NCBI GenBank assembly: GCA_021732285.1
Contig: JAKFVH010000013.1
Location: 1-56,711, forward strand
Length of the DNA: 56,711 nt
Origin: Reyranella sp.
GTDB taxonomy: Bacteria; Pseudomonadota; Alphaproteobacteria; Reyranellales; Reyranellaceae
Direction: 5' to 3'
Position numbers and translations under genes: made by a program. Positions 1 to 56,711 of this stretch are shown piece after piece. The notes under the pieces were generated by a model, which saw nothing but the letters and a program-made list of their open reading frames with translations, had not been told where the DNA came from and made no database searches. Every line of letters begins with the position of its first letter. Position 1 is the first letter of the stretch.

Positions 1-148
1 GGCCTTTGTCACGAGGCTTCAACGACACCAGTTGCTCAGTATCGCCGCTCGTCAGCTTCCGGTCAGATCGACCTTTCTCCGGGTGGCTCCTTCCTCCACT
101 GGTGATACGCGCCTTCGTGGCGCACCGGGACGCGCGCGGTCCAGAAGA

Positions 149-331
149 CTATGCCCCCGTCATCCGCTTGCGATCGCGCATCGCGCGCTCGCATTCGGCC
201 AGGCTGGTGAACGGCCCCAGCACGACCTTGCCGGCGTCATTGACGGCATACCAGCCGGGCTCGGTGACGTTGTAGTCGCCGACGTCCTCGCTGTGGAGAT
301 CGATGGCGCTCAGGTCCTTGGGGCTCGCCAT
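149..331 (-). CDS. Small conserved-looking hypothetical protein (60 aa)
   Basis: A 60-residue acidic protein read from an ATG whose complement ends at 331. It has no signal peptide or membrane segment. The second half (GWYAVNDAGKVVLGPF, then SLAECERAMRDR) looks like a small folded unit in which a residue is displayed to a short helix, a pattern common in small alphaproteobacterial hypothetical proteins, but I cannot name a family. A longer reading frame extends upstream to 511 but overlaps the 5' end of the divergent protease gene, so I prefer the internal start. It lies divergent to the protease, with a gap of about 70 bases. Function unknown. Confidence 0.55.
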   Translation of the reverse strand: MASPKDLSAIDLHSEDVGDYNVTEPGWYAVNDAGKVVLGPFTSLAECERAMRDRKRMTGA

Positions 332-401
332 CCGGCCAGCATACAATTGTCGCGTCGCCGACGCACTGCTAGACAGAAGACGTCGCGAGCAGGAGGGATG
401 A

Positions 402-1625
402 ATGCTCAAGCGCGGGTTGTCATGGCTTGCAGTCCTGGCGTGCATGCACGCCGTCGGCGTCACGGCGCAGGATCGTGGGACCCTCGGGCCCCTGCTGCCG
501 TCGGGCGACACACCGCAGAAGTCGCCGGTCCTCGAGCGCTACGACCTCGACGAATTGACCGCCAATCCGTCCGGCAACGCCCAGCTCGGCGCGACGCTCG
601 ATGTCGTCAACCGGCCCGAGGCTGAGCTGCGGCTGCGCGGCGCCAGGGAGATCGAGCTCTTCCGCACGCTGGCGCCGGCGGTGGCCTTGATCGTGACCGA
701 CACCGGTTCGGGATCGGGCTCGCTGATCGCCACGAAGTCGGTCGTCGCCAACAACCGGCCCGGCATGCTGCTGACCAACTGGCATGTCGTCGGCGATGCG
801 ACCGAGGTCACGGTGGTCTTCAAGCCGCAGAAGGACGGCGAGAAGCTCACGGAGGCGCACGGCGTCGCAGGCCGCGTGCGCAAGGTCGACCCGGCGCGCG
901 ACCTCGCATTGGTCGAAGTGGCCAACGTTCCGGCGCACGTCGCCGTCATTCCCTTCGGCAAGATGAGCGACGTCCAGGTCGGCGCCGACGTCCATGCGAT
1001 CGGCCATCCCCGCGAGCAGACCTGGACCTATACCAAGGGCCTGATCAGCCAGATCCGCCCCGACTACGAATGGGGCGATGCGACGGCCAGGCACAAGGCC
1101 GACGTCATCCAGACCCAGACGCCGATCAATCCCGGCAATTCGGGCGGCCCCCTGATCGACGAGGGCGGCAAGCTGATCGGCGTCAATTCCTTCAAGCTGC
1201 CCGGCGAGGCGCTGAACTTCGCGGTCTCGGTCAGTGAGGTCGAGAAGTTTCTGGCAGCCGCCCAGGGCGGCGCCTATGAGCCCAAGGTGACCAGCGCGGC
1301 GACCAAGCCCTGCAAGCCCAAGGTCATGTTCGAGGGCCGCAGCAAGGACGGCAAGGCCTTCATCCGCAACCTCGATATGGACTGCAGCGGCAAGGTCAAT
1401 GCCGGCCTGGTGGTCCCGGATGACAAGTCCCAGCCCATCGAATTCCGGGTCGACAAGAACGGCGACGGCAAGCCCGACGTCTGGATCCTCGACGAGGACC
1501 GCGACGGCCGGTGGGACATCTCCTTCTGGGACACCGACTTCGACGGCAAGCCCGACCTGGTCGGCTTTCATCCCGACGGCGAGCTGAAGCCGACGCGGTT
1601 CGAGAAGTACAAGGCGAAGAACTAA
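402..1625 (+). CDS. Secreted trypsin-like (HtrA/S1C) serine protease with C-terminal calcium-loop repeats
   Basis: A predicted exported serine protease of 407 aa. A hydrophobic leader at residues 1-22 precedes a chymotrypsin-fold domain (about 90-285). The triad is visible as His128 (LTNWHVVG), Asp167 (ARDLALVEV) and Ser247 (NPGNSGGPL). There is no PDZ domain. Instead the C-terminal 100 residues hold two cysteines (304, 328) and three Asp-rich loops at about 351-359, 364-372 and 377-385, of the DxDxDG type (DKNGDGKPD, DEDRDGRWD, DTDFDGKPD), like thrombospondin-type-3 or EF-hand-like calcium loops. The start is supported by AGGAGG five bases upstream. It probably acts in the periplasm in protein quality control. 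A calcium-responsive role is inference. Confidence 0.88.
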   Translation: MLKRGLSWLAVLACMHAVGVTAQDRGTLGPLLPSGDTPQKSPVLERYDLDELTANPSGNAQLGATLDVVNRPEAELRLRGAREIELFRTLAPAVALIVTDTGSGSGSLIATKSVVANNRPGMLLTNWHVVGDATEVTVVFKPQKDGEKLTEAHGVAGRVRKVDPARDLALVEVANVPAHVAVIPFGKMSDVQVGADVHAIGHPREQTWTYTKGLISQIRPDYEWGDATARHKADVIQTQTPINPGNSGGPLIDEGGKLIGVNSFKLPGEALNFAVSVSEVEKFLAAAQGGAYEPKVTSAATKPCKPKVMFEGRSKDGKAFIRNLDMDCSGKVNAGLVVPDDKSQPIEFRVDKNGDGKPDVWILDEDRDGRWDISFWDTDFDGKPDLVGFHPDGELKPTRFEKYKAKN

Positions 1626-1627
1626 AT

Positions 1628-1753
1628 CCCTCCCCGGCTTCGCCGGGGAGGTGTCGGCGTCATACGCCGACGGAGGGGTCATGAGCATCATCGTTGGCCC
1701 ATGACCCCTCCGTCCGCTTCGCGGACACCTCCCCACGCAAAGCGTGGGGAGGA
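1628..1753. repeat. Intergenic compound palindrome, family A copy 1 (likely bidirectional terminator)
   Basis: A nested inverted repeat of about 126 bases fills the gap between the convergent protease and dehydrogenase genes. Its two halves are built of small GC hairpins (CCTCCCC...GGGGAGG, then GTCGGCG...CGCCGAC) and meet at complementary GGAGGGGTCATG / CATGACCCCTCC arms. A second copy with the same outer and central blocks but different hairpin interiors sits at 24351-24475, also between convergent genes. The compensating variation suggests that the fold is kept rather than the sequence. It probably serves as a two-way transcription terminator or is a decayed miniature mobile repeat. Confidence 0.75.
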
Positions 1754-1756
1754 AGA

Positions 1757-2731
1757 CTAGCGCCGCGTCCAGCTTTCGGGATTGGCCGCACCGGGCGGCA
1801 CCTCGCCTTTCACCAGCGCCTCGACCTGGCGCACCGTGTCGAAGGCTTGGCTTTCGCTGGCCGGCGGCGTGAGGCCGCCGATGTGCGGCGTGGCAATGAC
1901 ATTGGGCAGGCGGGCGAGCTCGGGTGACGGCATCTGGTCGGGCGCGCGGCCGACATCCATCGCGGCGCCGGCGATGCGACCCTCGGTAAGGACTTTCGCA
2001 AGAGCCGCCTCGTCGACAAGGTTGCCGCGCGACATGTTGATGAAAAAGGCATCGGGCTTCATGCGCGCGAAGGCGGCCGCGTCCAAAAGGTTCTCGGTCT
2101 CCTCGTTGGCGATGGCGAGGCAGATCACGTAGTCGGCCTGGCCCAAAAGCGCCTCCAGCGGCAGCTTGAGGAAGCGCCGGTCGTCGACCTGGGCGTAGGG
2201 GTCGGACACCAGCACCTTCATGCCGAGTGTCGCCAGCATGGGCGCCAGCGCCCGGGAAATCCGGCCGTAGCCGATGATGCCCACAGTGCTGCCACCGAGC
2301 TGGCGGCCGACCTTGATCTCGGGCATGCGGCCGGCGTGGTAGTCGGCGACGGCGCGCGAGACGCCGCGCGAGAGGTCGACCAGCAGGCCGAGCGTCAGCT
2401 CGACCACCGACTGAACGAACCCCGCCTCGGCATGCGTGACCAACACACCCGCCTGCGAGGCGGCGTCGACGTCGATGTTGCGGATGTCGATGGCGCTCCT
2501 CATCACCACCCTGAGCCCCGGCAGGCCGGCGAAGACCTCGGCGGGCACCGGCGTGGTGCGGTCGGCGATGATGAAATCGGCCCCGCGGGCCATGGCGATC
2601 ACGCCCGCTGCATCGAGCGGCGCCTCGCCCTCATGCAGGGTGACCTCGACAAGCTCCTGCAGGCGCGCCAAGGCCCGCGCGCCGTAATACTGGCGCCGCG
2701 CCTGCGGCACATGGGTGAGCAGAAGCTTCAT
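1757..2731 (-). CDS. D-2-hydroxyacid dehydrogenase family protein, NAD-binding
   Basis: A 324-aa cytoplasmic member of the D-isomer-specific 2-hydroxyacid dehydrogenases. The Rossmann motif GIIGYGRISRA lies near residue 148, the catalytic Arg in INMSRGNLVDEAAL and the catalytic His in ATPHIGG. The Glu normally found in the DVFxxEP block appears to be lost: the segment reads MDVGRAPDQMPS, placing Ala where Glu is expected. It is divergent from the sugar-acid dehydratase operon, so a role in handling 2-keto or 2-hydroxy acids from the same sugar-acid pathway is plausible. The exact substrate cannot be told, and the missing Glu could mean altered or weak activity. Confidence 0.85.
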   Translation of the reverse strand: MKLLLTHVPQARRQYYGARALARLQELVEVTLHEGEAPLDAAGVIAMARGADFIIADRTTPVPAEVFAGLPGLRVVMRSAIDIRNIDVDAASQAGVLVTHAEAGFVQSVVELTLGLLVDLSRGVSRAVADYHAGRMPEIKVGRQLGGSTVGIIGYGRISRALAPMLATLGMKVLVSDPYAQVDDRRFLKLPLEALLGQADYVICLAIANEETENLLDAAAFARMKPDAFFINMSRGNLVDEAALAKVLTEGRIAGAAMDVGRAPDQMPSPELARLPNVIATPHIGGLTPPASESQAFDTVRQVEALVKGEVPPGAANPESWTRR

Positions 2732-2784
2732 TCTGGCTGACTCCCTGATCGGCAGGTAATCTAGCGGATCGGGAGGAAAACACG

Positions 2785-4527
<1,743 letters not shown>

Positions 4528-4533
4528 GCGTTC

Positions 4534-5796
4534 ATGCTGCCTGACCTGATCGAAGTCAGCCCGCCGCCTCGCCAGAAGGAGTCGAAGGTCGTGTTGCCGG
4601 GCTCCAAGAGCCTGACCAACCGCGCCCTGATCCTCGCTGCGCTGGCCAGCAAGCCCGTGACCCTACGCGGTGCGCTGTGGAGCGAGGATACGCAGGCGAT
4701 GGTGGAATGCCTGAAACGGTTGGGCTTCCCCGTCGAGGTGGCGGACGATCCGGCGGAGCCCGCCAACCGCACGCTCGAGGTCGAGGGCGCCGGCGGGAGA
4801 ATTCTCAATGCCGGCACACCGGACCAGCCCCTGGAGCTCTTCGTCGAGAATGCCGGCACGGCCGCACGCTTCCTGCCGCCGATGCTGTGCCTGGGCCACG
4901 GCAGCTATCGCGTGAGCGGCATCGAGCGCATGCACCAGCGGCCGCAGGCGGCGCTGGTTCAGGCCCTGCGCCAGCTCGGCTATCGCATCGACACGCCCAA
5001 CGACCGGCTGCCCGCCGTCATCCACGGCACAGGGCCGCGCCCGGGGGCGGCCTGCAGCGTCAGCGTCGAGGAGAGCTCGCAGTTCGCGTCGGCCCTGCTG
5101 CTTTCGGCCGGCATCGGCGGCTGGCAGGTGACCGTCACCGGCGGCAACGAGGACGAGCTGCCCTACGTCGACATGACGCGCCGGCTGGTGAAGGACTTCC
5201 CCTGGAACGGCGGCACCTACGACATCGAGGCCGATGCCTCGGGCGCGAGCTACTTCTGGGGCGCCGACTGGCTGCTGCGCGAGGGCGGCAGCCGCGTCAC
5301 GGTCGTGCCGACGCCCACAAGCGGCATGCAGGCCGACCAGAAATTCCTCGACTTGATCGCCCAGGGCACGTGGCGTCCGACCTACTCACGCCAGACCGAC
5401 CTCGCCGACAGCATCATGACGGCGATCGTGCTGGCGCCCTTCGCGCCTGGAATCACGCGCTTCACCGAGCTCGGCCGGCTGCGCGTGCAGGAATGCGAGC
5501 GGGTGAAAGCGCTGCGCACCGAACTCTCCAAGTGCGGCGCTCGTGTCGAGGAAAGCGGCGACACGCTCACGATCCACCCCGGCCCTCTGCACGGCGCCGA
5601 GATCGAGACCTACAACGACCATCGCGTCGCCATGTGCTTCGGCATGCTGGGCTTGCGCGTCCCGGGCATGCGCCTCAGCAATCCCGCCTGCGTGCGCAAG
5701 ACCTTCCCCAATTTCTTCGCCAAGCTCGCTGAGCTTGGCACCGTCATCGAGGATGCAGACGGCAAACTGCTGAGCGGCGAGGAGCTGCTGGCCTAA
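4534..5796 (+). CDS. aroA: EPSP synthase (3-phosphoshikimate 1-carboxyvinyltransferase), divergent
   Basis: A 420-aa enolpyruvyl transferase that would join phosphoenolpyruvate to shikimate-3-phosphate in chorismate synthesis. Visible motifs are PGSKSLTNRALILAALA at the N-terminus, ENAGTAARFLPP, EESSQFASALLLSA, DASGASYFWGAD, the Asp-containing DLADSIMTA and NDHRVAM. The usual KE[ST]DR motif is altered to QECER: the catalytic Glu and the Arg are kept but the Lys is not. Gene order is also unusual, since it sits between a sugar-acid dehydratase and an RraA-like gene rather than with cmk, tyrA or rpsA. It may be a second, specialised enolpyruvyl transferase rather than the housekeeping enzyme. 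No clear ribosome site precedes the ATG, so translational coupling to the dehydratase is likely. Confidence 0.85.
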   Translation: MLPDLIEVSPPPRQKESKVVLPGSKSLTNRALILAALASKPVTLRGALWSEDTQAMVECLKRLGFPVEVADDPAEPANRTLEVEGAGGRILNAGTPDQPLELFVENAGTAARFLPPMLCLGHGSYRVSGIERMHQRPQAALVQALRQLGYRIDTPNDRLPAVIHGTGPRPGAACSVSVEESSQFASALLLSAGIGGWQVTVTGGNEDELPYVDMTRRLVKDFPWNGGTYDIEADASGASYFWGADWLLREGGSRVTVVPTPTSGMQADQKFLDLIAQGTWRPTYSRQTDLADSIMTAIVLAPFAPGITRFTELGRLRVQECERVKALRTELSKCGARVEESGDTLTIHPGPLHGAEIETYNDHRVAMCFGMLGLRVPGMRLSNPACVRKTFPNFFAKLAELGTVIEDADGKLLSGEELLA

Positions 5797-5805
5797 GGAG
5801 ATGTC

Positions 5806-6510
5806 ATGAACTCGCTCGACAAGCTCAAGACGGTCAGCACCGCCACGGCGGCGACCGCGCTGTTCAAGCGCGGCTTCCGCACCCAGTGCATCCAGAACGT
5901 CCATCCGCTGTCGCCCGACCAGCCGGTGCTGGTCGGCCCCGCCTTCACCTTGCGCTACATCCCGGCGCGCGAGGACCTGAACAAGCTCGACGTGTTCCGC
6001 GACCGCAGCCATCCGCAGCGCAAGGCGGTCGAGGACTGCCCGCCCGGCGCCGTCATGGTCATGGACAGCCGCAAGGACGCACGCGCCGCCTCGGCCGGCG
6101 CGATCCTGGTGACGCGGATGATGAAGCGCGGCGTGGCGGGTGTGGTGACCGACGGCGGCTTCCGCGATTCGACGGAGATCGCCGCACTCGGCATCCCCGC
6201 CTACCACCAGCGCCCCAGCGCGCCCACGAACCTGACCTTGCACCAGGCGATCGACATCAACGTGCCGATCGGCTGCGGCGACGCGCCGGTCTTCCCCGGC
6301 GACATCATCCTGGGCGACCAGGACGGCATCATCGTCATCCCCGCCAACCTGTTGGACGAGATTGCCGACGAGACCTTCGAGATGACGGCCTACGAGGATT
6401 TCGTCACCGAGCAAGTGCGCGCCGGCCGCGGCATCTTCGGCCTCTATCCCGCAACCGACCCACAGTCGCTCGTCGATTTCGCGGCGTGGCGGAAGGCCAA
6501 CGGGCGTTGA
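5806..6510 (+). CDS. RraA-family protein (HMG/CHA aldolase or oxaloacetate decarboxylase-like)
   Basis: A 234-aa RraA-fold protein. The family includes the RNase E inhibitor RraA and class II pyruvate aldolases such as 4-hydroxy-4-methyl-2-oxoglutarate aldolase. Aldolase-type residues are intact: GGFRDSTEI supplies the Arg-Asp pair, and the GDxDG loop is present as PGDIILGDQDGIIVIP. It follows the EPSP-synthase-like gene by 9 bases with AAGGAG before the ATG. Context with a sugar-acid dehydratase favours an aldolase or decarboxylase acting on a keto acid over RNase E regulation. Compare the degraded relative at 47602-48174. Confidence 0.85.
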   Translation: MNSLDKLKTVSTATAATALFKRGFRTQCIQNVHPLSPDQPVLVGPAFTLRYIPAREDLNKLDVFRDRSHPQRKAVEDCPPGAVMVMDSRKDARAASAGAILVTRMMKRGVAGVVTDGGFRDSTEIAALGIPAYHQRPSAPTNLTLHQAIDINVPIGCGDAPVFPGDIILGDQDGIIVIPANLLDEIADETFEMTAYEDFVTEQVRAGRGIFGLYPATDPQSLVDFAAWRKANGR

Positions 6511-6528
6511 TGGGTGCCGATCCCCAGC

Positions 6529-7230
6529 CTATTCGGCGGAACGATGGCTAAGTGCTTCAAGCGCGCGGAGCCATTGGTTGAAATGCGGGCACTTCTCTCG
6601 GAGAGCGGGCAAGCCAATCTTACTTGCCACCACGGGACCTGCACTTGCCTTCCGGAATTCGTACTCTGGGATCCTTTTGATTATGCGCTTTGACGGAGCG
6701 CTGTCGGGCTCCTGATCGATAAGTTCCGGACCCGAGAAGTGCTCTACATCTCTGATCAGGGTATCAATGGCTCTGTCATGCTCAAGAAATTCCAGCCCTA
6801 GTTTCTGCGGATCGCTCAAGATCAGCGCCTCGAATTCATGTAGTTGGATATACGGAACGAAGTGGCGACAACCTTGCTCTGAAATCCTTTCAAAGAACGC
6901 TTTCTCCAGTCTCTCCACCCGCTCGTATGGATCGTCTAGTCGCATTGCCTCCGAATATCCGGGAAAATCGCTTGGAAGAGCGTAGAGATCAAACATTGTG
7001 GTGAACCAGCAACTAGAGCTACGTTCCTGTTTCCACCACCTGAGCAAATGTCGTTCTATTTGGCTGAAGCTGTCGATACCGCCCTTAAAACGTCTCTCGG
7101 TCGCCTTGCGTCTATTCTCTACGAGTTGAATAGCTCCGAATACATTTTGAAGAGCAAGATGCGGGACGATAGTACGATTGGCGAAAGCTTCTTCTGTTTG
7201 CCCCTCGACCACCGCACACAGGCGAATCAT
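6529..7230 (-). CDS. DUF4276 family protein (Toprim-like), partner of the AAA ATPase
   Basis: A 233-aa protein beginning at the ATG that overlaps the ATPase stop codon in an ATGA arrangement; longer upstream starts fall inside the ATPase gene. Motifs of the DUF4276 family are visible: VVEGQTEEAF at the N-terminus with the conserved Glu9, TTMFDLYALPSDFPG with the Asp of the metal site, and LHEFEALILSDP. I recall this family as related to Toprim-type nucleases, which would make it the effector of the pair, but nuclease activity is inference. Base composition is near 50% G+C, well below the neighbours, and the pair splits two unrelated metabolic operons, a sign of horizontal gain. Confidence 0.82.
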   Translation of the reverse strand: MIRLCAVVEGQTEEAFANRTIVPHLALQNVFGAIQLVENRRKATERRFKGGIDSFSQIERHLLRWWKQERSSSCWFTTMFDLYALPSDFPGYSEAMRLDDPYERVERLEKAFFERISEQGCRHFVPYIQLHEFEALILSDPQKLGLEFLEHDRAIDTLIRDVEHFSGPELIDQEPDSAPSKRIIKRIPEYEFRKASAGPVVASKIGLPALREKCPHFNQWLRALEALSHRSAE

Positions 7231-8351
7231 ATGGCAGCTTCTTTCGGGCGACCTCCAAGAACATTCTTGTTCCACAACTCTCCCAACGAATACTCTTCAA
7301 GCCACTCCTTCAGCGGCTCAGTCTGCAATCGGCGAAACGTGGAAGAACGCCCTTCACGTTCGACAACAACAACGTCCTGAGGTTCGAATTCCTCCAATAG
7401 TGAGGCAGATTGTGTTGCGACAATTATCTGCCGTTCAAGCGCGAGCGACTTCAGTAGTCCAGAAATGATCTTGAGGGCATAAGGATGTAGCCCAAGCTCG
7501 GGCTCATCCAAGACTACGAGAGAAGGCAGAGCCTCAACCGGCTGCAAAAGCAGAGTTACAAGCGACAGAGTTCGAAGCATGCCATCGGAAGCTTGATGGG
7601 CTCCAAAATCGTTGTCGCTCCCTTTCTCTCTCCATCGCAAGTATATCTTTCCAAACTCCGGTTCGAGAACGAAGTCTGAAAAGAAAGGCAGTATCTGTCG
7701 GATCGTTTCAACGATCCGCTGATAGTATTTTGGCTGCGTCTCACGCAGTCGAAGGAGTACAGGACCTAAGTTCGCCGCGTCTTCCTTCAGCATTAAATTG
7801 TCTGAGACGTCCCAGTATGTCTTTATGCGAGCAGTCAAGGACGTGTTGTGAAACTGATAAACAACATAGCGCCGAAGCAGATTGAGTATGACTCGAGCGG
7901 TATTGTCTGTAGCCGCTCTACCTATGAGCTGAGCCTCTGGATGACCTCCCGCGAACATCTTCCAAGGAGCCTGAGTCGTGTACCGAGAGTTGCTGAATCG
8001 GCAACGCTCGTCAGCAAAGATGAGTGTATCCGGCGCGGCGTAGAATAGACGGAACGCGTATTCGTTCGTACCGCTGCTAGTGACAAATTTGAGATGCGCC
8101 TCAATCTCTCGGGTCTTGGTCGGCCCATCATGAAGTAGCGAACTGGCACGGCCGTTCTGCTGGATAAATGTCTGCAGATTTCCGGCACCGGGAAGCATGA
8201 AACAAAGCATTCGGAAGAACGCGATCAGGTTGGATTTTCCCGAACCATTCGCACCAATCATGATGTTCAGCCGCTCGAACTGGAAGTCGTCGAGACGGGA
8301 AATGGACTTGAATCCACTCAGTGTCAGGGAAGCCAGCCGGTTTTCGTTCAT
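7227..8351 (-). CDS. AAA-family ATPase (OLD/SMC-like, AAA_15/AAA_21 type)
   Basis: A 374-aa ABC-type ATPase of the RecF/OLD-like group. The P-loop GANGSGKSN is at residues 33-41. A signature-like SDGMLRTLSLVTLLLQP comes about 20 residues before Walker B, LVVLDEPELGLHP, and the switch segment is IIVATQSASLLEEF. It has no C-terminal Toprim domain of its own. That role may be supplied in trans by the DUF4276 protein, with which it is translationally coupled. The layout recalls split ATPase plus Toprim defence systems such as PARIS, and contrasts with single-chain OLD nucleases. The sequence is AT-richer than the surrounding genome. Confidence 0.85.
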   Translation of the reverse strand: MNENRLASLTLSGFKSISRLDDFQFERLNIMIGANGSGKSNLIAFFRMLCFMLPGAGNLQTFIQQNGRASSLLHDGPTKTREIEAHLKFVTSSGTNEYAFRLFYAAPDTLIFADERCRFSNSRYTTQAPWKMFAGGHPEAQLIGRAATDNTARVILNLLRRYVVYQFHNTSLTARIKTYWDVSDNLMLKEDAANLGPVLLRLRETQPKYYQRIVETIRQILPFFSDFVLEPEFGKIYLRWREKGSDNDFGAHQASDGMLRTLSLVTLLLQPVEALPSLVVLDEPELGLHPYALKIISGLLKSLALERQIIVATQSASLLEEFEPQDVVVVEREGRSSTFRRLQTEPLKEWLEEYSLGELWNKNVLGGRPKEAAI

Positions 8352-8463
8352 CTCGGCGGAGCTACTCCATTTCAGCTATTTCACTTGCACGCCGCAATCA
8401 TAGCGAATGGGGTCAGTCAGTACCACCGCCTTGCTGACCGTCGGAGCTCTACTAAGAGTAATC

Positions 8464-8484
8464 AAGACAGACAAAAGTCGTCTT
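8464..8484 (-). terminator. Possible intrinsic terminator after atzH
   Basis: On the minus strand an imperfect hairpin (AAGACGAC, loop TTTT, GTCTGTCTT, with one bulged base) lies about a dozen bases beyond the atzH stop and is followed by GATTACTCTT. The stem is modest and the U tract is interrupted, so this is only a candidate end for the ureide operon before the AT-rich insert begins. Confidence 0.35.
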
Positions 8485-8496
8485 GCACTTGGTACG

Positions 8497-8895
8497 TTAG
8501 GCTTTCATCACCGTCGCCTCGCCCAGCAGCGACACGTGCGCCGCCACGATGCGCCAACCTTCCGGCGTGCGCATCCAGGTGTGGCTCTGGCGGCCGGTCC
8601 TGTTGCCGCCGTGGCGGCGGAACTCGCAGTTGGCGGTGCCGAAGTCGCGGCCGTAGGTGACGATCCAGACCTTCAGCAGGTCGCGGTTCAGCACGAAGCC
8701 GGGATCGCGGCCGGCGCGGAAGGCGGCGATCTGGTCGTAGCCGTAGAGCTGCTCGCCGACGCCGTAGCGCAGGGTGTGCGGGCTCTTCCAGAAGAGCTCG
8801 TCGAGGACCGTGACGTCGTTGCTGTTCAGCGCCTTCTCGTAGCGATTGAAGGCTGCCGTCACCTCGGCGACGACCTCGGGGATGTTTATTTCCAT
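8497..8895 (-). CDS. atzH: AtzH-like DUF3225 / HpxZ protein (1,3-dicarboxyurea amidase candidate)
   Basis: A 132-aa NTF2-fold protein, the last gene of the ureide operon. Established knowledge: in Pseudomonas sp. ADP, AtzH (DUF3225) converts 1,3-dicarboxyurea to allophanate, and Tyr22 and Arg46 are needed. Here Tyr19 (FNRYEKALN) and Arg43 (HTLRYG) have the same 24-residue spacing. Other landmarks are [37 protein letters not shown]. The start was set at the ATG preceded by GGAAGGAG at five bases, rather than five codons upstream. It is separated from atzE by a palindromic repeat. HpxZ of oxalurate breakdown belongs to the same family and is an alternative role. Confidence 0.85.
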
Positions 8896-8913
8896 TTTTG
8901 CTCCTTCCAATTG

Positions 8914-9037
8914 CCGTCATCCCGACCGGAGCCGAGCGTAGCGAGGCGTGGTGGAGGGACCTTTTTTGGCTGCGCCAGACGACAAAATAGGTCCCTCGAC
9001 TACGCCGCCCTTCGGGCGGCTTTGCTCGGGATGACGG
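8914..9037. repeat. Intergenic inverted repeat, family B copy 1
   Basis: A 124-base element exactly fills the gap between atzE and atzH. It begins CCGTCATCCCGACCGGAG and ends CGGGATGACGG, with internal complementary blocks GGAGGGACCT and AGGTCCCTC and a strong small hairpin CCGCCCTTCGGGCGG. Copy 2 at 33451-33562 shares the termini and the GGGACC blocks. Both copies lie between co-directional genes. It may act as an mRNA-processing or stabilising hairpin within the operon, or be a miniature non-autonomous element. Confidence 0.7.
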
Positions 9038-10420
9038 TTATGCGGCCGGCGCACGCACGACACCCGCCTTTTCGAGATGGCGCGCGACGCGCAGCGCGGC
9101 GGCCTCGTTGTAGTGGTTGGCGATGACTTGTACGCCGATCGGCAGGCCGCCCGACTTGTGCAAGGGCACGGCCACGACCGGCAGGCCGATGAAGGAGATC
9201 GGCTGGGTGAACAGGCCGAGATTGGCGCGCACCGGCAGGTCGACGCCGCCCAGCTTCATCATCACCTGGCCGAGCTTGGGCGCGGTGCAGGGCGTCGCCG
9301 GGGCGAGGATGATGTCGACCTCCTCGAACAGCTTCTGCACCGCCGCGCGATAGTGCCGGCGGAAGCGCTGCGCCTTGACGTACCACGAGCCCGGCAACAG
9401 CGCGCCCGCCATCAGGCGCTCGCGCGTGTCGGGATCGAAGTCCTGCGGCCGCGTGCGCAGGCGCGGCAGGTGCAGCTGGCCGCCCTCGATGGCGGTGATG
9501 ACGTAGGCGGCCGAGCGCGCCACGCCGGCCTGCGGGATCACGATGGTCTTCGTGGCATTCAGCGCCTTGGCGACGGTGGCCACCGCCTCGAACGCCTCGG
9601 GCTCGCCGCCCCTGGCGAAGTAGTCGCCGGCAACGGCGATGCGCAGGCCGCCGATGCCCTCGTTCAGTAACGGCGCGGTCGGATCAGCCGGCCGGTCGGT
9701 GCAGACCGGGTCGTCGGGATCCCAGCCCTGCATGGCGTCGAACGACAGCGCGAGATCCTCGACCGAGCGGGCGATTGGCCCGAGATGGTCGAAGGCATCG
9801 ACGAAGGGAAAAGAGCCGGCGCGGCTCAGCCGGCCGTAGGTCGGTTTTAGCCCGAACAGGCCGCACAGCGAGGACGGCACGCGGATCGAGCCGTTGGTGT
9901 CGGAGCCGAGCGACAAGGGCACCTCGCCCGCCGCCACCGACGCGCCCGAACCGCCAGACGAGCCGCCGGTCATGCGCGTCGTGTCGTGCGGATTGCAGCT
10001 CGGCCCGTAATGGGCGTTCTCGCCGGTGAAGTCATAGGCGTACTCACCCATGTTGAGGCCGCCCACGAGGATCGCGCCGGCGGCCTCGAGCTTGCGCACC
10101 AGCGAGCCGTCGCGCGCGGCTTTGGGGCCGTCGACGTTGATCTTCGACCCGGCGCGCGTCGGCAGGCCTTTTATGTCGAACAGGTTTTTCACCGCGAAGG
10201 GCACGCCGGCCAGCGGGCCGCGATGGGTGCCGGCGTCGATCTCGGCGGCCCGCTTGCGGGCCCGCTCGGCTAAAACGTCGGTGAAGGCGTTGACGGTGGG
10301 CTCGCTGGTCTCGATGCGGGTCAGCGTCGCCTCGATCACGGCGGCGGCCTTGACCTTGCCGCTGATCACGGCACGGGCGATGTCGGTCGCGGTCGCCTGC
10401 TTGGAGAGCGGATCGGTCAT
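9038..10420 (-). CDS. atzE: AtzE-like amidase, 1-carboxybiuret hydrolase large subunit
   Basis: A 460-aa amidase-signature enzyme, close to the length of AtzE. The Ser-cisSer-Lys triad is visible as Lys78 (FAVKNLFD), cis-Ser154 (MTGGSSGGSGA) and Ser178 (SDTNGSIR). Family knowledge: AtzE deaminates 1-carboxybiuret to 1,3-dicarboxyurea and works as a heterotetramer with the small AtzG subunit. Its ATG overlaps the AtzG stop codon as ATGA, so the subunits are translationally coupled. It is part of the ABC-transporter operon driven from 16.2 kb. A relaxed amidase on another imported ureide is possible, but the atzG and atzH neighbours make the AtzE assignment strong. Confidence 0.9.
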   Translation of the reverse strand: MTDPLSKQATATDIARAVISGKVKAAAVIEATLTRIETSEPTVNAFTDVLAERARKRAAEIDAGTHRGPLAGVPFAVKNLFDIKGLPTRAGSKINVDGPKAARDGSLVRKLEAAGAILVGGLNMGEYAYDFTGENAHYGPSCNPHDTTRMTGGSSGGSGASVAAGEVPLSLGSDTNGSIRVPSSLCGLFGLKPTYGRLSRAGSFPFVDAFDHLGPIARSVEDLALSFDAMQGWDPDDPVCTDRPADPTAPLLNEGIGGLRIAVAGDYFARGGEPEAFEAVATVAKALNATKTIVIPQAGVARSAAYVITAIEGGQLHLPRLRTRPQDFDPDTRERLMAGALLPGSWYVKAQRFRRHYRAAVQKLFEEVDIILAPATPCTAPKLGQVMMKLGGVDLPVRANLGLFTQPISFIGLPVVAVPLHKSGGLPIGVQVIANHYNEAAALRVARHLEKAGVVRAPAA

Positions 10421-10605
10421 GGCCGGAACACCGGCGCGGAGGTCAGCTCGTCGTCGACTTCGACCTCGAGCAAGGGCTTGGCGATCAGCATCGAGCGCTC
10501 GTAGTTCACGATGACGTTGGCGCGGTACTGCGGCGCGATCGGCAGGCCGATCGCCTTGGCGGCTTCGTCGACCAGCGTGCCGACATCGGGCTTTTCGTCA
10601 GCCAC
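10417..10605 (-). CDS. atzG: AtzG-like DUF4089 small subunit
   Basis: A 62-aa GatC-like protein, the structural partner of AtzE. It carries the DUF4089 pattern VDEAAKAIGLPI, then QYRANVIVNYERSMLIAKPLLE, and ends ELTSAPVFRP, where the family has a xPAPVFRP tail. The start is GTG with a GAGGGAGAG ribosome site; the ABC ATPase stop is 15 bases upstream. A conserved small ORF joined by ATGA to an amidase is typical of the AtzG-AtzE pair, which derives from the GatCA transamidosome. Confidence 0.88.
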   Translation of the reverse strand: MADEKPDVGTLVDEAAKAIGLPIAPQYRANVIVNYERSMLIAKPLLEVEVDDELTSAPVFRP

Positions 10606-10620
10606 GGTCTCTCTCCCTCT

Positions 10621-11574
10621 TCAAGCGAAGTGACAGGCAGCCTGCCGCGCCGGGGCGACGGTGCGCAAGACCGGCATTTCGGCCGAGCAGCGCGGCTCGC
10701 CCCGCGGACAGCGGCCGTAGAAGCGGCACACCGTCGGATCGGGATCGATCGGGCTGCGCGGCTCGCCGCCAAGACGCAGGCGGCCGACGCGCTTGTCGGG
10801 ATCGGCCTGCGGGATGGCTGAGATGAGTGCGCGTGTGTAGGGGTGTTTGGGATCGGCGAACAGCTCGGCGGCCGGGCCGGATTCGACGATCTTGCCGAGA
10901 TACATCACCAGCACGCGATCGCACAGCAGGCGCACGACGTTGAGGTCGTGACTGACGAACAGATAGCTCATGCCGAGCTCGTGCTTGAGCTGCTGCAGGA
11001 GTTTCAGGATCACGACCTGCACCGAGACGTCGAGCGCCGCCGTCGGCTCGTCGAGGATCAGGAGCTCGGGCTCGACCGCGATGGCGCGGGCAATCCCCAC
11101 CCTCGCCTTCTGGCCGCCCGAGAGCTGGTGCGGGAAGCGGGTCAAAAGCTCGCGCGGCAGGCCGGTCATGTCAGCCAGCGCCTCGACGCGGCTTTTCAGC
11201 GCCGCGCCCGACATCTTCTTCAGGCGGCGGATGGGATCGGCGATGGCGTCGGCCGCCGTGTAGCGCGGGTTGAGCGAATCGCCCGCGTCCTGGAACACCA
11301 TCTGGATGCGCGCGCGGTTGGGGTTGCCGGCGAAGGCGCGCGCCCGCATGTCGGCAAGCTCGGTGCCGGCCAGCCGGATGCTGCCCGACGTCGGATCGAG
11401 CAGCCGGTTGATCAGACGGACGAGCGTGGACTTGCCGCAGCCCGATTCGCCCACCAGGCCGACGGTCTCGCCGCGACCGATGGTGAAGGTCACTTCGTCG
11501 ACGGCGTGCAGCAAGCGCTTGTTGCCGACGTCGAAGCGCTTGGCCAGTTCGGCGATGTCGAGCAAGGCCGTCAT
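10621..11574 (-). CDS. Dipeptide/oligopeptide-type ABC transporter ATP-binding protein (DppF-like)
   Basis: A 317-aa ATPase energising the importer of the ureide locus. It shows Walker A GESGCGKSTLV, signature LSGGQKARVGIARA and Walker B LLILDEPTAALDVS. The C-terminal extension has the cysteine cluster seen in DppF/OppF proteins (TVCRFYGRCPRGEPRC), which binds an iron-sulfur cluster in some homologues. The ATG overlaps the stop of the preceding ATPase gene (ATGA). Its pairing with the next ATPase as a heterodimer is standard for this transporter class. The substrate is inferred from neighbours to be a ureide or small amide rather than a peptide. Confidence 0.9.
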   Translation of the reverse strand: MTALLDIAELAKRFDVGNKRLLHAVDEVTFTIGRGETVGLVGESGCGKSTLVRLINRLLDPTSGSIRLAGTELADMRARAFAGNPNRARIQMVFQDAGDSLNPRYTAADAIADPIRRLKKMSGAALKSRVEALADMTGLPRELLTRFPHQLSGGQKARVGIARAIAVEPELLILDEPTAALDVSVQVVILKLLQQLKHELGMSYLFVSHDLNVVRLLCDRVLVMYLGKIVESGPAAELFADPKHPYTRALISAIPQADPDKRVGRLRLGGEPRSPIDPDPTVCRFYGRCPRGEPRCSAEMPVLRTVAPARQAACHFA

Positions 11575-12539
11575 AGCGGGTTCCAGCACGAGACGACGTG
11601 GCGCTCATCGACCACTCGGTGCGGCAAAGGTTTTGTGCAGTCGTCGATGCGCCGCTCGCAGCGGCCGCTGTAGCGGCACGCCGGCAGGTCGGGCCGGCGC
11701 AGATCGGGCAGGCCACCCGGGATCGAGGCGAGCTCGGCGAGCGAGACCGTCTCGCCCGGTGTCGCGGCCAAAAGCTTGGCCGAATAGGGATGACGCGGAT
11801 GGGCGAACAGCTCGCGCGCCGGCGCTGCTTCGACGACGTGGCCGGCATGCATGACGACGATGCGGTCGCAGTATTCGGCGGCCAGCGCGAGATCGTGGGT
11901 GATGAAGATCGTCGCCATGCCCGATTCGTGCGCGAGCTCGCCGATCAGGTCCATGATCACGGCCTGGGTGGTGACGTCGAGACCGGTGGTCGGCTCGTCG
12001 GCGATCAGGAGCGCCGGCCGGCAGGCGAGCGCGATGGCGATCATGATGCGCTGGCACATGCCGCCCGACAGCTCGAAGGGATAGGCTTCGACGCGGCGCT
12101 CGGGATCGGGAATGCGCACGCGCTTCAGCATCTCCACGGCGGCGCGCGGCGCGTCGGAGCGCGTGGCGCCGCCGTGGCGCACCAGCACGTCGGCGATCTG
12201 CTGGCCGACCTTGCGGATCGGGTTCAGCGCCGTGCGCGGGTTCTGGAAGATCATCGAGAGCTCGCGGCCGCGCTGCTCGGCCAGGTCGCGCTCGGAAAGC
12301 GCCAAAAGGTCGGCGCCGCCGAACAGGGCACGGCCGGAGGTGACCTTGCCCGCCGGATCGAGGATGCCCATGACGGCGAAGGCGGTGACCGACTTGCCCG
12401 AGCCCGATTCGCCCACCAGAGCCACGGTCTCGCCCTTGTCGACGCTGAAGCCGACATGGTCGAGCACCTTGACGATGCCCGAGCGCGTGCGGAACTCGAC
12501 CGACAGGTCCTCCACGGCGAGGGCAGGCACGGCGGTCAT
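11571..12539 (-). CDS. Dipeptide/oligopeptide-type ABC transporter ATP-binding protein (DppD-like)
   Basis: A 322-aa ATPase of the DppD group. Walker A GESGSGKSVTAF, signature LSGGMCQRIMIAIA and Walker B LLIADEPTTGLDVT are clear. The C-terminus carries the cysteine-containing tail (ACRYSGRCERRIDDC). The start was placed at the ATG overlapping the permease stop (ATGA), which removes 51 unrelated upstream residues. It acts with the DppF-like ATPase on the cytoplasmic face of the importer. Confidence 0.9.
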   Translation of the reverse strand: MTAVPALAVEDLSVEFRTRSGIVKVLDHVGFSVDKGETVALVGESGSGKSVTAFAVMGILDPAGKVTSGRALFGGADLLALSERDLAEQRGRELSMIFQNPRTALNPIRKVGQQIADVLVRHGGATRSDAPRAAVEMLKRVRIPDPERRVEAYPFELSGGMCQRIMIAIALACRPALLIADEPTTGLDVTTQAVIMDLIGELAHESGMATIFITHDLALAAEYCDRIVVMHAGHVVEAAPARELFAHPRHPYSAKLLAATPGETVSLAELASIPGGLPDLRRPDLPACRYSGRCERRIDDCTKPLPHRVVDERHVVSCWNPL

Positions 12540-13393
12540 GTGCGCTGCCTCGGGTCGATGATGTCGCGCAACCCGTCGCCTAACAGGTTGAAGCAGAACA
12601 CGGCCAGCATCAGCGCCGCGCCAGGGAACAGCGCGATCCACCATTCGCCGGACTGGATGAAGTTGGCGCCCTCGGCGACCATGATGCCCCACTCCGGCGC
12701 CGGCGGCCGCACGCCGAGGCCGATGAAGGAGAGGCCCGCGGCGTTGAGGATGGCGTAGCCCATGGTGAGCGACATCTGCACCATCATGATGGGCATGATG
12801 TTGGGCAGGACATGGCCCAGCAGCACGCGCGCCTCGCCGTTGCCCGAGAGGCGCGCCGCCTCGACGAAGCCCGCCTCGCGCCGAACGTTGGCCTCGGCGC
12901 GGGCGACACGGGCGTAGAGCGGAAAGTTGATGATGGCGGTGGCGATCACGATGTTGATCACCTCGTTGCCCAGCGCCGCCACGATGCCCATGGCGAGCAC
13001 GAACAATGGAAAGGCCATGATGGTGTCAGCCAGGCGGCCGACGACGCGGTCGGTCCAGCCGCCGAAGTAGCCCGCCGCCACGCCCGACAGGGCGCCCAGC
13101 ATGAAGGCCAGGATCACCGAGGCGAAGGCGATCGAGAGATCGAGACGGGTGGCGACCAGCACGCGGCTAAAGATGTCGCGGCCGAGCTGATCGGTGCCGA
13201 ACCAGTGTGCCGCCGACGGCGGCTTCAGCGCCATCGCGGCGTTGCTCTGCAGGGGACTGTAGGGTGCCAGCATCGGTCCGAAGATCGCTGCCACCAGGAG
13301 CATCGCGAACAGTGCGAAGGCCAGGCCCGTCACCGGGTTCTCCGAAAGCACGTAGCGGGCGTGGCGCAGCAAAGGAATCATTGCCGAGAGCAC
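12536..13393 (-). CDS. ABC transporter permease (DppC-like)
   Basis: A 285-aa inner-membrane permease. A first membrane segment near residues 22-42 is followed by the periplasmic segment typical of DppC (HWFGTDQLGRDIFSRV) and then five more hydrophobic helices. The EAA-loop motif that contacts the ATPases is visible as EAARLSGNGEARVLLGHVLPN. The GTG at 13393 was taken as the start; an ATG four codons later is an alternative. A 62-base perfect palindrome separates it from the DppB-like gene upstream. Confidence 0.88.
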   Translation of the reverse strand: MLSAMIPLLRHARYVLSENPVTGLAFALFAMLLVAAIFGPMLAPYSPLQSNAAMALKPPSAAHWFGTDQLGRDIFSRVLVATRLDLSIAFASVILAFMLGALSGVAAGYFGGWTDRVVGRLADTIMAFPLFVLAMGIVAALGNEVINIVIATAIINFPLYARVARAEANVRREAGFVEAARLSGNGEARVLLGHVLPNIMPIMMVQMSLTMGYAILNAAGLSFIGLGVRPPAPEWGIMVAEGANFIQSGEWWIALFPGAALMLAVFCFNLLGDGLRDIIDPRQRT

Positions 13394-13405
13394 TTTCTTT
13401 CAAGC

Positions 13406-13467
13406 TCTTCCGGACCGCGCGCTTCCAGCGCGCTCATGAGCGCGCTGGAAGCGCGCGGTCCGGAAGA
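13406..13467. repeat. 62-bp perfect palindrome between the permease genes
   Basis: Two 31-base arms meet at CATG without a loop: the left arm runs 13406-13436 and the right arm 13437-13467, with no mismatch. Blocks include TCTTCCGGACCGCGCG and its complement. It lies in the gap between dppB-like and dppC-like genes of one operon, and a related 51-base palindrome is on the other side of dppB. In RNA it would form a very stable hairpin that could end transcription in part or protect upstream mRNA. Confidence 0.85.
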
Positions 13468-13486
13468 ACATGACGTGCCAGGCATG

Positions 13487-14500
13487 TCAGCTATCCAGCC
13501 GCACACGCGGGTCGACCAGGCCGTAGAGCAGGTCGATCGCGAGATTCAGCGCGACGTAGAGGACCGCCATCGTCAGCACGAAGCCCTGCACCGGTGCATA
13601 GTCGGACGTGATCAGCGCATTCACGGCATAGAGGCCGATGCCGGGCCAGGCGAACACCGTCTCGACCAGCACGTTGGCGCCCAGCAGGAAGGAGAAGACC
13701 ATGCCGAGCACGGTGATGACCGGCAGCACGGCGTTGCGGAAGGCGTAGGTGAAGACGACGGTGCCGGGCGCCAGGCCGCTCGCCCGCGCGGTGCGGATAA
13801 AATCGCTGCCCAGCACCGACAGCATCGAGCCGCGGGTCATGCGGGCAAGCGGGGCGAGCGAGAAGATCGCCATCGAGATCGCGGGCAAGGCGAGCTGGCG
13901 CAGCGCCCCCCAGAACACCTCCATGTTGCCGGTGAGCGCGGAGTCGATCAGGTAGAAGCCCGTGATGTGCGTGGGTGGCGACAGGAAGACGTCGAGGCGG
14001 CCGCTCGGCGCCGGCGCCCATTGCAGCAGGTAATAGAAGACATAGGCGAACAGGAGGCCGGTGAAGAACACCGGCAGCGACACGCCGGCCGTGGTCACGA
14101 TGCGGCAGAGATGGTCGATCCAGGTGCCCTGTTTAACCGCCGCCAGCACGCCGAGTGGGATGGCGATGCCCACCGCGAGGATCAGGGCGAACAACGTGAG
14201 CTCGGCCGAGGCCGGCAGGCGGGTGGCGATCTCGGTCACCACCGGCTGGCCGGTGCTGAGCGAGTTGCCGAGATTGCCGTGCGCCAGGTCGACGATATAG
14301 CCAACGAACTGCTCGGGCAGCGACTTGTCGAGCCCGAGCTTGGTCCTGATCTCGGCGATCGCCTGCGGGCTTGCCGCCAGCCCCGCGAAGTAGGCCGCCG
14401 GATCGCCCGGCAACAGCCGCGTCAGCATGAAGGTGACCACGACGACCCCGACGATGCTCGGGACCGCCGTCGCCAGACGCGACAGGAGGAGCTTCAACAT
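13487..14500 (-). CDS. ABC transporter permease (DppB-like)
   Basis: A 337-aa permease with an N-terminal helix (residues 10-30) and the family hallmark LPGDPAAYF at about 30-38. Five further membrane segments follow. The EAA-like loop reads ARASGLAPGTVVFTYAFRNAVLP, and the C-terminus ends VYALNL-type followed by LVDPRVRLDS (here VALNLAIDLLYGLVDPRV), as in DppB. It is the second gene of the operon, after the binding protein, and is flanked on both sides by near-perfect palindromes. Confidence 0.9.
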   Translation of the reverse strand: MLKLLLSRLATAVPSIVGVVVVTFMLTRLLPGDPAAYFAGLAASPQAIAEIRTKLGLDKSLPEQFVGYIVDLAHGNLGNSLSTGQPVVTEIATRLPASAELTLFALILAVGIAIPLGVLAAVKQGTWIDHLCRIVTTAGVSLPVFFTGLLFAYVFYYLLQWAPAPSGRLDVFLSPPTHITGFYLIDSALTGNMEVFWGALRQLALPAISMAIFSLAPLARMTRGSMLSVLGSDFIRTARASGLAPGTVVFTYAFRNAVLPVITVLGMVFSFLLGANVLVETVFAWPGIGLYAVNALITSDYAPVQGFVLTMAVLYVALNLAIDLLYGLVDPRVRLDS

Positions 14501-14503
14501 CTG

Positions 14504-14554
14504 GGAGCGCGGGCCTCTGGCCCGCTCATGAAGCGGGCCAGAGGCCCGCGCTCC
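14504..14554. repeat. 51-bp hairpin palindrome between the binding-protein and DppB-like genes
   Basis: Perfect 23-base arms (14504-14526 and 14532-14554) enclose the loop CATGA. The arm contains GGAGCGCGGGCCTCTGG. It shares its layout, GC alternation and TCATGA-type centre with the 62-base palindrome at 13406-13467, so both probably belong to one dispersed repeat family. Lying directly after the binding-protein gene, it may allow higher expression of that gene than of the membrane genes, as known for hairpins in maltose and peptide transport operons. Confidence 0.85.
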
Positions 14555-14573
14555 GATGACGCCGTCGGCAATG

Positions 14574-16175
14574 TCAGCCCTTCACAAGCTGCCGATAGTC
14601 GAGCTGGCGGTGGAACCAGTAGCGGTAGCCGGTGACGTTCTTCTGCATCGCCACGTTCAAGAGCGGCTGATAGATCGGCACGCGCGGCACTTCCTCGAAG
14701 GCCATGTCGATAAAGCCCTTCACCGCCGCCTCGTATTCGGGCCCTGTGGTAAAGCGCGCCTTGTCTATGAGCGCGTCCATCGCCGGGTTCTTGTAGCCCA
14801 TCGTGTTGAAGACGGCGTTCTGGCCGTGATAGCACCAGAAGAAGAAGTACTCCGGATAGTTCAGCCAGCCGCCGAAGGCGTTGGTGATCATCGGCATGTT
14901 CTTCTTCAGAAGCTCGCCGCGCCAGTTGGCGCCCGGGATCTTGTTGATCGTGGCCTTGATGCCGATCTGCGCCAGGCTCTCCTGCACCAGAATGGTGAGC
15001 GGCTCATTGGTGCTGGCAAGCCCCAGGTCGAACGACAGCGTGGTCTCGAAGCCCTGCGGATAGCCCGCCTCGGCCATCAGCGCCTTGGCCTTGGCGATGT
15101 CGGTCTTGTAACCGTCCTTCTGCGGCCAGTAGACGCCCTTGAACTTGTTGTCGGCGCCGCCGAACAGCGGGATGGCCTGGCCGAACAACACTGCGTCCAT
15201 GATCTGCTGGTAAGGCACGGCATAGGCCACGGCCTGGCGGACCTTGACGTTGTCGAACGGCTTCTGGTTCACGTTCATGCCGAGATACATCATCGCGTTC
15301 TCGATCGGCGTGCCGATCACGGTGAGCTTGGGCGACGACTTCAGCTCGGAGAAATCCTTCGACGGCAGGTCGAACGACAGGTCGGCGTCGCCGCGCTCGA
15401 GCAGCGCGCGCCGGTTACCGGCCGACGGGATGATGCGCATGATGACGCGCCGGATCTTGGGCATCGGCCCGTTCTTCCAGTCGTCGTTGCGCGCATAGAC
15501 GACCTCCTGTCCCGGCTGCCAGCGCTCGACCTTGTAGGCGCCGCCCGAGGCATGGTTGTTCTTGCACCATTCCATGGCCCACGGATCGGTCGCGGTCGCG
15601 TTCTTCTTGCAGAGCTCGGAGTTCATGATCACCGGCACGGGCACGGCGAGGTCGGGCATGGTGAGCTTGTCGTCGCGGACGAAGTCGACGCGGAAGGTGT
15701 TGTCGTCGACCACCACGAACTGTTCCGGCTTTTCCAGCGAGCCCGCCTTCATCTGGAAGGTCGGGAAGCCGCCCACCGTGACGGCGCGGTCGAACGACCA
15801 CTTCACGTCCTTGGCGGTGATCGGCGTGCCGTCGTGGAACTTGGCGTCGCGGCGCAGCTTGAAGGTCACCGAGTTGGGCTTCAGGTCCCATTCGGTGGCG
15901 AGCTCGGGCTCGAGCTTGGTGTAGTCGTAATGGTCGTTGCCGTTGGCGTCCTTCTTGACGCCGTAGGTCATCAGCCGGTCGTGGGTGTTCCAGGAGACTT
16001 CGTAGGCCGGCCGATTGGCGCCGACGCCGTGGATGTCCATCGAGTTGGGCGGGCTCTCGCCCACGATCAGCAAGGTCTCGTTGCGCGCCTGCGCCTTGGC
16101 TTCGGACCAGATCGCCGGTGCCGCTGCCGCCGCGGCGCCCACTGCCGTACCCTTGAAGAACGTGCGACGCTTCAT
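14574..16175 (-). CDS. Periplasmic ABC substrate-binding protein, SBP_bac_5 family, Tat-type signal
   Basis: A 533-aa solute-binding protein, first gene of the ureide operon. The start at 16175 has AGGGGGC before it. The leader reads MKRRTFFKGTAVGAAAAAAP, a twin-arginine-like signal, with cleavage near EAKAQA. Family segments include TYGVKKDANG, AKDVKWSFDRAV, WQPGQEVVYARNDDW and VRQAVAYAVPYQQIM. It delivers substrate to the DppB/C-like permeases. SBP_bac_5 proteins bind peptides, nickel complexes, opines and others, so the ureide substrate is inferred from the co-transcribed atzGEH genes. Confidence 0.9.
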   Translation of the reverse strand: MKRRTFFKGTAVGAAAAAAPAIWSEAKAQARNETLLIVGESPPNSMDIHGVGANRPAYEVSWNTHDRLMTYGVKKDANGNDHYDYTKLEPELATEWDLKPNSVTFKLRRDAKFHDGTPITAKDVKWSFDRAVTVGGFPTFQMKAGSLEKPEQFVVVDDNTFRVDFVRDDKLTMPDLAVPVPVIMNSELCKKNATATDPWAMEWCKNNHASGGAYKVERWQPGQEVVYARNDDWKNGPMPKIRRVIMRIIPSAGNRRALLERGDADLSFDLPSKDFSELKSSPKLTVIGTPIENAMMYLGMNVNQKPFDNVKVRQAVAYAVPYQQIMDAVLFGQAIPLFGGADNKFKGVYWPQKDGYKTDIAKAKALMAEAGYPQGFETTLSFDLGLASTNEPLTILVQESLAQIGIKATINKIPGANWRGELLKKNMPMITNAFGGWLNYPEYFFFWCYHGQNAVFNTMGYKNPAMDALIDKARFTTGPEYEAAVKGFIDMAFEEVPRVPIYQPLLNVAMQKNVTGYRYWFHRQLDYRQLVKG

Positions 16176-16217
16176 TGATGCCCCCTGGCGTTTTTCAGCT
16201 TCCCCGGGAGCCTTGAA

Positions 16218-16234
16218 GGCAAGTTGCGTGCCAA
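16218..16234 (-). promoter_or_regulatory. Sigma-54 (RpoN) -24/-12 promoter for the transporter-atzGEH operon
   Basis: On the minus strand the sequence reads TTGGCACGCAACTTGCC. It matches the sigma-54 consensus YTGGCACGrNNNTTGCW at all core positions, with the required GG-N10-GC spacing. Predicted transcription starts near 16207, about 30 bases before the ATG of the binding protein. Sigma-54 control fits a nitrogen-scavenging operon activated by NtrC or a dedicated activator. No classical NtrC site was recognised by eye. This is a sequence match, not a mapped promoter. Confidence 0.75.
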
Positions 16235-16252
16235 AGCCCGCGCTCATGTGGC

Positions 16253-16266
16253 GGCTGATTTCAGCC
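16253..16266. promoter_or_regulatory. Candidate operator palindrome in the divergent atz control region
   Basis: GGCTGATTTCAGCC is a 14-base sequence with perfect 6-base arms around a TT centre. It lies between the sigma-54 promoter and the AtzF start, roughly 50 bases upstream of the predicted transporter-operon start. A second palindrome, GCGCTGCGCAGCGC, occurs at 16320-16333 inside atzF, near -115, but its GC repetition makes chance likely. Either could bind a regulator; the evidence is symmetry and position only. Confidence 0.4.
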
Positions 16267-16289
16267 TCATGCTTGTCTAAAACCACGCC

Positions 16290-18068
16290 ATGACCGCGCT
16301 CCTCGATCTCGGCGTCCATGCGCTGCGCAGCGCCTACGCCGCCGGCACCCTCGATGTCGGCCAGGTGATCGAGGAGGTACTGAAGCGCATCGCCGCGGCG
16401 GGCGACGACCGGGTGTGGATAACGCGCACGCCTGACGAGCATCTGCGGGCCGCGGCCGTGCGGCTCGATGCAAGGCGCGATGACATCGACCGCCTGCCGC
16501 TCTACGGCGTGCCCTTCGCGGTGAAGGACAATATCGACGTCGCCGACCTGCCGACGACAGCGGCCTGCCCCGGCTTCTCCTATCAGCCGCAGACGTCAGC
16601 CGAGGTCGTGCGCCGCCTGGTCGAGGCCGGCGCCATCGTCATAGGCAAGACCAACCTCGACCAGTTCGCGACCGGCCTGGTCGGCGTGCGCTCGCCCTAC
16701 GGCGTGCCGAAAAACCCGTTCGATCCGGCGTTCGTGCCGGGCGGCTCCAGCTCGGGCTCGGGCGTCGCCGTCGCCGCGGGCCTAGTGAGCTTCGCGCTCG
16801 GCACCGACACTGCCGGCTCAGGTCGCGTGCCGGCGGGCTTCAACAACATCGTCGGCCTGAAACCCACGCCCGGCCTTTTGAGCACCGCCGGCGTCGTGCC
16901 GGCCTGCAAGTCGCTCGATTGCGTGTCGGTGTTCGCGCTCTCGTGCGCCGATGCCGATGCGGTGCTGAAGGTCGCCGCCGCGCCGCAGGCAACGGCAGCG
17001 ATCGGCAAGGCTTTCCGCTTCGGCATGTTGCGGCACGCCGACGCCGAGTTCTGCGGCGATGATGCCTATGCCGCGCTCTATGCGCAGGCGGTCGGCCGCC
17101 TCAAGGCGCTCGGCGGCACGGCCGTGGAGATCGACTACGCGCCGTTCCGCGACGCCGCGGGGCTGCTTTACGGCGGACCGTGGGTCGCCGAGCGCACGGC
17201 CGCGGTCGGCGCTTTCATGGAAGCGGCGGACGACACGGCCGGCATCTGGCCGGTGACGCGCGACATCGTCTTGTCCGGCCAGGAGTACAGCGCCGTCGAC
17301 GTCTTCGAAGGCCAGTATGAGCTCAGCGAGCTCAAGGCTGCGGCGCTGGCGCAGATGGCCAAGCTCGACTTCCTGGCGCTGCCGACGACACCGACCGTCT
17401 ATCGCGTCGCCGATCTCGAGCGCGAGCCGGTGCTCTACAACTCGCATCTCGGCCACTACACCAACTTCGTCAATTTCTTCGGCTTGAGCGCGCTGGCGCT
17501 GCCGGCGGGCTTCCGGCCCGACGGCATGCCGTTCGGCATCACCCTGGTCGGCGCGGCACACAACGAGCGCGCCCTGCTCGCCTTCGGCGCGCGCTGGCAG
17601 CGCGAGGTACCGCTGCCTCTCGGCAAGACCACGAGCCAGCTCCCGGCTGCCATCCACGATCCCGCGCTGGCGGAGGACCGCGTCTCCATTGCCGTCGTCG
17701 GCGCGCATATGAGCGGCCTGCCGCTCAACGGCCAGCTCACCGAGCTGGGTGGGCGGCTCGAAAGCGCGGGCAAGACCGCTCCGGTCTATCGCTTCTATGC
17801 CCTGCCCGGCGGCCCGCCGCGGCGGCCCGGCATGGTGCGCGTCGCAAAGGGAGGCGGCGTGGTCGAACTCGAAGTCTGGAGCCTGCCGGCGGCCGCGGTC
17901 GGCAGCTTTTTACGCAAGATCCCCGCGCCTCTGGGGCTGGGCACGGTCACCCTGGCCGACGGTTCGGGCGTGACGGGCTTCTTGTGCGAAAGCCACGCCA
18001 CAACGGGTGCAGAGGACATCACCTCACTGGGCGGCTGGCGGGCCTATTTAAAGACCCTCCCCGTCTGA
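16290..18068 (+). CDS. atzF: Allophanate hydrolase (AtzF-like)
   Basis: A 592-aa two-domain enzyme that splits allophanate to ammonia and carbon dioxide. The N-terminal amidase domain has Lys79 (FAVKDNID), Ser153 (PGGSSSGSG) and Ser177 (DTAGSGRVP), the same spacing as Lys91, Ser165 and Ser189 of AtzF from Pseudomonas sp. ADP. The C-terminal domain from about 470 has the typical pattern HMSGLPLNGQLTELGG and FYALPGGPPRRPG. It is divergent from the transporter-atzGEH operon, with which it completes the lower part of the cyanurate/biuret nitrogen pathway. It is not fused to a urea carboxylase, and none is adjacent. Confidence 0.93.
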   Translation: MTALLDLGVHALRSAYAAGTLDVGQVIEEVLKRIAAAGDDRVWITRTPDEHLRAAAVRLDARRDDIDRLPLYGVPFAVKDNIDVADLPTTAACPGFSYQPQTSAEVVRRLVEAGAIVIGKTNLDQFATGLVGVRSPYGVPKNPFDPAFVPGGSSSGSGVAVAAGLVSFALGTDTAGSGRVPAGFNNIVGLKPTPGLLSTAGVVPACKSLDCVSVFALSCADADAVLKVAAAPQATAAIGKAFRFGMLRHADAEFCGDDAYAALYAQAVGRLKALGGTAVEIDYAPFRDAAGLLYGGPWVAERTAAVGAFMEAADDTAGIWPVTRDIVLSGQEYSAVDVFEGQYELSELKAAALAQMAKLDFLALPTTPTVYRVADLEREPVLYNSHLGHYTNFVNFFGLSALALPAGFRPDGMPFGITLVGAAHNERALLAFGARWQREVPLPLGKTTSQLPAAIHDPALAEDRVSIAVVGAHMSGLPLNGQLTELGGRLESAGKTAPVYRFYALPGGPPRRPGMVRVAKGGGVVELEVWSLPAAAVGSFLRKIPAPLGLGTVTLADGSGVTGFLCESHATTGAEDITSLGGWRAYLKTLPV

Positions 18069-18098
18069 TAGGGTCCGTTCCTTCGAGGAGGAACACCC

Positions 18099-18851
18099 AT
18101 GGCTGGAAAAATCGCAGTCGTCACCGGCGCGGGCAGCGGCATCGGCCGCGCTTCGGCGCTTGCCCTGTTGAACAGCGGCTACAAGGTCGCGCTCGCCGGC
18201 CGGCGCAAGGACGCGCTGGACGAGACTGCCAAGATGGCGGGCAACAACACGCCCAACGCCATGGCCGTGCCGACCGACGTCACCAAGCGCGACGACATCG
18301 TGGCGCTGTTCGCCAAGGTGAAGGCGACCTGGGGCCGCCTCGACCTGGTGTTCAACAATGCCGGCGGCGGCGCGCCGCCCGTGCCGTTGGAAGAACTGCC
18401 CTACGAGACCTGGCTCTCGGTCGTGGCGGCCAACCTCACCGGGCCTTTCCTGTGCACCCAGGAAGCCATGAAGATCATGAAGGACCAGAGCCCGCGCGGC
18501 GGGCGCATCATCAACAACGGCTCGATCTCGGCGCATGCGCCCAGGCCGTTCTCGGTCGCCTACACCTCGACCAAGCACGCCATCACCGGCCTCACCAAGT
18601 CGACCTCGCTCGACGGCCGCCAGTACGACATCGCCTGCGGCCAGATCGACATCGGCAACGCCGTGACGCCGATGACCGAGCGCATGACCAAGGGCGTGCT
18701 GCAGCCCAACGGCACGACGGTGGCCGAGCCGCGCATGGACGTGAGCGCGGTGGCCAACGCCATCCTCTACATGGACAGCCTGCCGCTCGACGCCAACGTG
18801 CAGTTCATGACGGTGATGGCGACCAAGATGCCGTTCGTCGGGAGAGGTTAG
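18099..18851 (+). CDS. SDR family oxidoreductase
   Basis: A 250-aa short-chain dehydrogenase. The nucleotide motif [10 protein letters not shown] is near residue 11, NNAG near 88, the catalytic Ser in [10 protein letters not shown] and the YTSTKHA motif (Tyr-x-x-x-Lys) near 154. It follows atzF in the same direction after 30 bases with GAGGAGG before the ATG, so it may be co-transcribed, although a link to ureide metabolism is not obvious. Substrate unknown. Confidence 0.85.
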
Positions 18852-18875
18852 CGCGCTCGCGCGCCAACCTCTCCC
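18840..18875 (+). terminator. Strong hairpin overlapping the SDR stop codon
   Basis: Arms GGGAGAGGTT (18840-18849) and AACCTCTCCC (18866-18875) enclose a second stem GCGCGC/GCGCGC. The left arm includes the last codons of the SDR gene. The stem is very GC-rich with no U tract, so it may stop transcription by a factor-dependent route or protect the 3' end. It probably marks the end of the atzF-SDR unit. Confidence 0.55.
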
Positions 18876-18950
18876 GACGGGCGGGCGGCAGCGCTTGTCA
18901 TCAAGCGCGAGAGCCCGCGCCGTGCAGAAAAGACAAGAACCTCGGCGGTC

Positions 18951-19826
18951 CTAGACCGTCACGCCTGCCCGCCGCAGCTCGCCCAAAAACTCGATCACGA
19001 GACGGTAGCCGGCGATGGCGCCCGGCTCCGTCTGCACGTGCGTGGTGGCGAGCACGAGAAGGCCCTGCCGCCCGGCGCGCACGCAGATGCCTTCCCGCAT
19101 CAGCGCGTCGGCGTGCCGGCGGACCGTCTCATAGGGCAGGCGCAGCGACCGGGAGACCGCCCCCACGCTGACCGGCTGGCGCTGGCTGTCGGCCAGCACG
19201 GTCGCGCTGGTCGCGAGCGAGGTGTTGGCCACGTGCTTGACGTTCGCCGTCCAGATCGCGGTGTAGACGAGGCCCTTCATCAAGTCGCCGGCCCAGAAAT
19301 CGCGCATCAACCGCATGCCCGTCAGCAGCAGACCGAGGGCGGCGACAGCGATGGCGGTCTGCTCCTTCGTGAGACGCCCTGACGATGGCGGACGCCGCGA
19401 CGCCGAGGGGAAAGCGGCGACGCCGATGCGCGTCAGATCGACCAGCAGGCGCATGGCGTTGACATAGATGGCTCGCATGAATGTCGTGATCACGCGGCTT
19501 TTCAGCACCGATGCCGGCACAGCGAGCCCGCCTCCGGCGCTGACGCATTTGCCGCTCCGGACGAGCCCCTGGGCATGGCGGCGAACGGTTTCGTAAGGCA
19601 TGCCGACCTTGCGCGACAGCTCCCGCACGCCGATGGCCTTGCGATGGCGCGCGATCATCTGGCCATGGACGATGGCCATGAAGATCGCTCCATCGACCAT
19701 GTCCTGCTGCAGCCGGGTCAGGGAATCGAAGGCACGCAGATAATACTCGGTCGAGACCCGCGCGACAGGACGCACATGGAGCTGCGCCGCGGCCGTCACC
19801 GGATCTGCGGTAGTGGGCAGGTTCAC
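18951..19826 (-). CDS. DNA-binding regulator with two internally duplicated winged-helix units
   Basis: A 291-aa protein with no recognisable effector domain. Two similar halves each hold a long helical segment followed by a helix-turn-helix: VRELSRKVGMPYETVRRHA (67-85) and VGAVSRSLRLPYETVRRHA (221-239). The string PYETVRRHA recurs exactly, 154 residues apart. Each is followed by a short wing (SGKCVSAGGGLAV; EGICVRAGRQGLLVL). The GTG start at 19826 is uncertain, as no good ribosome site is visible. Just upstream are two 15-base direct repeats 22 bases apart, which could be its own operator. Targets are unknown; the nearby atz locus and the 20-22 kb divergent pair are candidates. Confidence 0.75.
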   Translation of the reverse strand: MNLPTTADPVTAAAQLHVRPVARVSTEYYLRAFDSLTRLQQDMVDGAIFMAIVHGQMIARHRKAIGVRELSRKVGMPYETVRRHAQGLVRSGKCVSAGGGLAVPASVLKSRVITTFMRAIYVNAMRLLVDLTRIGVAAFPSASRRPPSSGRLTKEQTAIAVAALGLLLTGMRLMRDFWAGDLMKGLVYTAIWTANVKHVANTSLATSATVLADSQRQPVSVGAVSRSLRLPYETVRRHADALMREGICVRAGRQGLLVLATTHVQTEPGAIAGYRLVIEFLGELRRAGVTV

Positions 19827-20179
19827 GAACAGCCCGTCACGACGCTGGGAATGCCTGGCTCAATTTGGGTAGCCGACTGGCTCATTTTGGGCACTATCCC
19901 ACTTCTACAACCCATCGCAAGCAGGGTACCCAGCCGCGGGGAGTCGCCCGACTGTGGTGTGGGCAAAAAATGTCAGCCAAGAAATCGAGACGTGCTTCGC
20001 CGCCAAACGGCACGGAGTCACGAAAGCGTCATGCGCCCGACAAACGAGATAACGCGGTCGCCTGCGACCCGCGCCATCCGGGAGCGTGCGCATCGCATTG
20101 TGCCGTGCTCCTGATGATCGCGGTCATGAGCGACCAGCCGGTGGCGCCACGGCCGGGCTGCCGCCTGGTCGACAGCCGA
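19827..20179. other. Non-coding interval upstream of the regulator
   Basis: This 353-base stretch has no convincing gene. Short frames on the plus strand have skewed composition and no ribosome sites. Its one clear structure is the pair of direct repeats at 19855-19891. The segment from about 19895 to 20050 is less GC-rich than its surroundings. The remainder leads into the end of the hydroxyacid oxidase gene, which is transcribed toward it. Confidence 0.6.
19855..19891. promoter_or_regulatory. Two 15-bp direct repeats upstream of the regulator gene (candidate operator)
   Basis: CTGGCTCAATTTGGG at 19855-19869 and CTGGCTCATTTTGGG at 19877-19891 differ at one base and start 22 bases apart, about two turns of the helix. 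They lie 29 bases upstream of the GTG start of a protein with two winged-helix units, so one molecule could contact both repeats on the same DNA face. Autoregulation is inferred. Confidence 0.5.
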
Positions 20180-21265
20180 TCAATAGCCCTCGTGCATCAG
20201 CGGGAACGCGCTGTGCACGCCCGGCAGGTTGGTCGGTGTGGCGGCTGAGATGTAGCTCTTGTCGAGCTGCTTCAGGCTGGTGACGCCTAAAAGGCCCATC
20301 ACCTCCTTCATCTCCTCCTCCAGGAGCTCGACCATGCGCTCAATGCCGGCGGCGCCGGCCGCGGCGAGGCCGTAGCAGTAGAGGCGGCCCAGCCCGACCC
20401 AGTCGGCGCCCAGGCAGATCGCCTTGACGATGTCGCTGCCGCGGCTGAACGAGCCGTCGACGGCGATCTTGGCGCGGCCCTTCACCGCGTCGATCACCTC
20501 AGGCAGCACGGCCGCCGAGCCGCGGCCGTGGTCGAGCTGGCGGCCGCCGTGGTTGGAGCAGTAGACCGCCCACACGCCGTGCTGGCAGGCAATGTCGGCG
20601 TCCTCAGCTGTCCCGATGCCCTTCAGCATGAACTTCACGTCGGGGAACTTGTCCTTCACCCGCTTGAAGTTGTCCCATGAGAAGGCGGCCTGGTGGTCCT
20701 GGCCGGTCGCCGCGGTACGCCACGACTTCACGAAGCGCTTGGCGATGTCGCGCTCGCGACGCGAATAGACTTGCGTGTCGACGGTGATGCAGAAGGCGTC
20801 GTAGCCCGCATCCATCGCCTGCTTGACGCGATCCGCCACCCAATTGTCGTCGCCGCGCACATAGAGCTGATAGATCTTCGGCCCGCCGCCACCTTTGACG
20901 ATGTCCTCGAGCTTGAGCGTCGTCACCGAGCTGATGAGCATCGCGACATTGCCCGCGCCGGCGCCCTTGGCGACGGTGATGCCACCACCCGGCTCGAAGG
21001 ATTCCAGCGAGCCGACCGGCGCCAGCATGACCGGCAGGCGGATCTTCTTGCCTAAGATCTCCGACGAAGGATCGATCTTGCTGACGTTGCGCAGCACGCG
21101 CGGCCGGAAGGCGATCGAATCGAGCGCCATGCGGTTGCGCTTGAGCGTCGTCTCGGTCTCGGTGCCGCCGATCAGGTAGTCCCAGATGTTGGCGTTGAGC
21201 TTGATCTTCGCTGCCTTGACGATCTCGTGCAGCGCCACAAACTCGTTTTCCAGGCCGCTTGCCAT
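20180..21265 (-). CDS. FMN-dependent alpha-hydroxy-acid oxidase/dehydrogenase (LldD/glycolate oxidase family)
   Basis: A 361-aa flavoprotein that oxidises 2-hydroxy acids to keto acids. The active-site block SNHGGRQLDHGRG contains the catalytic His and Arg. The FMN phosphate loop is seen as DGSFSRGSDIVKAICLGADWVGLGR, and the N-terminal barrel start as AFRPRVLRNVSKID. The ATG at 21265 has GGGGAGG at a good distance. It is divergent from a TauD/TfdA-type dioxygenase with only 56 bases between, suggesting a shared control region. Lactate, mandelate or a longer hydroxy acid are all possible substrates. Confidence 0.88.
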   Translation of the reverse strand: MASGLENEFVALHEIVKAAKIKLNANIWDYLIGGTETETTLKRNRMALDSIAFRPRVLRNVSKIDPSSEILGKKIRLPVMLAPVGSLESFEPGGGITVAKGAGAGNVAMLISSVTTLKLEDIVKGGGGPKIYQLYVRGDDNWVADRVKQAMDAGYDAFCITVDTQVYSRRERDIAKRFVKSWRTAATGQDHQAAFSWDNFKRVKDKFPDVKFMLKGIGTAEDADIACQHGVWAVYCSNHGGRQLDHGRGSAAVLPEVIDAVKGRAKIAVDGSFSRGSDIVKAICLGADWVGLGRLYCYGLAAAGAAGIERMVELLEEEMKEVMGLLGVTSLKQLDKSYISAATPTNLPGVHSAFPLMHEGY

Positions 21266-21321
21266 GGTCCTCCCCACCGATTCGGGCTAAGAAGTACCGC
21301 AATAAACAAGCGGAGGAAACG

Positions 21322-22308
21322 ATGCCGGCAGCACGCTCTACCGCATCGCGCAAGGCGGAAGCCGAGATCGGCCTGCAAACCATCAAGGTGCGGCCGATCA
21401 ACGGCTTCATCGGCGCTGAGATCGAGGGAATCGACCTCAGGCAGCTTATAAGCCCGGCCCAGTTCAAGGTCGTGCACGATGCGCTGGTGCAATACGAAGT
21501 GATCGTGCTGCGCGACCAGGACATCACGATCGACCAGCAGATGGCGTTCGGCGCCCTGTTCGGCGAGCTCTCCATCCATCCCTTCTCGCCCAACCTGCCG
21601 GACAAGCCCGAAGTCATCATCCTCGACTATTCCAAGGACAATCCGCCGGCCTTGACCGACATCTGGCATGTCGACGAGACGTTCCGCGAGGCGCCGCCGC
21701 TCGCCACCATCCTGCGCGCCAAGGTCGTGCCGGAGACCGGCGGCGACACGATGTTCGCCAGCATGAGCGCCGCCTATCGCGGCCTCTCCGAGCGCATGAA
21801 GCTGCACATCCACGGGCTGGAAGCGCTGCACGACTTCAAGCCGTGGCGGCCATTGTTCGGCGAGACCGACCGGCCGAAGCTGCGCAAGCTCGAGGACGAC
21901 TTCCCCAACCCGTGGCATCCCGTCGTGCGGGTCCATCCGGTCTCGGGCCGCCGCGTGCTCTACGTCAACCGGCAGTTCTGCGTGCGCATCAAGGGCCTCA
22001 AGAGCGACGAGAGCGATGCGCTGCTGGAGTTCCTTTATCGCCAGGCCACCATCCCCGAGTACCAGCTGCGGGTGAAGTGGCAGCCCAACACCCTGGTGAT
22101 GTGGGACAACCGCTCGGTCCAGCACTACGCCGTGCACGACTATTATCCGGCGCGGCGCACCATGGAGCGCGTGACGGTGATCGGCGACCGGCCGGTCGGC
22201 GTCACGGGACCTTATGCGCCCGACACGGTCGAGGCCAACGGCACGGTGAAGCCCGCGATCGCCGACGGCACGCGGCCCGGCCCGAAACGTGCTTTCGATC
22301 GCTACTGA
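21322..22308 (+). CDS. TauD/TfdA-family Fe(II)/2-oxoglutarate dioxygenase
   Basis: A 328-aa non-haem iron dioxygenase. The metal ligands His116 and Asp118 appear in IWHVDETF. The distal His is in MWDNRSVQHYAVHDYYP, and the 2-oxoglutarate-binding Arg probably in ARRTMERVTVIGD. The ATG at 21322 follows CGGAGGAAAC; a longer frame extends into the divergent promoter and was trimmed. Family members open sulfonates, phenoxyacetates or carnitine-like compounds by hydroxylation. With the divergent hydroxyacid oxidase, it may form a two-step oxidation, but that is inference. Confidence 0.88.
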   Translation: MPAARSTASRKAEAEIGLQTIKVRPINGFIGAEIEGIDLRQLISPAQFKVVHDALVQYEVIVLRDQDITIDQQMAFGALFGELSIHPFSPNLPDKPEVIILDYSKDNPPALTDIWHVDETFREAPPLATILRAKVVPETGGDTMFASMSAAYRGLSERMKLHIHGLEALHDFKPWRPLFGETDRPKLRKLEDDFPNPWHPVVRVHPVSGRRVLYVNRQFCVRIKGLKSDESDALLEFLYRQATIPEYQLRVKWQPNTLVMWDNRSVQHYAVHDYYPARRTMERVTVIGDRPVGVTGPYAPDTVEANGTVKPAIADGTRPGPKRAFDRY

Positions 22309-22435
22309 ACGAATGAAATCGTGAAGAAAATGTGGCGCGGAGCCCGTGCGTCCTTGCGCATTGACCTCCGCACCGTTCGGAGATTTCATCCGTACTGATT
22401 TCGACAAAATCACTCCTAGATAACAGGGCAGGCAT

Positions 22436-24343
22436 ATGATCCGACGTGTTTTCATCAAGGCTGCCGCCTTAGGCCTGCTGTGCAGCCCGGCTTTCGCCGC
22501 AGACCCGCCCAAGCTGCAGGAAACTCCGATGTTCGCCGACCAGGTGAAATCGGGCGCCCTGCCGGCGGTGGACAAGCGCGTGCCGAAGCAGCCGTTGGTG
22601 GTGACGAAGTTCGCCGGCGGCGACGGCCCCGGCCAGCCGGGCGGCCAGCTCAACATGCTGGTGGCGAGCGCGCGCGATACGCGCCTGATGACGGTCTACA
22701 GCTACACGCGCCTGATCGTCTACACGCCCGAGTTCAAGCTGCAGTCCGATATCCTCGAAAGCTACACGAACAAGGATGACCGCGAATTCACCCTGACGCT
22801 GCGCGAGGGCCACAAATGGTCCGACGGCCAGCCCTTCACCACCGAGGATTTCCGCTTCTTCTGGGAAGACATCGCCAACAACAAGGAACTCTCGCCGTCC
22901 GGCCCGTCGGTCGAGCTTTTGGTCGACGGCCAGCCGCCCAAGGTCGAGATCATCGACGCGCGCACCATCAAGTTCACCTGGGACAAGCCCAACCCTTACT
23001 TCATCGAGAGCCAGGCGCGTGCGGCACCGCTCTTCCTGTTCCGGCCGGCGCACTACCTCAAGAAGTTCCATGCCAAGTACGCCTCTCCCGAGGACATCGC
23101 CAAGGCGGCCAAGGGCGGCCAGTCCGCCGGCAACTGGGTGCAGATCTACCGGCGGCATGACGTCATGTACGCCAACGACAACCCGGACCTGCCGACGCTC
23201 AACCCGTGGGTCAACACCACGGCCTCGCCGGCGCAGCGCTACGTGTTCGCGCGCAATCCCTATTATCACCGCATCGACGCCAAGGGGCAGCAGCTGCCCT
23301 ACATCGATCGCGTGATCTTCACCCAGGCGGCGACCAACCTGGTGCCGGCCAAGGCCGGCCTGGGCGAGGCCGACCTGCAGCCGCGCTATCTCAACATGCG
23401 CGACTACACCTTCCTGCAGAAGAGCGCTAAAAGCTCGGGCGTCGACGTGCGGCTCTGGGAATCGGGCTCGGGATCGCAGCTCGCGCTGTTTCCCAACCTC
23501 AACGCCAACGACGAGGAATGGCGCAAGCTGATGCGCGACGTGCGCTTCCGCCGCGCGCTGTCGCTCGCCATCGACCGCAACGAGCTGAACGAGGTCGTCT
23601 ATATCGGCCTCGCCAAGCCCTCCAACAACACGATCATGGAAGGCTCGTCGCTGTTCAAGGCGGAGTACGCCAAGAAGTGGGCGCAGTACGATCCAAAGCT
23701 CGCCAACAAGCTTTTGGACGAGGTCGGCCTGAACAAGAAGGACGGCCAGGGCTTCCGCCTGCTGCCAGACGGGCGGCCGGCGACCATCGTCGTCGAGCAT
23801 GCGAGCGAGGAGACCGAGGACGCCGACGCGCTGCACCTGATCGCCGAGATGTGGAAGAAGGTCGGCATCAAGATGCTGACCAAGCCGCAGACCCGCGAGA
23901 ACTTCCGCCTGCGCGCCTTCTCCGGGGAGGCGATCATGACCGCCTTCGCCGGCGCCGTGACCGCCATGCCGACGCCCAACACCAGCCCCAAGGAGTTCGC
24001 CCCCACCATGCAGGGCGGCCTGCAGTGGTCGCGCTGGGGCATGTTCGTCGAATCCAAGGAGCGGATGGGCGAGAAGTGCGACGTCGAGGCGGCCTGCAAG
24101 CTCCTCGACTACGTCAAGGAGTGGGAGCACGCCACCAACGAGAACGAGCGCCGCAAGGCCTGGGAGAAGATCCTGACGGCAAACGCCGACGAGGTCTTCA
24201 CCATCGGCACGGTCAACGGCATCCGCCAGCCCATCGTGGTCGGACCGAAGATCAAGAACGTGCCCAAGGAAGGCTATTACGCCTGGGATCCGGGGGGATA
24301 TATCGGCCTCTACCAGCCGGATACGTTCTGGATGGCGCAGTAG
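22436..24343 (+). CDS. ABC transporter substrate-binding protein, SBP_bac_5 family (orphan)
   Basis: A 635-aa periplasmic binding protein with a Sec signal (MIRRVFIKAAALGLL, cleavage near AFA-AD). It is longer than usual for the family, and carries the characteristic WSDGQPFTTEDFRFFWEDI, ARNPYYHRID and VRFRRALSLAIDRNELNEVVY segments. No permease or ATPase gene is adjacent, so it must use transport machinery encoded elsewhere or be a remnant of a split locus. It follows the TauD gene by 127 bases and ends at a compound palindrome. Confidence 0.88.
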   Translation: MIRRVFIKAAALGLLCSPAFAADPPKLQETPMFADQVKSGALPAVDKRVPKQPLVVTKFAGGDGPGQPGGQLNMLVASARDTRLMTVYSYTRLIVYTPEFKLQSDILESYTNKDDREFTLTLREGHKWSDGQPFTTEDFRFFWEDIANNKELSPSGPSVELLVDGQPPKVEIIDARTIKFTWDKPNPYFIESQARAAPLFLFRPAHYLKKFHAKYASPEDIAKAAKGGQSAGNWVQIYRRHDVMYANDNPDLPTLNPWVNTTASPAQRYVFARNPYYHRIDAKGQQLPYIDRVIFTQAATNLVPAKAGLGEADLQPRYLNMRDYTFLQKSAKSSGVDVRLWESGSGSQLALFPNLNANDEEWRKLMRDVRFRRALSLAIDRNELNEVVYIGLAKPSNNTIMEGSSLFKAEYAKKWAQYDPKLANKLLDEVGLNKKDGQGFRLLPDGRPATIVVEHASEETEDADALHLIAEMWKKVGIKMLTKPQTRENFRLRAFSGEAIMTAFAGAVTAMPTPNTSPKEFAPTMQGGLQWSRWGMFVESKERMGEKCDVEAACKLLDYVKEWEHATNENERRKAWEKILTANADEVFTIGTVNGIRQPIVVGPKIKNVPKEGYYAWDPGGYIGLYQPDTFWMAQ

Positions 24344-24350
24344 ATCAGCC

Positions 24351-24475
24351 TTCCTCCCCAGCTACGCTGGGGAGGTGCCCGCGTAGCGGGCGGAGGGGTC
24401 ATGAGCATCAACACGGGTGCTCATGACCCCTCCGGCCCTTCGGGCCACCTCCCCGCGCTTCACGCAGGGAGGAAA
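24351..24475. repeat. Intergenic compound palindrome, family A copy 2
   Basis: A 125-base nested inverted repeat between the convergent binding-protein and carboxylase genes. It shares CCTCCCC / GGGGAGGTG, CGGAGGGGTCATGAGCATCA and CATGACCCCTCC with copy 1 at 1628-1753, while the inner hairpins differ (here CCCGCGTAGCGGG and GGCCCTTCGGGCC). The shared position between gene ends supports a role as a two-way terminator. Confidence 0.75.
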
Positions 24476-24478
24476 GAC

Positions 24479-27400
24479 TTACCAAGTATCAATATTCGGC
24501 CGCTTCTTGTGCGGATTGCGCGGGCGCGGCGGCGCGTCGAGGAGTGCCGTCGCCACCCAGCGGCGTGAATCGGCCGGGTCGATCACCTCATCGACCTCGA
24601 AGTAGGTCGCGGTGCTGAGCGCCTTGCCGCGGGCGTAGGCCGCCGCCACCATCTTGTCGAACAGGGCGCGCCGCTCGGCGGGATCGCTGACCGCCTCGAG
24701 CTCCTTGCGATAGCCGAGCTTCACCGCGCCCTCGAGCCCCATGCCCCCGAACTCGCCGGTCGGCCAGGAGATGGCGAAGGTGCCGGCGTGGAACGAGCCG
24801 CCGGCCATCGCCTGGGCGCCGAGCCCATAGGCCTTGCGCAGCACGATGGTGCCGAACGGCACGCCGAGATTGGCGCCGATCACAAACAGCCGCGAGCAGT
24901 GGCGCACCAGCGCCGTCTTCTCGACCTCGGGCCCGACCATCATGCCGGGCGTGTCGCACAGGAACAGGACAGGCAGGTCGAAGGCATCGCAGAGCTGCAG
25001 GAAGCGCGCAGCCTTGTCCGAGCCGTCCGAATCGATCGCGCCGGCAAGGTGCGTCGGATTGTTGGCGACGATGCCGAACGGCTTGCCCTCGATGCGCGCC
25101 AGCGCTGTCACCATGCCCGGCCCGAAGGCGCGGCGCAGTTCCAGCACCGAGCCCTCGTCGCACAAGGTTTCTATGACATTGCGCACGTCGTAGATGCGCA
25201 GCCGGTTCTCGGGGATGGCGCGGCGCAGCAGCCGCTGGTCGGCTGCCCGCCACTCGGGCAGTGTGCCCTGGAAGTACGACAGGTACTTCTTGGCGACGGC
25301 CACCGCCTCGGCCTCGTCTTCGACGGCGATATCGACCATGCCGTTGGGCACCTGCACGCTCATCGGCCCGACTTCCTCGGGCGAGAACACGCCGAGATTG
25401 CCGCCCTCGATCATCGCGGGCCCGCCCATGCCGATCGACGAGTTTTTGGTCGCGATCACCACGTCGCAGCAGCCCAGGATCGCGGCATTGCCGGCAAAGC
25501 AGCGCCCGGAATTGATGCCGACCAGCGGCGAGGAGCCGCTCAATCGCCCGAAGATATGGAAGGCCATGGTGTTGAGCCCGGCCACCGACTGCACGTCGAC
25601 GTCGCCCGGCCGGCCGCCGCCGCCCTCGGTGAAGAAGACCAGCGGCAGACGCTGCTCCTCGACGATCTCGAACAGCCGGTCCTTCTTGTGATGGTTGGTC
25701 TTGCCCTGGGTGCCGGCCAGCACCGTGTAGTCGTAATGCGCGATGGCCACGCGGCTCTTCTCGGGCCCGAACAGCGAGCCGTTGACGCGGCCGATGCCGG
25801 TTATAAGGCCGTCGGCCGGCGTCTTCTCTATAAGGTCATCCTGCGTGCGCCGCGTCCTTTGGCTGGCGATGGCGAAGGCGCCCCATTCGACGAAGCTGCC
25901 GGGATCGACCAGGTCGTCGAGGTTCTGGCGTGCCGTTCGCTGGTTGGTCTTGCGCCGCCGCGCCACAGAGTCGGGCCGCTTGTCGTCGAGCGTCATGGCG
26001 CGGCGCTCGAAATACTCCGCGAGATCGGGGCGGATATGGTCGAGGTCGATCTTCTCCTCGGTCGCTGCGCCCTTCACCTCGACATCGGCTTCCTCGACGA
26101 ACAGCAGGGCATGGCCTTCATAGATCGTCTCGCCGGCCTCGACCGCGATCCGCCGCACATAGCCGCGCGCCGGGCTCCGGATTTCGTGCTGCATCTTCAT
26201 GGCGTCCATGATCAGCAACGGCTGGCCGGCGGCGACGGCATCGCCTTCGCTGACCGAAATACTGACGATCGTGCCCTGCATCGGTGCGGGCACCGGCACC
26301 GTGCCCTCGGGAGCATCCGAATCCGCCTGTGCCTCCGTCTGCTGCTGAGCGGTCTTGCCGAAGGCCAGCACGGCCAACGGATCGACCGCATCGACCTTCG
26401 CTCCGGCCTGCCGGTTGCCGGTCGACGGCGCCGCGGTGGCCTGGAAGTAGAGCCCGGGCTGCAGCCTGGCCGCGGCCTCGATCAGCGCCTTGGCGTGCTC
26501 GTCGACGAAGCGCGTGTGGACCTTGTCGGCGCGGAAATCCTTGTGGGCGAGCAATGCGCGCAGGAAGGCGACGTTGCTGGGCGCGCCTTCGAGGCGGAAC
26601 GCCGCCAGCGCCCGCTCGCTTCGGGCCAGAGCGTCGGCAAAGTCGGGCGACGGGCTGTGCACGATCAGCTTGGCGAGCAGCGAGTCGAAGTTGGGGTTGG
26701 TGCGATAGCCGGCGTAACCGTAGGTGTCGACGCGGACACCCGGGCCCGAGGGCGGCTCGAACACGGTGAGGGTGCCGCCACCGGGCTTGGCCGACCCGTC
26801 CTCGGTCATGGTCTCCATGTTGATGCGAAGCTGGATGGCATGGCCGCGCGGCCTGGCGTCGGCCATGCCGGTCTTGGCGAGCGCCACGCCGCCGGCCAGC
26901 CGCAGCTGCGTCTTCACCAGGTCGACGCCCCACACCTCTTCGGTGACGGTGTGCTCGACTTGTAGGCGCGGATTGGCTTCGATGAAAAAGAACTCATCGT
27001 CGTCGACCAGGAATTCGAAGGTGCCGAGGCTACGGTACTTCACCGACTTTGCCATCGTGACGGCGGCGGCGACGATCTTCTTGCGCAGTGCCGGCGCGAG
27101 GTTGGGGCTGGGCGCCACTTCGACGATCTTCTGGCTGCGCCGCTGCACGGTGCACTCGCGCTCGCCCAGAGCGACGATGCCGCCTTTGCCGTCTCCGACG
27201 ATCTGCACCTCGATGTGGCGCGCGCGACCGACCAGGCGCTCGGCATAGAGATCGCCATTGCCGAACGCTGACTTGGCCTCGGCTGACGCGCGAGCGAAGG
27301 CGTCGGTGATCTCGCCTTCATTCTTGATCAGGCGCATGCCACGCCCGCCGCCGCCAGCAATTGCCTTGAGCGCAATGCCCGACTTGGCGTGCTTCTTGAG

Positions 27401-27832
27401 AAAGGCCGCGGCGCCAGCAAGGTCGACGACGTCGGTGCCCGGCAGCACCGGCACCTTGCATTTCTGCGCCTGCGCCCGGGCACGCGCTTTGTCACCGAAG
27501 AGTTTCAGCTGCTCGAGTGTCGGGCCGACGAACGTGATCTTGGCCGCCGCACAGGCCGCGGCGAAATCGGCGTTTTCCGACAGGAAGCCGTAGCCTGGAT
27601 GCACAGCGTCGCAGCCCGCCTTCTTCGCGGCGGCAATCACCGAGGCGATATCGAGATAGGCGGCGGCGCCCTTGCCCTTCAGCGCAATGGCCTCGTCGAC
27701 GCGCCGGATATGCAGGGACGTGGCGTCGTCCTCGGAATGAAGCCCGGCGGTAGCGATGCCGAGCTCGGCGGCGGCCTGGGCGATGCGGATGGCGATCTCG
27801 CCACGATTGGCGATCAGGAGTTTTTTCAGCAT
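24479..27832 (-). CDS. Single-chain biotin-dependent acyl-CoA carboxylase (BC-BCCP-carboxyltransferase fusion)
   Basis: A 1117-aa fusion with the layout of single-chain long-chain acyl-CoA carboxylases. Residues 1 to about 450 form the biotin carboxylase (LLIANRGEIAIRI; HPGYGFLSENADFA; glycine-rich AGGGGRGMR; EANPRLQVEHTVTE). A linker leads to the biotin domain, with Lys546 in MDAMKMQHE, where the usual Glu is Asp. From about 590 both carboxyltransferase halves follow (DDLVDPGSFVEWG; GINSGRCFAGNAA; LFLCDTPGMMVGPEVE). The start was moved to MLKKLLIANRGE; the upstream 20 codons do not belong to the family. Usual ACC or PCC enzymes are split over several genes. Likely substrates are acetyl-, propionyl- or longer acyl-CoAs. 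The flavodoxin-like gene is divergent, 30 bases away. Confidence 0.9.
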   Translation of the reverse strand: MLKKLLIANRGEIAIRIAQAAAELGIATAGLHSEDDATSLHIRRVDEAIALKGKGAAAYLDIASVIAAAKKAGCDAVHPGYGFLSENADFAAACAAAKITFVGPTLEQLKLFGDKARARAQAQKCKVPVLPGTDVVDLAGAAAFLKKHAKSGIALKAIAGGGGRGMRLIKNEGEITDAFARASAEAKSAFGNGDLYAERLVGRARHIEVQIVGDGKGGIVALGERECTVQRRSQKIVEVAPSPNLAPALRKKIVAAAVTMAKSVKYRSLGTFEFLVDDDEFFFIEANPRLQVEHTVTEEVWGVDLVKTQLRLAGGVALAKTGMADARPRGHAIQLRINMETMTEDGSAKPGGGTLTVFEPPSGPGVRVDTYGYAGYRTNPNFDSLLAKLIVHSPSPDFADALARSERALAAFRLEGAPSNVAFLRALLAHKDFRADKVHTRFVDEHAKALIEAAARLQPGLYFQATAAPSTGNRQAGAKVDAVDPLAVLAFGKTAQQQTEAQADSDAPEGTVPVPAPMQGTIVSISVSEGDAVAAGQPLLIMDAMKMQHEIRSPARGYVRRIAVEAGETIYEGHALLFVEEADVEVKGAATEEKIDLDHIRPDLAEYFERRAMTLDDKRPDSVARRRKTNQRTARQNLDDLVDPGSFVEWGAFAIASQRTRRTQDDLIEKTPADGLITGIGRVNGSLFGPEKSRVAIAHYDYTVLAGTQGKTNHHKKDRLFEIVEEQRLPLVFFTEGGGGRPGDVDVQSVAGLNTMAFHIFGRLSGSSPLVGINSGRCFAGNAAILGCCDVVIATKNSSIGMGGPAMIEGGNLGVFSPEEVGPMSVQVPNGMVDIAVEDEAEAVAVAKKYLSYFQGTLPEWRAADQRLLRRAIPENRLRIYDVRNVIETLCDEGSVLELRRAFGPGMVTALARIEGKPFGIVANNPTHLAGAIDSDGSDKAARFLQLCDAFDLPVLFLCDTPGMMVGPEVEKTALVRHCSRLFVIGANLGVPFGTIVLRKAYGLGAQAMAGGSFHAGTFAISWPTGEFGGMGLEGAVKLGYRKELEAVSDPAERRALFDKMVAAAYARGKALSTATYFEVDEVIDPADSRRWVATALLDAPPRPRNPHKKRPNIDTW

Positions 27833-27862
27833 GTCGATGCGTAACGGGGTAAAACCCCTCCC

Positions 27863-28321
27863 ATGTCCAAAAGGCTGCTCATTGTGGCCCACGCGCCGTC
27901 AGAGAACACCCTCTCCCTGCGCGACGCCGTCGAACGTGGCGCGCGCAGCGAAACGGGTATCGACGTGCGGGTGGTGGCGCCGCTTCAGGCCGGGCCCGAC
28001 GACGTGCTGGCCGCTGAGGCCGTCATCCTCGGCACGACGGAAAACCTGGGCTACATGAGTGGCGCGCTAAAAGACTTCTTCGACCGCTCCTACAATCCGC
28101 TGCTGGAAAAGACACAGGGCCTGCCCTGCGCGGTCTATATCCGCGCCGGCAGCGACGGCACCGGCACGCGCCGCGGCGTGGAAACCATCCTCACCGGCCT
28201 GCGCTGGCGGTTGGTGCAGGAGCCGCTGCTCTGCAAGGGCCCCTGGCAGCCCGCCTTCGTCGAGCAGTGCCAGGAGCTGGGCGCGGCGATGGCGGCCGGA
28301 CTGGCGGCCGGCATCTTCTGA
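27863..28321 (+). CDS. Flavodoxin-like / NAD(P)H-dependent FMN reductase-like protein
   Basis: A 152-aa flavodoxin-fold protein. The beginning LLIVAHAPSENT matches the phosphate-binding loop region, and GTTENLGYMSGALKDFFDRSYNP matches the second flavin loop of flavodoxin-like reductases (G-T-x-E-N-x-G-x-M-S-G-x-x-K-x-F-x-D). It contains the rare Leu codon CTA in a CTAAAA site. It is divergent from the carboxylase and convergent, with a 2-base gap, to the SDR. Partner and role unknown. Confidence 0.78.
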   Translation: MSKRLLIVAHAPSENTLSLRDAVERGARSETGIDVRVVAPLQAGPDDVLAAEAVILGTTENLGYMSGALKDFFDRSYNPLLEKTQGLPCAVYIRAGSDGTGTRRGVETILTGLRWRLVQEPLLCKGPWQPAFVEQCQELGAAMAAGLAAGIF

Positions 28322-28323
28322 CT

Positions 28324-29127
28324 TCAGTGAGCCGTCCAGCCGCCGTCGACGACCAGGCCGGCGCCGGTCATGAAGCCCGCATCGTCCGACGCCAGGAACA
28401 CGATGCCCTTGGCGATGTCGTCGGCGACGCCGAGCCGGCCGATCGGATGCAGGGCGAGCGTGGCCTGGCGGGCCTTGTCGGTGTCGTTGGTGCCCTGCTG
28501 GCGGGCGCGCATGGCGAAGGTCTGCTGGCCCATGTCGGTCTCGATGAGGCCGGGATGGATCGAGTTGACGCGGATCTTGTAGCCCTTGCGGCCGAATTCC
28601 AGCGCCGTCGACTTGGTGAACAGCGTGACGCCGCCCTTGGTCAGCGAATAGAGCGGGTCGAGCTGCGAGCCGACGAGTCCCGCGATCGACGCAAGGTTGA
28701 CGATGGCGGCACCATGCGCGCTCTTCGGCCCGCTCTCCTTGAGATGCGGCAGGGCCGCGCGCGTGCCCAGCACGACGCCGGTCAGGTTCACGGCCACCAG
28801 CCTGTTCCACTCGTCGAGCGAGGCTTCCTCCACGCCCTTGCCGTTGAAGATGCCGGCATTGTTCACCAGCACGTCGAGCTTGCCGAACTTCTTCACCGTG
28901 GCGTCCAGGGCGCCAGCCCAGCTCGCCTCGCTGGTGACGTCGAGCGAGACGTAGAGTGCCTGGCCGCCTGCCGCCTCGATCTCCTTTGCCGTCTGCCGAC
29001 CGCGCTCGTCGAGCACGTCGCCGATCGCCACCTTGGCGCCGGCGTTCGCCATGAGCTTGGCGGTCGCGCCGCCGATGCCGCGTGCCGCGCCCGACAGGAA
29101 CGCAACCTTGCCGTCAAGCCTGTTCAT
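28324..29127 (-). CDS. SDR family oxidoreductase
   Basis: A 267-aa short-chain dehydrogenase with SGAARGIGGAT near the N-terminus, NNAG, the catalytic Ser in VNLASIAGLVG and YSLTKGG (Tyr-x-x-x-Lys). The C-terminal MTGAGLVVDGGWTAH is typical of 3-hydroxyacyl or steroid dehydrogenases. The ATG at 29127 follows AGGAGGAAGA; the longer frame was rejected. It is divergent from the TctBAC genes. Confidence 0.88.
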   Translation of the reverse strand: MNRLDGKVAFLSGAARGIGGATAKLMANAGAKVAIGDVLDERGRQTAKEIEAAGGQALYVSLDVTSEASWAGALDATVKKFGKLDVLVNNAGIFNGKGVEEASLDEWNRLVAVNLTGVVLGTRAALPHLKESGPKSAHGAAIVNLASIAGLVGSQLDPLYSLTKGGVTLFTKSTALEFGRKGYKIRVNSIHPGLIETDMGQQTFAMRARQQGTNDTDKARQATLALHPIGRLGVADDIAKGIVFLASDDAGFMTGAGLVVDGGWTAH

Positions 29128-29201
29128 TCTTCCTCCTGATCTCGGTTTGCCGCTATGCTGACGGTTAGAAGAGCAAAAGAAAACAGGGAGGGCCACCAGG
29201 C

Positions 29202-29666
29202 ATGCGCCAAGGTCGGCTGATTGCGACAGGCGCCATGCTGGTGTTCTGCCTGTTCGCCATATGGCAATCGTTGCTGCTGTCGCTGACGGACCGTCTGGGG
29301 CCCGGCCCCGGCTTCTTTCCGTTCTGGCTGGCGTTGATCGGCGCGGTGCTGGCCGTCGCGCTCCTGATCACGACGTTTCGCGAGGCGGCCGATCCTTCCG
29401 TCGCGGAGACGCGCATCCTGCCGCACGGCGATGGCGGCAAGCGCTGGCTTGCCATCGTCGTGCTGCTGGCCGCGGTCACGGTGGCGATGGAGTTCGTGGG
29501 CTTCCGCATCGCCATGCTGGCGTTCAACGCCGTGCTGGTGATCGCTCTGGGCGAGCGGCGCTGGTGGGTGATCGCGGTGTTCGCCATCCTCGGCAGCTTC
29601 GGCGTCTACTACGTCTTCACCACCTGGCTGGACGTGCTCCTGCCGGTGAGCTGGTTCGGGTTCTAG
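29202..29666 (+). CDS. tctB: Tripartite tricarboxylate transporter small membrane subunit TctB
   Basis: A 154-aa membrane protein with four predicted helices, the first following MRQGRLIATGAMLVFC. LGPGPGFFPFWLALIGAVLA is a strong TctB family mark. It is the first gene of a TctB-TctA-TctC operon and ends 3 bases before the tctA ATG. Confidence 0.9.
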   Translation: MRQGRLIATGAMLVFCLFAIWQSLLLSLTDRLGPGPGFFPFWLALIGAVLAVALLITTFREAADPSVAETRILPHGDGGKRWLAIVVLLAAVTVAMEFVGFRIAMLAFNAVLVIALGERRWWVIAVFAILGSFGVYYVFTTWLDVLLPVSWFGF

Positions 29667-29669
29667 GCG

Positions 29670-31169
29670 ATGGACGCACTCGGCCACCTGCTCTCGGGCT
29701 TCGCCGCGGCGTTGTCCCTGCACTACCTGCTCTATGCCTTCGCCGGCTGCATACTGGGCACGCTGATCGGCGTGCTGCCCGGGCTCGGGCCCGCGGCCGG
29801 CACGGCGATCCTGATCCCGCTCACCTTCAGCCTCGATCCGACCGGCGCCATCATCATGCTGAGCGCCATCTACTATGGCGCGATGTATGGCGGCACGATC
29901 ACCTCGGTGCTGATCAACGTGCCGGGCGAGGCGGCGTCGGTGGTGACCTGCATCGACGGCCATCAGATGGCCCGCCAGGGCCGCGCCGGCTCCGCCCTCG
30001 GCATCGCCGCCATCGGCTCCTTCGTCGGCGGCACGCTGGCCACGGTGGCGCTGGTCGTGGTCGCCATGCCGCTCGCCACCTTGGCGCTGAAGTTCGGGCC
30101 GGCCGAGTTCTTTGCGCTGATGGTGGCGGGCCTCTGCCTGGTCGTCGGCCTGGCTGGCAAGAACATCCTGGCGGCTCTGCTGATGACCGTGATCGGCCTG
30201 CTGCTGTCGCTGATCGGCCTCGATCCGGTGCGCGGCGCACCGCGCTTCACCTTCGGCGTAGAGGAGCTATTCGACGGCATCGGCTTCGTGCCCGTCGTCA
30301 TGGGCCTGTTCGGCGTCGCCGAGCTCCTGCTGGCGGCCGAGACGCGGCAAACGCATATGATCCAGGCCGAGCTCAAGAGCTGGATGCCGACGCGGCAGGA
30401 ATGCAAGGATTGCATCGGCGCCATCCTGCGCGGCACCGGGGTGGGTTTCGTGCTGGGCTTGATCCCCGGCGTCGGCGCCATCGTGCCGACCTTCATGGCC
30501 TACGTGCTGGAGAAGCGCGTCTCCAAGACCCCCGAGCGCTTCGGCAAGGGTGCGATCGAAGGTGTGGCCTCGGCCGAGACCGCCAACAACGCCTACGCCA
30601 ACGCTGCGATGGTGCCATTGCTGGCGCTCGGCATCCCGAGCTCGCCCACCATCGCGGTGCTGATGGGCGCCTTCATCATCAACGGCATCCAGCCTGGGCC
30701 GTTCCTGTTCGCCGAGCAGCCCAAGCTCGTCTGGACGGTGATCGCGAGCTTCTTCGTCGGCAACGTCCTGCTCCTGATCCTGAACCTGCCGCTGGTCGGG
30801 CTGTGGGCCAAGCTTCTGAAAATCCCGTTCAGCTACATGTGTGCGGGCGTGCTGATCTTCTGCGTGATCGGCGCCTATGGGCTGAAGCAGAGCCTGTTCG
30901 ACGTCTGGGTGATGCTGGGCTTCGGCATCATCGGCTACCTGCTGCGCAAGCTCGACTTCCCCATAGCACCCGCCATCCTGGCGCTGATCCTGGGCCCGAT
31001 GATGGAAAAATCGCTGCGCACGACGCTAGAAATCTCCGGCGGCAGCTTCGCCATCTTCCTCGACCGGCCGGTGGCGCTCGTTCTGCTCGCCATCCCGGTG
31101 ATCGTGATCGGCTTCCTGCTGTTCAAGCCACGCTCGCTGGCACCGCTCAGGGAGAGCGATGTCGACTGA
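29670..31169 (+). CDS. tctA: Tripartite tricarboxylate transporter large membrane subunit TctA
   Basis: A 499-aa protein with about a dozen hydrophobic segments. Family motifs are GVLPGLGPAAGTAILIPLTF, YYGAMYGGTITSVLINVPGE, LGLIPGVGAIVPTFMAY and GIPSSPTIAVLMGAFIINGIQPGP. It forms the transport channel and uses an ion gradient, with TctB and a TctC-type binding protein. Substrates of this class include citrate, tartrate, terephthalate and other carboxylates. Confidence 0.93.
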   Translation: MDALGHLLSGFAAALSLHYLLYAFAGCILGTLIGVLPGLGPAAGTAILIPLTFSLDPTGAIIMLSAIYYGAMYGGTITSVLINVPGEAASVVTCIDGHQMARQGRAGSALGIAAIGSFVGGTLATVALVVVAMPLATLALKFGPAEFFALMVAGLCLVVGLAGKNILAALLMTVIGLLLSLIGLDPVRGAPRFTFGVEELFDGIGFVPVVMGLFGVAELLLAAETRQTHMIQAELKSWMPTRQECKDCIGAILRGTGVGFVLGLIPGVGAIVPTFMAYVLEKRVSKTPERFGKGAIEGVASAETANNAYANAAMVPLLALGIPSSPTIAVLMGAFIINGIQPGPFLFAEQPKLVWTVIASFFVGNVLLLILNLPLVGLWAKLLKIPFSYMCAGVLIFCVIGAYGLKQSLFDVWVMLGFGIIGYLLRKLDFPIAPAILALILGPMMEKSLRTTLEISGGSFAIFLDRPVALVLLAIPVIVIGFLLFKPRSLAPLRESDVD

Positions 31170-31212
31170 CTAAACGAAAAGGTTGCTTCGTCAGACCAAA
31201 AAGGAGGAACAA

Positions 31213-32181
31213 ATGCTCATCCGTCGCCGCACCCTGCTCGCCGCGTCCGCGGCCGCCACCGTCGCAAGCCCGGCCATTGCCCAGAACTATCCGCGCCGCG
31301 CCGTGCAGCTCGTCGTCGCCTTCCCGCCGGGCGGCAGCACCGACGTCGGCGCCCGCATCCTCGCCGCCATGGCGGAGAAGGACTTTGGCCAGCCGATCAC
31401 CGTCGTGAACAAGGCGGGCGCCGGCGGCCAGATCGGCTTCACCGAAATCGCCCGCGCCCGGCCCGACGGCTACACCTTGGGCTTCCTCAACCTGCCGGGC
31501 ATGAACACCATCACGCTCGATCCCGAGCGCAAGGCCGCCTTCACCATCGACAGCTTCATTCCCATCGTGAACCAGGTGCTCGATCCCGGCTTCATCTGGG
31601 CCAAGGGCGACAGCCCCTACAAAACGCTGGCCGACCTCGTGGACGCCGCGAAGAAGAACCCGGGCAAGATCAGCGCCTGCACCACCGGCATCCTGAGCGA
31701 CGACCATCTCGCCATCCTGATGGTCCAGGAGGCGGCCAAGTGCGAGTTCCGCATCGTCCATTTCGACGGCGGCGCGCAGCAGCTCACCGGCGTGCTGGGC
31801 GGTCACGTGGACGTGGCCTTCGACAATGTCGGCAGCGTCTTCAAGCGCGTCGGCACCGGCGAGATCCTCGGGCTTGCCGTCACCGACACCCAGCGCTCGA
31901 AGTTCCTGCCGCAGATCCCGACCACGCCCGAGCTCGGCATGCCGTCGGTCATCTCCAACTCGACGCGCGGCGTCGGCGCGCCCAAGGGCACGCCGGCCGA
32001 CATCTGCAAGATCGTCGAGACCGCCTTCCTGAAGGCGATCAACTCCGCCGAGATGAAGGAGAAGATGGACGCCGTCGGCCTGGCGCTGAAGCCGATGGTC
32101 GGCGCGGAATACGCCAAGTACTACGCCGACCTGCAGGCGCAGGCGAAGAAGTACACGGAGTGGGCGTTGAAGATGAGGTAG
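31213..32181 (+). CDS. tctC: Bug/TctC-family tripartite tricarboxylate transporter binding protein
   Basis: A 322-aa periplasmic receptor with signal peptide MLIRRRTLLAASAAATVASPAIA, cleaved before QNYP. The N-terminal fold reads VQLVVAFPPGGSTDVGARI and the ligand helix KAGAGGQIGFTEIARARPDGYT, both usual for Bug proteins. The ATG was chosen for the AAGGAGGAAC ribosome site. It completes the TctBAC set; the ligand is unknown. Confidence 0.92.
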   Translation: MLIRRRTLLAASAAATVASPAIAQNYPRRAVQLVVAFPPGGSTDVGARILAAMAEKDFGQPITVVNKAGAGGQIGFTEIARARPDGYTLGFLNLPGMNTITLDPERKAAFTIDSFIPIVNQVLDPGFIWAKGDSPYKTLADLVDAAKKNPGKISACTTGILSDDHLAILMVQEAAKCEFRIVHFDGGAQQLTGVLGGHVDVAFDNVGSVFKRVGTGEILGLAVTDTQRSKFLPQIPTTPELGMPSVISNSTRGVGAPKGTPADICKIVETAFLKAINSAEMKEKMDAVGLALKPMVGAEYAKYYADLQAQAKKYTEWALKMR

Positions 32182-32223
32182 GGCGCCTTCACAGGCGCCT
32201 GTTGACGCGCTAAGAGCGCGTCA
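32182..32223. terminator. Double hairpin between convergent tctC and acyl-CoA dehydrogenase genes
   Basis: Two adjacent stems: GGCGCC-TTCACA-GGCGCC (32182-32199), and TGACGCGCT-AAG-AGCGCGTCA (32203-32223). The second overlaps the stop codon of the dehydrogenase. Their position between convergent genes and their symmetry suggest two-way transcription termination; there is no U tract. Confidence 0.6.
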
Positions 32224-33433
32224 GCTTGTTGAACGGCACGTCCTTATCGACACGGACGTCGGCCGGCATGCCGAGCACACGCTCGGCCACGATGTTGCGC
32301 AGGATCTCGTCGGTGCCGCCGGCGATGCGGAAGCCGGCGCCGCCGATCCATTGTGCCTGGAAGCCCGCGGCGTGCGGCACCTCCTCCTTCATGATGCCGG
32401 CCGGGCCCATCAGCTCCATGGCGAAGGCGCCCATGTCCTGCATCTTGGGGGCGGCGACGATCTTGATGATCGAGGATTCCGGCCCGGGCGTCTGGCCTTT
32501 GGAGAGCGCCGTCAGGGTGCGGTAGCGCGTCAGCTTCAGGCCCTGCTGCTGGACGTACCAGTCGGCGATCTTCGAGCGGACCTGCTGGTTGCGTATCGCG
32601 GGACCGTCCTCGAGGTCGGTGTCGCGGGCGAGCTCCATCAGCTCGTCGACATCGAGGCCGCCCGACGGCATGCCGACGGCGAGCCGCTCGTTCATCAGCG
32701 TGGTCAACGCGGCCTTCCAGCCCTCGCCCACCTTGCCCAACCGCTGGCTGTCGGGGATGCGCACGTCGGTGAAGAACACCTCGTTGAAGTTGGCGCCGCC
32801 CGACATCTGCTTGATCGGCCGCACTTCCACGCCCGGCGTCTTCATCGACAGGAAGAACATGGTGAGGCCGGCGTGCTTTGGCACGTTGGGATCGGTGCGA
32901 GTGATGATGATGCCGTAGTCGCTGTAGTGCGCGCCCGAGGTCCAGACCTTCTGGCCGTTGATCACCCAGCCGTCGCCATCACGCTCGGCGCGGGTACGGA
33001 TGCCGGCGACGTCGGAGCCGGCGGCCGGCTCGGAGAAGAGCTGGCACCACACTTCATCGCCGTGCAGCGCGGGCTTCACATAGCGCTGCAGATGCTCGGG
33101 CGAGGCATAGGCCATCATGGTGGGGATGCACATGCCCAACCCGATGTCGAAGAAGCCCAGCGGCACCAGGTAGTTCGCCTCCTCCTGCTGGTAGATCACC
33201 TGCAGGATGGGCGAGCCGCCGCGGCCGCCATACTCCTTCGGCCAGGTGATGCGCGCGTAGCCCGCCTTGGCCTTCTTGTCCTGCCAGGCCTTGGCCTTCT
33301 TCAAAAGCTCGGGATCGTCGTTGCGGGCGCGGAAGCTCGCCTTGTCGTCGCTCTTGCGCGTGGCGTTGGCGTCGAGCCAGGCGCGCACTTCCTTGCGGAA
33401 GGCGGCTTCTTCGGGGGTGTCGTTGAAGTCCAT
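32210..33433 (-). CDS. Acyl-CoA dehydrogenase (large member of an adjacent pair)
   Basis: A 407-aa flavoenzyme that introduces a 2,3 double bond in acyl-CoAs. Segments include WPKEYGGRGGSPI, CQLFSEPAAGSDVAGI, GQKVWTSGAHYSDYG, NEVFFTDVRIP and the C-terminal GGTDEILRNIVAERVLGM. The ATG at 33433 follows GGAGGAAATC. A shorter ACAD gene lies upstream in the same direction, separated by a palindromic repeat. Such pairs can form alpha2-beta2 enzymes acting on bulky side chains, as known for steroid-side-chain dehydrogenases; here that is inference. Confidence 0.9.
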   Translation of the reverse strand: MDFNDTPEEAAFRKEVRAWLDANATRKSDDKASFRARNDDPELLKKAKAWQDKKAKAGYARITWPKEYGGRGGSPILQVIYQQEEANYLVPLGFFDIGLGMCIPTMMAYASPEHLQRYVKPALHGDEVWCQLFSEPAAGSDVAGIRTRAERDGDGWVINGQKVWTSGAHYSDYGIIITRTDPNVPKHAGLTMFFLSMKTPGVEVRPIKQMSGGANFNEVFFTDVRIPDSQRLGKVGEGWKAALTTLMNERLAVGMPSGGLDVDELMELARDTDLEDGPAIRNQQVRSKIADWYVQQQGLKLTRYRTLTALSKGQTPGPESSIIKIVAAPKMQDMGAFAMELMGPAGIMKEEVPHAAGFQAQWIGGAGFRIAGGTDEILRNIVAERVLGMPADVRVDKDVPFNKLTRS

Positions 33434-33450
33434 GATTTCCTCCAATCAAT

Positions 33451-33562
33451 CCGTCATCCCGACCGGAGCGAAGCGGAGTGGAGGGACCTAGTCATGTGGC
33501 TGGTGCCTATGAGGAGGTCCCTCCGCTGCGCCTCGCTACGCTCGGCTTCGGTCGGGATGACG
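33451..33562. repeat. Intergenic inverted repeat, family B copy 2
   Basis: A 112-base element between the two acyl-CoA dehydrogenase genes. The ends CCGTCATCCCGACCGGAGC and GGTCGGGATGACG are complementary, with inner GGAGGGACCT and AGGTCCCTCC arms. Ends and GGGACC blocks match copy 1 at 8914-9037, while the interior differs. As in copy 1, it separates co-directional genes. Confidence 0.7.
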
Positions 33563-33567
33563 CGTGG

Positions 33568-34692
33568 TTACGCGGCGTTCTTTTGCTCCAAACGGCTGAC
33601 GAGCTTGTCCTTCCAGGCCATCGGTCCACCCAGCGCCAGCGCCATCACGCGCGCCCGGCGATAGTGGAACTGCGTGTCGGCCTCCCAGGTGAAGCCGATG
33701 CCGCCGTGGGTCTGGATGTTCTCCTTCGACGCGAAGTCGTAGGCGTCGGTCGCCGCGATCCGCGCCGCCGCGGCGGCGAGCGGCAGGTCGGACCCGCCGT
33801 CGGTCAGCATCATGGCACCGTAGTAGGCGTTGGAGCGCGCCAGCTCGAGCTTGACGTAACAGTCGGCAAGCTTGTGCTTGATCGCCTGGTAGGAGCCGAT
33901 GGCGCGACCGAAGGCCTGACGCTGCAGGGCGTAGTCGCGCGCCATCCACATCGCCGCCTCGGCGCCGCCCACCTGGGCGAAGGCGAAGTAGACCGCAGCC
34001 GCGTCGTACAGACGCTCGAGCGTACGCCAGCCCTCGCCCTCCGCGCCTAAAAGCTCCGCGGCGGCGTCCTTGAAGGTGAGCTCGGCATGCTTGCGCGCCG
34101 GGTCGATGGTCTCGACGCGCTTCTTCGTGACGGCCGCCTGCTTGAGATCGACCAGCACCAGCGACACGGCGCGATCGCCTTGTCCGCCGGTGTTGGCCAG
34201 CACGATGGCGAAGGTCGCGGCCTCGCCGTCGGCCACCGGCAGCTTCTTGCCGTTGAGTCGGCCGCCGCCGAAGGTCGTGCGGATGCCGCGCGGCTTGGGC
34301 GGCTGCGGGCCTTCGGCGATGGCGAGCGTGCCGATCGCCTTGCCGGCGGCCAGCTCGCTGAGCCACTTCTTCTTCTGCGCGTCCGAGCCCGCGAGCTTCA
34401 GCGCCTCGGTCGCGAGCACGACCGACGTGTCGAACGGCACGGGCGCCGCAGCGCGGCCCATTTCCTCGGCGATGACGCAGAGCTCGAGCGGAGAGAGCCC
34501 GAGCCCGCCATACTCTTCGGGAATGCCGGTTGCCGGCACGCCGAGCTCGACCAGGCCCTTCCAGACCTCGTCGGCATGAGTCTCGTTGCCGTCCAGCACG
34601 CGACGCACGACCTTGGTCGGGCACTTGTCGGTGAGGAACTTACGGACCTGCTCCTTGAGCAGCTTCTGGTCGTCGGAGAAATCGAAGTTCAT
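33568..34692 (-). CDS. Acyl-CoA dehydrogenase (small member of an adjacent pair)
   Basis: A 374-aa ACAD-fold protein. It starts MNFDFSDDQKLLKEQVRKFL and carries PEEYGGLGLSPLELCVIAEE, DYALQRQAFGRAIGSYQAIKHKLADCYV and THGGIGFTWEADTQFHYRRA. The central FAD/substrate region is less conserved than in its partner, lacking the clear SEPxAGSD block. That fits the smaller subunit of a heteromeric ACAD. It is upstream of the larger gene on the same strand and divergent from the dioxygenase-like gene. Confidence 0.88.
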   Translation of the reverse strand: MNFDFSDDQKLLKEQVRKFLTDKCPTKVVRRVLDGNETHADEVWKGLVELGVPATGIPEEYGGLGLSPLELCVIAEEMGRAAAPVPFDTSVVLATEALKLAGSDAQKKKWLSELAAGKAIGTLAIAEGPQPPKPRGIRTTFGGGRLNGKKLPVADGEAATFAIVLANTGGQGDRAVSLVLVDLKQAAVTKKRVETIDPARKHAELTFKDAAAELLGAEGEGWRTLERLYDAAAVYFAFAQVGGAEAAMWMARDYALQRQAFGRAIGSYQAIKHKLADCYVKLELARSNAYYGAMMLTDGGSDLPLAAAAARIAATDAYDFASKENIQTHGGIGFTWEADTQFHYRRARVMALALGGPMAWKDKLVSRLEQKNAA

Positions 34693-34779
34693 GATGGGTT
34701 GAGCCTAGCAAGCAAGCTCGCATCGGGGAACGGTAGAGGGTTCCGTCAGGCGGGTTGAACAATATGATAGGGTGAGCGC

Positions 34780-35130
34780 ATGGACACAGCGAAAATCAAG
34801 GACTGGCACGCCCACGTCTACTTCGATGCCATCACGACCGAGCCCGCCCAGGCGTTGCGGGAGAAGATCGAGAAGGCGTTCACGATCGAGATGGGCCGCT
34901 TCCACGAGCGGCCGGTCGGCCCGCACCCGCGCTTCAGCTACCAGGTGGCGTTCAAGAACGAGCAGCTGGCGCCGCTCTTGTCGTGGCTGGCGCTCAACCG
35001 CGGCGACCTCACGATCTTCGTGCATCCCAACACCGGCCAGGACCTGGAAGACCATCGCGACCGCGCGATCTGGCTCGGCCAGCAGGTACCGCTGGTGCTC
35101 GACATCTTCACCAAGAGGAAGGACTCATAA
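34780..35130 (+). CDS. DOPA 4,5-dioxygenase family protein
   Basis: A 116-aa protein of the small extradiol-type family named after fungal/plant DOPA 4,5-dioxygenase. Conserved histidine segments are WHAHVYF at 9-15, RPVGPHPRFSYQVAF and LTIFVHPNTGQDLEDHRDRAIWLG. The bacterial members' true substrates are mostly unknown. Its stop codon directly adjoins the ATG of the CinA-domain gene (TAA-ATG), so the two are probably co-transcribed. Confidence 0.85.
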   Translation: MDTAKIKDWHAHVYFDAITTEPAQALREKIEKAFTIEMGRFHERPVGPHPRFSYQVAFKNEQLAPLLSWLALNRGDLTIFVHPNTGQDLEDHRDRAIWLGQQVPLVLDIFTKRKDS

Positions 35131-35613
35131 ATGGATTCGCTCCTGCCGCTGGCGAAGAAGGTCGGCGAGAAACTGAAGGCCCGCAAGGAAACGGTCAGTA
35201 TCTCCGAATCGTCGGCCGGCGGCCTGATCTCCGCCGTGCTGCTCGCCGTGCCCGGCGCCTCGGCCTACTTCATGGGCGGCGCCGTGGTCTACACGCGGCC
35301 CGCCGGCGAGGCCTTCCTGACCGCGACTCCGAGCAAGCGCAAAGGCATCCGTTCCTCCTCCGAACCGTGGGCGACGCTCGCCGCCGAGCTGGTGCGCGAG
35401 CGGCTGAACACGACCTGGGGGCTTGCCGAGACCGGTGCCTCGGGACCGACCGGCAATTCCTACGGCGATCCGGCAGGCCACACCTGCGTCGCCGTCGTCG
35501 GCCCCAAGGGCAAGATCGCGCGCACGCTGCGCACCGGTTCGAACGACCGCGTCGCAAACATGCGCGCCTTCGCCACGGAAGCACTCAGGATATTGGATGA
35601 GCAACTAGAATAG
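35131..35613 (+). CDS. CinA C-terminal-domain protein (PncC-like nicotinamide-nucleotide amidohydrolase)
   Basis: A 160-aa stand-alone CinA domain. Family members deamidate nicotinamide mononucleotide in NAD recycling. The catalytic-Ser motif, usually ESCTGG, reads ESSAGG here. ASAYFMGGAVVYT and ETGASGPTGNSYGDPAGHT are the other conserved loops. The last dozen codons (GAAGCACTCAGGATATTGG...) are markedly AT-richer than the rest. A 3' fragment coding for a similar but GC-rich ALKLLDEQL ending lies beyond the adjacent AT-rich island (37631-37666). The present C-terminus may therefore have been replaced when the island was inserted. Confidence 0.85.
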   Translation: MDSLLPLAKKVGEKLKARKETVSISESSAGGLISAVLLAVPGASAYFMGGAVVYTRPAGEAFLTATPSKRKGIRSSSEPWATLAAELVRERLNTTWGLAETGASGPTGNSYGDPAGHTCVAVVGPKGKIARTLRTGSNDRVANMRAFATEALRILDEQLE

Positions 35614-35650
35614 TGACGCTGAGGCTGGCCCAGTATCCGTATACGAGGCT

Positions 35651-36916
35651 CTACACCGTACATGCCGCTTCGATGCGGTCTTTGTTCTCAAGTTGATGCT
35701 TGACCAACACATCGTCTACGGAGAATTCATCCGCAATTGACTGGATGTCGCGACCTTCATTCCACATAGAAAGCACTTCTTGAACCGGTGCAAGCAGTTC
35801 AGCCGCAAATGCACGACCTGCGGCCTGTCGCAAAGCATCAATGACTTCGTTAACGACTGCTCTTGAATGGCTTGGAAAGCAGGCAGCATCGCCTACCGCG
35901 CGCGCAAATGCGAAGAGCTCACCCGTTTTGGCTTTCGGTGATTTGCCGTGATCACGGACAAAAATATGCGTTCCATCGTCTCTATCACTTCGCAACGCAC
36001 GAATGTTGTCGACGCGCGTTGCAGGACGAAAGCCAACACTTGCACCAAAGCGTTTCGCAAGAGACGAATAGGAATTAAATCGGCTCTCCATCTTTAGGCC
36101 AAGGATAGACCGAACCGCTCTAGCTCTGCGGTACCCCAATGCCCAGCTGCGTTCGCCTTTCTTGCTAGGAGCCTTTTGGGTTGCTTCCAACGCGATGCTA
36201 TGTAGATCGGCCAACCGAGATCTGTAGCCAGGCAATCCCTCCACATACTCGACCCATTGGAGCATGGCGCTCGCCGTTTGATTCCGTGCACCTGCCAGGA
36301 ACTCGATAAGTTGCTCTCCCTCGAACAGTCTCGACGCTGTTTCGATATCTGCAGCGGCGGCTTCTTCAGTCTGATACGGATCTAAGCCGAGAGCGCCCGC
36401 CGCTTCGCAGAAGCTCTGTTCATCAACATCCAACCGAGACTCAAGTATACGCTTCCATCTTAAAGCAGCGCTTGTACCGTGGACGCCCGATCCTTTGAGT
36501 TGCTTCAGAACCCGCTCGATAAACTCCGCAATCGCTTCTTCCGCCTGTTGGCGCGTTAGCACTTCACTGATCCCAGCCCAAAACCGAATGTCGGGATTTA
36601 GGTAAGCATGCTGATTCGCGGTGATTTCAAACGCTGCGCCGTCAAACTTCATGCGAACATCTGGGACAGCGTAGCCCATTCGATATCGCAGGAGTGAAAA
36701 CTCGCGGTCGCGCCCACCAAACAAGTTCCACCAATCGTAGGCCAAGCCTTCTGCCAACGGATAAAGCGGAAGCGTAATCTCATCTTCCGACTTCTTACCG
36801 ATCAAATGCATAGTTACGTTTTGCTCGCCTACATACAGGCGCAAATCGGCAACCGTAGCGCGCTCCTCCGGCGCCAAATTAGGTGCATCATTCAACCATT
36901 CAGTCAAAAAACGCAC
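35651..36916 (-). CDS. ImmA/IrrE-like protein with a degenerate metallopeptidase motif
   Basis: A 421-aa cytoplasmic protein in an AT-rich island (about 45% G+C in a sampled line). The C-terminus, GRAFAAELLAPVQEVLSMWNEG and then IQSIADEFSVDDVLVKHQLENKDR, closely follows the end of ImmA/IrrE peptidases. Where HExxH is expected, the sequence reads FARAVGDAA, so zinc ligands appear lost. The N-terminal half has an LPLYPLAEGLAYDWWNLF segment that I associate with larger ImmA-type proteins of unknown role. It lies downstream of a 98-aa gene on the same strand, 93 bases apart. A toxin-antitoxin, phage-control or defence role is possible; it is not provable here. Confidence 0.65.
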   Translation of the reverse strand: MRFLTEWLNDAPNLAPEERATVADLRLYVGEQNVTMHLIGKKSEDEITLPLYPLAEGLAYDWWNLFGGRDREFSLLRYRMGYAVPDVRMKFDGAAFEITANQHAYLNPDIRFWAGISEVLTRQQAEEAIAEFIERVLKQLKGSGVHGTSAALRWKRILESRLDVDEQSFCEAAGALGLDPYQTEEAAAADIETASRLFEGEQLIEFLAGARNQTASAMLQWVEYVEGLPGYRSRLADLHSIALEATQKAPSKKGERSWALGYRRARAVRSILGLKMESRFNSYSSLAKRFGASVGFRPATRVDNIRALRSDRDDGTHIFVRDHGKSPKAKTGELFAFARAVGDAACFPSHSRAVVNEVIDALRQAAGRAFAAELLAPVQEVLSMWNEGRDIQSIADEFSVDDVLVKHQLENKDRIEAACTV

Positions 36917-37009
36917 GTCTCTCTTCCTCGTCTATTGGCCAACCTTTGTACTGGCCGGCCATGCTGTTAATGCAGTTTCCAAACCATATTCTACCACTTG
37001 CATAAAATA

Positions 37010-37306
37010 TCAGATGTACTTCGGATAGTCCTTGTCGCCCTCGTAAAATCGATACTGTCCCGCTAGCAGTGCAGCCCTAACCCATTTTGTGGCTTGTTTT
37101 CGGTCATTATCTTCGACCAAATCGCAAATGGTCGTCTTCTGCTTCTTGGGTCGAGAAGCAGTTCCATCTTCGGCCACGCGTGCTTCTGGCAATCCGCCCC
37201 ACCAGCGCTTAGCTTTGTGCTCGGGGCTTCCCACATAGCAGGCTCTATCAATCATCTCTTTTGAGAGAGGCTTGCGGGCTGGAATTTGAGAAGGTCTGCG
37301 CGCCAT
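37010..37306 (-). CDS. Small protein with GSPEHK motif, partner of the ImmA-like gene
   Basis: A 98-aa basic protein. It starts MARRPSQIPARKPL, then has ACYVGSPEHKAKRWWGG, a single Cys in KKTTICDL-like context (QKTTICDLVED) and ends with WVRAALLAGQYRFYEGDKDYPKYI. I recognise the pattern of a small hypothetical family with a GSPEHK box, a TxCD box and a C-terminal aromatic tail, but know of no function. It lies in the same AT-rich island and direction as the ImmA-like gene, so the two probably form a module. Confidence 0.6.
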   Translation of the reverse strand: MARRPSQIPARKPLSKEMIDRACYVGSPEHKAKRWWGGLPEARVAEDGTASRPKKQKTTICDLVEDNDRKQATKWVRAALLAGQYRFYEGDKDYPKYI

Positions 37307-37668
37307 TTTTTGCTCAAGGTATTGCGCGTTAGCGTTCCATGATCTCGCATTTCAGTCGAGATCGAAACCGACGTCACTTAGCGCCGTGCTACGGATCTTC
37401 TACGACGTCTCCAGTCGATCGCCTTCAGAGTGGACCTTGTCGGCGACATCGGCCTGCAGACCGAAGTCGAGGGAATCGTCACCGTCGTTCCGTCGAAATT
37501 CAACAAACAGCATGGCCGAGCGCACCGCCTGCCTTGCCGATATCTAGTCGAACGTATCAAGGGAGCAGCGACAGCTCATCACAGTCGCCGACCCGGCCGC
37601 GACGCCGCCGTCGGTCACGAGGTCCAGGCCGATGCGCTCAAGCTGTTGGACGAGCAGCTTTCCTGAGG
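37307..37668. other. Gene-free interval at the island boundary
   Basis: This 362-base stretch joins the AT-rich island to the GC-rich backbone. Frames on both strands (a plus frame 37430-37666, a minus frame 37378-37560) look non-native, with runs of Arg or mixed composition and no ribosome sites. Composition rises from AT-rich at 37310-37350 to GC-rich after 37560. The only recognisable element is the cinA-like end at 37631-37666. No transposase or att site was identified. Confidence 0.5.
37631..37666 (+). pseudogene. Fragment resembling the 3' end of a CinA-domain gene
   Basis: The plus-strand codons read ADALKLLDEQLS-stop, against TEALRILDEQLE-stop at the end of the intact CinA gene at 35613. 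Most nucleotide differences between the two are at third positions, and this copy uses GC-rich codons (CTGTTGGACGAGCAG) where the intact gene uses AT-rich ones. Upstream similarity fades quickly. It may be the original 3' end of the gene, displaced by the island. Confidence 0.4.
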
Positions 37669-38070
37669 TCAGTCGGCCTCGCTCTTCATCAGCGCGGCAA
37701 GGGCCAGGCTTACCCAGCCCAGGATGAAGGCGGTGCCGCCGATCGGGGCCACCGCGCCCAGCCAGCGCGGACCGCCGAAGGCGAGCGCGTACAGGGCGCC
37801 GGGAAAGAGCACGCTGCCGGCGAAGAACAGGCACTGCGTGACGATGGCGACGCGGCCGTTCAGCATCGCGTTGCGCGCCAGCACGACCACGGCCACGATC
37901 GCGAGCGCATGGATGATCTGGTACTGGCTGCCCGTCTGCAGCCACTCGCGCGCCTTGCGGCCGGCCTCGGTCGAGAGGTCGAGGCCGTGCGCGGCAAAGG
38001 CGCCAAGGGCGACGGAGATCGCGCCGCTCAACGCGGCGACGATGATCCAGCCCTTCGCCGCCGCGCCCAC
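37669..38070 (-). CDS. DUF423 membrane protein (YgdD-like)
   Basis: A 133-aa protein with four membrane segments. The pattern GALSVALGAFAAHGL (here ISVALGAFAAHGL), QYQIIHALAIV, FFAGSVLFPGALYAL and APIGGTAFILGWVSLA defines DUF423. The start is GTG, 4 bases after the SDR stop, so it is the third gene of a crotonase-SDR-DUF423 operon. Function of the family is not established. Confidence 0.9.
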   Translation of the reverse strand: MGAAAKGWIIVAALSGAISVALGAFAAHGLDLSTEAGRKAREWLQTGSQYQIIHALAIVAVVVLARNAMLNGRVAIVTQCLFFAGSVLFPGALYALAFGGPRWLGAVAPIGGTAFILGWVSLALAALMKSEAD

Positions 38071-38074
38071 CGGA

Positions 38075-38890
38075 CTACTGCGGCTGCGGCTGCGGCCGGC
38101 CGCCGGCGGTGATGCCGCCGTCGATCACCAGCTCCTGGCCGGTCATGTAGTTGGCGGTCTCGGTGCACAGGAACAGCACGCCGTTGGCGATGTCCTGCGC
38201 CTCGCCGACGCGGGTCAGTGGCACCATGAGAGCGGCGCGCTCGCTGGGGTCGATCGGCGCATTGCGGCGGTTGCCTTCGGCGCCGGTCGGGATCTTGTCC
38301 CAGATCGGCGTGGCGATGATGCCGGGATGCACCGAGTTGCAGCGGATGTTGTCGTGGGCATGCTCCAGCGCCACCGACTTGGCGAGCAAGCGCACGCCGC
38401 CCTTGGTCGCCGAGTAGGCGGCGAGCCCGGGCGCGCCGCGCAGGCCCGCAATCGACGACATCAGCACGATCGAGCCGCCGCCCGCCTTGCGCAGCGCCGG
38501 GATGGCATGCTTGATCGACAGGAACACGCCGTCGAGGTTGATCGCCTGCTGGCGCTGCCAGTCGCCCAGCGTCATGGTCTCGATCGGCGACATGACGCCG
38601 ATGCCGGCGTTGGCCACCATGATATCGAGCCGGCCGAAGTGCTTCTCGGCCTCGGCGATCACGCCGGGCCACGCCGCTTCGTCGCGCACGTCGTGATGCA
38701 GGTAGCGCGCCTTGCCGCCCGCCTTGGCGATGCGCTCGACGACCGCTTTGCCCAGCGCGTCGTCGATGTCGGTGATCAGCACCGACGCACCCTCACGCGC
38801 CAGCGTCTCTGAGCAGGCTTCGCCGATCCCGGAAGCGCCGCCGGTGACGATGGCGGCCTTGCCACGAACTTGGCCGGTGAGCTGGGCCAC
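38075..38890 (-). CDS. SDR family oxidoreductase
   Basis: A 271-aa short-chain dehydrogenase with TGGASGIGEAC, the Asp-rich DIDDALGK that favours NAD, VANAG, the catalytic Ser in VLMSSIAGLRG and YSATKGG. The C-terminus has MTGQELVIDGGITAGG. The start is GTG, sharing one base with the crotonase stop (TAGTG). Location in a crotonase-SDR pair suggests a hydroxyacyl-CoA or hydroxy-steroid-type dehydrogenase in an acyl-CoA breakdown route. Confidence 0.88.
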   Translation of the reverse strand: MAQLTGQVRGKAAIVTGGASGIGEACSETLAREGASVLITDIDDALGKAVVERIAKAGGKARYLHHDVRDEAAWPGVIAEAEKHFGRLDIMVANAGIGVMSPIETMTLGDWQRQQAINLDGVFLSIKHAIPALRKAGGGSIVLMSSIAGLRGAPGLAAYSATKGGVRLLAKSVALEHAHDNIRCNSVHPGIIATPIWDKIPTGAEGNRRNAPIDPSERAALMVPLTRVGEAQDIANGVLFLCTETANYMTGQELVIDGGITAGGRPQPQPQ

Positions 38891-39663
38891 TAGCGGCCCT
38901 TCCAGTTGCCCGGGCGCTTCTCGGCGTAGGACTTCACGCCCTCCTTGAAGTCCTCGGTCTTGCGCGTCCAGTCCTGCTCGGTGAGCTCGCGCTCGGTCGC
39001 GATCTCGGCGGCATCGGCGAAACCGCGACGCATGGTCTCGCGCGTCGACATTACGGCCAGCGGCGCGGATTCGGCGATCTCGGCGGCAAGCTTCATCGCC
39101 TCCTTGCGTACGTCGGCCAGCGGCGCCAGCACGTCGGCCAAGCCCCATTCGACCGCCTGCTCGCCGCCGATGCGGCGGCCGGTCAGGAACATCAGGTTGG
39201 CGCGCTGCTGGCCGATCAGGCGCGGCAGGGTGAAGGTGAGCGAGAAGCCCGGATGGAAGCCGAGCCGCGTGAAGTTGGCGGCAAAACGTGCCTCAGGTGC
39301 TGCGACGCGAAAGTCCGGCATCAGGGCTAGGCCGAGGCCGCCGCCGATCGCCGGCCCCTGGATGGCGCCGATGCTGGGCTTTTTGGAGCGGAACAGGCGG
39401 GTCGCCTCCTTGTAGAGGTGCTTGCCGCTTTCGGCGGCGCCGGTCTGCGGACGGTTGGCGAAATCGGCGCCGGCACAGAACGACTTGCCCTGGGCACAGA
39501 GCACGTAGGCGCGGATGTTGCCGTCACGATCGAACGCCTCGAAGGCGTCGGCGATCTGGTTGATCAGCGAGTTGTCGAAGAAATTGTGCGGCGGCCGCTG
39601 GATTTCGACGATGCCGACATGACCTTCGCTGCTGACGCCGATATCCTTGAAGGTGGCGCTCAT
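38890..39663 (-). CDS. Enoyl-CoA hydratase/isomerase family protein
   Basis: A 257-aa crotonase-fold protein. The CoA-binding region CAQGKSFCAGADFANRP and oxyanion-hole segment IGAIQGPAIGGGLGLALMPDFRVA are clear, as is GFHPGFSLTFTLPRLIGQQRA. The active-site Glu pair of typical hydratases cannot be assigned with certainty. The ATG at 39663 follows GGGGGAAACGT. It heads the operon with the SDR and DUF423 genes and is divergent from the hydroxyacyl-CoA dehydrogenase. Confidence 0.9.
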   Translation of the reverse strand: MSATFKDIGVSSEGHVGIVEIQRPPHNFFDNSLINQIADAFEAFDRDGNIRAYVLCAQGKSFCAGADFANRPQTGAAESGKHLYKEATRLFRSKKPSIGAIQGPAIGGGLGLALMPDFRVAAPEARFAANFTRLGFHPGFSLTFTLPRLIGQQRANLMFLTGRRIGGEQAVEWGLADVLAPLADVRKEAMKLAAEIAESAPLAVMSTRETMRRGFADAAEIATERELTEQDWTRKTEDFKEGVKSYAEKRPGNWKGR

Positions 39664-39743
39664 ACGTTTCCCCCACGGGCTAATGATGAGCGGCGATATT
39701 GCCCCGCCGCCGGGGCACCCGTCGAGTTGGGAGGAGAGCAAGA

Positions 39744-40681
39744 ATGTCGCAAAGCGAACGCCATGCCCCAGGACATGCACTGGTCGTGGGTGGCGGCACG
39801 ATGGGCGTGGGAATCATCGCCATGTTCCTGGGCGGCGGCTGGAAAGTGGACGTCGTGTCGCGCTCGGCATCGACGCGCGACGGCTTGCCCGATGCCTGCG
39901 CGAAGGCGCTCGCCGCGCTCGGCAAGCCCATCGATACGTCAGGGCTCGCGACCTATGCGACGCTGCCAGAAGCGTCGTGGAAGGCAATCGACGTCGTGGT
40001 CGAGACGGTGACCGAGGACCTCGAGCTGAAGCGCCGGCTGTTTACCGAGATGGAGAAGCTGGCTCAGCCCGGCTGCGCCATCACCTCGAACTCGTCGAGC
40101 TTCCCGATCAGCGAGATCGCCACGGGACTCGCCTCGCAAGGCCGCATGATGGGCCTGCATTTCTTCATGCCGGCGCATCTCATCCCGCTGGTCGAGGTCG
40201 TGCGCTCGGTCCACACCGACGTCGCCGAGGCCGAGCGCGTCGGCGAGATCATGCGCTCGCTGGGCAAGCGGCCGGTGCAGGTCAAGAAGGACGTGATCGG
40301 CTTTTTAGGCAACCGGATCCAGGGCGCCTTGATGCGCGAGGCGCTGTGGCTGATCGAGCAGGGCGTGGCCTCGCCCGAGGACATCGACGCCACGGTGCGG
40401 CTCTCCTTCGGCTTCCGCTATGCCGCGGCCGGCCCGATCGTGCAGAAGGAGCATTCGGGCTGGGACACGACTTGCGCCGTCGCCAAGATCATCTGGCCCG
40501 ATCTCAGCAATGCCGACGGTCCGCCACCGGTCCTGCAGAAGAACGTCGACGAGGGCCGCATCGGCTTCAAGACCAAGCGCGGCTTCTTCGAGTGGGACGA
40601 CCAGTCCATTGCAAAAGAGCGCGCCCGGTACGAGCACGCTCTTCGCAAGTGTCTAGAAATCTTCCGCGAGGAAGGGATTCT

Positions 40682-40685
<4 letters not shown>
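39744..40685 (+). CDS. 3-hydroxyacyl-CoA dehydrogenase family protein
   Basis: A 313-aa NAD-dependent dehydrogenase. The nucleotide motif GGGTMGVGIIAMFLGGGW is near the N-terminus, then EDLELKRRLFTEME, ITSNSSSFPISEIA, and the catalytic HFFMPAHLIPLVEVV, which has the His of the His-Glu dyad. The C-terminal domain has GFLGNRIQGALMREALWLIEQG and EGRIGFKTKRGFFEWDD. GGGAGGAG precedes the ATG. It overlaps the convergent helicase gene by 4 bases. 3-hydroxybutyryl-CoA or a related hydroxy acid, e.g. L-gulonate or carnitine, are possible substrates. Confidence 0.88.
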
Positions 40686-42250
<1,565 letters not shown>

Positions 42251-42278
42251 TGGAGATATAGTCCTTTTGGCCGCCGGA

Positions 42279-42439
42279 CGTGCCGTTCAGGCACGCGTAT
42301 GGGGCGGCTTTTGGCCCGTTCCCGCGCGCGGCTGGGACGGCTCTTGTTTTGGGGATTGTCTCGGGATGAGGCGCCGTCGAATGAGAGGCGCGTCGCGCGA
42401 TCGCGAGAAATCTTTGTCAGCCCGCAAACCAGCGGGCTG
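42279..42439 (-). other. Structured leader upstream of rhlE
   Basis: The interval between rhlE and the amidohydrolase holds two clear small hairpins on the transcript toward rhlE: CGTGCC-GTTCA-GGCACG (42279-42295), 28 bases before the start codon, and an 8-base stem CAGCCCGC/GCGGGCTG with a 6-base loop (42418-42439). No strong ribosome site precedes the ATG. A folded leader would fit temperature or autoregulatory control of a cold-type helicase, but this is inference. Confidence 0.35.
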
Positions 42440-42442
42440 GCG

Positions 42443-42473
42443 CGTATATGATTGTGCGGCGCAACTAAGTCAA
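42443..42473 (-). promoter_or_regulatory. Candidate sigma-70-type promoter for rhlE
   Basis: On the minus strand TTGACT (42468-42473) is followed after 17-19 bases by CATATACG. The -35 box has five of six consensus bases. The -10 is weak (TATACG with a 19-base spacer, or CATATA with 17). The position, about 190 bases upstream of rhlE and directed toward it in an otherwise GC-rich region, supports the call modestly. Confidence 0.35.
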
Positions 42474-42490
42474 GCGACGGTATTGTGGCG

Positions 42491-42514
42491 GGTCGCGGGC
42501 CGAAGCCCGCGACC
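42491..42514 (-). terminator. UUCG-loop hairpin after the amidohydrolase gene
   Basis: On the minus strand the sequence is a perfect 10-base stem GGTCGCGGGC / GCCCGCGACC closed by the very stable loop TTCG, 9 bases past the amidohydrolase stop codon. There is no U tract. It probably ends or protects the amidohydrolase transcript before the rhlE promoter. Confidence 0.6.
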
Positions 42515-42522
42515 GAAAACCA

Positions 42523-44220
42523 TCAGTTGCGCGCCTTCCTGCGCAACAAACGGCCCGGCAGGTTGCCCGTCGGCTCATTATCGCGCAACAGGACCTGGCC
42601 GTTGACGATGGTGGCGTGCATGCCGTCGCACTTCTGCTTCAGCCGCTTGGCGCCGGCCGGCAGGTCGCACGCGACCTCGGGCATGCGCGGGCCGACCGTG
42701 TCGGGATCGAACACGACGATGTCGGCCGCCAGGCCCTCGCGCAGGAGGCCGCGATCGTGGAAGCCGAACTGGGTGGCGGTGTCGTTGGTGATCAGCTTCA
42801 CCGCCTCCTCGAGCGTAAAAGCCTGCTTCTCGCGCACCCAGTGGCTCAAGAGATGCGTCTGCAGCGAGCTGTCCATGATCTGCGAGACATGGGCGCCGGA
42901 GTCGGAGAAGGTCACGACCGAGCGCGGATGCTTCATCAGCTCCAGTGCCTCGGCCTGGTCCTCGTTGGCGATCGGCTGGATCATGAAGAACTTGAGGTCG
43001 CGCTCCAGCGCCATGTCGATCATCAGATCGACGGGATGGGTGTTCTTCTGGCGCGCCAGCTCGGCCATGCTCTTGTGCGGGCCTGTCATGTCGGTCAAGG
43101 CATAGATCCAGTCCCACTTCGGCGGCCGCGCTTCCGCGCCGAGCACGACCGGGCCCTCGTAGGGTTTCGACGCGATCTCGACCAGCCTGCGGCGCTTGTC
43201 GGCGTCGAGCAGCCACTGCTTCTGCTCTCCGACCGGCAGCTTGCGCATGTCGCGCCACATTTCCCACTTGTCGAACGGCAACTGCGTTTCGAAGGAGAGC
43301 AGCACGTTCAGCGCCCGACTGTGCACCTGGGCGAACATGCGCCCGCCCTGCCGGCAGGTGCGCTCGATGATGTCGAAGGTGGTGCGCCAGCTGCCCGGAT
43401 TGGTGCGCCGGCTGAACAGGCCGAAGGTGATCGGCCGACCGCTCTCGATGGCGAGCTTGCTCAGCCCCTCATAGTAGGCGCGCGCCTTGTCGCCTTCGGC
43501 GCCGCGAGGCTCGCCCGCGACCTCCACCATGCCCGCGCCCATCGCCTTGACCAGCGTCTCGAACTCTTTCCAGGTGGCGAGACGGCTCGCCACCGGCTTG
43601 TCGTCCGAGGTCATATGGCTGGCGCTGCGCGTGGTCGAGAAGCCATGCGCGCCGGCCGCGATCGATTCCTTGGTGTGATGCACCATCGCCCTGAGATCGT
43701 CCTCGGTCGCCTCGTCGGTGAAGGCGCGCTGGCCCATCACGTAGGTGCGCAGCGCGCAGTGGCCCATGTAGCCCGCGTAGTTGATGCCCTTGGGCAGCGA
43801 CTCGAGAACATCGAGGAACTCGGGGAAGGTCTCCCAGCGCCACTTGATGCCGGCCTTCATGGCGGCGCGGCTGATGTCCTCGGCGCGCTCGAGGTTGCGC
43901 ATCACGAGGTCGGCCTCTTCCGCGCGGCAGGGCGCCAGGGTGAAGCCGCAATTGCCCATCAGCACCGTCGTCACGCCCTGGAAGCAGGAGCTGGTGCCGA
44001 TCGGGTCCCAGAAGATCTGCGCATCCATGTGGGTGTGGCCGTCGACGAAGCCCGGCGAGACGACGCGGCCCTCGGCGTCCATCGTCTCCTTGGCGGCGGC
44101 GCCGTTGATGCGGCCGATCTCGGCGATCTTGCCGTCCTTCACGCCGATATCTGCACGATAACGCGGTAGTCCGGACCCATCGACGATCATGCCGTTCCTG
44201 ACGACGAGGTCGAATGCCAT
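42523..44220 (-). CDS. Amidohydrolase, N-acyl-D-amino-acid deacylase type
   Basis: A 565-aa metal-dependent hydrolase of the D-aminoacylase group. The metal site starts with GHTHMDAQIFWDP. GNCGFTLAPC holds the conserved Cys, GHCALRTYVMG and GFSTTRS follow, and SDSGAHVSQIMD supplies the catalytic Asp near the C-terminus. It carries the N- and C-terminal beta-sandwich strands (LVVRNGMIVDGSGLP; ADIVVFDPDTVG). Family members release D-amino acids from acyl forms, but many are misnamed and act on dihydropyrimidine-like or other amides. It is divergent from the luciferase-like gene. Confidence 0.88.
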   Translation of the reverse strand: MAFDLVVRNGMIVDGSGLPRYRADIGVKDGKIAEIGRINGAAAKETMDAEGRVVSPGFVDGHTHMDAQIFWDPIGTSSCFQGVTTVLMGNCGFTLAPCRAEEADLVMRNLERAEDISRAAMKAGIKWRWETFPEFLDVLESLPKGINYAGYMGHCALRTYVMGQRAFTDEATEDDLRAMVHHTKESIAAGAHGFSTTRSASHMTSDDKPVASRLATWKEFETLVKAMGAGMVEVAGEPRGAEGDKARAYYEGLSKLAIESGRPITFGLFSRRTNPGSWRTTFDIIERTCRQGGRMFAQVHSRALNVLLSFETQLPFDKWEMWRDMRKLPVGEQKQWLLDADKRRRLVEIASKPYEGPVVLGAEARPPKWDWIYALTDMTGPHKSMAELARQKNTHPVDLMIDMALERDLKFFMIQPIANEDQAEALELMKHPRSVVTFSDSGAHVSQIMDSSLQTHLLSHWVREKQAFTLEEAVKLITNDTATQFGFHDRGLLREGLAADIVVFDPDTVGPRMPEVACDLPAGAKRLKQKCDGMHATIVNGQVLLRDNEPTGNLPGRLLRRKARN

Positions 44221-44333
44221 GGCGATCCTCCGGCTATTTGCCCAACCGTACCCTTCCGCAGAGTGGGGTCAATCGCTGGCGAGCGCATGGCTGCCGTCCT
44301 AGGATCGCAAACAACAAGGAAGCGTGAGGAAAC

Positions 44334-45401
44334 ATGGAATTCGGCGTCCTTTTCACATCGCATCCAAATCCCCAGGAGGAGCCTTATCCCCATCGCGACG
44401 TGCATGCGCGCACGACCGACGAGGTCATCGAGGCCGAGCGCCTGGGCTACGACACGGCCTGGATCGCCGAGCACCACTTCGCCACCAGCTACGGCATCAT
44501 GCCGGACTGCTTTGCCTACATGGCCTATCTCGCGGCCAAGACCAGCCGCATCAAGATCGGCGCCGCCGTCATCACCTTGCCGCTCTACGACCCGATCCGC
44601 GTGGTCGAGAACACCTCGTTCGTCGATATTCTCTCGAACGGCCGCGTGCGGCTGGGCGTCGGCTCGGGCTACCGGCCCTACGAATTCGAGGGGCTGGGCC
44701 GCGACTTCGACAATCGCCGCGACATCGTCGAGGAATCGATCGGCCTGATGTTCGATGCCTGGCACCGGCACCGCTGGGACCACAAGGGCAAGTACTACAA
44801 GGGCACCGTCAAGGAGCCCTACGAGATGCTGCCGCATCCCATCCAGATGCCGCATCCGCCGCTCTACATGGCGGACGGCACCGACCGCTCGATCGGCTAC
44901 AGCGGCCGCAATGGCTTCGGCCTGATGCTGTCGACGCTCCCAAGCGTCGAGACGCTGGCGGCGCAGACAGCCCTCTATAAGCGCGAGCTCGCCACGGCGT
45001 CGGCCGAGCGGCGCAAGAACCCGGCGGCGGGCGAGATCGACATCGCCCGCTGGGTCTATATCGCTGATACCGACCAACAGGCGCGCGCCGAGACCGAGGA
45101 GGCGATCGTGCGCCACATCTCGCATTTCGGCGGCTCGGGCACGGGCGGCTATCTCGGCTCGGTCTCCGAGAAGGGCAGCGCCATCAAGTACGACGACCTC
45201 GCCTCGACCCTGCTGCATGGCTCGGCCGAGACGGTGATCGCCCGCCTGCGCGAGATTGAGGCGCGCACCGGCATGACCTCGCTGCTGCTGCACTATCCGC
45301 CCTACTACGGGCGCGAGAAGACGATGAAGAGCCTGAAATTGTTCGCCGAGCGCGTCATCCCGGCCTTCCGTCCGCCGGCGCGGCGGGCAGCGGCGGAGTG
45401 A
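44334..45401 (+). CDS. LLM-class (luciferase-like) flavin-dependent monooxygenase
   Basis: A 355-aa TIM-barrel flavoenzyme. EAERLGYDTAWIAEHHFATSYG is the typical alkanal-monooxygenase-like start, with VITLPLYDPIRVVENTSFVDILSNGRVRLGVGSGYRPYEF as the core motif. The ATG follows GAGGAAAC. A GTGA overlap couples it to the EamA transporter gene. The substrate is unknown. The family oxidises aliphatic and aromatic compounds with FMNH2, and some members use F420. Confidence 0.88.
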   Translation: MEFGVLFTSHPNPQEEPYPHRDVHARTTDEVIEAERLGYDTAWIAEHHFATSYGIMPDCFAYMAYLAAKTSRIKIGAAVITLPLYDPIRVVENTSFVDILSNGRVRLGVGSGYRPYEFEGLGRDFDNRRDIVEESIGLMFDAWHRHRWDHKGKYYKGTVKEPYEMLPHPIQMPHPPLYMADGTDRSIGYSGRNGFGLMLSTLPSVETLAAQTALYKRELATASAERRKNPAAGEIDIARWVYIADTDQQARAETEEAIVRHISHFGGSGTGGYLGSVSEKGSAIKYDDLASTLLHGSAETVIARLREIEARTGMTSLLLHYPPYYGREKTMKSLKLFAERVIPAFRPPARRAAAE

Positions 45402-46276
45402 CGGCGGGCGCCGGCGCTGCGCGATCCAACAACGCGCTGGGAGCCCTTTTCATCCTGCTGGCGACGCTGTGCTACGCCAGCATGGACGCGATCAGCAAAT
45501 TCCTGGTGACCGACTATGGGGTCATCCAGATCATGTGGGTGCGCTGCGCACTGATCTTCCTGTTCAGCTGGATCATCGTGCGCCGCCAGGGGCTGGTAAA
45601 AGCGCTGCGATCGGAGCGGCCGTGGCTGCAGTTCACGCGTTCGCTGATCCTGCTGATCGAAAGCGCCATCTTCGTGCTCGCCTTCCGCTACCTGCCGCTC
45701 GCCGATGCGCACGCTCTTGGGGCGACGTCGCCGCTGATCGTCATCGCTCTCGGCGTGCTGTTCCTGGGCGAAAAGGCGGGGCTGGCGCGCTGGCTGGCCG
45801 TCGCCGCGGGCTTCTGTGGCGTCCTGCTGATCATCCAGCCCGGCCTGCGCACCGTCGACTGGCCGGTGCTGCTGCCGCTCGGCGGCTCGGTGCTGTGGGC
45901 GGCCTACCAGATCCTGACCCGCCTGGCCGCGCGGCGCGATTCGCCCGACACGTCGCTGATCTGGGCGGCGGTGGTGCCTTTGATCGCCACCACCTTCGTC
46001 GGACCGATCGGCTGGCAATGGCCCACCGTCACGGCATGGATCCTGATGGCGCTGATCTCGGCGATCGGCGCGGTGGGGAACTACGCGATGATCAAGGCGC
46101 TCGACTATGCCGAGGCCGGCGCCGTGCAGCCCTACAACTACACGCTGCTGGTGTGGGCAACGGTGCTGAGCGTCGTGGTCTTCGGCGACATTCCCGACGG
46201 CTGGACCATTTTAGGCGCGGCCATCGTCGTGGCGAGCGGCCTCTATACCTGGCACCACGACCGGCGCGCTGCCTAA
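45398..46276 (+). CDS. EamA/DMT-family transporter
   Basis: A 292-aa membrane protein with ten predicted helices in two EamA halves. The first begins ALGALFILLATLCYASMDAISKFLV, and the repeat's conserved end is ALGVLFLGEKAG. The second half closes ATVLSVVVFGDIPDGWTILGAAIVV. Its GTG start overlaps the stop of the luciferase-like gene. Family members export amino acids, nucleosides or other metabolites. The end overlaps the convergent SDR gene by 4 bases. Confidence 0.88.
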   Translation: MTAGAGAARSNNALGALFILLATLCYASMDAISKFLVTDYGVIQIMWVRCALIFLFSWIIVRRQGLVKALRSERPWLQFTRSLILLIESAIFVLAFRYLPLADAHALGATSPLIVIALGVLFLGEKAGLARWLAVAAGFCGVLLIIQPGLRTVDWPVLLPLGGSVLWAAYQILTRLAARRDSPDTSLIWAAVVPLIATTFVGPIGWQWPTVTAWILMALISAIGAVGNYAMIKALDYAEAGAVQPYNYTLLVWATVLSVVVFGDIPDGWTILGAAIVVASGLYTWHHDRRAA

Positions 46277-47061
46277 CGCGGCCACGCCCGCAACGCGACC
46301 AGCCCGCCATCGATCGGCAGCAGCACGCCGGTCACCCAGCGCGATTCGTCGGAGGCGAGATAGACCGCGCCATAGGCGATGTCCCACGCCGTGCCTTCGG
46401 TCTGCATGGGCACCATGTTCTTGCGCCGCTCGCGCGCCTCGGCGCCCAGGTGCGCCACCATCGGCGTGTGCACCGAGCCCACGATGATGCAGTTGGCGCG
46501 GATGTTCTGCGTCGCATAGTCGGCCGCCACCGACTGGGTGAAGCCGTGCAAACCGGCCTTGGCCGTCGAATAGGCGACCGCGCCGGCGCTGCCCATCAGG
46601 CCGACCGCGCCCGCGATGGACGACACCATGATGATCGAGCCGCCGCCGCCCTTCTTCATCTCCGGGATGCAGTACTTGGTGCACAGCATGGTGGTGGTGA
46701 GGTTGGCCTCCAGCACCTTGTGCCAGTCGGCCGGCGTCACCGTCTCGGGCGTCCCCGGCGCGCCCACGCCGACATTGTTGTGCAGGATGTCGAGCCGGCC
46801 GTAGGTCTTTGCGGCGAACCTGGCCATCGCCTCGGCCGCGTCGGCCTGGGCGACATCGCCGGCAAAGACCGAAGCCTCGCCGCCCTCGTCCTTGATCTGC
46901 TTGGCCAGTTTCTCGGCACGCTCGGCGCTGCGATTGACCAGCACCACCCTGGCGCCCTCGCGGGCGAACATGATGGCGGTCGCCATGCCGTTGCCCACAC
47001 CCTCGCCGCGCGGCGCCGCGCCGGTCACCACCGCCACCTTGCCTGCCAGCCGTCCGGCCAT
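46273..47061 (-). CDS. SDR family oxidoreductase
   Basis: A 262-aa short-chain dehydrogenase. The cofactor loop is longer than usual, TGAAPRGEGVGNGMA, instead of TGxxxGIG. HNNVGVG replaces NNAG, the catalytic Ser is in IMVSSIAGAVG and Tyr-Lys in AYSTAKAGL. The C-terminus reads WVTGVLLPIDGGLVAL. GGGGGAGAGA precedes the ATG. It is divergent from the GFA gene. Confidence 0.87.
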   Translation of the reverse strand: MAGRLAGKVAVVTGAAPRGEGVGNGMATAIMFAREGARVVLVNRSAERAEKLAKQIKDEGGEASVFAGDVAQADAAEAMARFAAKTYGRLDILHNNVGVGAPGTPETVTPADWHKVLEANLTTTMLCTKYCIPEMKKGGGGSIIMVSSIAGAVGLMGSAGAVAYSTAKAGLHGFTQSVAADYATQNIRANCIIVGSVHTPMVAHLGAEARERRKNMVPMQTEGTAWDIAYGAVYLASDESRWVTGVLLPIDGGLVALRAWPR

Positions 47062-47118
47062 TTCTCTCCCCCTCGCCTAGTGCTATTTCAAGCCGAGCTT
47101 AGCGGGAGGACCGATATC

Positions 47119-47598
47119 GTGGCCAGCAACCAGATCCATGAAGGCGGCTGCACCTGCCGCCATGTGCGCTATCGCATGACCGGCAAGCCGTTGTTCGTGA
47201 ATTGCTGCCACTGCCGCTGGTGCCAACGCGAAACCGGCTCGGCCTTCGTCATCAACGCCGTGATCGAAGCGGACCGTGTCGAGCTGCTGGCGGGCGAGCC
47301 GGAAATGGTCCTGACGCCGTCAGCGAGCGGCAAGGGCCAGAAAATCTGGCGCTGCCCCAGATGCCGCATCGCGGTGTGGAGCAACTATTCGGGCGCCGGC
47401 GACGTCATGCGCTTCGTGCGCGTCGGCACGCTCGACAATCCCGATGCCCTGCCGCCCAACGCGCACATCTTCACCATGTCCAAGCAGCCCTGGGTCGTCC
47501 TGCCCGAAGGCGCGACTGTCGTCCCCGAGTTCTACGACATGAGCAAGACCTGGCCGGCCGAAAGCCTGGAGCGGCGGAAGGCGATAAAGCGAGACTGA
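47119..47598 (+). CDS. GFA family (glutathione-dependent formaldehyde-activating-like) zinc protein
   Basis: A 159-aa protein with the zinc-binding cysteine pattern GCTCRHVRY, NCCHCRWCQRETGSAF and WRCPRCRIAVWS. The start is GTG, with GGGAGGA eight bases upstream. Family members were linked to S-hydroxymethylglutathione formation, but most are uncharacterised. It ends 3 bases before the RraA-like gene and is probably co-transcribed with it. Confidence 0.87.
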   Translation: MASNQIHEGGCTCRHVRYRMTGKPLFVNCCHCRWCQRETGSAFVINAVIEADRVELLAGEPEMVLTPSASGKGQKIWRCPRCRIAVWSNYSGAGDVMRFVRVGTLDNPDALPPNAHIFTMSKQPWVVLPEGATVVPEFYDMSKTWPAESLERRKAIKRD

Positions 47599-47601
47599 TC
47601 G

Positions 47602-48174
47602 ATGGCGCTGGCCCCGGCCACCCGCGACAAGCTGATCTCCGTCGGCACGGCCCGCGTCGCTGCGGCGCTCGCCAGGCATGGCCTGCGGCGGCAATCGCTG
47701 TCGGGGCTGCGGCCGCTCTCGCCCTTCCAGGATGCCATGGCCGGCGCGGCCGCCACGGCGATCGACGCCTGCCCGCCGGGCGGCGTTCTCACCATGGAGG
47801 GCAGCGTGACGTCGGCGCCGGTGGCGCTCCTCGTGCGGCGCAAGGTGGCCGGAATCGTCAGCAACAGCTCCCTGCGCAACGCCGCGGATATCGCGCGTAC
47901 CGGATTGCCAGCCTGGCAAAGGCTCTCCGGTCCGCCGGCAAAGCCGCTACCGATCGAAGCCCGCGACGTCCTGTTCGGCGACCGCGCTGGCCTGCTCGTC
48001 ATCCCGGCCAGCCTCGCCGACCAGGTCGCCGAAGAAGCGGCCGAGGCGATGGCCTACGAGGAATTCGTCGCCGAGCAGGTGGACTCGGGCGGCGGCGTCT
48101 ACGGCCTGCACATCCCGAGCGGCGAGCACGCGCGCCGCGCCTTCGCCGCCTGGCGGCGCATCAGGGGCCGCTGA
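47602..48174 (+). CDS. RraA-family protein with altered active-site residues
   Basis: A 190-aa RraA-fold protein. Where active aldolases have a G-x-R-D segment this reads SNSSLRNAADI (Asp to Asn), and the GDxDG loop is FGDRAGLLVIP (Asp to Ala). Compare the intact residues of the paralogue at 5806-6510. Loss of the aldolase acidic residues suggests a non-aldolase role, such as a regulatory RraA function, or decay. It follows the GFA gene by 3 bases. Confidence 0.82.
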   Translation: MALAPATRDKLISVGTARVAAALARHGLRRQSLSGLRPLSPFQDAMAGAAATAIDACPPGGVLTMEGSVTSAPVALLVRRKVAGIVSNSSLRNAADIARTGLPAWQRLSGPPAKPLPIEARDVLFGDRAGLLVIPASLADQVAEEAAEAMAYEEFVAEQVDSGGGVYGLHIPSGEHARRAFAAWRRIRGR

Positions 48175-48628
48175 CAAGACTCCAGTCACTTACGCTTGAC
48201 CCGTATCAGCACTTCAGTTATATTCAGAACCACCCGCCCTCCAGGCGGCGTCGCTCTTTGCATCGTTCATCCGAAGTCCCTCGCGCACGGTTGGCGTCGC
48301 GCCGGCCTTCTCCTGCGTTCGAAATCCAATGGCGAAACTTGCGTAACTATCCAAATTCGTCTGAGAGCCCCATTCATAGTAGGTCGGCTTCCGGGGCCCA
48401 CTACCATCTCCGGCGGACATACCGGGAATGCCGCAAAATCCCCAGCGATGACGGCGTTGCATGCACTTGACCTTCGACTTGCCGTGCCGAGGAAGGCGCA
48501 TTGTCGTTCCTGTCGCTGTTCAGGCGACAGTGCCGGACACCTGCAACGCCGCAAGCATCAGAGGCGTCAATGGCTTGCGACGATTTCCCGAGACGCGCAA
48601 CGAACGCGATCCCGTTCGGGAAAACGCT
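48175..48628. other. Gene-free interval of lower GC content
   Basis: This 454-base stretch shows no convincing gene. A minus-strand frame (48214-48501) has no ribosome site or known motif. A hairpin CTGTCGC-TGTTCAG-GCGACAG is at 48510-48530 and a small stem CCGCC-CTCCA-GGCGG near 48230. Composition is lower in G+C than the flanks, so it may be decayed or acquired DNA. Confidence 0.5.
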
Positions 48629-49090
48629 CTACTGCAGCCGGCTGAGATCGACGACCAGGGCCGCGACGTTGCGGGTGCCGATGCCGATGATGAGGATGTC
48701 GGTATCGACGCGCATGTACTGATGGCCGGCCGGCGACGGCGACAGCTTGGCGATCAGGCCGGGCGGCGGCGCGTCGGCCTTCATGCCGTCGGGCAATGGC
48801 TGGTCGAGCCGCCAGGGCTTAGTCGGCATGGCGGCCGGCGCGCCACAGGCCTTGTCCTTTCGCACCAGCGGCGCCGGGCAGCGGCCGGCGGCGATCTCGT
48901 CGCGGTAGTAGGCAAAGGCGGCGTCGCGGTCGCGCTGCGACACGACCATGTTCAGCGTCGGCAGCGGCGTGTCCTTGGCCGGCGGCTTCGTCTGCTGCGC
49001 CGGGGCCGGAGCGGCAGGCCGGGCTGGCGGCGTCTGGGCGGTGGCGGGCAGCGCGAGCAAAGCCACGAGAACGATCGGAACAACGCGCAT
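48629..49090 (-). CDS. Secreted small protein with Pro/Ala-rich linker, unknown function
   Basis: A 153-aa protein with signal peptide MRVVPIVLVALLALPATAQ, then a low-complexity Pro-Ala-Gln-Lys linker (20-45), then a domain with RDRDAAFAYYRDEIAAGRCPAPLVRKDKACG holding two cysteines. I do not recognise the family. The start lies 2 bases beyond the stop of the epoxide-hydrolase gene, so it is likely the third gene of that operon. Probably periplasmic. Confidence 0.65.
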   Translation of the reverse strand: MRVVPIVLVALLALPATAQTPPARPAAPAPAQQTKPPAKDTPLPTLNMVVSQRDRDAAFAYYRDEIAAGRCPAPLVRKDKACGAPAAMPTKPWRLDQPLPDGMKADAPPPGLIAKLSPSPAGHQYMRVDTDILIIGIGTRNVAALVVDLSRLQ

Positions 49091-49092
49091 GT

Positions 49093-50118
49093 CTAGCTCT
49101 GCCAATAGCCGGGAAGCTTGGTTGCCAGCCATCTTGCCAGAGCGCCGTTCACCGCCACCGGCTGCTCCTGCGCCATCCAGTGGCCCGAGTGGACCACGAC
49201 CTCGGTGAGCTGGGCGCAGTCGCGGCGCATCGGCTCGGCGAGCCGCGAGGTCATGGTCTCGCAGGTGACGTCGTAGGCGCCGTGCAGGAACAGCACGGGC
49301 ATGGCGAGCCTGCCGCCGTTCGGCGCGCGGCTCGCGTAGGCGGCATTGGCCTTGTGGTTCATGTACCAGGAGTCCGGCCCGAAGAAGCCATTGCGCGTCA
49401 GCGCCGCGGTGTAGGCGTCCAGGTCCTGCTCGGTGATCACGTCGGGATCGCGCGGAAAATCGGGGAAGCCCGCCGGCCCGGCCCAGCCGCCGTTCTTGCG
49501 CACCGAGGCCGTGCGGCTCGGCTTGCCGGCCGACTCGGGATCGCCCTTGCGGAACAGCGCCTTCACCGTGTTGCGGATGTTGCCCTCGAAGCCCTTGCAG
49601 GCCTTGTCGAAGCTCTCCTCGTAGAAGAACTGGTAGTCCCACTGCCCGGCCGGGAACTCCACCTCGGGATAGACCTTGCGGTCGACCAGGCCGACCACGC
49701 TGTCGAGCGTGAATCCCGTGGCGAGATAGGGCACGCAGAGGCTGGCCACGCCCGCCGTCTTGTCGGCGTGGTGCGCGGCGATGTTCCAGACCACCGGGCT
49801 GCCCCAGTCGTGGCCGATCCACACCGCCTTGTCGCGACCGAGCGAGGCCAAAAGCTCGATCATGTCCTGGACGATCTGCTCCTGGGCGAAGTCCTCGTGC
49901 CGCGTGTAAGTGTTCGACCGACCGTAGCCGCGCATGTCGGGCGCGATGCAGCGGAAGCCAAGCGCCGCCATCGCCGGCAACTGATGGCGCCAGGACAGCG
50001 AGAGCTCCGGCCAGCCATGGCAGAAGATCAGCAATGGCCCGCTCTCGGGCCCGCAGGCGAGATAGCCCGTGGTGTGGCGGGCCGTCTTGAGCGTGTGTTC
50101 AGTGACCGGAAACGTCAT
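49093..50118 (-). CDS. Alpha/beta hydrolase, epoxide-hydrolase type (tandem copy 1)
   Basis: A 341-aa enzyme of the epoxide hydrolase / haloalkane dehalogenase group. HGWPE (34-38) is the oxyanion-hole motif, Asp104 in IGHDWGSP the nucleophile, HGAYDVTCE holds the likely acid and SGHWMAQEQP the catalytic His. It is a close paralogue of the next gene upstream, with the same length and many identical blocks. Its ATG overlaps that gene's stop as ATGA. The substrate is probably an epoxide of an unsaturated or aromatic compound, given the FAD monooxygenase nearby. Confidence 0.9.
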   Translation of the reverse strand: MTFPVTEHTLKTARHTTGYLACGPESGPLLIFCHGWPELSLSWRHQLPAMAALGFRCIAPDMRGYGRSNTYTRHEDFAQEQIVQDMIELLASLGRDKAVWIGHDWGSPVVWNIAAHHADKTAGVASLCVPYLATGFTLDSVVGLVDRKVYPEVEFPAGQWDYQFFYEESFDKACKGFEGNIRNTVKALFRKGDPESAGKPSRTASVRKNGGWAGPAGFPDFPRDPDVITEQDLDAYTAALTRNGFFGPDSWYMNHKANAAYASRAPNGGRLAMPVLFLHGAYDVTCETMTSRLAEPMRRDCAQLTEVVVHSGHWMAQEQPVAVNGALARWLATKLPGYWQS

Positions 50119-51140
50119 GCCGCACTCCAATAATCGGGCAGTTTCGCCGCCAGCCATCTGGCGAGGGCCGCGTTCACCGCCACCGGCTGCTCCTGCGCCA
50201 TCCAGTGGCCCGACTTCACCACCACTTCGGCGAGATCTTTGCAATCGCCGCGCATCGGCTCGGCGAAACGCGAATTCACGGTCTCGCAGGTCGTGTCGTA
50301 GGCGCCGTGCAGGAACAGCACCGGCATCGACAGCTTGGGCGATCTCGCCTGCCTGGAATACTGGCCGTTCGCCTTGTGGTTCATGTACCAGGCGTTCGGC
50401 CCGAAGAAGCCGTTGCGCGTCAGCGCCGCAGTATAGGCTTCGAGATCCTGCTCGGTGATGACGTCAGGATCGCGCAGCACGTCGGGGCAGGCGCCGCCGC
50501 CGAACCAGCCGCCGTTCTTGCGCACCGATGCGGTCGCGGCGGGCTTGCCGACGGCAGCCGGATTGCCCTTGCGGAACATCGCCTTCACGACGTTGCGGAT
50601 ATTGGCTTCGAAGTCGCGCTGCGCCTTGTCGAAGTTCTCTACATAGAAATAGTGATAGTCCCACTGGCCGACCGGGTAGAGGTCGGCGGGATAGACCGAG
50701 CGATCGACCAGGGCCAGGCGGTTTTCTACGGAGTTGCCGGCGGCGATGTAGGGCACGCACAGGCTCGCCACGCCCACCGTCTTGTCGGGATGGTGCGAGG
50801 CCACGTTCCACACCACGGAGCTCCCCCAGTCGTGGCCGATCCACACCGCCTTGTCGCGGCCGAGCGAGGCTAAAAGCTCCAGCATGTCCTCGACGATCAG
50901 TTCCTGGCCAAAATCCTCGTGGCGCGCATAGGTGCTCGAGCGGCCGTAGCCGCGCATGTCGGGCGCGATGCAGCGAAAGCCCAGCGCCGCCATGGCCGGC
51001 AGCTGGTGCCGCCACGACAGCGAGAGCTCGGGCCAGCCGTGGCAGAAGATCAGCAGCGGACCCTTTTCCGCTCCGCAGGCGAGGTAGCCCGTGGTGTGGC
51101 GGGCGGTCTTGACGGTGTGTTCGGTGACCGGGAATGTCAT
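50115..51140 (-). CDS. Alpha/beta hydrolase, epoxide-hydrolase type (tandem copy 2)
   Basis: A 341-aa paralogue of the gene that follows it. The first 68 residues are nearly identical between copies, while 130-190 (cap domain entry, PYIAAGNSVENRLALVDRSVYP against PYLATGFTLDSVVGLVDRKVYP) and 215-230 differ most. That places divergence around the substrate pocket. Nucleophile Asp104 (GHDWGSS), HGAYDTTCE and SGHWMAQEQP are intact. It heads the operon and is divergent from a crotonase gene, 15 bases away. Confidence 0.9.
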   Translation of the reverse strand: MTFPVTEHTVKTARHTTGYLACGAEKGPLLIFCHGWPELSLSWRHQLPAMAALGFRCIAPDMRGYGRSSTYARHEDFGQELIVEDMLELLASLGRDKAVWIGHDWGSSVVWNVASHHPDKTVGVASLCVPYIAAGNSVENRLALVDRSVYPADLYPVGQWDYHYFYVENFDKAQRDFEANIRNVVKAMFRKGNPAAVGKPAATASVRKNGGWFGGGACPDVLRDPDVITEQDLEAYTAALTRNGFFGPNAWYMNHKANGQYSRQARSPKLSMPVLFLHGAYDTTCETVNSRFAEPMRGDCKDLAEVVVKSGHWMAQEQPVAVNAALARWLAAKLPDYWSAA

Positions 51141-51155
51141 GGCATGGAGGCTTCC

Positions 51156-51968
51156 ATGGAAATCGATACCGGCACAACCGAACTTTTGTGTTCCGTCCGT
51201 GACGGCGTGGCGCTGATCACGCTGAACCGGCCGGAGGCGCGCAACGCCATGTCGGACAAGCTGACCCCCGCCCTGCGTAGCCAGATCCGCGAGCGCGGCG
51301 AGGACGTGGACGTCGGCGCCATCCTGATCACCGGCGCCGGCACCGCCTTCTGCAGCGGCGGCGACGTCAAGGGCATGGGCGGACGCGGGGCCCGCGGCCA
51401 GATGACGTTCGAGGAGCGGCTCGGCGACCTGCGCCGGCGGCAGGCGGCGCTGACCGGTGCGCTGGTGGCCGTGCGCAAACCCACCATCGCGGCGCTGCCG
51501 GGTGCCGCGGCCGGCGCGGGCCTCGCCATCGCCCTCGCCTGCGATATCCGCATGGCCGCCAAGTCGGCCTTCGTCAGCACGGGCTACGCCAAGGTCGGCC
51601 TGTCGGGCGACTACGGCATCGCCTGGCTTTTGACCCGCGCCATCGGCTCGGCGCGGGCGCGCGAGCTGATGTTCACGGCGGAGCGCGTCGATGCCGAGCG
51701 CTGCGAGCGCATCGGCCTGGTGAACCGCGTCGTGCCGGACGACAAGCTGCAGGCTGAGGCCTTCGAGTTCGCCAAGTCGCTGGCCAACGGACCGCGCGTG
51801 GCGCTGCGCAACATGAAGGACAATCTCGACGACGCGCTGCACATCGACTACCCGACGGCGCTCCATCGCGAGGCCGAGCGCCTGGTCCAGGCCTCGCGCA
51901 CCGAGGATCACAAGGAGGCGGTGCGGGCGTTCGTGGAGAAGAGGAAGCCGGTGTTCGCAGGCCGGTGA
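51156..51968 (+). CDS. Enoyl-CoA hydratase/isomerase family protein
   Basis: A 270-aa crotonase. ALITLNRPEARNAMSDKLT, GTAFCSGGDVKGMGG and ALPGAAAGAGLAIALACDIRMAAKSA show the CoA and oxyanion sites. KVGLSGDYGIAWLLTRAIGSARARELMF carries the Asp/Gly variant found in isomerase-type members. The ATG at 51156 was chosen because GGAGG lies five bases upstream; another ATG is 12 bases earlier. It is divergent from the epoxide hydrolases. Confidence 0.9.
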   Translation: MEIDTGTTELLCSVRDGVALITLNRPEARNAMSDKLTPALRSQIRERGEDVDVGAILITGAGTAFCSGGDVKGMGGRGARGQMTFEERLGDLRRRQAALTGALVAVRKPTIAALPGAAAGAGLAIALACDIRMAAKSAFVSTGYAKVGLSGDYGIAWLLTRAIGSARARELMFTAERVDAERCERIGLVNRVVPDDKLQAEAFEFAKSLANGPRVALRNMKDNLDDALHIDYPTALHREAERLVQASRTEDHKEAVRAFVEKRKPVFAGR

Positions 51969-52007
51969 CTTCGAGGGCGAGGCGACTCGCATTGAAGGGC
52001 AATCACC

Positions 52008-53603
52008 ATGGCTGATGTCTTGGTCGTAGGGGCAGGACCGGTCGGTCTCACCATGGCGGGCGAACTCGCGCGGCACGGCGTGCGCTGCCGCATCGTCGAT
52101 CGCCTTGCCGGCCCGCTGCCCTACTGCCGTGCGATCGGCGTCACCCCGCGCACCCTCGAAGTCTGGGACGACATGGGCATTGCCCGGGAAATGATCGATG
52201 CCGGCCTCTGGATCGATGGCATGCGGTCCATGATCCAGGGCCATCCGTCCAATGACATGCATCTCGATCTCTCCGACCTGCCCTATTCGGAGCTGGGTTT
52301 GCCGCAATACGAGACCGAACGGCTGCTGACCCGTCATCTCGTCCGTTTCGGGATCTCGGTGGAGCGTGGCGCGGCGGTTCAGGCGCTGGAGCAGGATGCG
52401 AACGGCGTGAGCGTGCGCCTCGAGAAGAATGGCGCCACCGAACAGGCCAGGTTCCGCTATGTCGTGGGCTGCGATGGTGCGCACAGTACCGTGCGCCACG
52501 CGGTGGGAATCGGCTTCGAGGGCGAAGCCTTTCCGATGACGTTCATGCTGGGCGACGTGCATATCGACTGGGACCTGCGCCGCGGCATGGCGCTGCGGGC
52601 GCTGCGGCTGGTCGAGGATGGCCCGCCCGCCATGTTCATCGCCATCCCGCTGCCGGAGGCCGGCCGCTACCGGGTCTCCATGCTGGCGCCGATGGACTTG
52701 GCCGCCAGCGGCACCAGTGACCACGGAATCCAATCGGAAGCGCGCGGTCCCGAGCTCGCCGACCTCCAGGCGATCGCCGACGATCTCGTGGCCCCAAGGC
52801 CCCATCTCTCGGACTTGAGATGGTCCTCGCTGTTTCGCATCAGCATGCGCCTCGCGGCAGCCTATCGTCGCGGCCGCGTCTTCATCGCCGGCGATGCCGC
52901 TCACATCCACCCGCCGACCGGCGGCCAGGGCATGAACACCGGCATCCAGGACGCCTACAACCTCGCCTGGAAGCTGAAGCTGGTGCTGGACGGCACGGCA
53001 TCCGCGCACCTGCTCGACAGCTACGAAGCAGAGCGGCGTCCGGTCGGTGCGGAGGTCGTGGCCCGCACGCGCGCGGCGAGCGAAGGTTACGGCCGCGAGA
53101 AGGGCCATGCGCCGGACCGGCTGGTCGATACGCAGCTCCTGGTGTCCTATCGAGGGACCGGCTGGGTGCGCGACGATGGCGCCGGCGATGCCGCCAGCCC
53201 AAAGGCCGGCGACCGCGCCCCGGACGCCACGGGCTTGCGCCGTTACGGCGTTGGCTTCCCGGTGCGGCTGTTCGATATCCTGCGCGGCACCGAGCACGTG
53301 CTTGTCGTTCACCTTGCCGGAGGCGACGCCAGCGATCTCTCCGGCTTCGCGCGCCAGCTGCGTGCCGAGAGCCCGCTGCCGCTGAGAATCGTCGGAATCA
53401 GCGCCCATGACGTCGCCGAACAACCAGGCATCGCGCTCTACCGCGATACAGAGCGGTCGTTCGAAAACGCCTTCGGTGCCCCGGAAGCGGCGTTCCTGGT
53501 GCGCCCGGACGGATACATCGGTTGGCGTGGCCCGTCGTATCGCGATCCTGGCCTCGGGGCACACATCGGACGGCTGCTCGGCGGGAAGGGAGACGGCGGG
53601 TGA
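52008..53603 (+). CDS. FAD-dependent aromatic-type monooxygenase
   Basis: A 531-aa group A flavin hydroxylase. VVGAGPVGLTMAGELARHG binds ADP of FAD, GCDGAHSTVRHAVG is the DG motif and GDAAHIHPPTGGQGMNTGIQDAYNL the second FAD motif. The C-terminal thioredoxin-like domain (from about 420) ends YIGWRGPSY, as in phenol/TetX-like hydroxylases. The ribosome site is GAAGGG. It follows the crotonase by 39 bases and may belong to an aromatic ring-opening route with the hydrolases and crotonase. Confidence 0.9.
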   Translation: MADVLVVGAGPVGLTMAGELARHGVRCRIVDRLAGPLPYCRAIGVTPRTLEVWDDMGIAREMIDAGLWIDGMRSMIQGHPSNDMHLDLSDLPYSELGLPQYETERLLTRHLVRFGISVERGAAVQALEQDANGVSVRLEKNGATEQARFRYVVGCDGAHSTVRHAVGIGFEGEAFPMTFMLGDVHIDWDLRRGMALRALRLVEDGPPAMFIAIPLPEAGRYRVSMLAPMDLAASGTSDHGIQSEARGPELADLQAIADDLVAPRPHLSDLRWSSLFRISMRLAAAYRRGRVFIAGDAAHIHPPTGGQGMNTGIQDAYNLAWKLKLVLDGTASAHLLDSYEAERRPVGAEVVARTRAASEGYGREKGHAPDRLVDTQLLVSYRGTGWVRDDGAGDAASPKAGDRAPDATGLRRYGVGFPVRLFDILRGTEHVLVVHLAGGDASDLSGFARQLRAESPLPLRIVGISAHDVAEQPGIALYRDTERSFENAFGAPEAAFLVRPDGYIGWRGPSYRDPGLGAHIGRLLGGKGDGG

Positions 53604-53609
53604 CGAACT

Positions 53610-53664
53610 ACCATCGCCAGATCGGGGATGCCGATGACTTTGAAAGGCTGCATCTGGCGATGGT
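53610..53664. terminator. 13-bp perfect inverted repeat after the monooxygenase gene
   Basis: ACCATCGCCAGAT (53610-53622) and ATCTGGCGATGGT (53652-53664) are exact complements around a 29-base loop, starting 6 bases past the monooxygenase stop. The long loop and lack of a U tract make a simple terminator uncertain; a regulator-binding or mRNA-end structure is also possible. A 41-codon frame across it (GTG at 53600) is probably not a gene. Confidence 0.45.
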
Positions 53665-53736
53665 GCGGCACCGCTTTGATTGGCGCCTCATCCCATCCAG
53701 CGCCGAGTGTGCCTACAGGCAGTAGTTCCGCGAACT

Positions 53737-54270
53737 CTAGATGCAGATCGTCGGCGGGCAGTGTGCTGCCCGTACGACCTTCATGTCCGGCGCCAAGCGC
53801 CCCTGACCGCTGCTGTTGTCTAACACCGCGCTGGTCATGAAATAGGTGGTACTACCGGCGTAGTCCGCCGAAAGGCCGACGAGGGTCCCACCGGCCACGT
53901 CCACCACACTCGGCCTCATCTCCTCGCCCCAGCCGACCTTTTGATTATAGATCATCCAGGAAAACGAATACTGTCCGGGCGCGACATCGAAAACCATGGC
54001 TTCCTTCGAGTTCACGGTGCCGATCTTGACGTTGTTGACGTAAATGTCGGCTGGCAAGCCATGGTACCTCTGGAGCTTGGTCCCGCCAGTGAAGATCGGA
54101 CCGCGCCCCGTAAGGACGAACACCCGGGCGCGGTCTGCCGGCGGTGCCTGCAGAGTCATGGCCGCCTGAGTGACCTCCGCTGAAGCCAGCACAGGTGGCG
54201 GTCCGGAGTAGCACGCCAGCAAGGCAGTGCATGCCAGCACAGTAAAGATCAACGGCAGGCTTCTCGTCAT
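53737..54270 (-). CDS. DUF2846-like lipoprotein
   Basis: A 177-aa predicted outer-membrane or periplasmic lipoprotein. The signal MTRSLPLIFTVLACTALLAC ends in the lipobox LLAC, so the mature protein would be lipidated on Cys20. The domain ARVFVLTGRG, ADIYVNNVKIGTVNSKEAMVFDVAPGQYSFSW follows the DUF2846 pattern, a beta-rich fold with unknown function. The ATG was chosen for GGAG and the signal peptide. Composition is a little lower in G+C than the neighbours. Confidence 0.78.
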   Translation of the reverse strand: MTRSLPLIFTVLACTALLACYSGPPPVLASAEVTQAAMTLQAPPADRARVFVLTGRGPIFTGGTKLQRYHGLPADIYVNNVKIGTVNSKEAMVFDVAPGQYSFSWMIYNQKVGWGEEMRPSVVDVAGGTLVGLSADYAGSTTYFMTSAVLDNSSGQGRLAPDMKVVRAAHCPPTICI

Positions 54271-54310
54271 TCTTTGCTCCAAAAACGCTGGAACGTGTCC
54301 ATCAAGCCTA

Positions 54311-55300
54311 TCAGATCCTGATCGCCATCTTGCCCTTGTTGCGTCCCTCGAACAGGCCAATCAGCGCCTGGGGCGCCTTGTCGAGGCCGTCGACGATATC
54401 GACGATGGCCTTGATCTTCCCTTCCTCGACCCAGCGCGCGAGTTTCGCCTCGGCCTCGGCACGCTGGTCAAAGAAATCCATGACGACGAAGCCTTCCAGG
54501 CGCAGCCGCTTGGTGACGACCAGGCCGGGCACCGCCACGGGACCGGGCGCGGGCTTCTCGACGTCGTATTGCGAGACGTTGCCGCAGCAGACGATGCGGC
54601 CGCGCAGGTTCATCAGCGACAGCGCCGCGTCGAGCACCGGCCCGCCGGTATTGTCGAAATAGACGTCGATGCCGTTGGGGCAGACCGCTTTTAGCGCGCG
54701 GTAGACGCCACCCGCCTTGTAGTCGACCGCGGCGTCGAAGCCGAGATCGCGCACCAGCCAGTCACACTTGTCCTGGCCGCCCGCCGTGCCGATGACTCGG
54801 CAGCCAGCGAGCTTGGCGATCTGGCCGGCCATCGTCCCGACCGCGCCGGCGGCCGCCGACACCAGCACCGTGTCGCCCGGCTTGGGCTGCCCGATATTCA
54901 GCAGGCCGAAATAGGCGGTGAGGCCGGTGATGCTGAGCGGGCCGATCAACAGCTCGAACGGCGCCTTGATCGTGCGCTTGGTGAGCCGTCGTGCCGGCAT
55001 CGCCGCATAGTCCTGCCAGCCCCAGTCGCCCTCGACGATGTCGCCGGCCTTCAGCCCGCCGCTCTTGGACTCCACCACCTCGCCGATGGCGAAACCGCTC
55101 ATGACCTGGCCCGGCTCCAGCGCATCGCGATAGGTCTTGCCCATCATCCAGGCGCGGTTGGCGGGATCGAGCGACAGCATGCGCGTGCGCACCAGCGCCT
55201 CGCCCTCGCGCGGCGCAGGGATCGCCGTCTCCGTCCACTGGAAGGTGTCGGGCGCGATCTTGCCTTGGGGCTGCTTGGCGTAGAGCCACTGGCGGTTCAT
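54311..55300 (-). CDS. NADP-dependent oxidoreductase, MDR superfamily (CurA/LTB4-dehydrogenase type)
   Basis: A 329-aa zinc-independent reductase. RMLSLDPANRAWMM and VLVSAAAGAVGTMAGQIAKLAGCRVIGTAGG are the substrate and NADPH loops, and VYFDNTGGPVLDAALSLMNLRGRIVCCGNVSQYD is the most typical segment. FVVMDFFDQRAEA and the final GLFEGRNKGKMAIRI agree with the family. It reduces the double bond of enones and 2-alkenals. The ATG follows GAGGAAG. Confidence 0.9.
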   Translation of the reverse strand: MNRQWLYAKQPQGKIAPDTFQWTETAIPAPREGEALVRTRMLSLDPANRAWMMGKTYRDALEPGQVMSGFAIGEVVESKSGGLKAGDIVEGDWGWQDYAAMPARRLTKRTIKAPFELLIGPLSITGLTAYFGLLNIGQPKPGDTVLVSAAAGAVGTMAGQIAKLAGCRVIGTAGGQDKCDWLVRDLGFDAAVDYKAGGVYRALKAVCPNGIDVYFDNTGGPVLDAALSLMNLRGRIVCCGNVSQYDVEKPAPGPVAVPGLVVTKRLRLEGFVVMDFFDQRAEAEAKLARWVEEGKIKAIVDIVDGLDKAPQALIGLFEGRNKGKMAIRI

Positions 55301-55327
55301 GGATTCTTCCTCATAGCTTCAAGGGAA

Positions 55328-55433
55328 CCTCATGCTGAGGAGCCACGCGAAGCGTGGCGTCTCGAAGCATGGGCTGCAACACCTGTGTTGCCACCCTTCG
55401 AGACGCGCCCTACGGGCGCTCCTCAGGGTGAGG
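55328..55433. repeat. Intergenic inverted repeat, family C
   Basis: A 106-base imperfect palindrome between the reductase and crotonase genes. The ends CCTCATGCTGAGGAGC and GCTCCTCAGGGTGAGG are roughly complementary, with inner arms GCGTCTCGAAGCATGGG and CCCTTCGAGACGC and a hairpin CACGCGAAGCGTGG. This is the general layout of a repeat common in GC-rich alphaproteobacteria. Only one copy is in this window. Confidence 0.7.
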
Positions 55434-55436
55434 TCT

Positions 55437-56240
55437 TTAGTCCTTGTAGTTGGCGGCGCGCTTCTGCAGGTTCGACATGATCGCCTCGAGCTGGTTGGGC
55501 GAGCCGATCAGCTTCTGCTGCTCGACCGACTCGGCCATCAGCCCGGTCGCGGCATCGACGGCGACGGCATCGTTCAAGATGCGCTTGGCCGCGCGAACGG
55601 CGTCCGGGCTCTTGTTGGCGATCTCCTTCGCCGTCTCGAGTGCGGCCGCACGCGGATCCTCGACGATCTTCGTCACGAAGCCGAGCTGCTGGGCCTCGGT
55701 GCCGCCAAAAATGCGGCCGGTGTAGGTGAGCTCGCGCACCACGTCCTCGCGCGCGAGATGGCGCATGAGCTGCGTGCCGGCGAGGTCGGGCACCAGGCCC
55801 CACTTGATCTCCATCACCGAGAAGCGCGTGTCGGCGGTGGCGTAGCGCATGTCGGCCCCCAGCATGATCTGGAAGCCGCCGCCGAAGGCCACGCCATGGA
55901 CCGCGGCAATCACCGGCACCGGCAGGGTGCGCCACTGCCAGGCGCATTGTTGCGGGCGGTTGGCGATCCCGTGGGTGCGCTTGGTGAGATCGCGCACACC
56001 GGGCACGGCGTCGCCGTCCTGTTTCATGGCGGCGAAGCTTCCCATGTCGAGGCCGGCGCAGAAGGCCTTGCCCTCGCCCGACAGGACGACGGCGCGCAGG
56101 CCCTTCATCTTCGCGAGTTGGTCACCCGCTTCGATGATGCCCTCGAACATCGCGGGATCGAGGGCGTTCATCTTGTCGGCGCGGATCAGGCGCACATCGG
56201 CGACGCCGCCTGAAAAGTCGATCGAGACGCGGTCCTTCAT
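55437..56240 (-). CDS. Enoyl-CoA hydratase/isomerase family protein
   Basis: A 267-aa crotonase. RADKMNALDPAMFEGI, LSGEGKAFCAGLDMGSFAAMK and AVHGVAFGGGFQIMLGADMRYATADTRFSVMEIKWGLVPDLAGTQLM carry the CoA, oxyanion and acidic active-site parts; SVMEIKWGLVPD resembles isomerase-type members such as dienoyl-CoA isomerases. Its ATG overlaps the upstream small gene's stop (ATGA), so three minus-strand genes from the window edge form one operon. Confidence 0.9.
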   Translation of the reverse strand: MKDRVSIDFSGGVADVRLIRADKMNALDPAMFEGIIEAGDQLAKMKGLRAVVLSGEGKAFCAGLDMGSFAAMKQDGDAVPGVRDLTKRTHGIANRPQQCAWQWRTLPVPVIAAVHGVAFGGGFQIMLGADMRYATADTRFSVMEIKWGLVPDLAGTQLMRHLAREDVVRELTYTGRIFGGTEAQQLGFVTKIVEDPRAAALETAKEIANKSPDAVRAAKRILNDAVAVDAATGLMAESVEQQKLIGSPNQLEAIMSNLQKRAANYKD

Positions 56241-56449
56241 TTGTCCTTCTCCGATTTCAGCCATTCGCGCAGTCGGCGTCTTACTTCTTCCGGCGGCAGG
56301 CGCTCCGGCGGCTTCAGGCTGCCGTCACCTTGCCCCTGAGGTTTATGGGGCCACATCAGCACGGCAATGCCGCGCTGCACGTCGGCATAGCTGCAGTCGT
56401 CGGGCAGCCGGTCGAGCAGCGCCCTCACCTCGGCTTTCACGTCCACCAT
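56237..56449 (-). CDS. Small acidic/basic protein (70 aa), unknown function
   Basis: A 70-aa protein starting MVDVKAEVRALLDRLPDDCSYADVQRGIAVL, a helix pattern seen in small addiction-module and regulatory proteins, and ending in a charged tail PPEEVRRRLREWLKSEKDK. No clear family. The start overlaps the TauE/SafE-like gene end by 13 bases and the stop overlaps the crotonase ATG, so translation is coupled on both sides. Confidence 0.6.
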   Translation of the reverse strand: MVDVKAEVRALLDRLPDDCSYADVQRGIAVLMWPHKPQGQGDGSLKPPERLPPEEVRRRLREWLKSEKDK

Positions 56450-56711
56450 CGCGTCACCATCAGCCAGATGCCCTGCGAAAGATAGACCACGCCGATGGCC
56501 AGGATCACCCGGCGCGTCCAGTGATAGAACTGCCTGTCGGACATACGGTCGAGGAAACTGCGCGACAAGGTGGTTCCCAGCACGGCGAAGCAGGCGGCAT
56601 AGGCCATGACCAGCCACTGCTCGAGGTCGCGGCCGGCCGGGTTGGCGATCAGGACGCCGAAATAGGCGACCTTGGTGAGATGGCCCAGCACCTGGGCCGC
56701 CGCCTTGGTGG
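56437..56711 (-). CDS. Sulfite exporter TauE/SafE-like permease, C-terminal part (cut by window edge)
   Basis: The reading frame enters from beyond the window end, so only the last 91 or so residues are seen. KAAAQVLGHLTKVAYFG is a pattern I associate with TauE/SafE permeases, followed by two membrane segments, EQWLVMAYAACFAVLGTTLS and VILAIGVVYLSQGIWLMV, separated by the basic loop DRMSDRQFYHWTRR. The internal GTG at 56691 is probably not the true start. The family exports sulfoacetate, sulfite or similar anions. Confidence 0.7.
   Translation of the reverse strand, partial: TKAAAQVLGHLTKVAYFGVLIANPAGRDLEQWLVMAYAACFAVLGTTLSRSFLDRMSDRQFYHWTRRVILAIGVVYLSQGIWLMVTRWWT

Follow-up and report, generated by a model that had tools for sequence, protein, structure and literature searches.

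Genes and features of the locus

The window, i. e. the whole analysed stretch of 56,711 nucleotides from Reyranella sp., carries a five-gene ABC importer followed by atzG, atzE and atzH on the reverse strand, and a divergent atzF on the forward strand. AtzE (9038..10420, reverse strand) is a 1-carboxybiuret hydrolase-type amidase that scored above the cut-offs of TIGR02715 (689 bits, cut-off 426) and NF006631 (721 bits, cut-off 461). Its best PDB match was 6C62 (499.5 bits), and the Lys-Ser-Ser triad is kept (Lys78, Ser154/155, Ser178). AtzG (10417..10605, reverse strand) had no NCBIfam match; its support is a match to PF13318 (49.5 bits, cut-off 24), which together with translational coupling through an ATGA overlap at 10417-10420 marks it as the partner of AtzE. 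AtzH (8497..8895, reverse strand, with the boundary corrected to the start ATG 8895) matched NF033625, a model named 'HpxZ' (188 bits, cut-off 135), and its best PDB match was AtzH 6BJT (166 bits). Tyr19 and Arg43 correspond, at identical spacing, to Tyr22 and Arg46 of the published enzyme. Besides these, Arg60, Arg63, Arg71, Phe92, Arg94 and Gln103 of the published arginine-rich pocket are retained; the published Gln108 is His105 here. AtzF (16290..18068, forward strand), an allophanate hydrolase, exceeded the cut-off of TIGR02713 (754 bits, cut-off 511), matched 4GYR with 590 bits and has the C-terminal AH_C domain (PF21986). It contains Lys79, the serine loop 153-155 and Ser177, and its Tyr294 and Arg302 are identical to residues in the solved enzyme, which we take to be the substrate pair. 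A first-pass annotation of this DNA had described the lower cyanurate/biuret pathway as nearly complete and tied it to nitrogen scavenging, with ATGA-coupled AtzG and AtzE, the Tyr/Arg pair of AtzH at the known spacing and the Lys-Ser-Ser triad of AtzF. All of this was borne out, as was the five-gene dipeptide-type importer, which is indeed conserved alongside the pathway.

The importer is a family-5 (Dpp-like) system on the reverse strand. The solute-binding protein (14574..16175, corrected boundary) matched PF00496 (272 bits, obtained with a longer ORF) and has a leader with the RR motif MKRRTFFKG. It is followed by a DppB-like permease (13487..14500), a DppC-like permease (12536..13393), a DppD/OppD-like ATPase (11571..12539, boundary corrected from the ATGA overlap) and a DppF-like ATPase (10621..11574). 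The binding protein and both ATPases (PF00005 and PF08352 in each) were scanned by profile; the two permeases were assigned from their translations and from conserved synteny. ATGA overlaps join the second permease to the first ATPase and the first ATPase to the second. The reading frame of the DppF-like ATPase is open from GTG 11589; ATG 11574, which overlaps the stop of the preceding gene, is the most likely start. An ORF on the forward strand (12812-14635) runs antisense to the permease genes and matched nothing in the profile scans.

A sigma-54 (RpoN) type -24/-12 promoter element, TGGCACG-N4-TTGC, lies at 16219..16233 on the reverse strand, 43 nt before the start of the binding-protein gene. 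No other exact match occurs in the window, where 0.09 would be expected. The gene overlaps and this one conserved element suggest that the importer genes and atzGEH are co-transcribed.

Putative feeder enzymes and sigma-54-type promoter elements elsewhere in the genome

The absence of atzD noted in the first-pass annotation is true of the window and false for the genome. When the genome was searched for atzD, biuH and barbiturase, an AtzD was found on a separate contig (G000:C46:27128-28171; 536 bits, equivalog cut-off 360), in an operon with its own Pot-type importer. Against solved cyanuric acid hydrolases it scored up to 443 bits, against barbiturase 277 bits, and on these scores barbiturase identity was dropped. 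No BiuH match above 370 bits was obtained in this genome, which is 81% complete. Also present is a triuret hydrolase-type TrtA, with TrtA 6XIX as the best PDB match (297 bits; biuret hydrolases 201 and 191 bits). It matches the characterised enzyme at 14 of 14 tabulated residues, catalytic triad included; the published residues distinguishing TrtA from BiuH are Phe35, Asn41, Ala134, Glu160, Tyr187 and Ile205. The count of proteins with this residue signature leaves out L069, whose residues could not be read. The TrtA gene adjoins a Bmp-type importer, which is a third importer and not that of the window. Since AtzD and TrtA are both present, each with its own importer and sigma-54-type element, the idea that the window importer stands in for a missing upstream enzyme is unsupported for the Reyranella genome.

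Judged from what is published on the activities of related enzymes, AtzD and TrtA would both form 1-carboxybiuret, the substrate of AtzEG. According to Tassoulas et al. (2020, PMC7948467), the product of TrtA is carboxybiuret, AtzEG is able to hydrolyse it, and chemical oxidation of uric acid can give rise to triuret. The same paper gives a half-life of about 20 min for the decarboxylation of carboxybiuret. Because the compound is so short-lived its import is unlikely, and the earlier proposal of an imported carboxylated biuret-like compound is thus chemically awkward.

Sigma-54-type elements are present at all three loci (window, AtzD and TrtA) and conserved in related genomes. The scan used the consensus TGGCAYG-N4-TTGC and required GG and GC in the cores before matches at the 11 fixed positions were scored, with 200 first-order Markov shuffles per locus as the control. 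At least 9 of the 11 positions are kept in 26 of 28 related importer loci and in 13 of 13 AtzD loci. In the latter the distance to the start codon is 12, 13 or 14 nt, so that the element lies outside any fixed reading frame, which speaks against mere conserved coding sequence. In Bradyrhizobium DOA9, rpoN mutants showed lowered atzE, atzF, dppB, dppD and dppF (PMC13207237). With such an element at each of them, the three loci should be switched on jointly under nitrogen limitation.

Co-occurrence and gene order in related genomes

In a survey of 75 genomes of the family, AtzE was present in 25 of 25 AtzD genomes vs 11 of 16 AtzD-less genomes (at least 95% complete; Fisher p=0.006, phylogeny ignored). 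Over all completeness levels, 5 of 46 AtzD genomes had no AtzE over the cut-off. AtzD and AtzE were on different contigs in all 41 genomes having both over cut-off, and AtzF was divergent and upstream of AtzE in 42 of 42 with both on one contig. TrtA-like genes, read from rows of the BiuH model at about 198-279 bits, occurred in 50 of the 75 genomes, with residues inspected in G000 and G011 only; BiuH was found in 31. AtzE was missing from 3 of the 21 genomes that are TrtA-like-positive and BiuH-less.

Orthologues of the importer binding protein, counted at 63% identity or more or as fragments at about 89-90%, were found in 30 of the 75 genomes. The importer tracks AtzF, which occurred in 29/30 genomes with it vs 26/45 without (p=0.0001, phylogeny ignored). 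Associations with AtzD (p=0.24) and with TrtA-like genes (p=0.80) were not detected in these genomes, again with phylogeny ignored; use of the importer as a marker of either in the family is therefore unsupported.

A class-level sample of 289 Alphaproteobacteria contained 24 genomes with AtzE. A member of the TrtA/BiuH family was present in 15 of these 24 vs 23 of the other 265 (phylogeny ignored). A TrtA gene lay within 8 kb of atzE in 7 of the 24, all seven with the full TrtA signature; random placement would give 0.09. AtzD was that close to atzE in one of the 24. Because TrtA is near atzE in 7/24 genomes vs 1/24 for AtzD, 'orphan' atzGEH clusters may in many cases be fed naturally by triuret. 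In locus L146, permeases and ATPases of a related importer (58-71%), atzF, TrtA and atzE succeed one another on one strand. In Terrarubrum the run is binding protein, permeases, ATPase, TrtA, a further permease-like gene, atzF, atzG, atzE and atzH. The promoter element is patchier here: at 10 or more of 11 positions it is missing in five of the seven class-level TrtA-AtzE loci, and Terrarubrum reaches only 9 of 11.

The arrangement of AtzF, importer and atzGEH as such is already published. Esquirol et al. (2018, PMC6219798) describe the same gene kinds and, for about half of the cases, an importer placed between atzGEH and the gene for allophanate hydrolase; their cases are betaproteobacterial with AtzF on the same strand, whereas the Reyranella AtzF is divergent. 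In excerpts of that paper atzGEH clusters are common, atzD and atzF are rarely nearby, the reason is left open, and uptake of nitrogenous compounds is proposed without a specific substrate, feeder or regulator. The linkage and co-occurrence with TrtA, an enzyme first described after that work, offer a testable answer to why atzGEH is common without a nearby atzD. We found no proposal of a TrtA-AtzGEH link in the open-access (PMC) literature; among the papers listed there from 2021 on, only PMC12625717 mentions triuret as well as AtzE, and in excerpts of it AtzE is used in a phylogeny and an origin from gatA is proposed, with no such link put forward.

A probable shared lower pathway and its alternatives

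We consider it likely, though well short of certain, that two ureide routes for nitrogen starvation, entered through AtzD and TrtA, share the window locus as their lower half. AtzD would open cyanuric acid and TrtA would deaminate triuret, both to 1-carboxybiuret. AtzGE would convert this to 1,3-dicarboxyurea and ammonia, AtzH would decarboxylate the 1,3-dicarboxyurea to allophanate, and AtzF would release ammonia and CO2. These three separate loci, each equipped with an ABC importer and a sigma-54-type element of its own, would be induced by nitrogen limitation. For the cargo of the window importer, triuret or a closely related compound is the leading candidate. What we observed are the gene identities, their co-occurrence, the links in gene order and the promoter elements, and the reactions come from the literature; that the Reyranella enzymes perform them, as well as the regulation and the cargo, we infer. 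If this is true, a triuret route that skips biuret is predicted, as is one nitrogen-starvation switch for three distant gene sets. As the AtzGEH route bypasses biuret, BiuH would be dispensable.

In the pathway of PMC7948467, TrtA-(TrtB)-BiuH-AtzF, TrtA and AtzF are common to both systems, but carboxybiuret is processed via biuret and BiuH. With atzDGEHF of Pseudomonas sp. ADP (pADP-1), Reyranella shares AtzG, AtzE, AtzH, AtzF and a cyanuric acid hydrolase-type AtzD. There, a Bmp-family importer lies near atzD, whereas the Reyranella AtzD has its Pot-type importer on another contig, and the five genes are not together in a single operon. The divergent AtzF, the Dpp-type importer before atzGEH, TrtA as a second feeder and the sigma-54-type element are further differences.

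Several points speak against the shared lower pathway: feeder-less genomes, the position of TrtA beside a Bmp-type importer, the lack of association of the window importer with AtzD or TrtA-like genes in the family, the AtzD or TrtA-like genomes in which AtzE is missing, the relatives of AtzE and AtzH in oxalurate/purine clusters with the 'HpxZ' name of the AtzH model, and the patchy promoter element. Neither AtzD nor a TrtA-like gene was found in 6 of the 51 family genomes with AtzE and AtzF. Five of these (G002, G043, G048, G059 and G070) carry the importer and the sixth (G035) does not. The five are Reyranellaceae, with a completeness of 98-100% in four and 90% in the fifth, and they keep the promoter element at 10 or 11 of 11 positions. 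The first suggestion, of a module that can do without AtzD, finds support in these five genomes, which may use an undescribed substrate. Importer and AtzGEHF could then be self-contained and serve an undescribed ureide on which AtzGE acts at once or after a further step, with AtzD and TrtA added separately to exploit the system. The orthology of the importer from Reyranella to Bradyrhizobium and Azorhizobium fits this, as does the lack of either feeder in 4 of the 24 named genomes with atzGEH loci. Yet 45 of the 51 genomes do have AtzD or a TrtA-like gene, close atzE-TrtA linkage recurs in several lineages, and carboxybiuret itself is a poor candidate for import. A search among the ORFs of L110-L113 and L115 by sequence comparison gave no convincing extra conserved enzyme beside the importer of AtzD- and TrtA-less genomes. 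We regard a self-contained system as unlikely.

Still less probable is a purine-type role, in which AtzGE would deaminate oxalurate, AtzH would form oxamate and AtzF would serve another route. In the oxalurate scheme, oxalurate is deaminated and the product is decarboxylated to oxamate. Klebsiella hpxXYZ, presumably the oxalurate genes, are homologues of atzG, atzE and atzH in a purine-type context, beside an aminotransferase and HpxU and with no annotated allophanate hydrolase in the stretch seen. The Zymomonas locus adjoins an allantoate amidohydrolase, and the 'HpxZ' name of the AtzH model points the same way. The window AtzE is about equally similar to pADP-1 AtzE (55%) and Klebsiella HpxY (53%). 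Its clade contains neither of them and includes Acidithiobacillus caldus, where xanthine dehydrogenase and gamma-glutamyltransferase are neighbours; the tree does not decide between 1-carboxybiuret and oxalurate as the probable AtzGE substrate. An oxalurate route yields no allophanate, however, and yet AtzF is divergent from AtzE and upstream of it in each of the 42 family genomes that have the two on one contig. AtzD and TrtA co-occur with AtzE, and among the ORFs scanned from 402 to 24343 there is no gamma-glutamyltransferase, allantoate or ureidoglycolate enzyme.

We give equally little weight to an ordinary peptide importer sharing the operon by chance. Its proteins have Dpp/Opp-type models as best matches, and the nearest solved relatives of the binding protein are AgaA, peptide binders and YliB. 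But binding protein and ATPases stay below every NCBIfam cut-off among the matches listed, and this importer is found ahead of atzGEH in many genera and ahead of atzF-TrtA-atzE in L146. Among 32 binding proteins compared, the position of an aspartate that we take to be the peptide-anchoring residue is Asn in the Reyranella- and Ferrovibrio-type and Asp in the Bradyrhizobium-type, Terrarubrum, Roseomonas and Salipiger; this split decides nothing, and loss of the aspartate was rejected as proof of a non-peptide cargo.

Extended beyond Reyranella, the shared lower pathway leads to a more tentative proposal, to which we give somewhat less than an even chance. Across many Alphaproteobacteria, AtzGEH would mainly serve a biuret-bypassing triuret pathway (TrtA-AtzGE-AtzH-AtzF), sigma-54-controlled in the Reyranella/Bradyrhizobium-type, with AtzD added for cyanuric acid and a few feeder-less genomes importing an undescribed ureide.

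Window operon and feeder enzymes of the genome

The minus-strand operon of the window starts with a family-5 solute-binding protein (14574-16175), followed by two permeases (13487-14500 and 12536-13393), two ATPases (11571-12539 and 10621-11574), AtzG (10417-10605), AtzE (9038-10420) and AtzH (8497-8895), with ATGA overlaps at three gene junctions. AtzF (16290-18068) is divergent from these genes. The window lies on contig C13, and the named entries closest to its AtzE belong to Reyranella and unclassified Rhodospirillales, besides a few MAGs labelled otherwise, which points to Reyranella (Reyranellaceae) as its source. AtzE, AtzH and AtzF score above their curated cut-offs, and their best solved relatives are AtzE (6C62), AtzH (6BJT) and allophanate hydrolase (4GYR), respectively. 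The window AtzH retains the published pocket residues with the sole exception of Gln108, which is His; the alanine variant at this position is not one of the five that the published AtzH study names as impaired.

Three gaps within the operon (8914-9037, 13400-13473 and 14504-14554) are occupied by long inverted repeats that resemble repetitive extragenic palindromes; their arms measure 55 nt (80% complementary), 37 nt (95%) and 23 nt (100%), respectively. Directly downstream of atzH, an AAA_21 ATPase gene and a DUF4276 gene (6529-8351, minus strand) look like a two-gene defense-type pair outside the pathway. A further family-5 solute-binding protein (PF00496) is encoded at 22436-24343 on the plus strand.

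The first-pass annotation listed the ring-opening enzyme AtzD as absent from the window, which does not hold for the genome: a ring-opening amidohydrolase on another contig (C46:27128-28171) reaches 536 bits with the equivalog model of cyanuric acid hydrolase (cut-off 360), and among solved enzymes 443 bits against cyanuric acid hydrolase and 277 against barbiturase. This atzD comes last in what appears to be an operon that also encodes a Pot-type importer; hydantoinase A/B-like genes diverge from it, and the other 12 Reyranella AtzD loci retrieved all have this layout. The divergent hydantoinase/oxoprolinase A and B-like genes (L002:740-4797, minus strand, in the AtzD locus of this genome) are present at 13 of 13 Reyranella AtzD loci.

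Among eight isochorismatase-family matches in the genome, that on contig C23 (19283-19945) is nearest to the triuret hydrolase TrtA (6XIX, 297 bits); biuret hydrolases reach only 201 and 191 bits. It carries 14 of 14 catalytic, binding and specificity residues of the TrtA signature, tabulated from the part of PMC7948467 available, including the six positions where biuret hydrolase (BiuH) differs. No BiuH above its cut-off was found in this assembly (6.36 Mb, 313 contigs), which is 81% complete. The TrtA gene lies after a Bmp-type importer and before an amidase. At this locus (L100) the amidase spans 11811-13091, and a second isochorismatase, divergently oriented and with a signature other than that of TrtA, spans 5777-6637; the latter recurs in L136-L140, the amidase in L136-L139. 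The amidase also has a 57% identical relative in L118 and one of 43% identity in Paraburkholderia, where a bmp importer, a hydrolase, the amidase and atzGEH form a run.

A sigma-54-type element at three loci

The exact element TGGCACG-N4-TTGC occurs in the window only at 16219-16233 (0.09 expected), 43 nt ahead of the binding-protein gene and oriented into it. Upstream of this gene, 26 of 28 importer loci have the element with at least 9 of 11 fixed positions, and 23 with at least 10; it is missing at two Azorhizobium loci. Upstream of atzG, 18 of 25 rows match at 10 or more positions. Among the remaining seven, atzG is preceded by importer genes in four, one row meets a contig edge, one has no visible atzF and one matches at 9/11.

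The exact element also precedes the importer gene of the TrtA locus, 47 nt ahead of the gene start (0.01 expected over the 20 kb of the locus). Five further loci of this type have it too, and a Bradyrhizobium TrtA locus has an exact match immediately upstream. The AtzD importer operon of the genome has it with one mismatch. Among AtzD loci, at least 10 positions match at 12 of 13 and 9/11 at the remaining one. Here the element (L002:4948-4977, and in L124-L135) lies 12-14 nt ahead of the likely start codon, which suggests either an almost leaderless transcript or a gene start located further on.

Beyond Reyranella-type and Bradyrhizobium-type genomes the element is not general: among seven TrtA-AtzE loci of the class, only L144 and L150 reach 10/11, and the Terrarubrum locus has 9/11. 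For Bradyrhizobium DOA9, the accessible part of PMC13207237 gives an RpoN site, TGGCACGAACCTTGC, predicted at -43 relative to a binding protein of the peptide/nickel type; this site is identical to those at the Bradyrhizobium loci of our scan. The same source reports that atzE, atzF, dppB, dppD and dppF (the DOA9 genes being putative orthologues) are lowered in rpoN mutants.

Distribution of the proposed pathway and its feeders

In 75 Reyranellaceae genomes, AtzD, AtzE and AtzF score above cut-off in 46, 59 and 55, respectively; 38 have all three, 13 have AtzE and AtzF without AtzD, and five AtzD without AtzE. AtzF is divergent from and upstream of AtzE in all 42 genomes with both on one contig, at about 0.4-0.6 kb in 24 and about 6 kb in 18, the latter leaving space for the importer; in nine further genomes the two are on separate contigs. 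AtzD and AtzE never share a contig (0/41 genomes with both). Among genomes at least 95% complete, AtzE is present in 25/25 with AtzD and 11/16 without (p=0.006, kinship ignored). A TrtA-like gene, as read from BiuH-model score rows, is found in 50 of the 75, namely 45/59 with AtzE and 5/16 others (p=0.002, kinship ignored). Of 51 genomes with AtzE and AtzF, 45 have AtzD or a TrtA-like gene, 34 have both and six neither; 26 have the importer. Importer presence correlates with AtzF (p=0.0001, kinship ignored), and no association with AtzD or TrtA-like genes was seen in the 75 genomes.

An evenly drawn sample of 289 Alphaproteobacteria (223 genera) yielded 24 AtzE matches (22 above cut-off), 38 of the TrtA/BiuH family and 15 ring-opening amidohydrolases. 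Both feeder families are enriched in AtzE genomes, TrtA/BiuH with 15/24 versus 23/265 (p=2e-9) and the amidohydrolase with 7/24 versus 8/265 (p=5e-5), shared ancestry being ignored. Within 8 kb of atzE, a TrtA/BiuH-family gene was found in 7 of 24 (0.09 cases expected from random placement) and the amidohydrolase in one; all seven close loci, when fetched, showed the full 14-residue TrtA signature. In one of them, L146, relatives of the window importer's permeases and ATPases (58-71% identity) precede atzF, TrtA and atzE in the same orientation, and AtzH was not detected at this locus.

Among the 80 loci nearest to the window AtzE, out of at least 575 confirmed GTDB matches, the importer is present in 29, 25 of them with AtzF in the stretch. 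These counts are lower bounds, as many loci end at a contig edge. No AtzD occurs in the fetched stretches of the 80; nine contain a TrtA-type gene (Methylobacterium, Methylorubrum, Rhizobium, Oricola and others), which has 14/14 residues in seven loci and 13/14 in two. In 24 named atzGEH genomes, selected mainly for the importer, a TrtA relative of at least 53% identity was found in 18 (one split in two pieces), a ring-opening amidohydrolase in 12 and neither in four; all eight TrtA relatives fetched have the full signature. On a Terrarubrum plasmid, TrtA, another permease-like gene, atzF, atzG, atzE and atzH follow a related importer in a single run. On a Salipiger plasmid, two isochorismatase genes (L086:3115-4490) share a run with atzGEH and a related importer; their residues follow a third pattern, distinct from those of TrtA and BiuH.

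Pathway reading and importer cargo

The best reading, which we hold to be probable, is that the window encodes the shared lower pathway of a nitrogen-starvation regulon fed by AtzD and TrtA. According to the accessible part of PMC7948467, both enzymes produce 1-carboxybiuret, which AtzEG hydrolyzes. Cyanurate and triuret would each enter through their own ABC importer and be converted to 1-carboxybiuret by AtzD or TrtA, respectively. AtzGE with AtzH would then form allophanate, bypassing biuret, and AtzF would liberate the last ammonia; nitrogen limitation would turn on the three loci via sigma-54. By contrast, the triuret pathway in PMC7948467, as far as that source was available, proceeds via biuret and BiuH. 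TrtA and AtzD are each already published, as are AtzF-importer-atzGEH arrangements (available part of PMC6219798). In the open-access literature searched, we found neither a proposal of a joint TrtA-AtzGEH pathway, nor a triuret route bypassing biuret, nor a sigma-54 element common to the three loci.

That the atzGEH cluster instead serves oxalurate or purine breakdown seems unlikely. In an AtzE tree of 46 rows, the window and other alphaproteobacterial rows, including the TrtA-linked ones, fall into a clade of 38 (support 97/100), which excludes pADP-1 AtzE and Klebsiella HpxY and includes Acidithiobacillus caldus. Purine-type context was found at plasmid loci of Klebsiella, Zymomonas and Acidithiobacillus. 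The purine-type context within the window clade and the limited spread of the element slightly strengthen the oxalurate alternative and slightly weaken the regulon reading. The A. caldus plasmid locus (L105:1297-12997), where xanthine dehydrogenase, ureidoglycolate lyase, a ring-opening amidohydrolase, atzGEH and gamma-glutamyltransferase stand together, is a mixed purine/cyanurate-like cluster.

Within the regulon reading, the linkage of related importers to TrtA in L146 and Terrarubrum favors triuret as the candidate cargo of the window importer. Five feeder-less genomes that have the importer (G002, G043, G048, G059 and G070; G035 has neither feeder nor importer) argue for something besides triuret. 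Their loci (L110, L111, L112, L113 and L114/L115) comprise the importer, AtzE and AtzF, with no AtzD and no TrtA-like gene.
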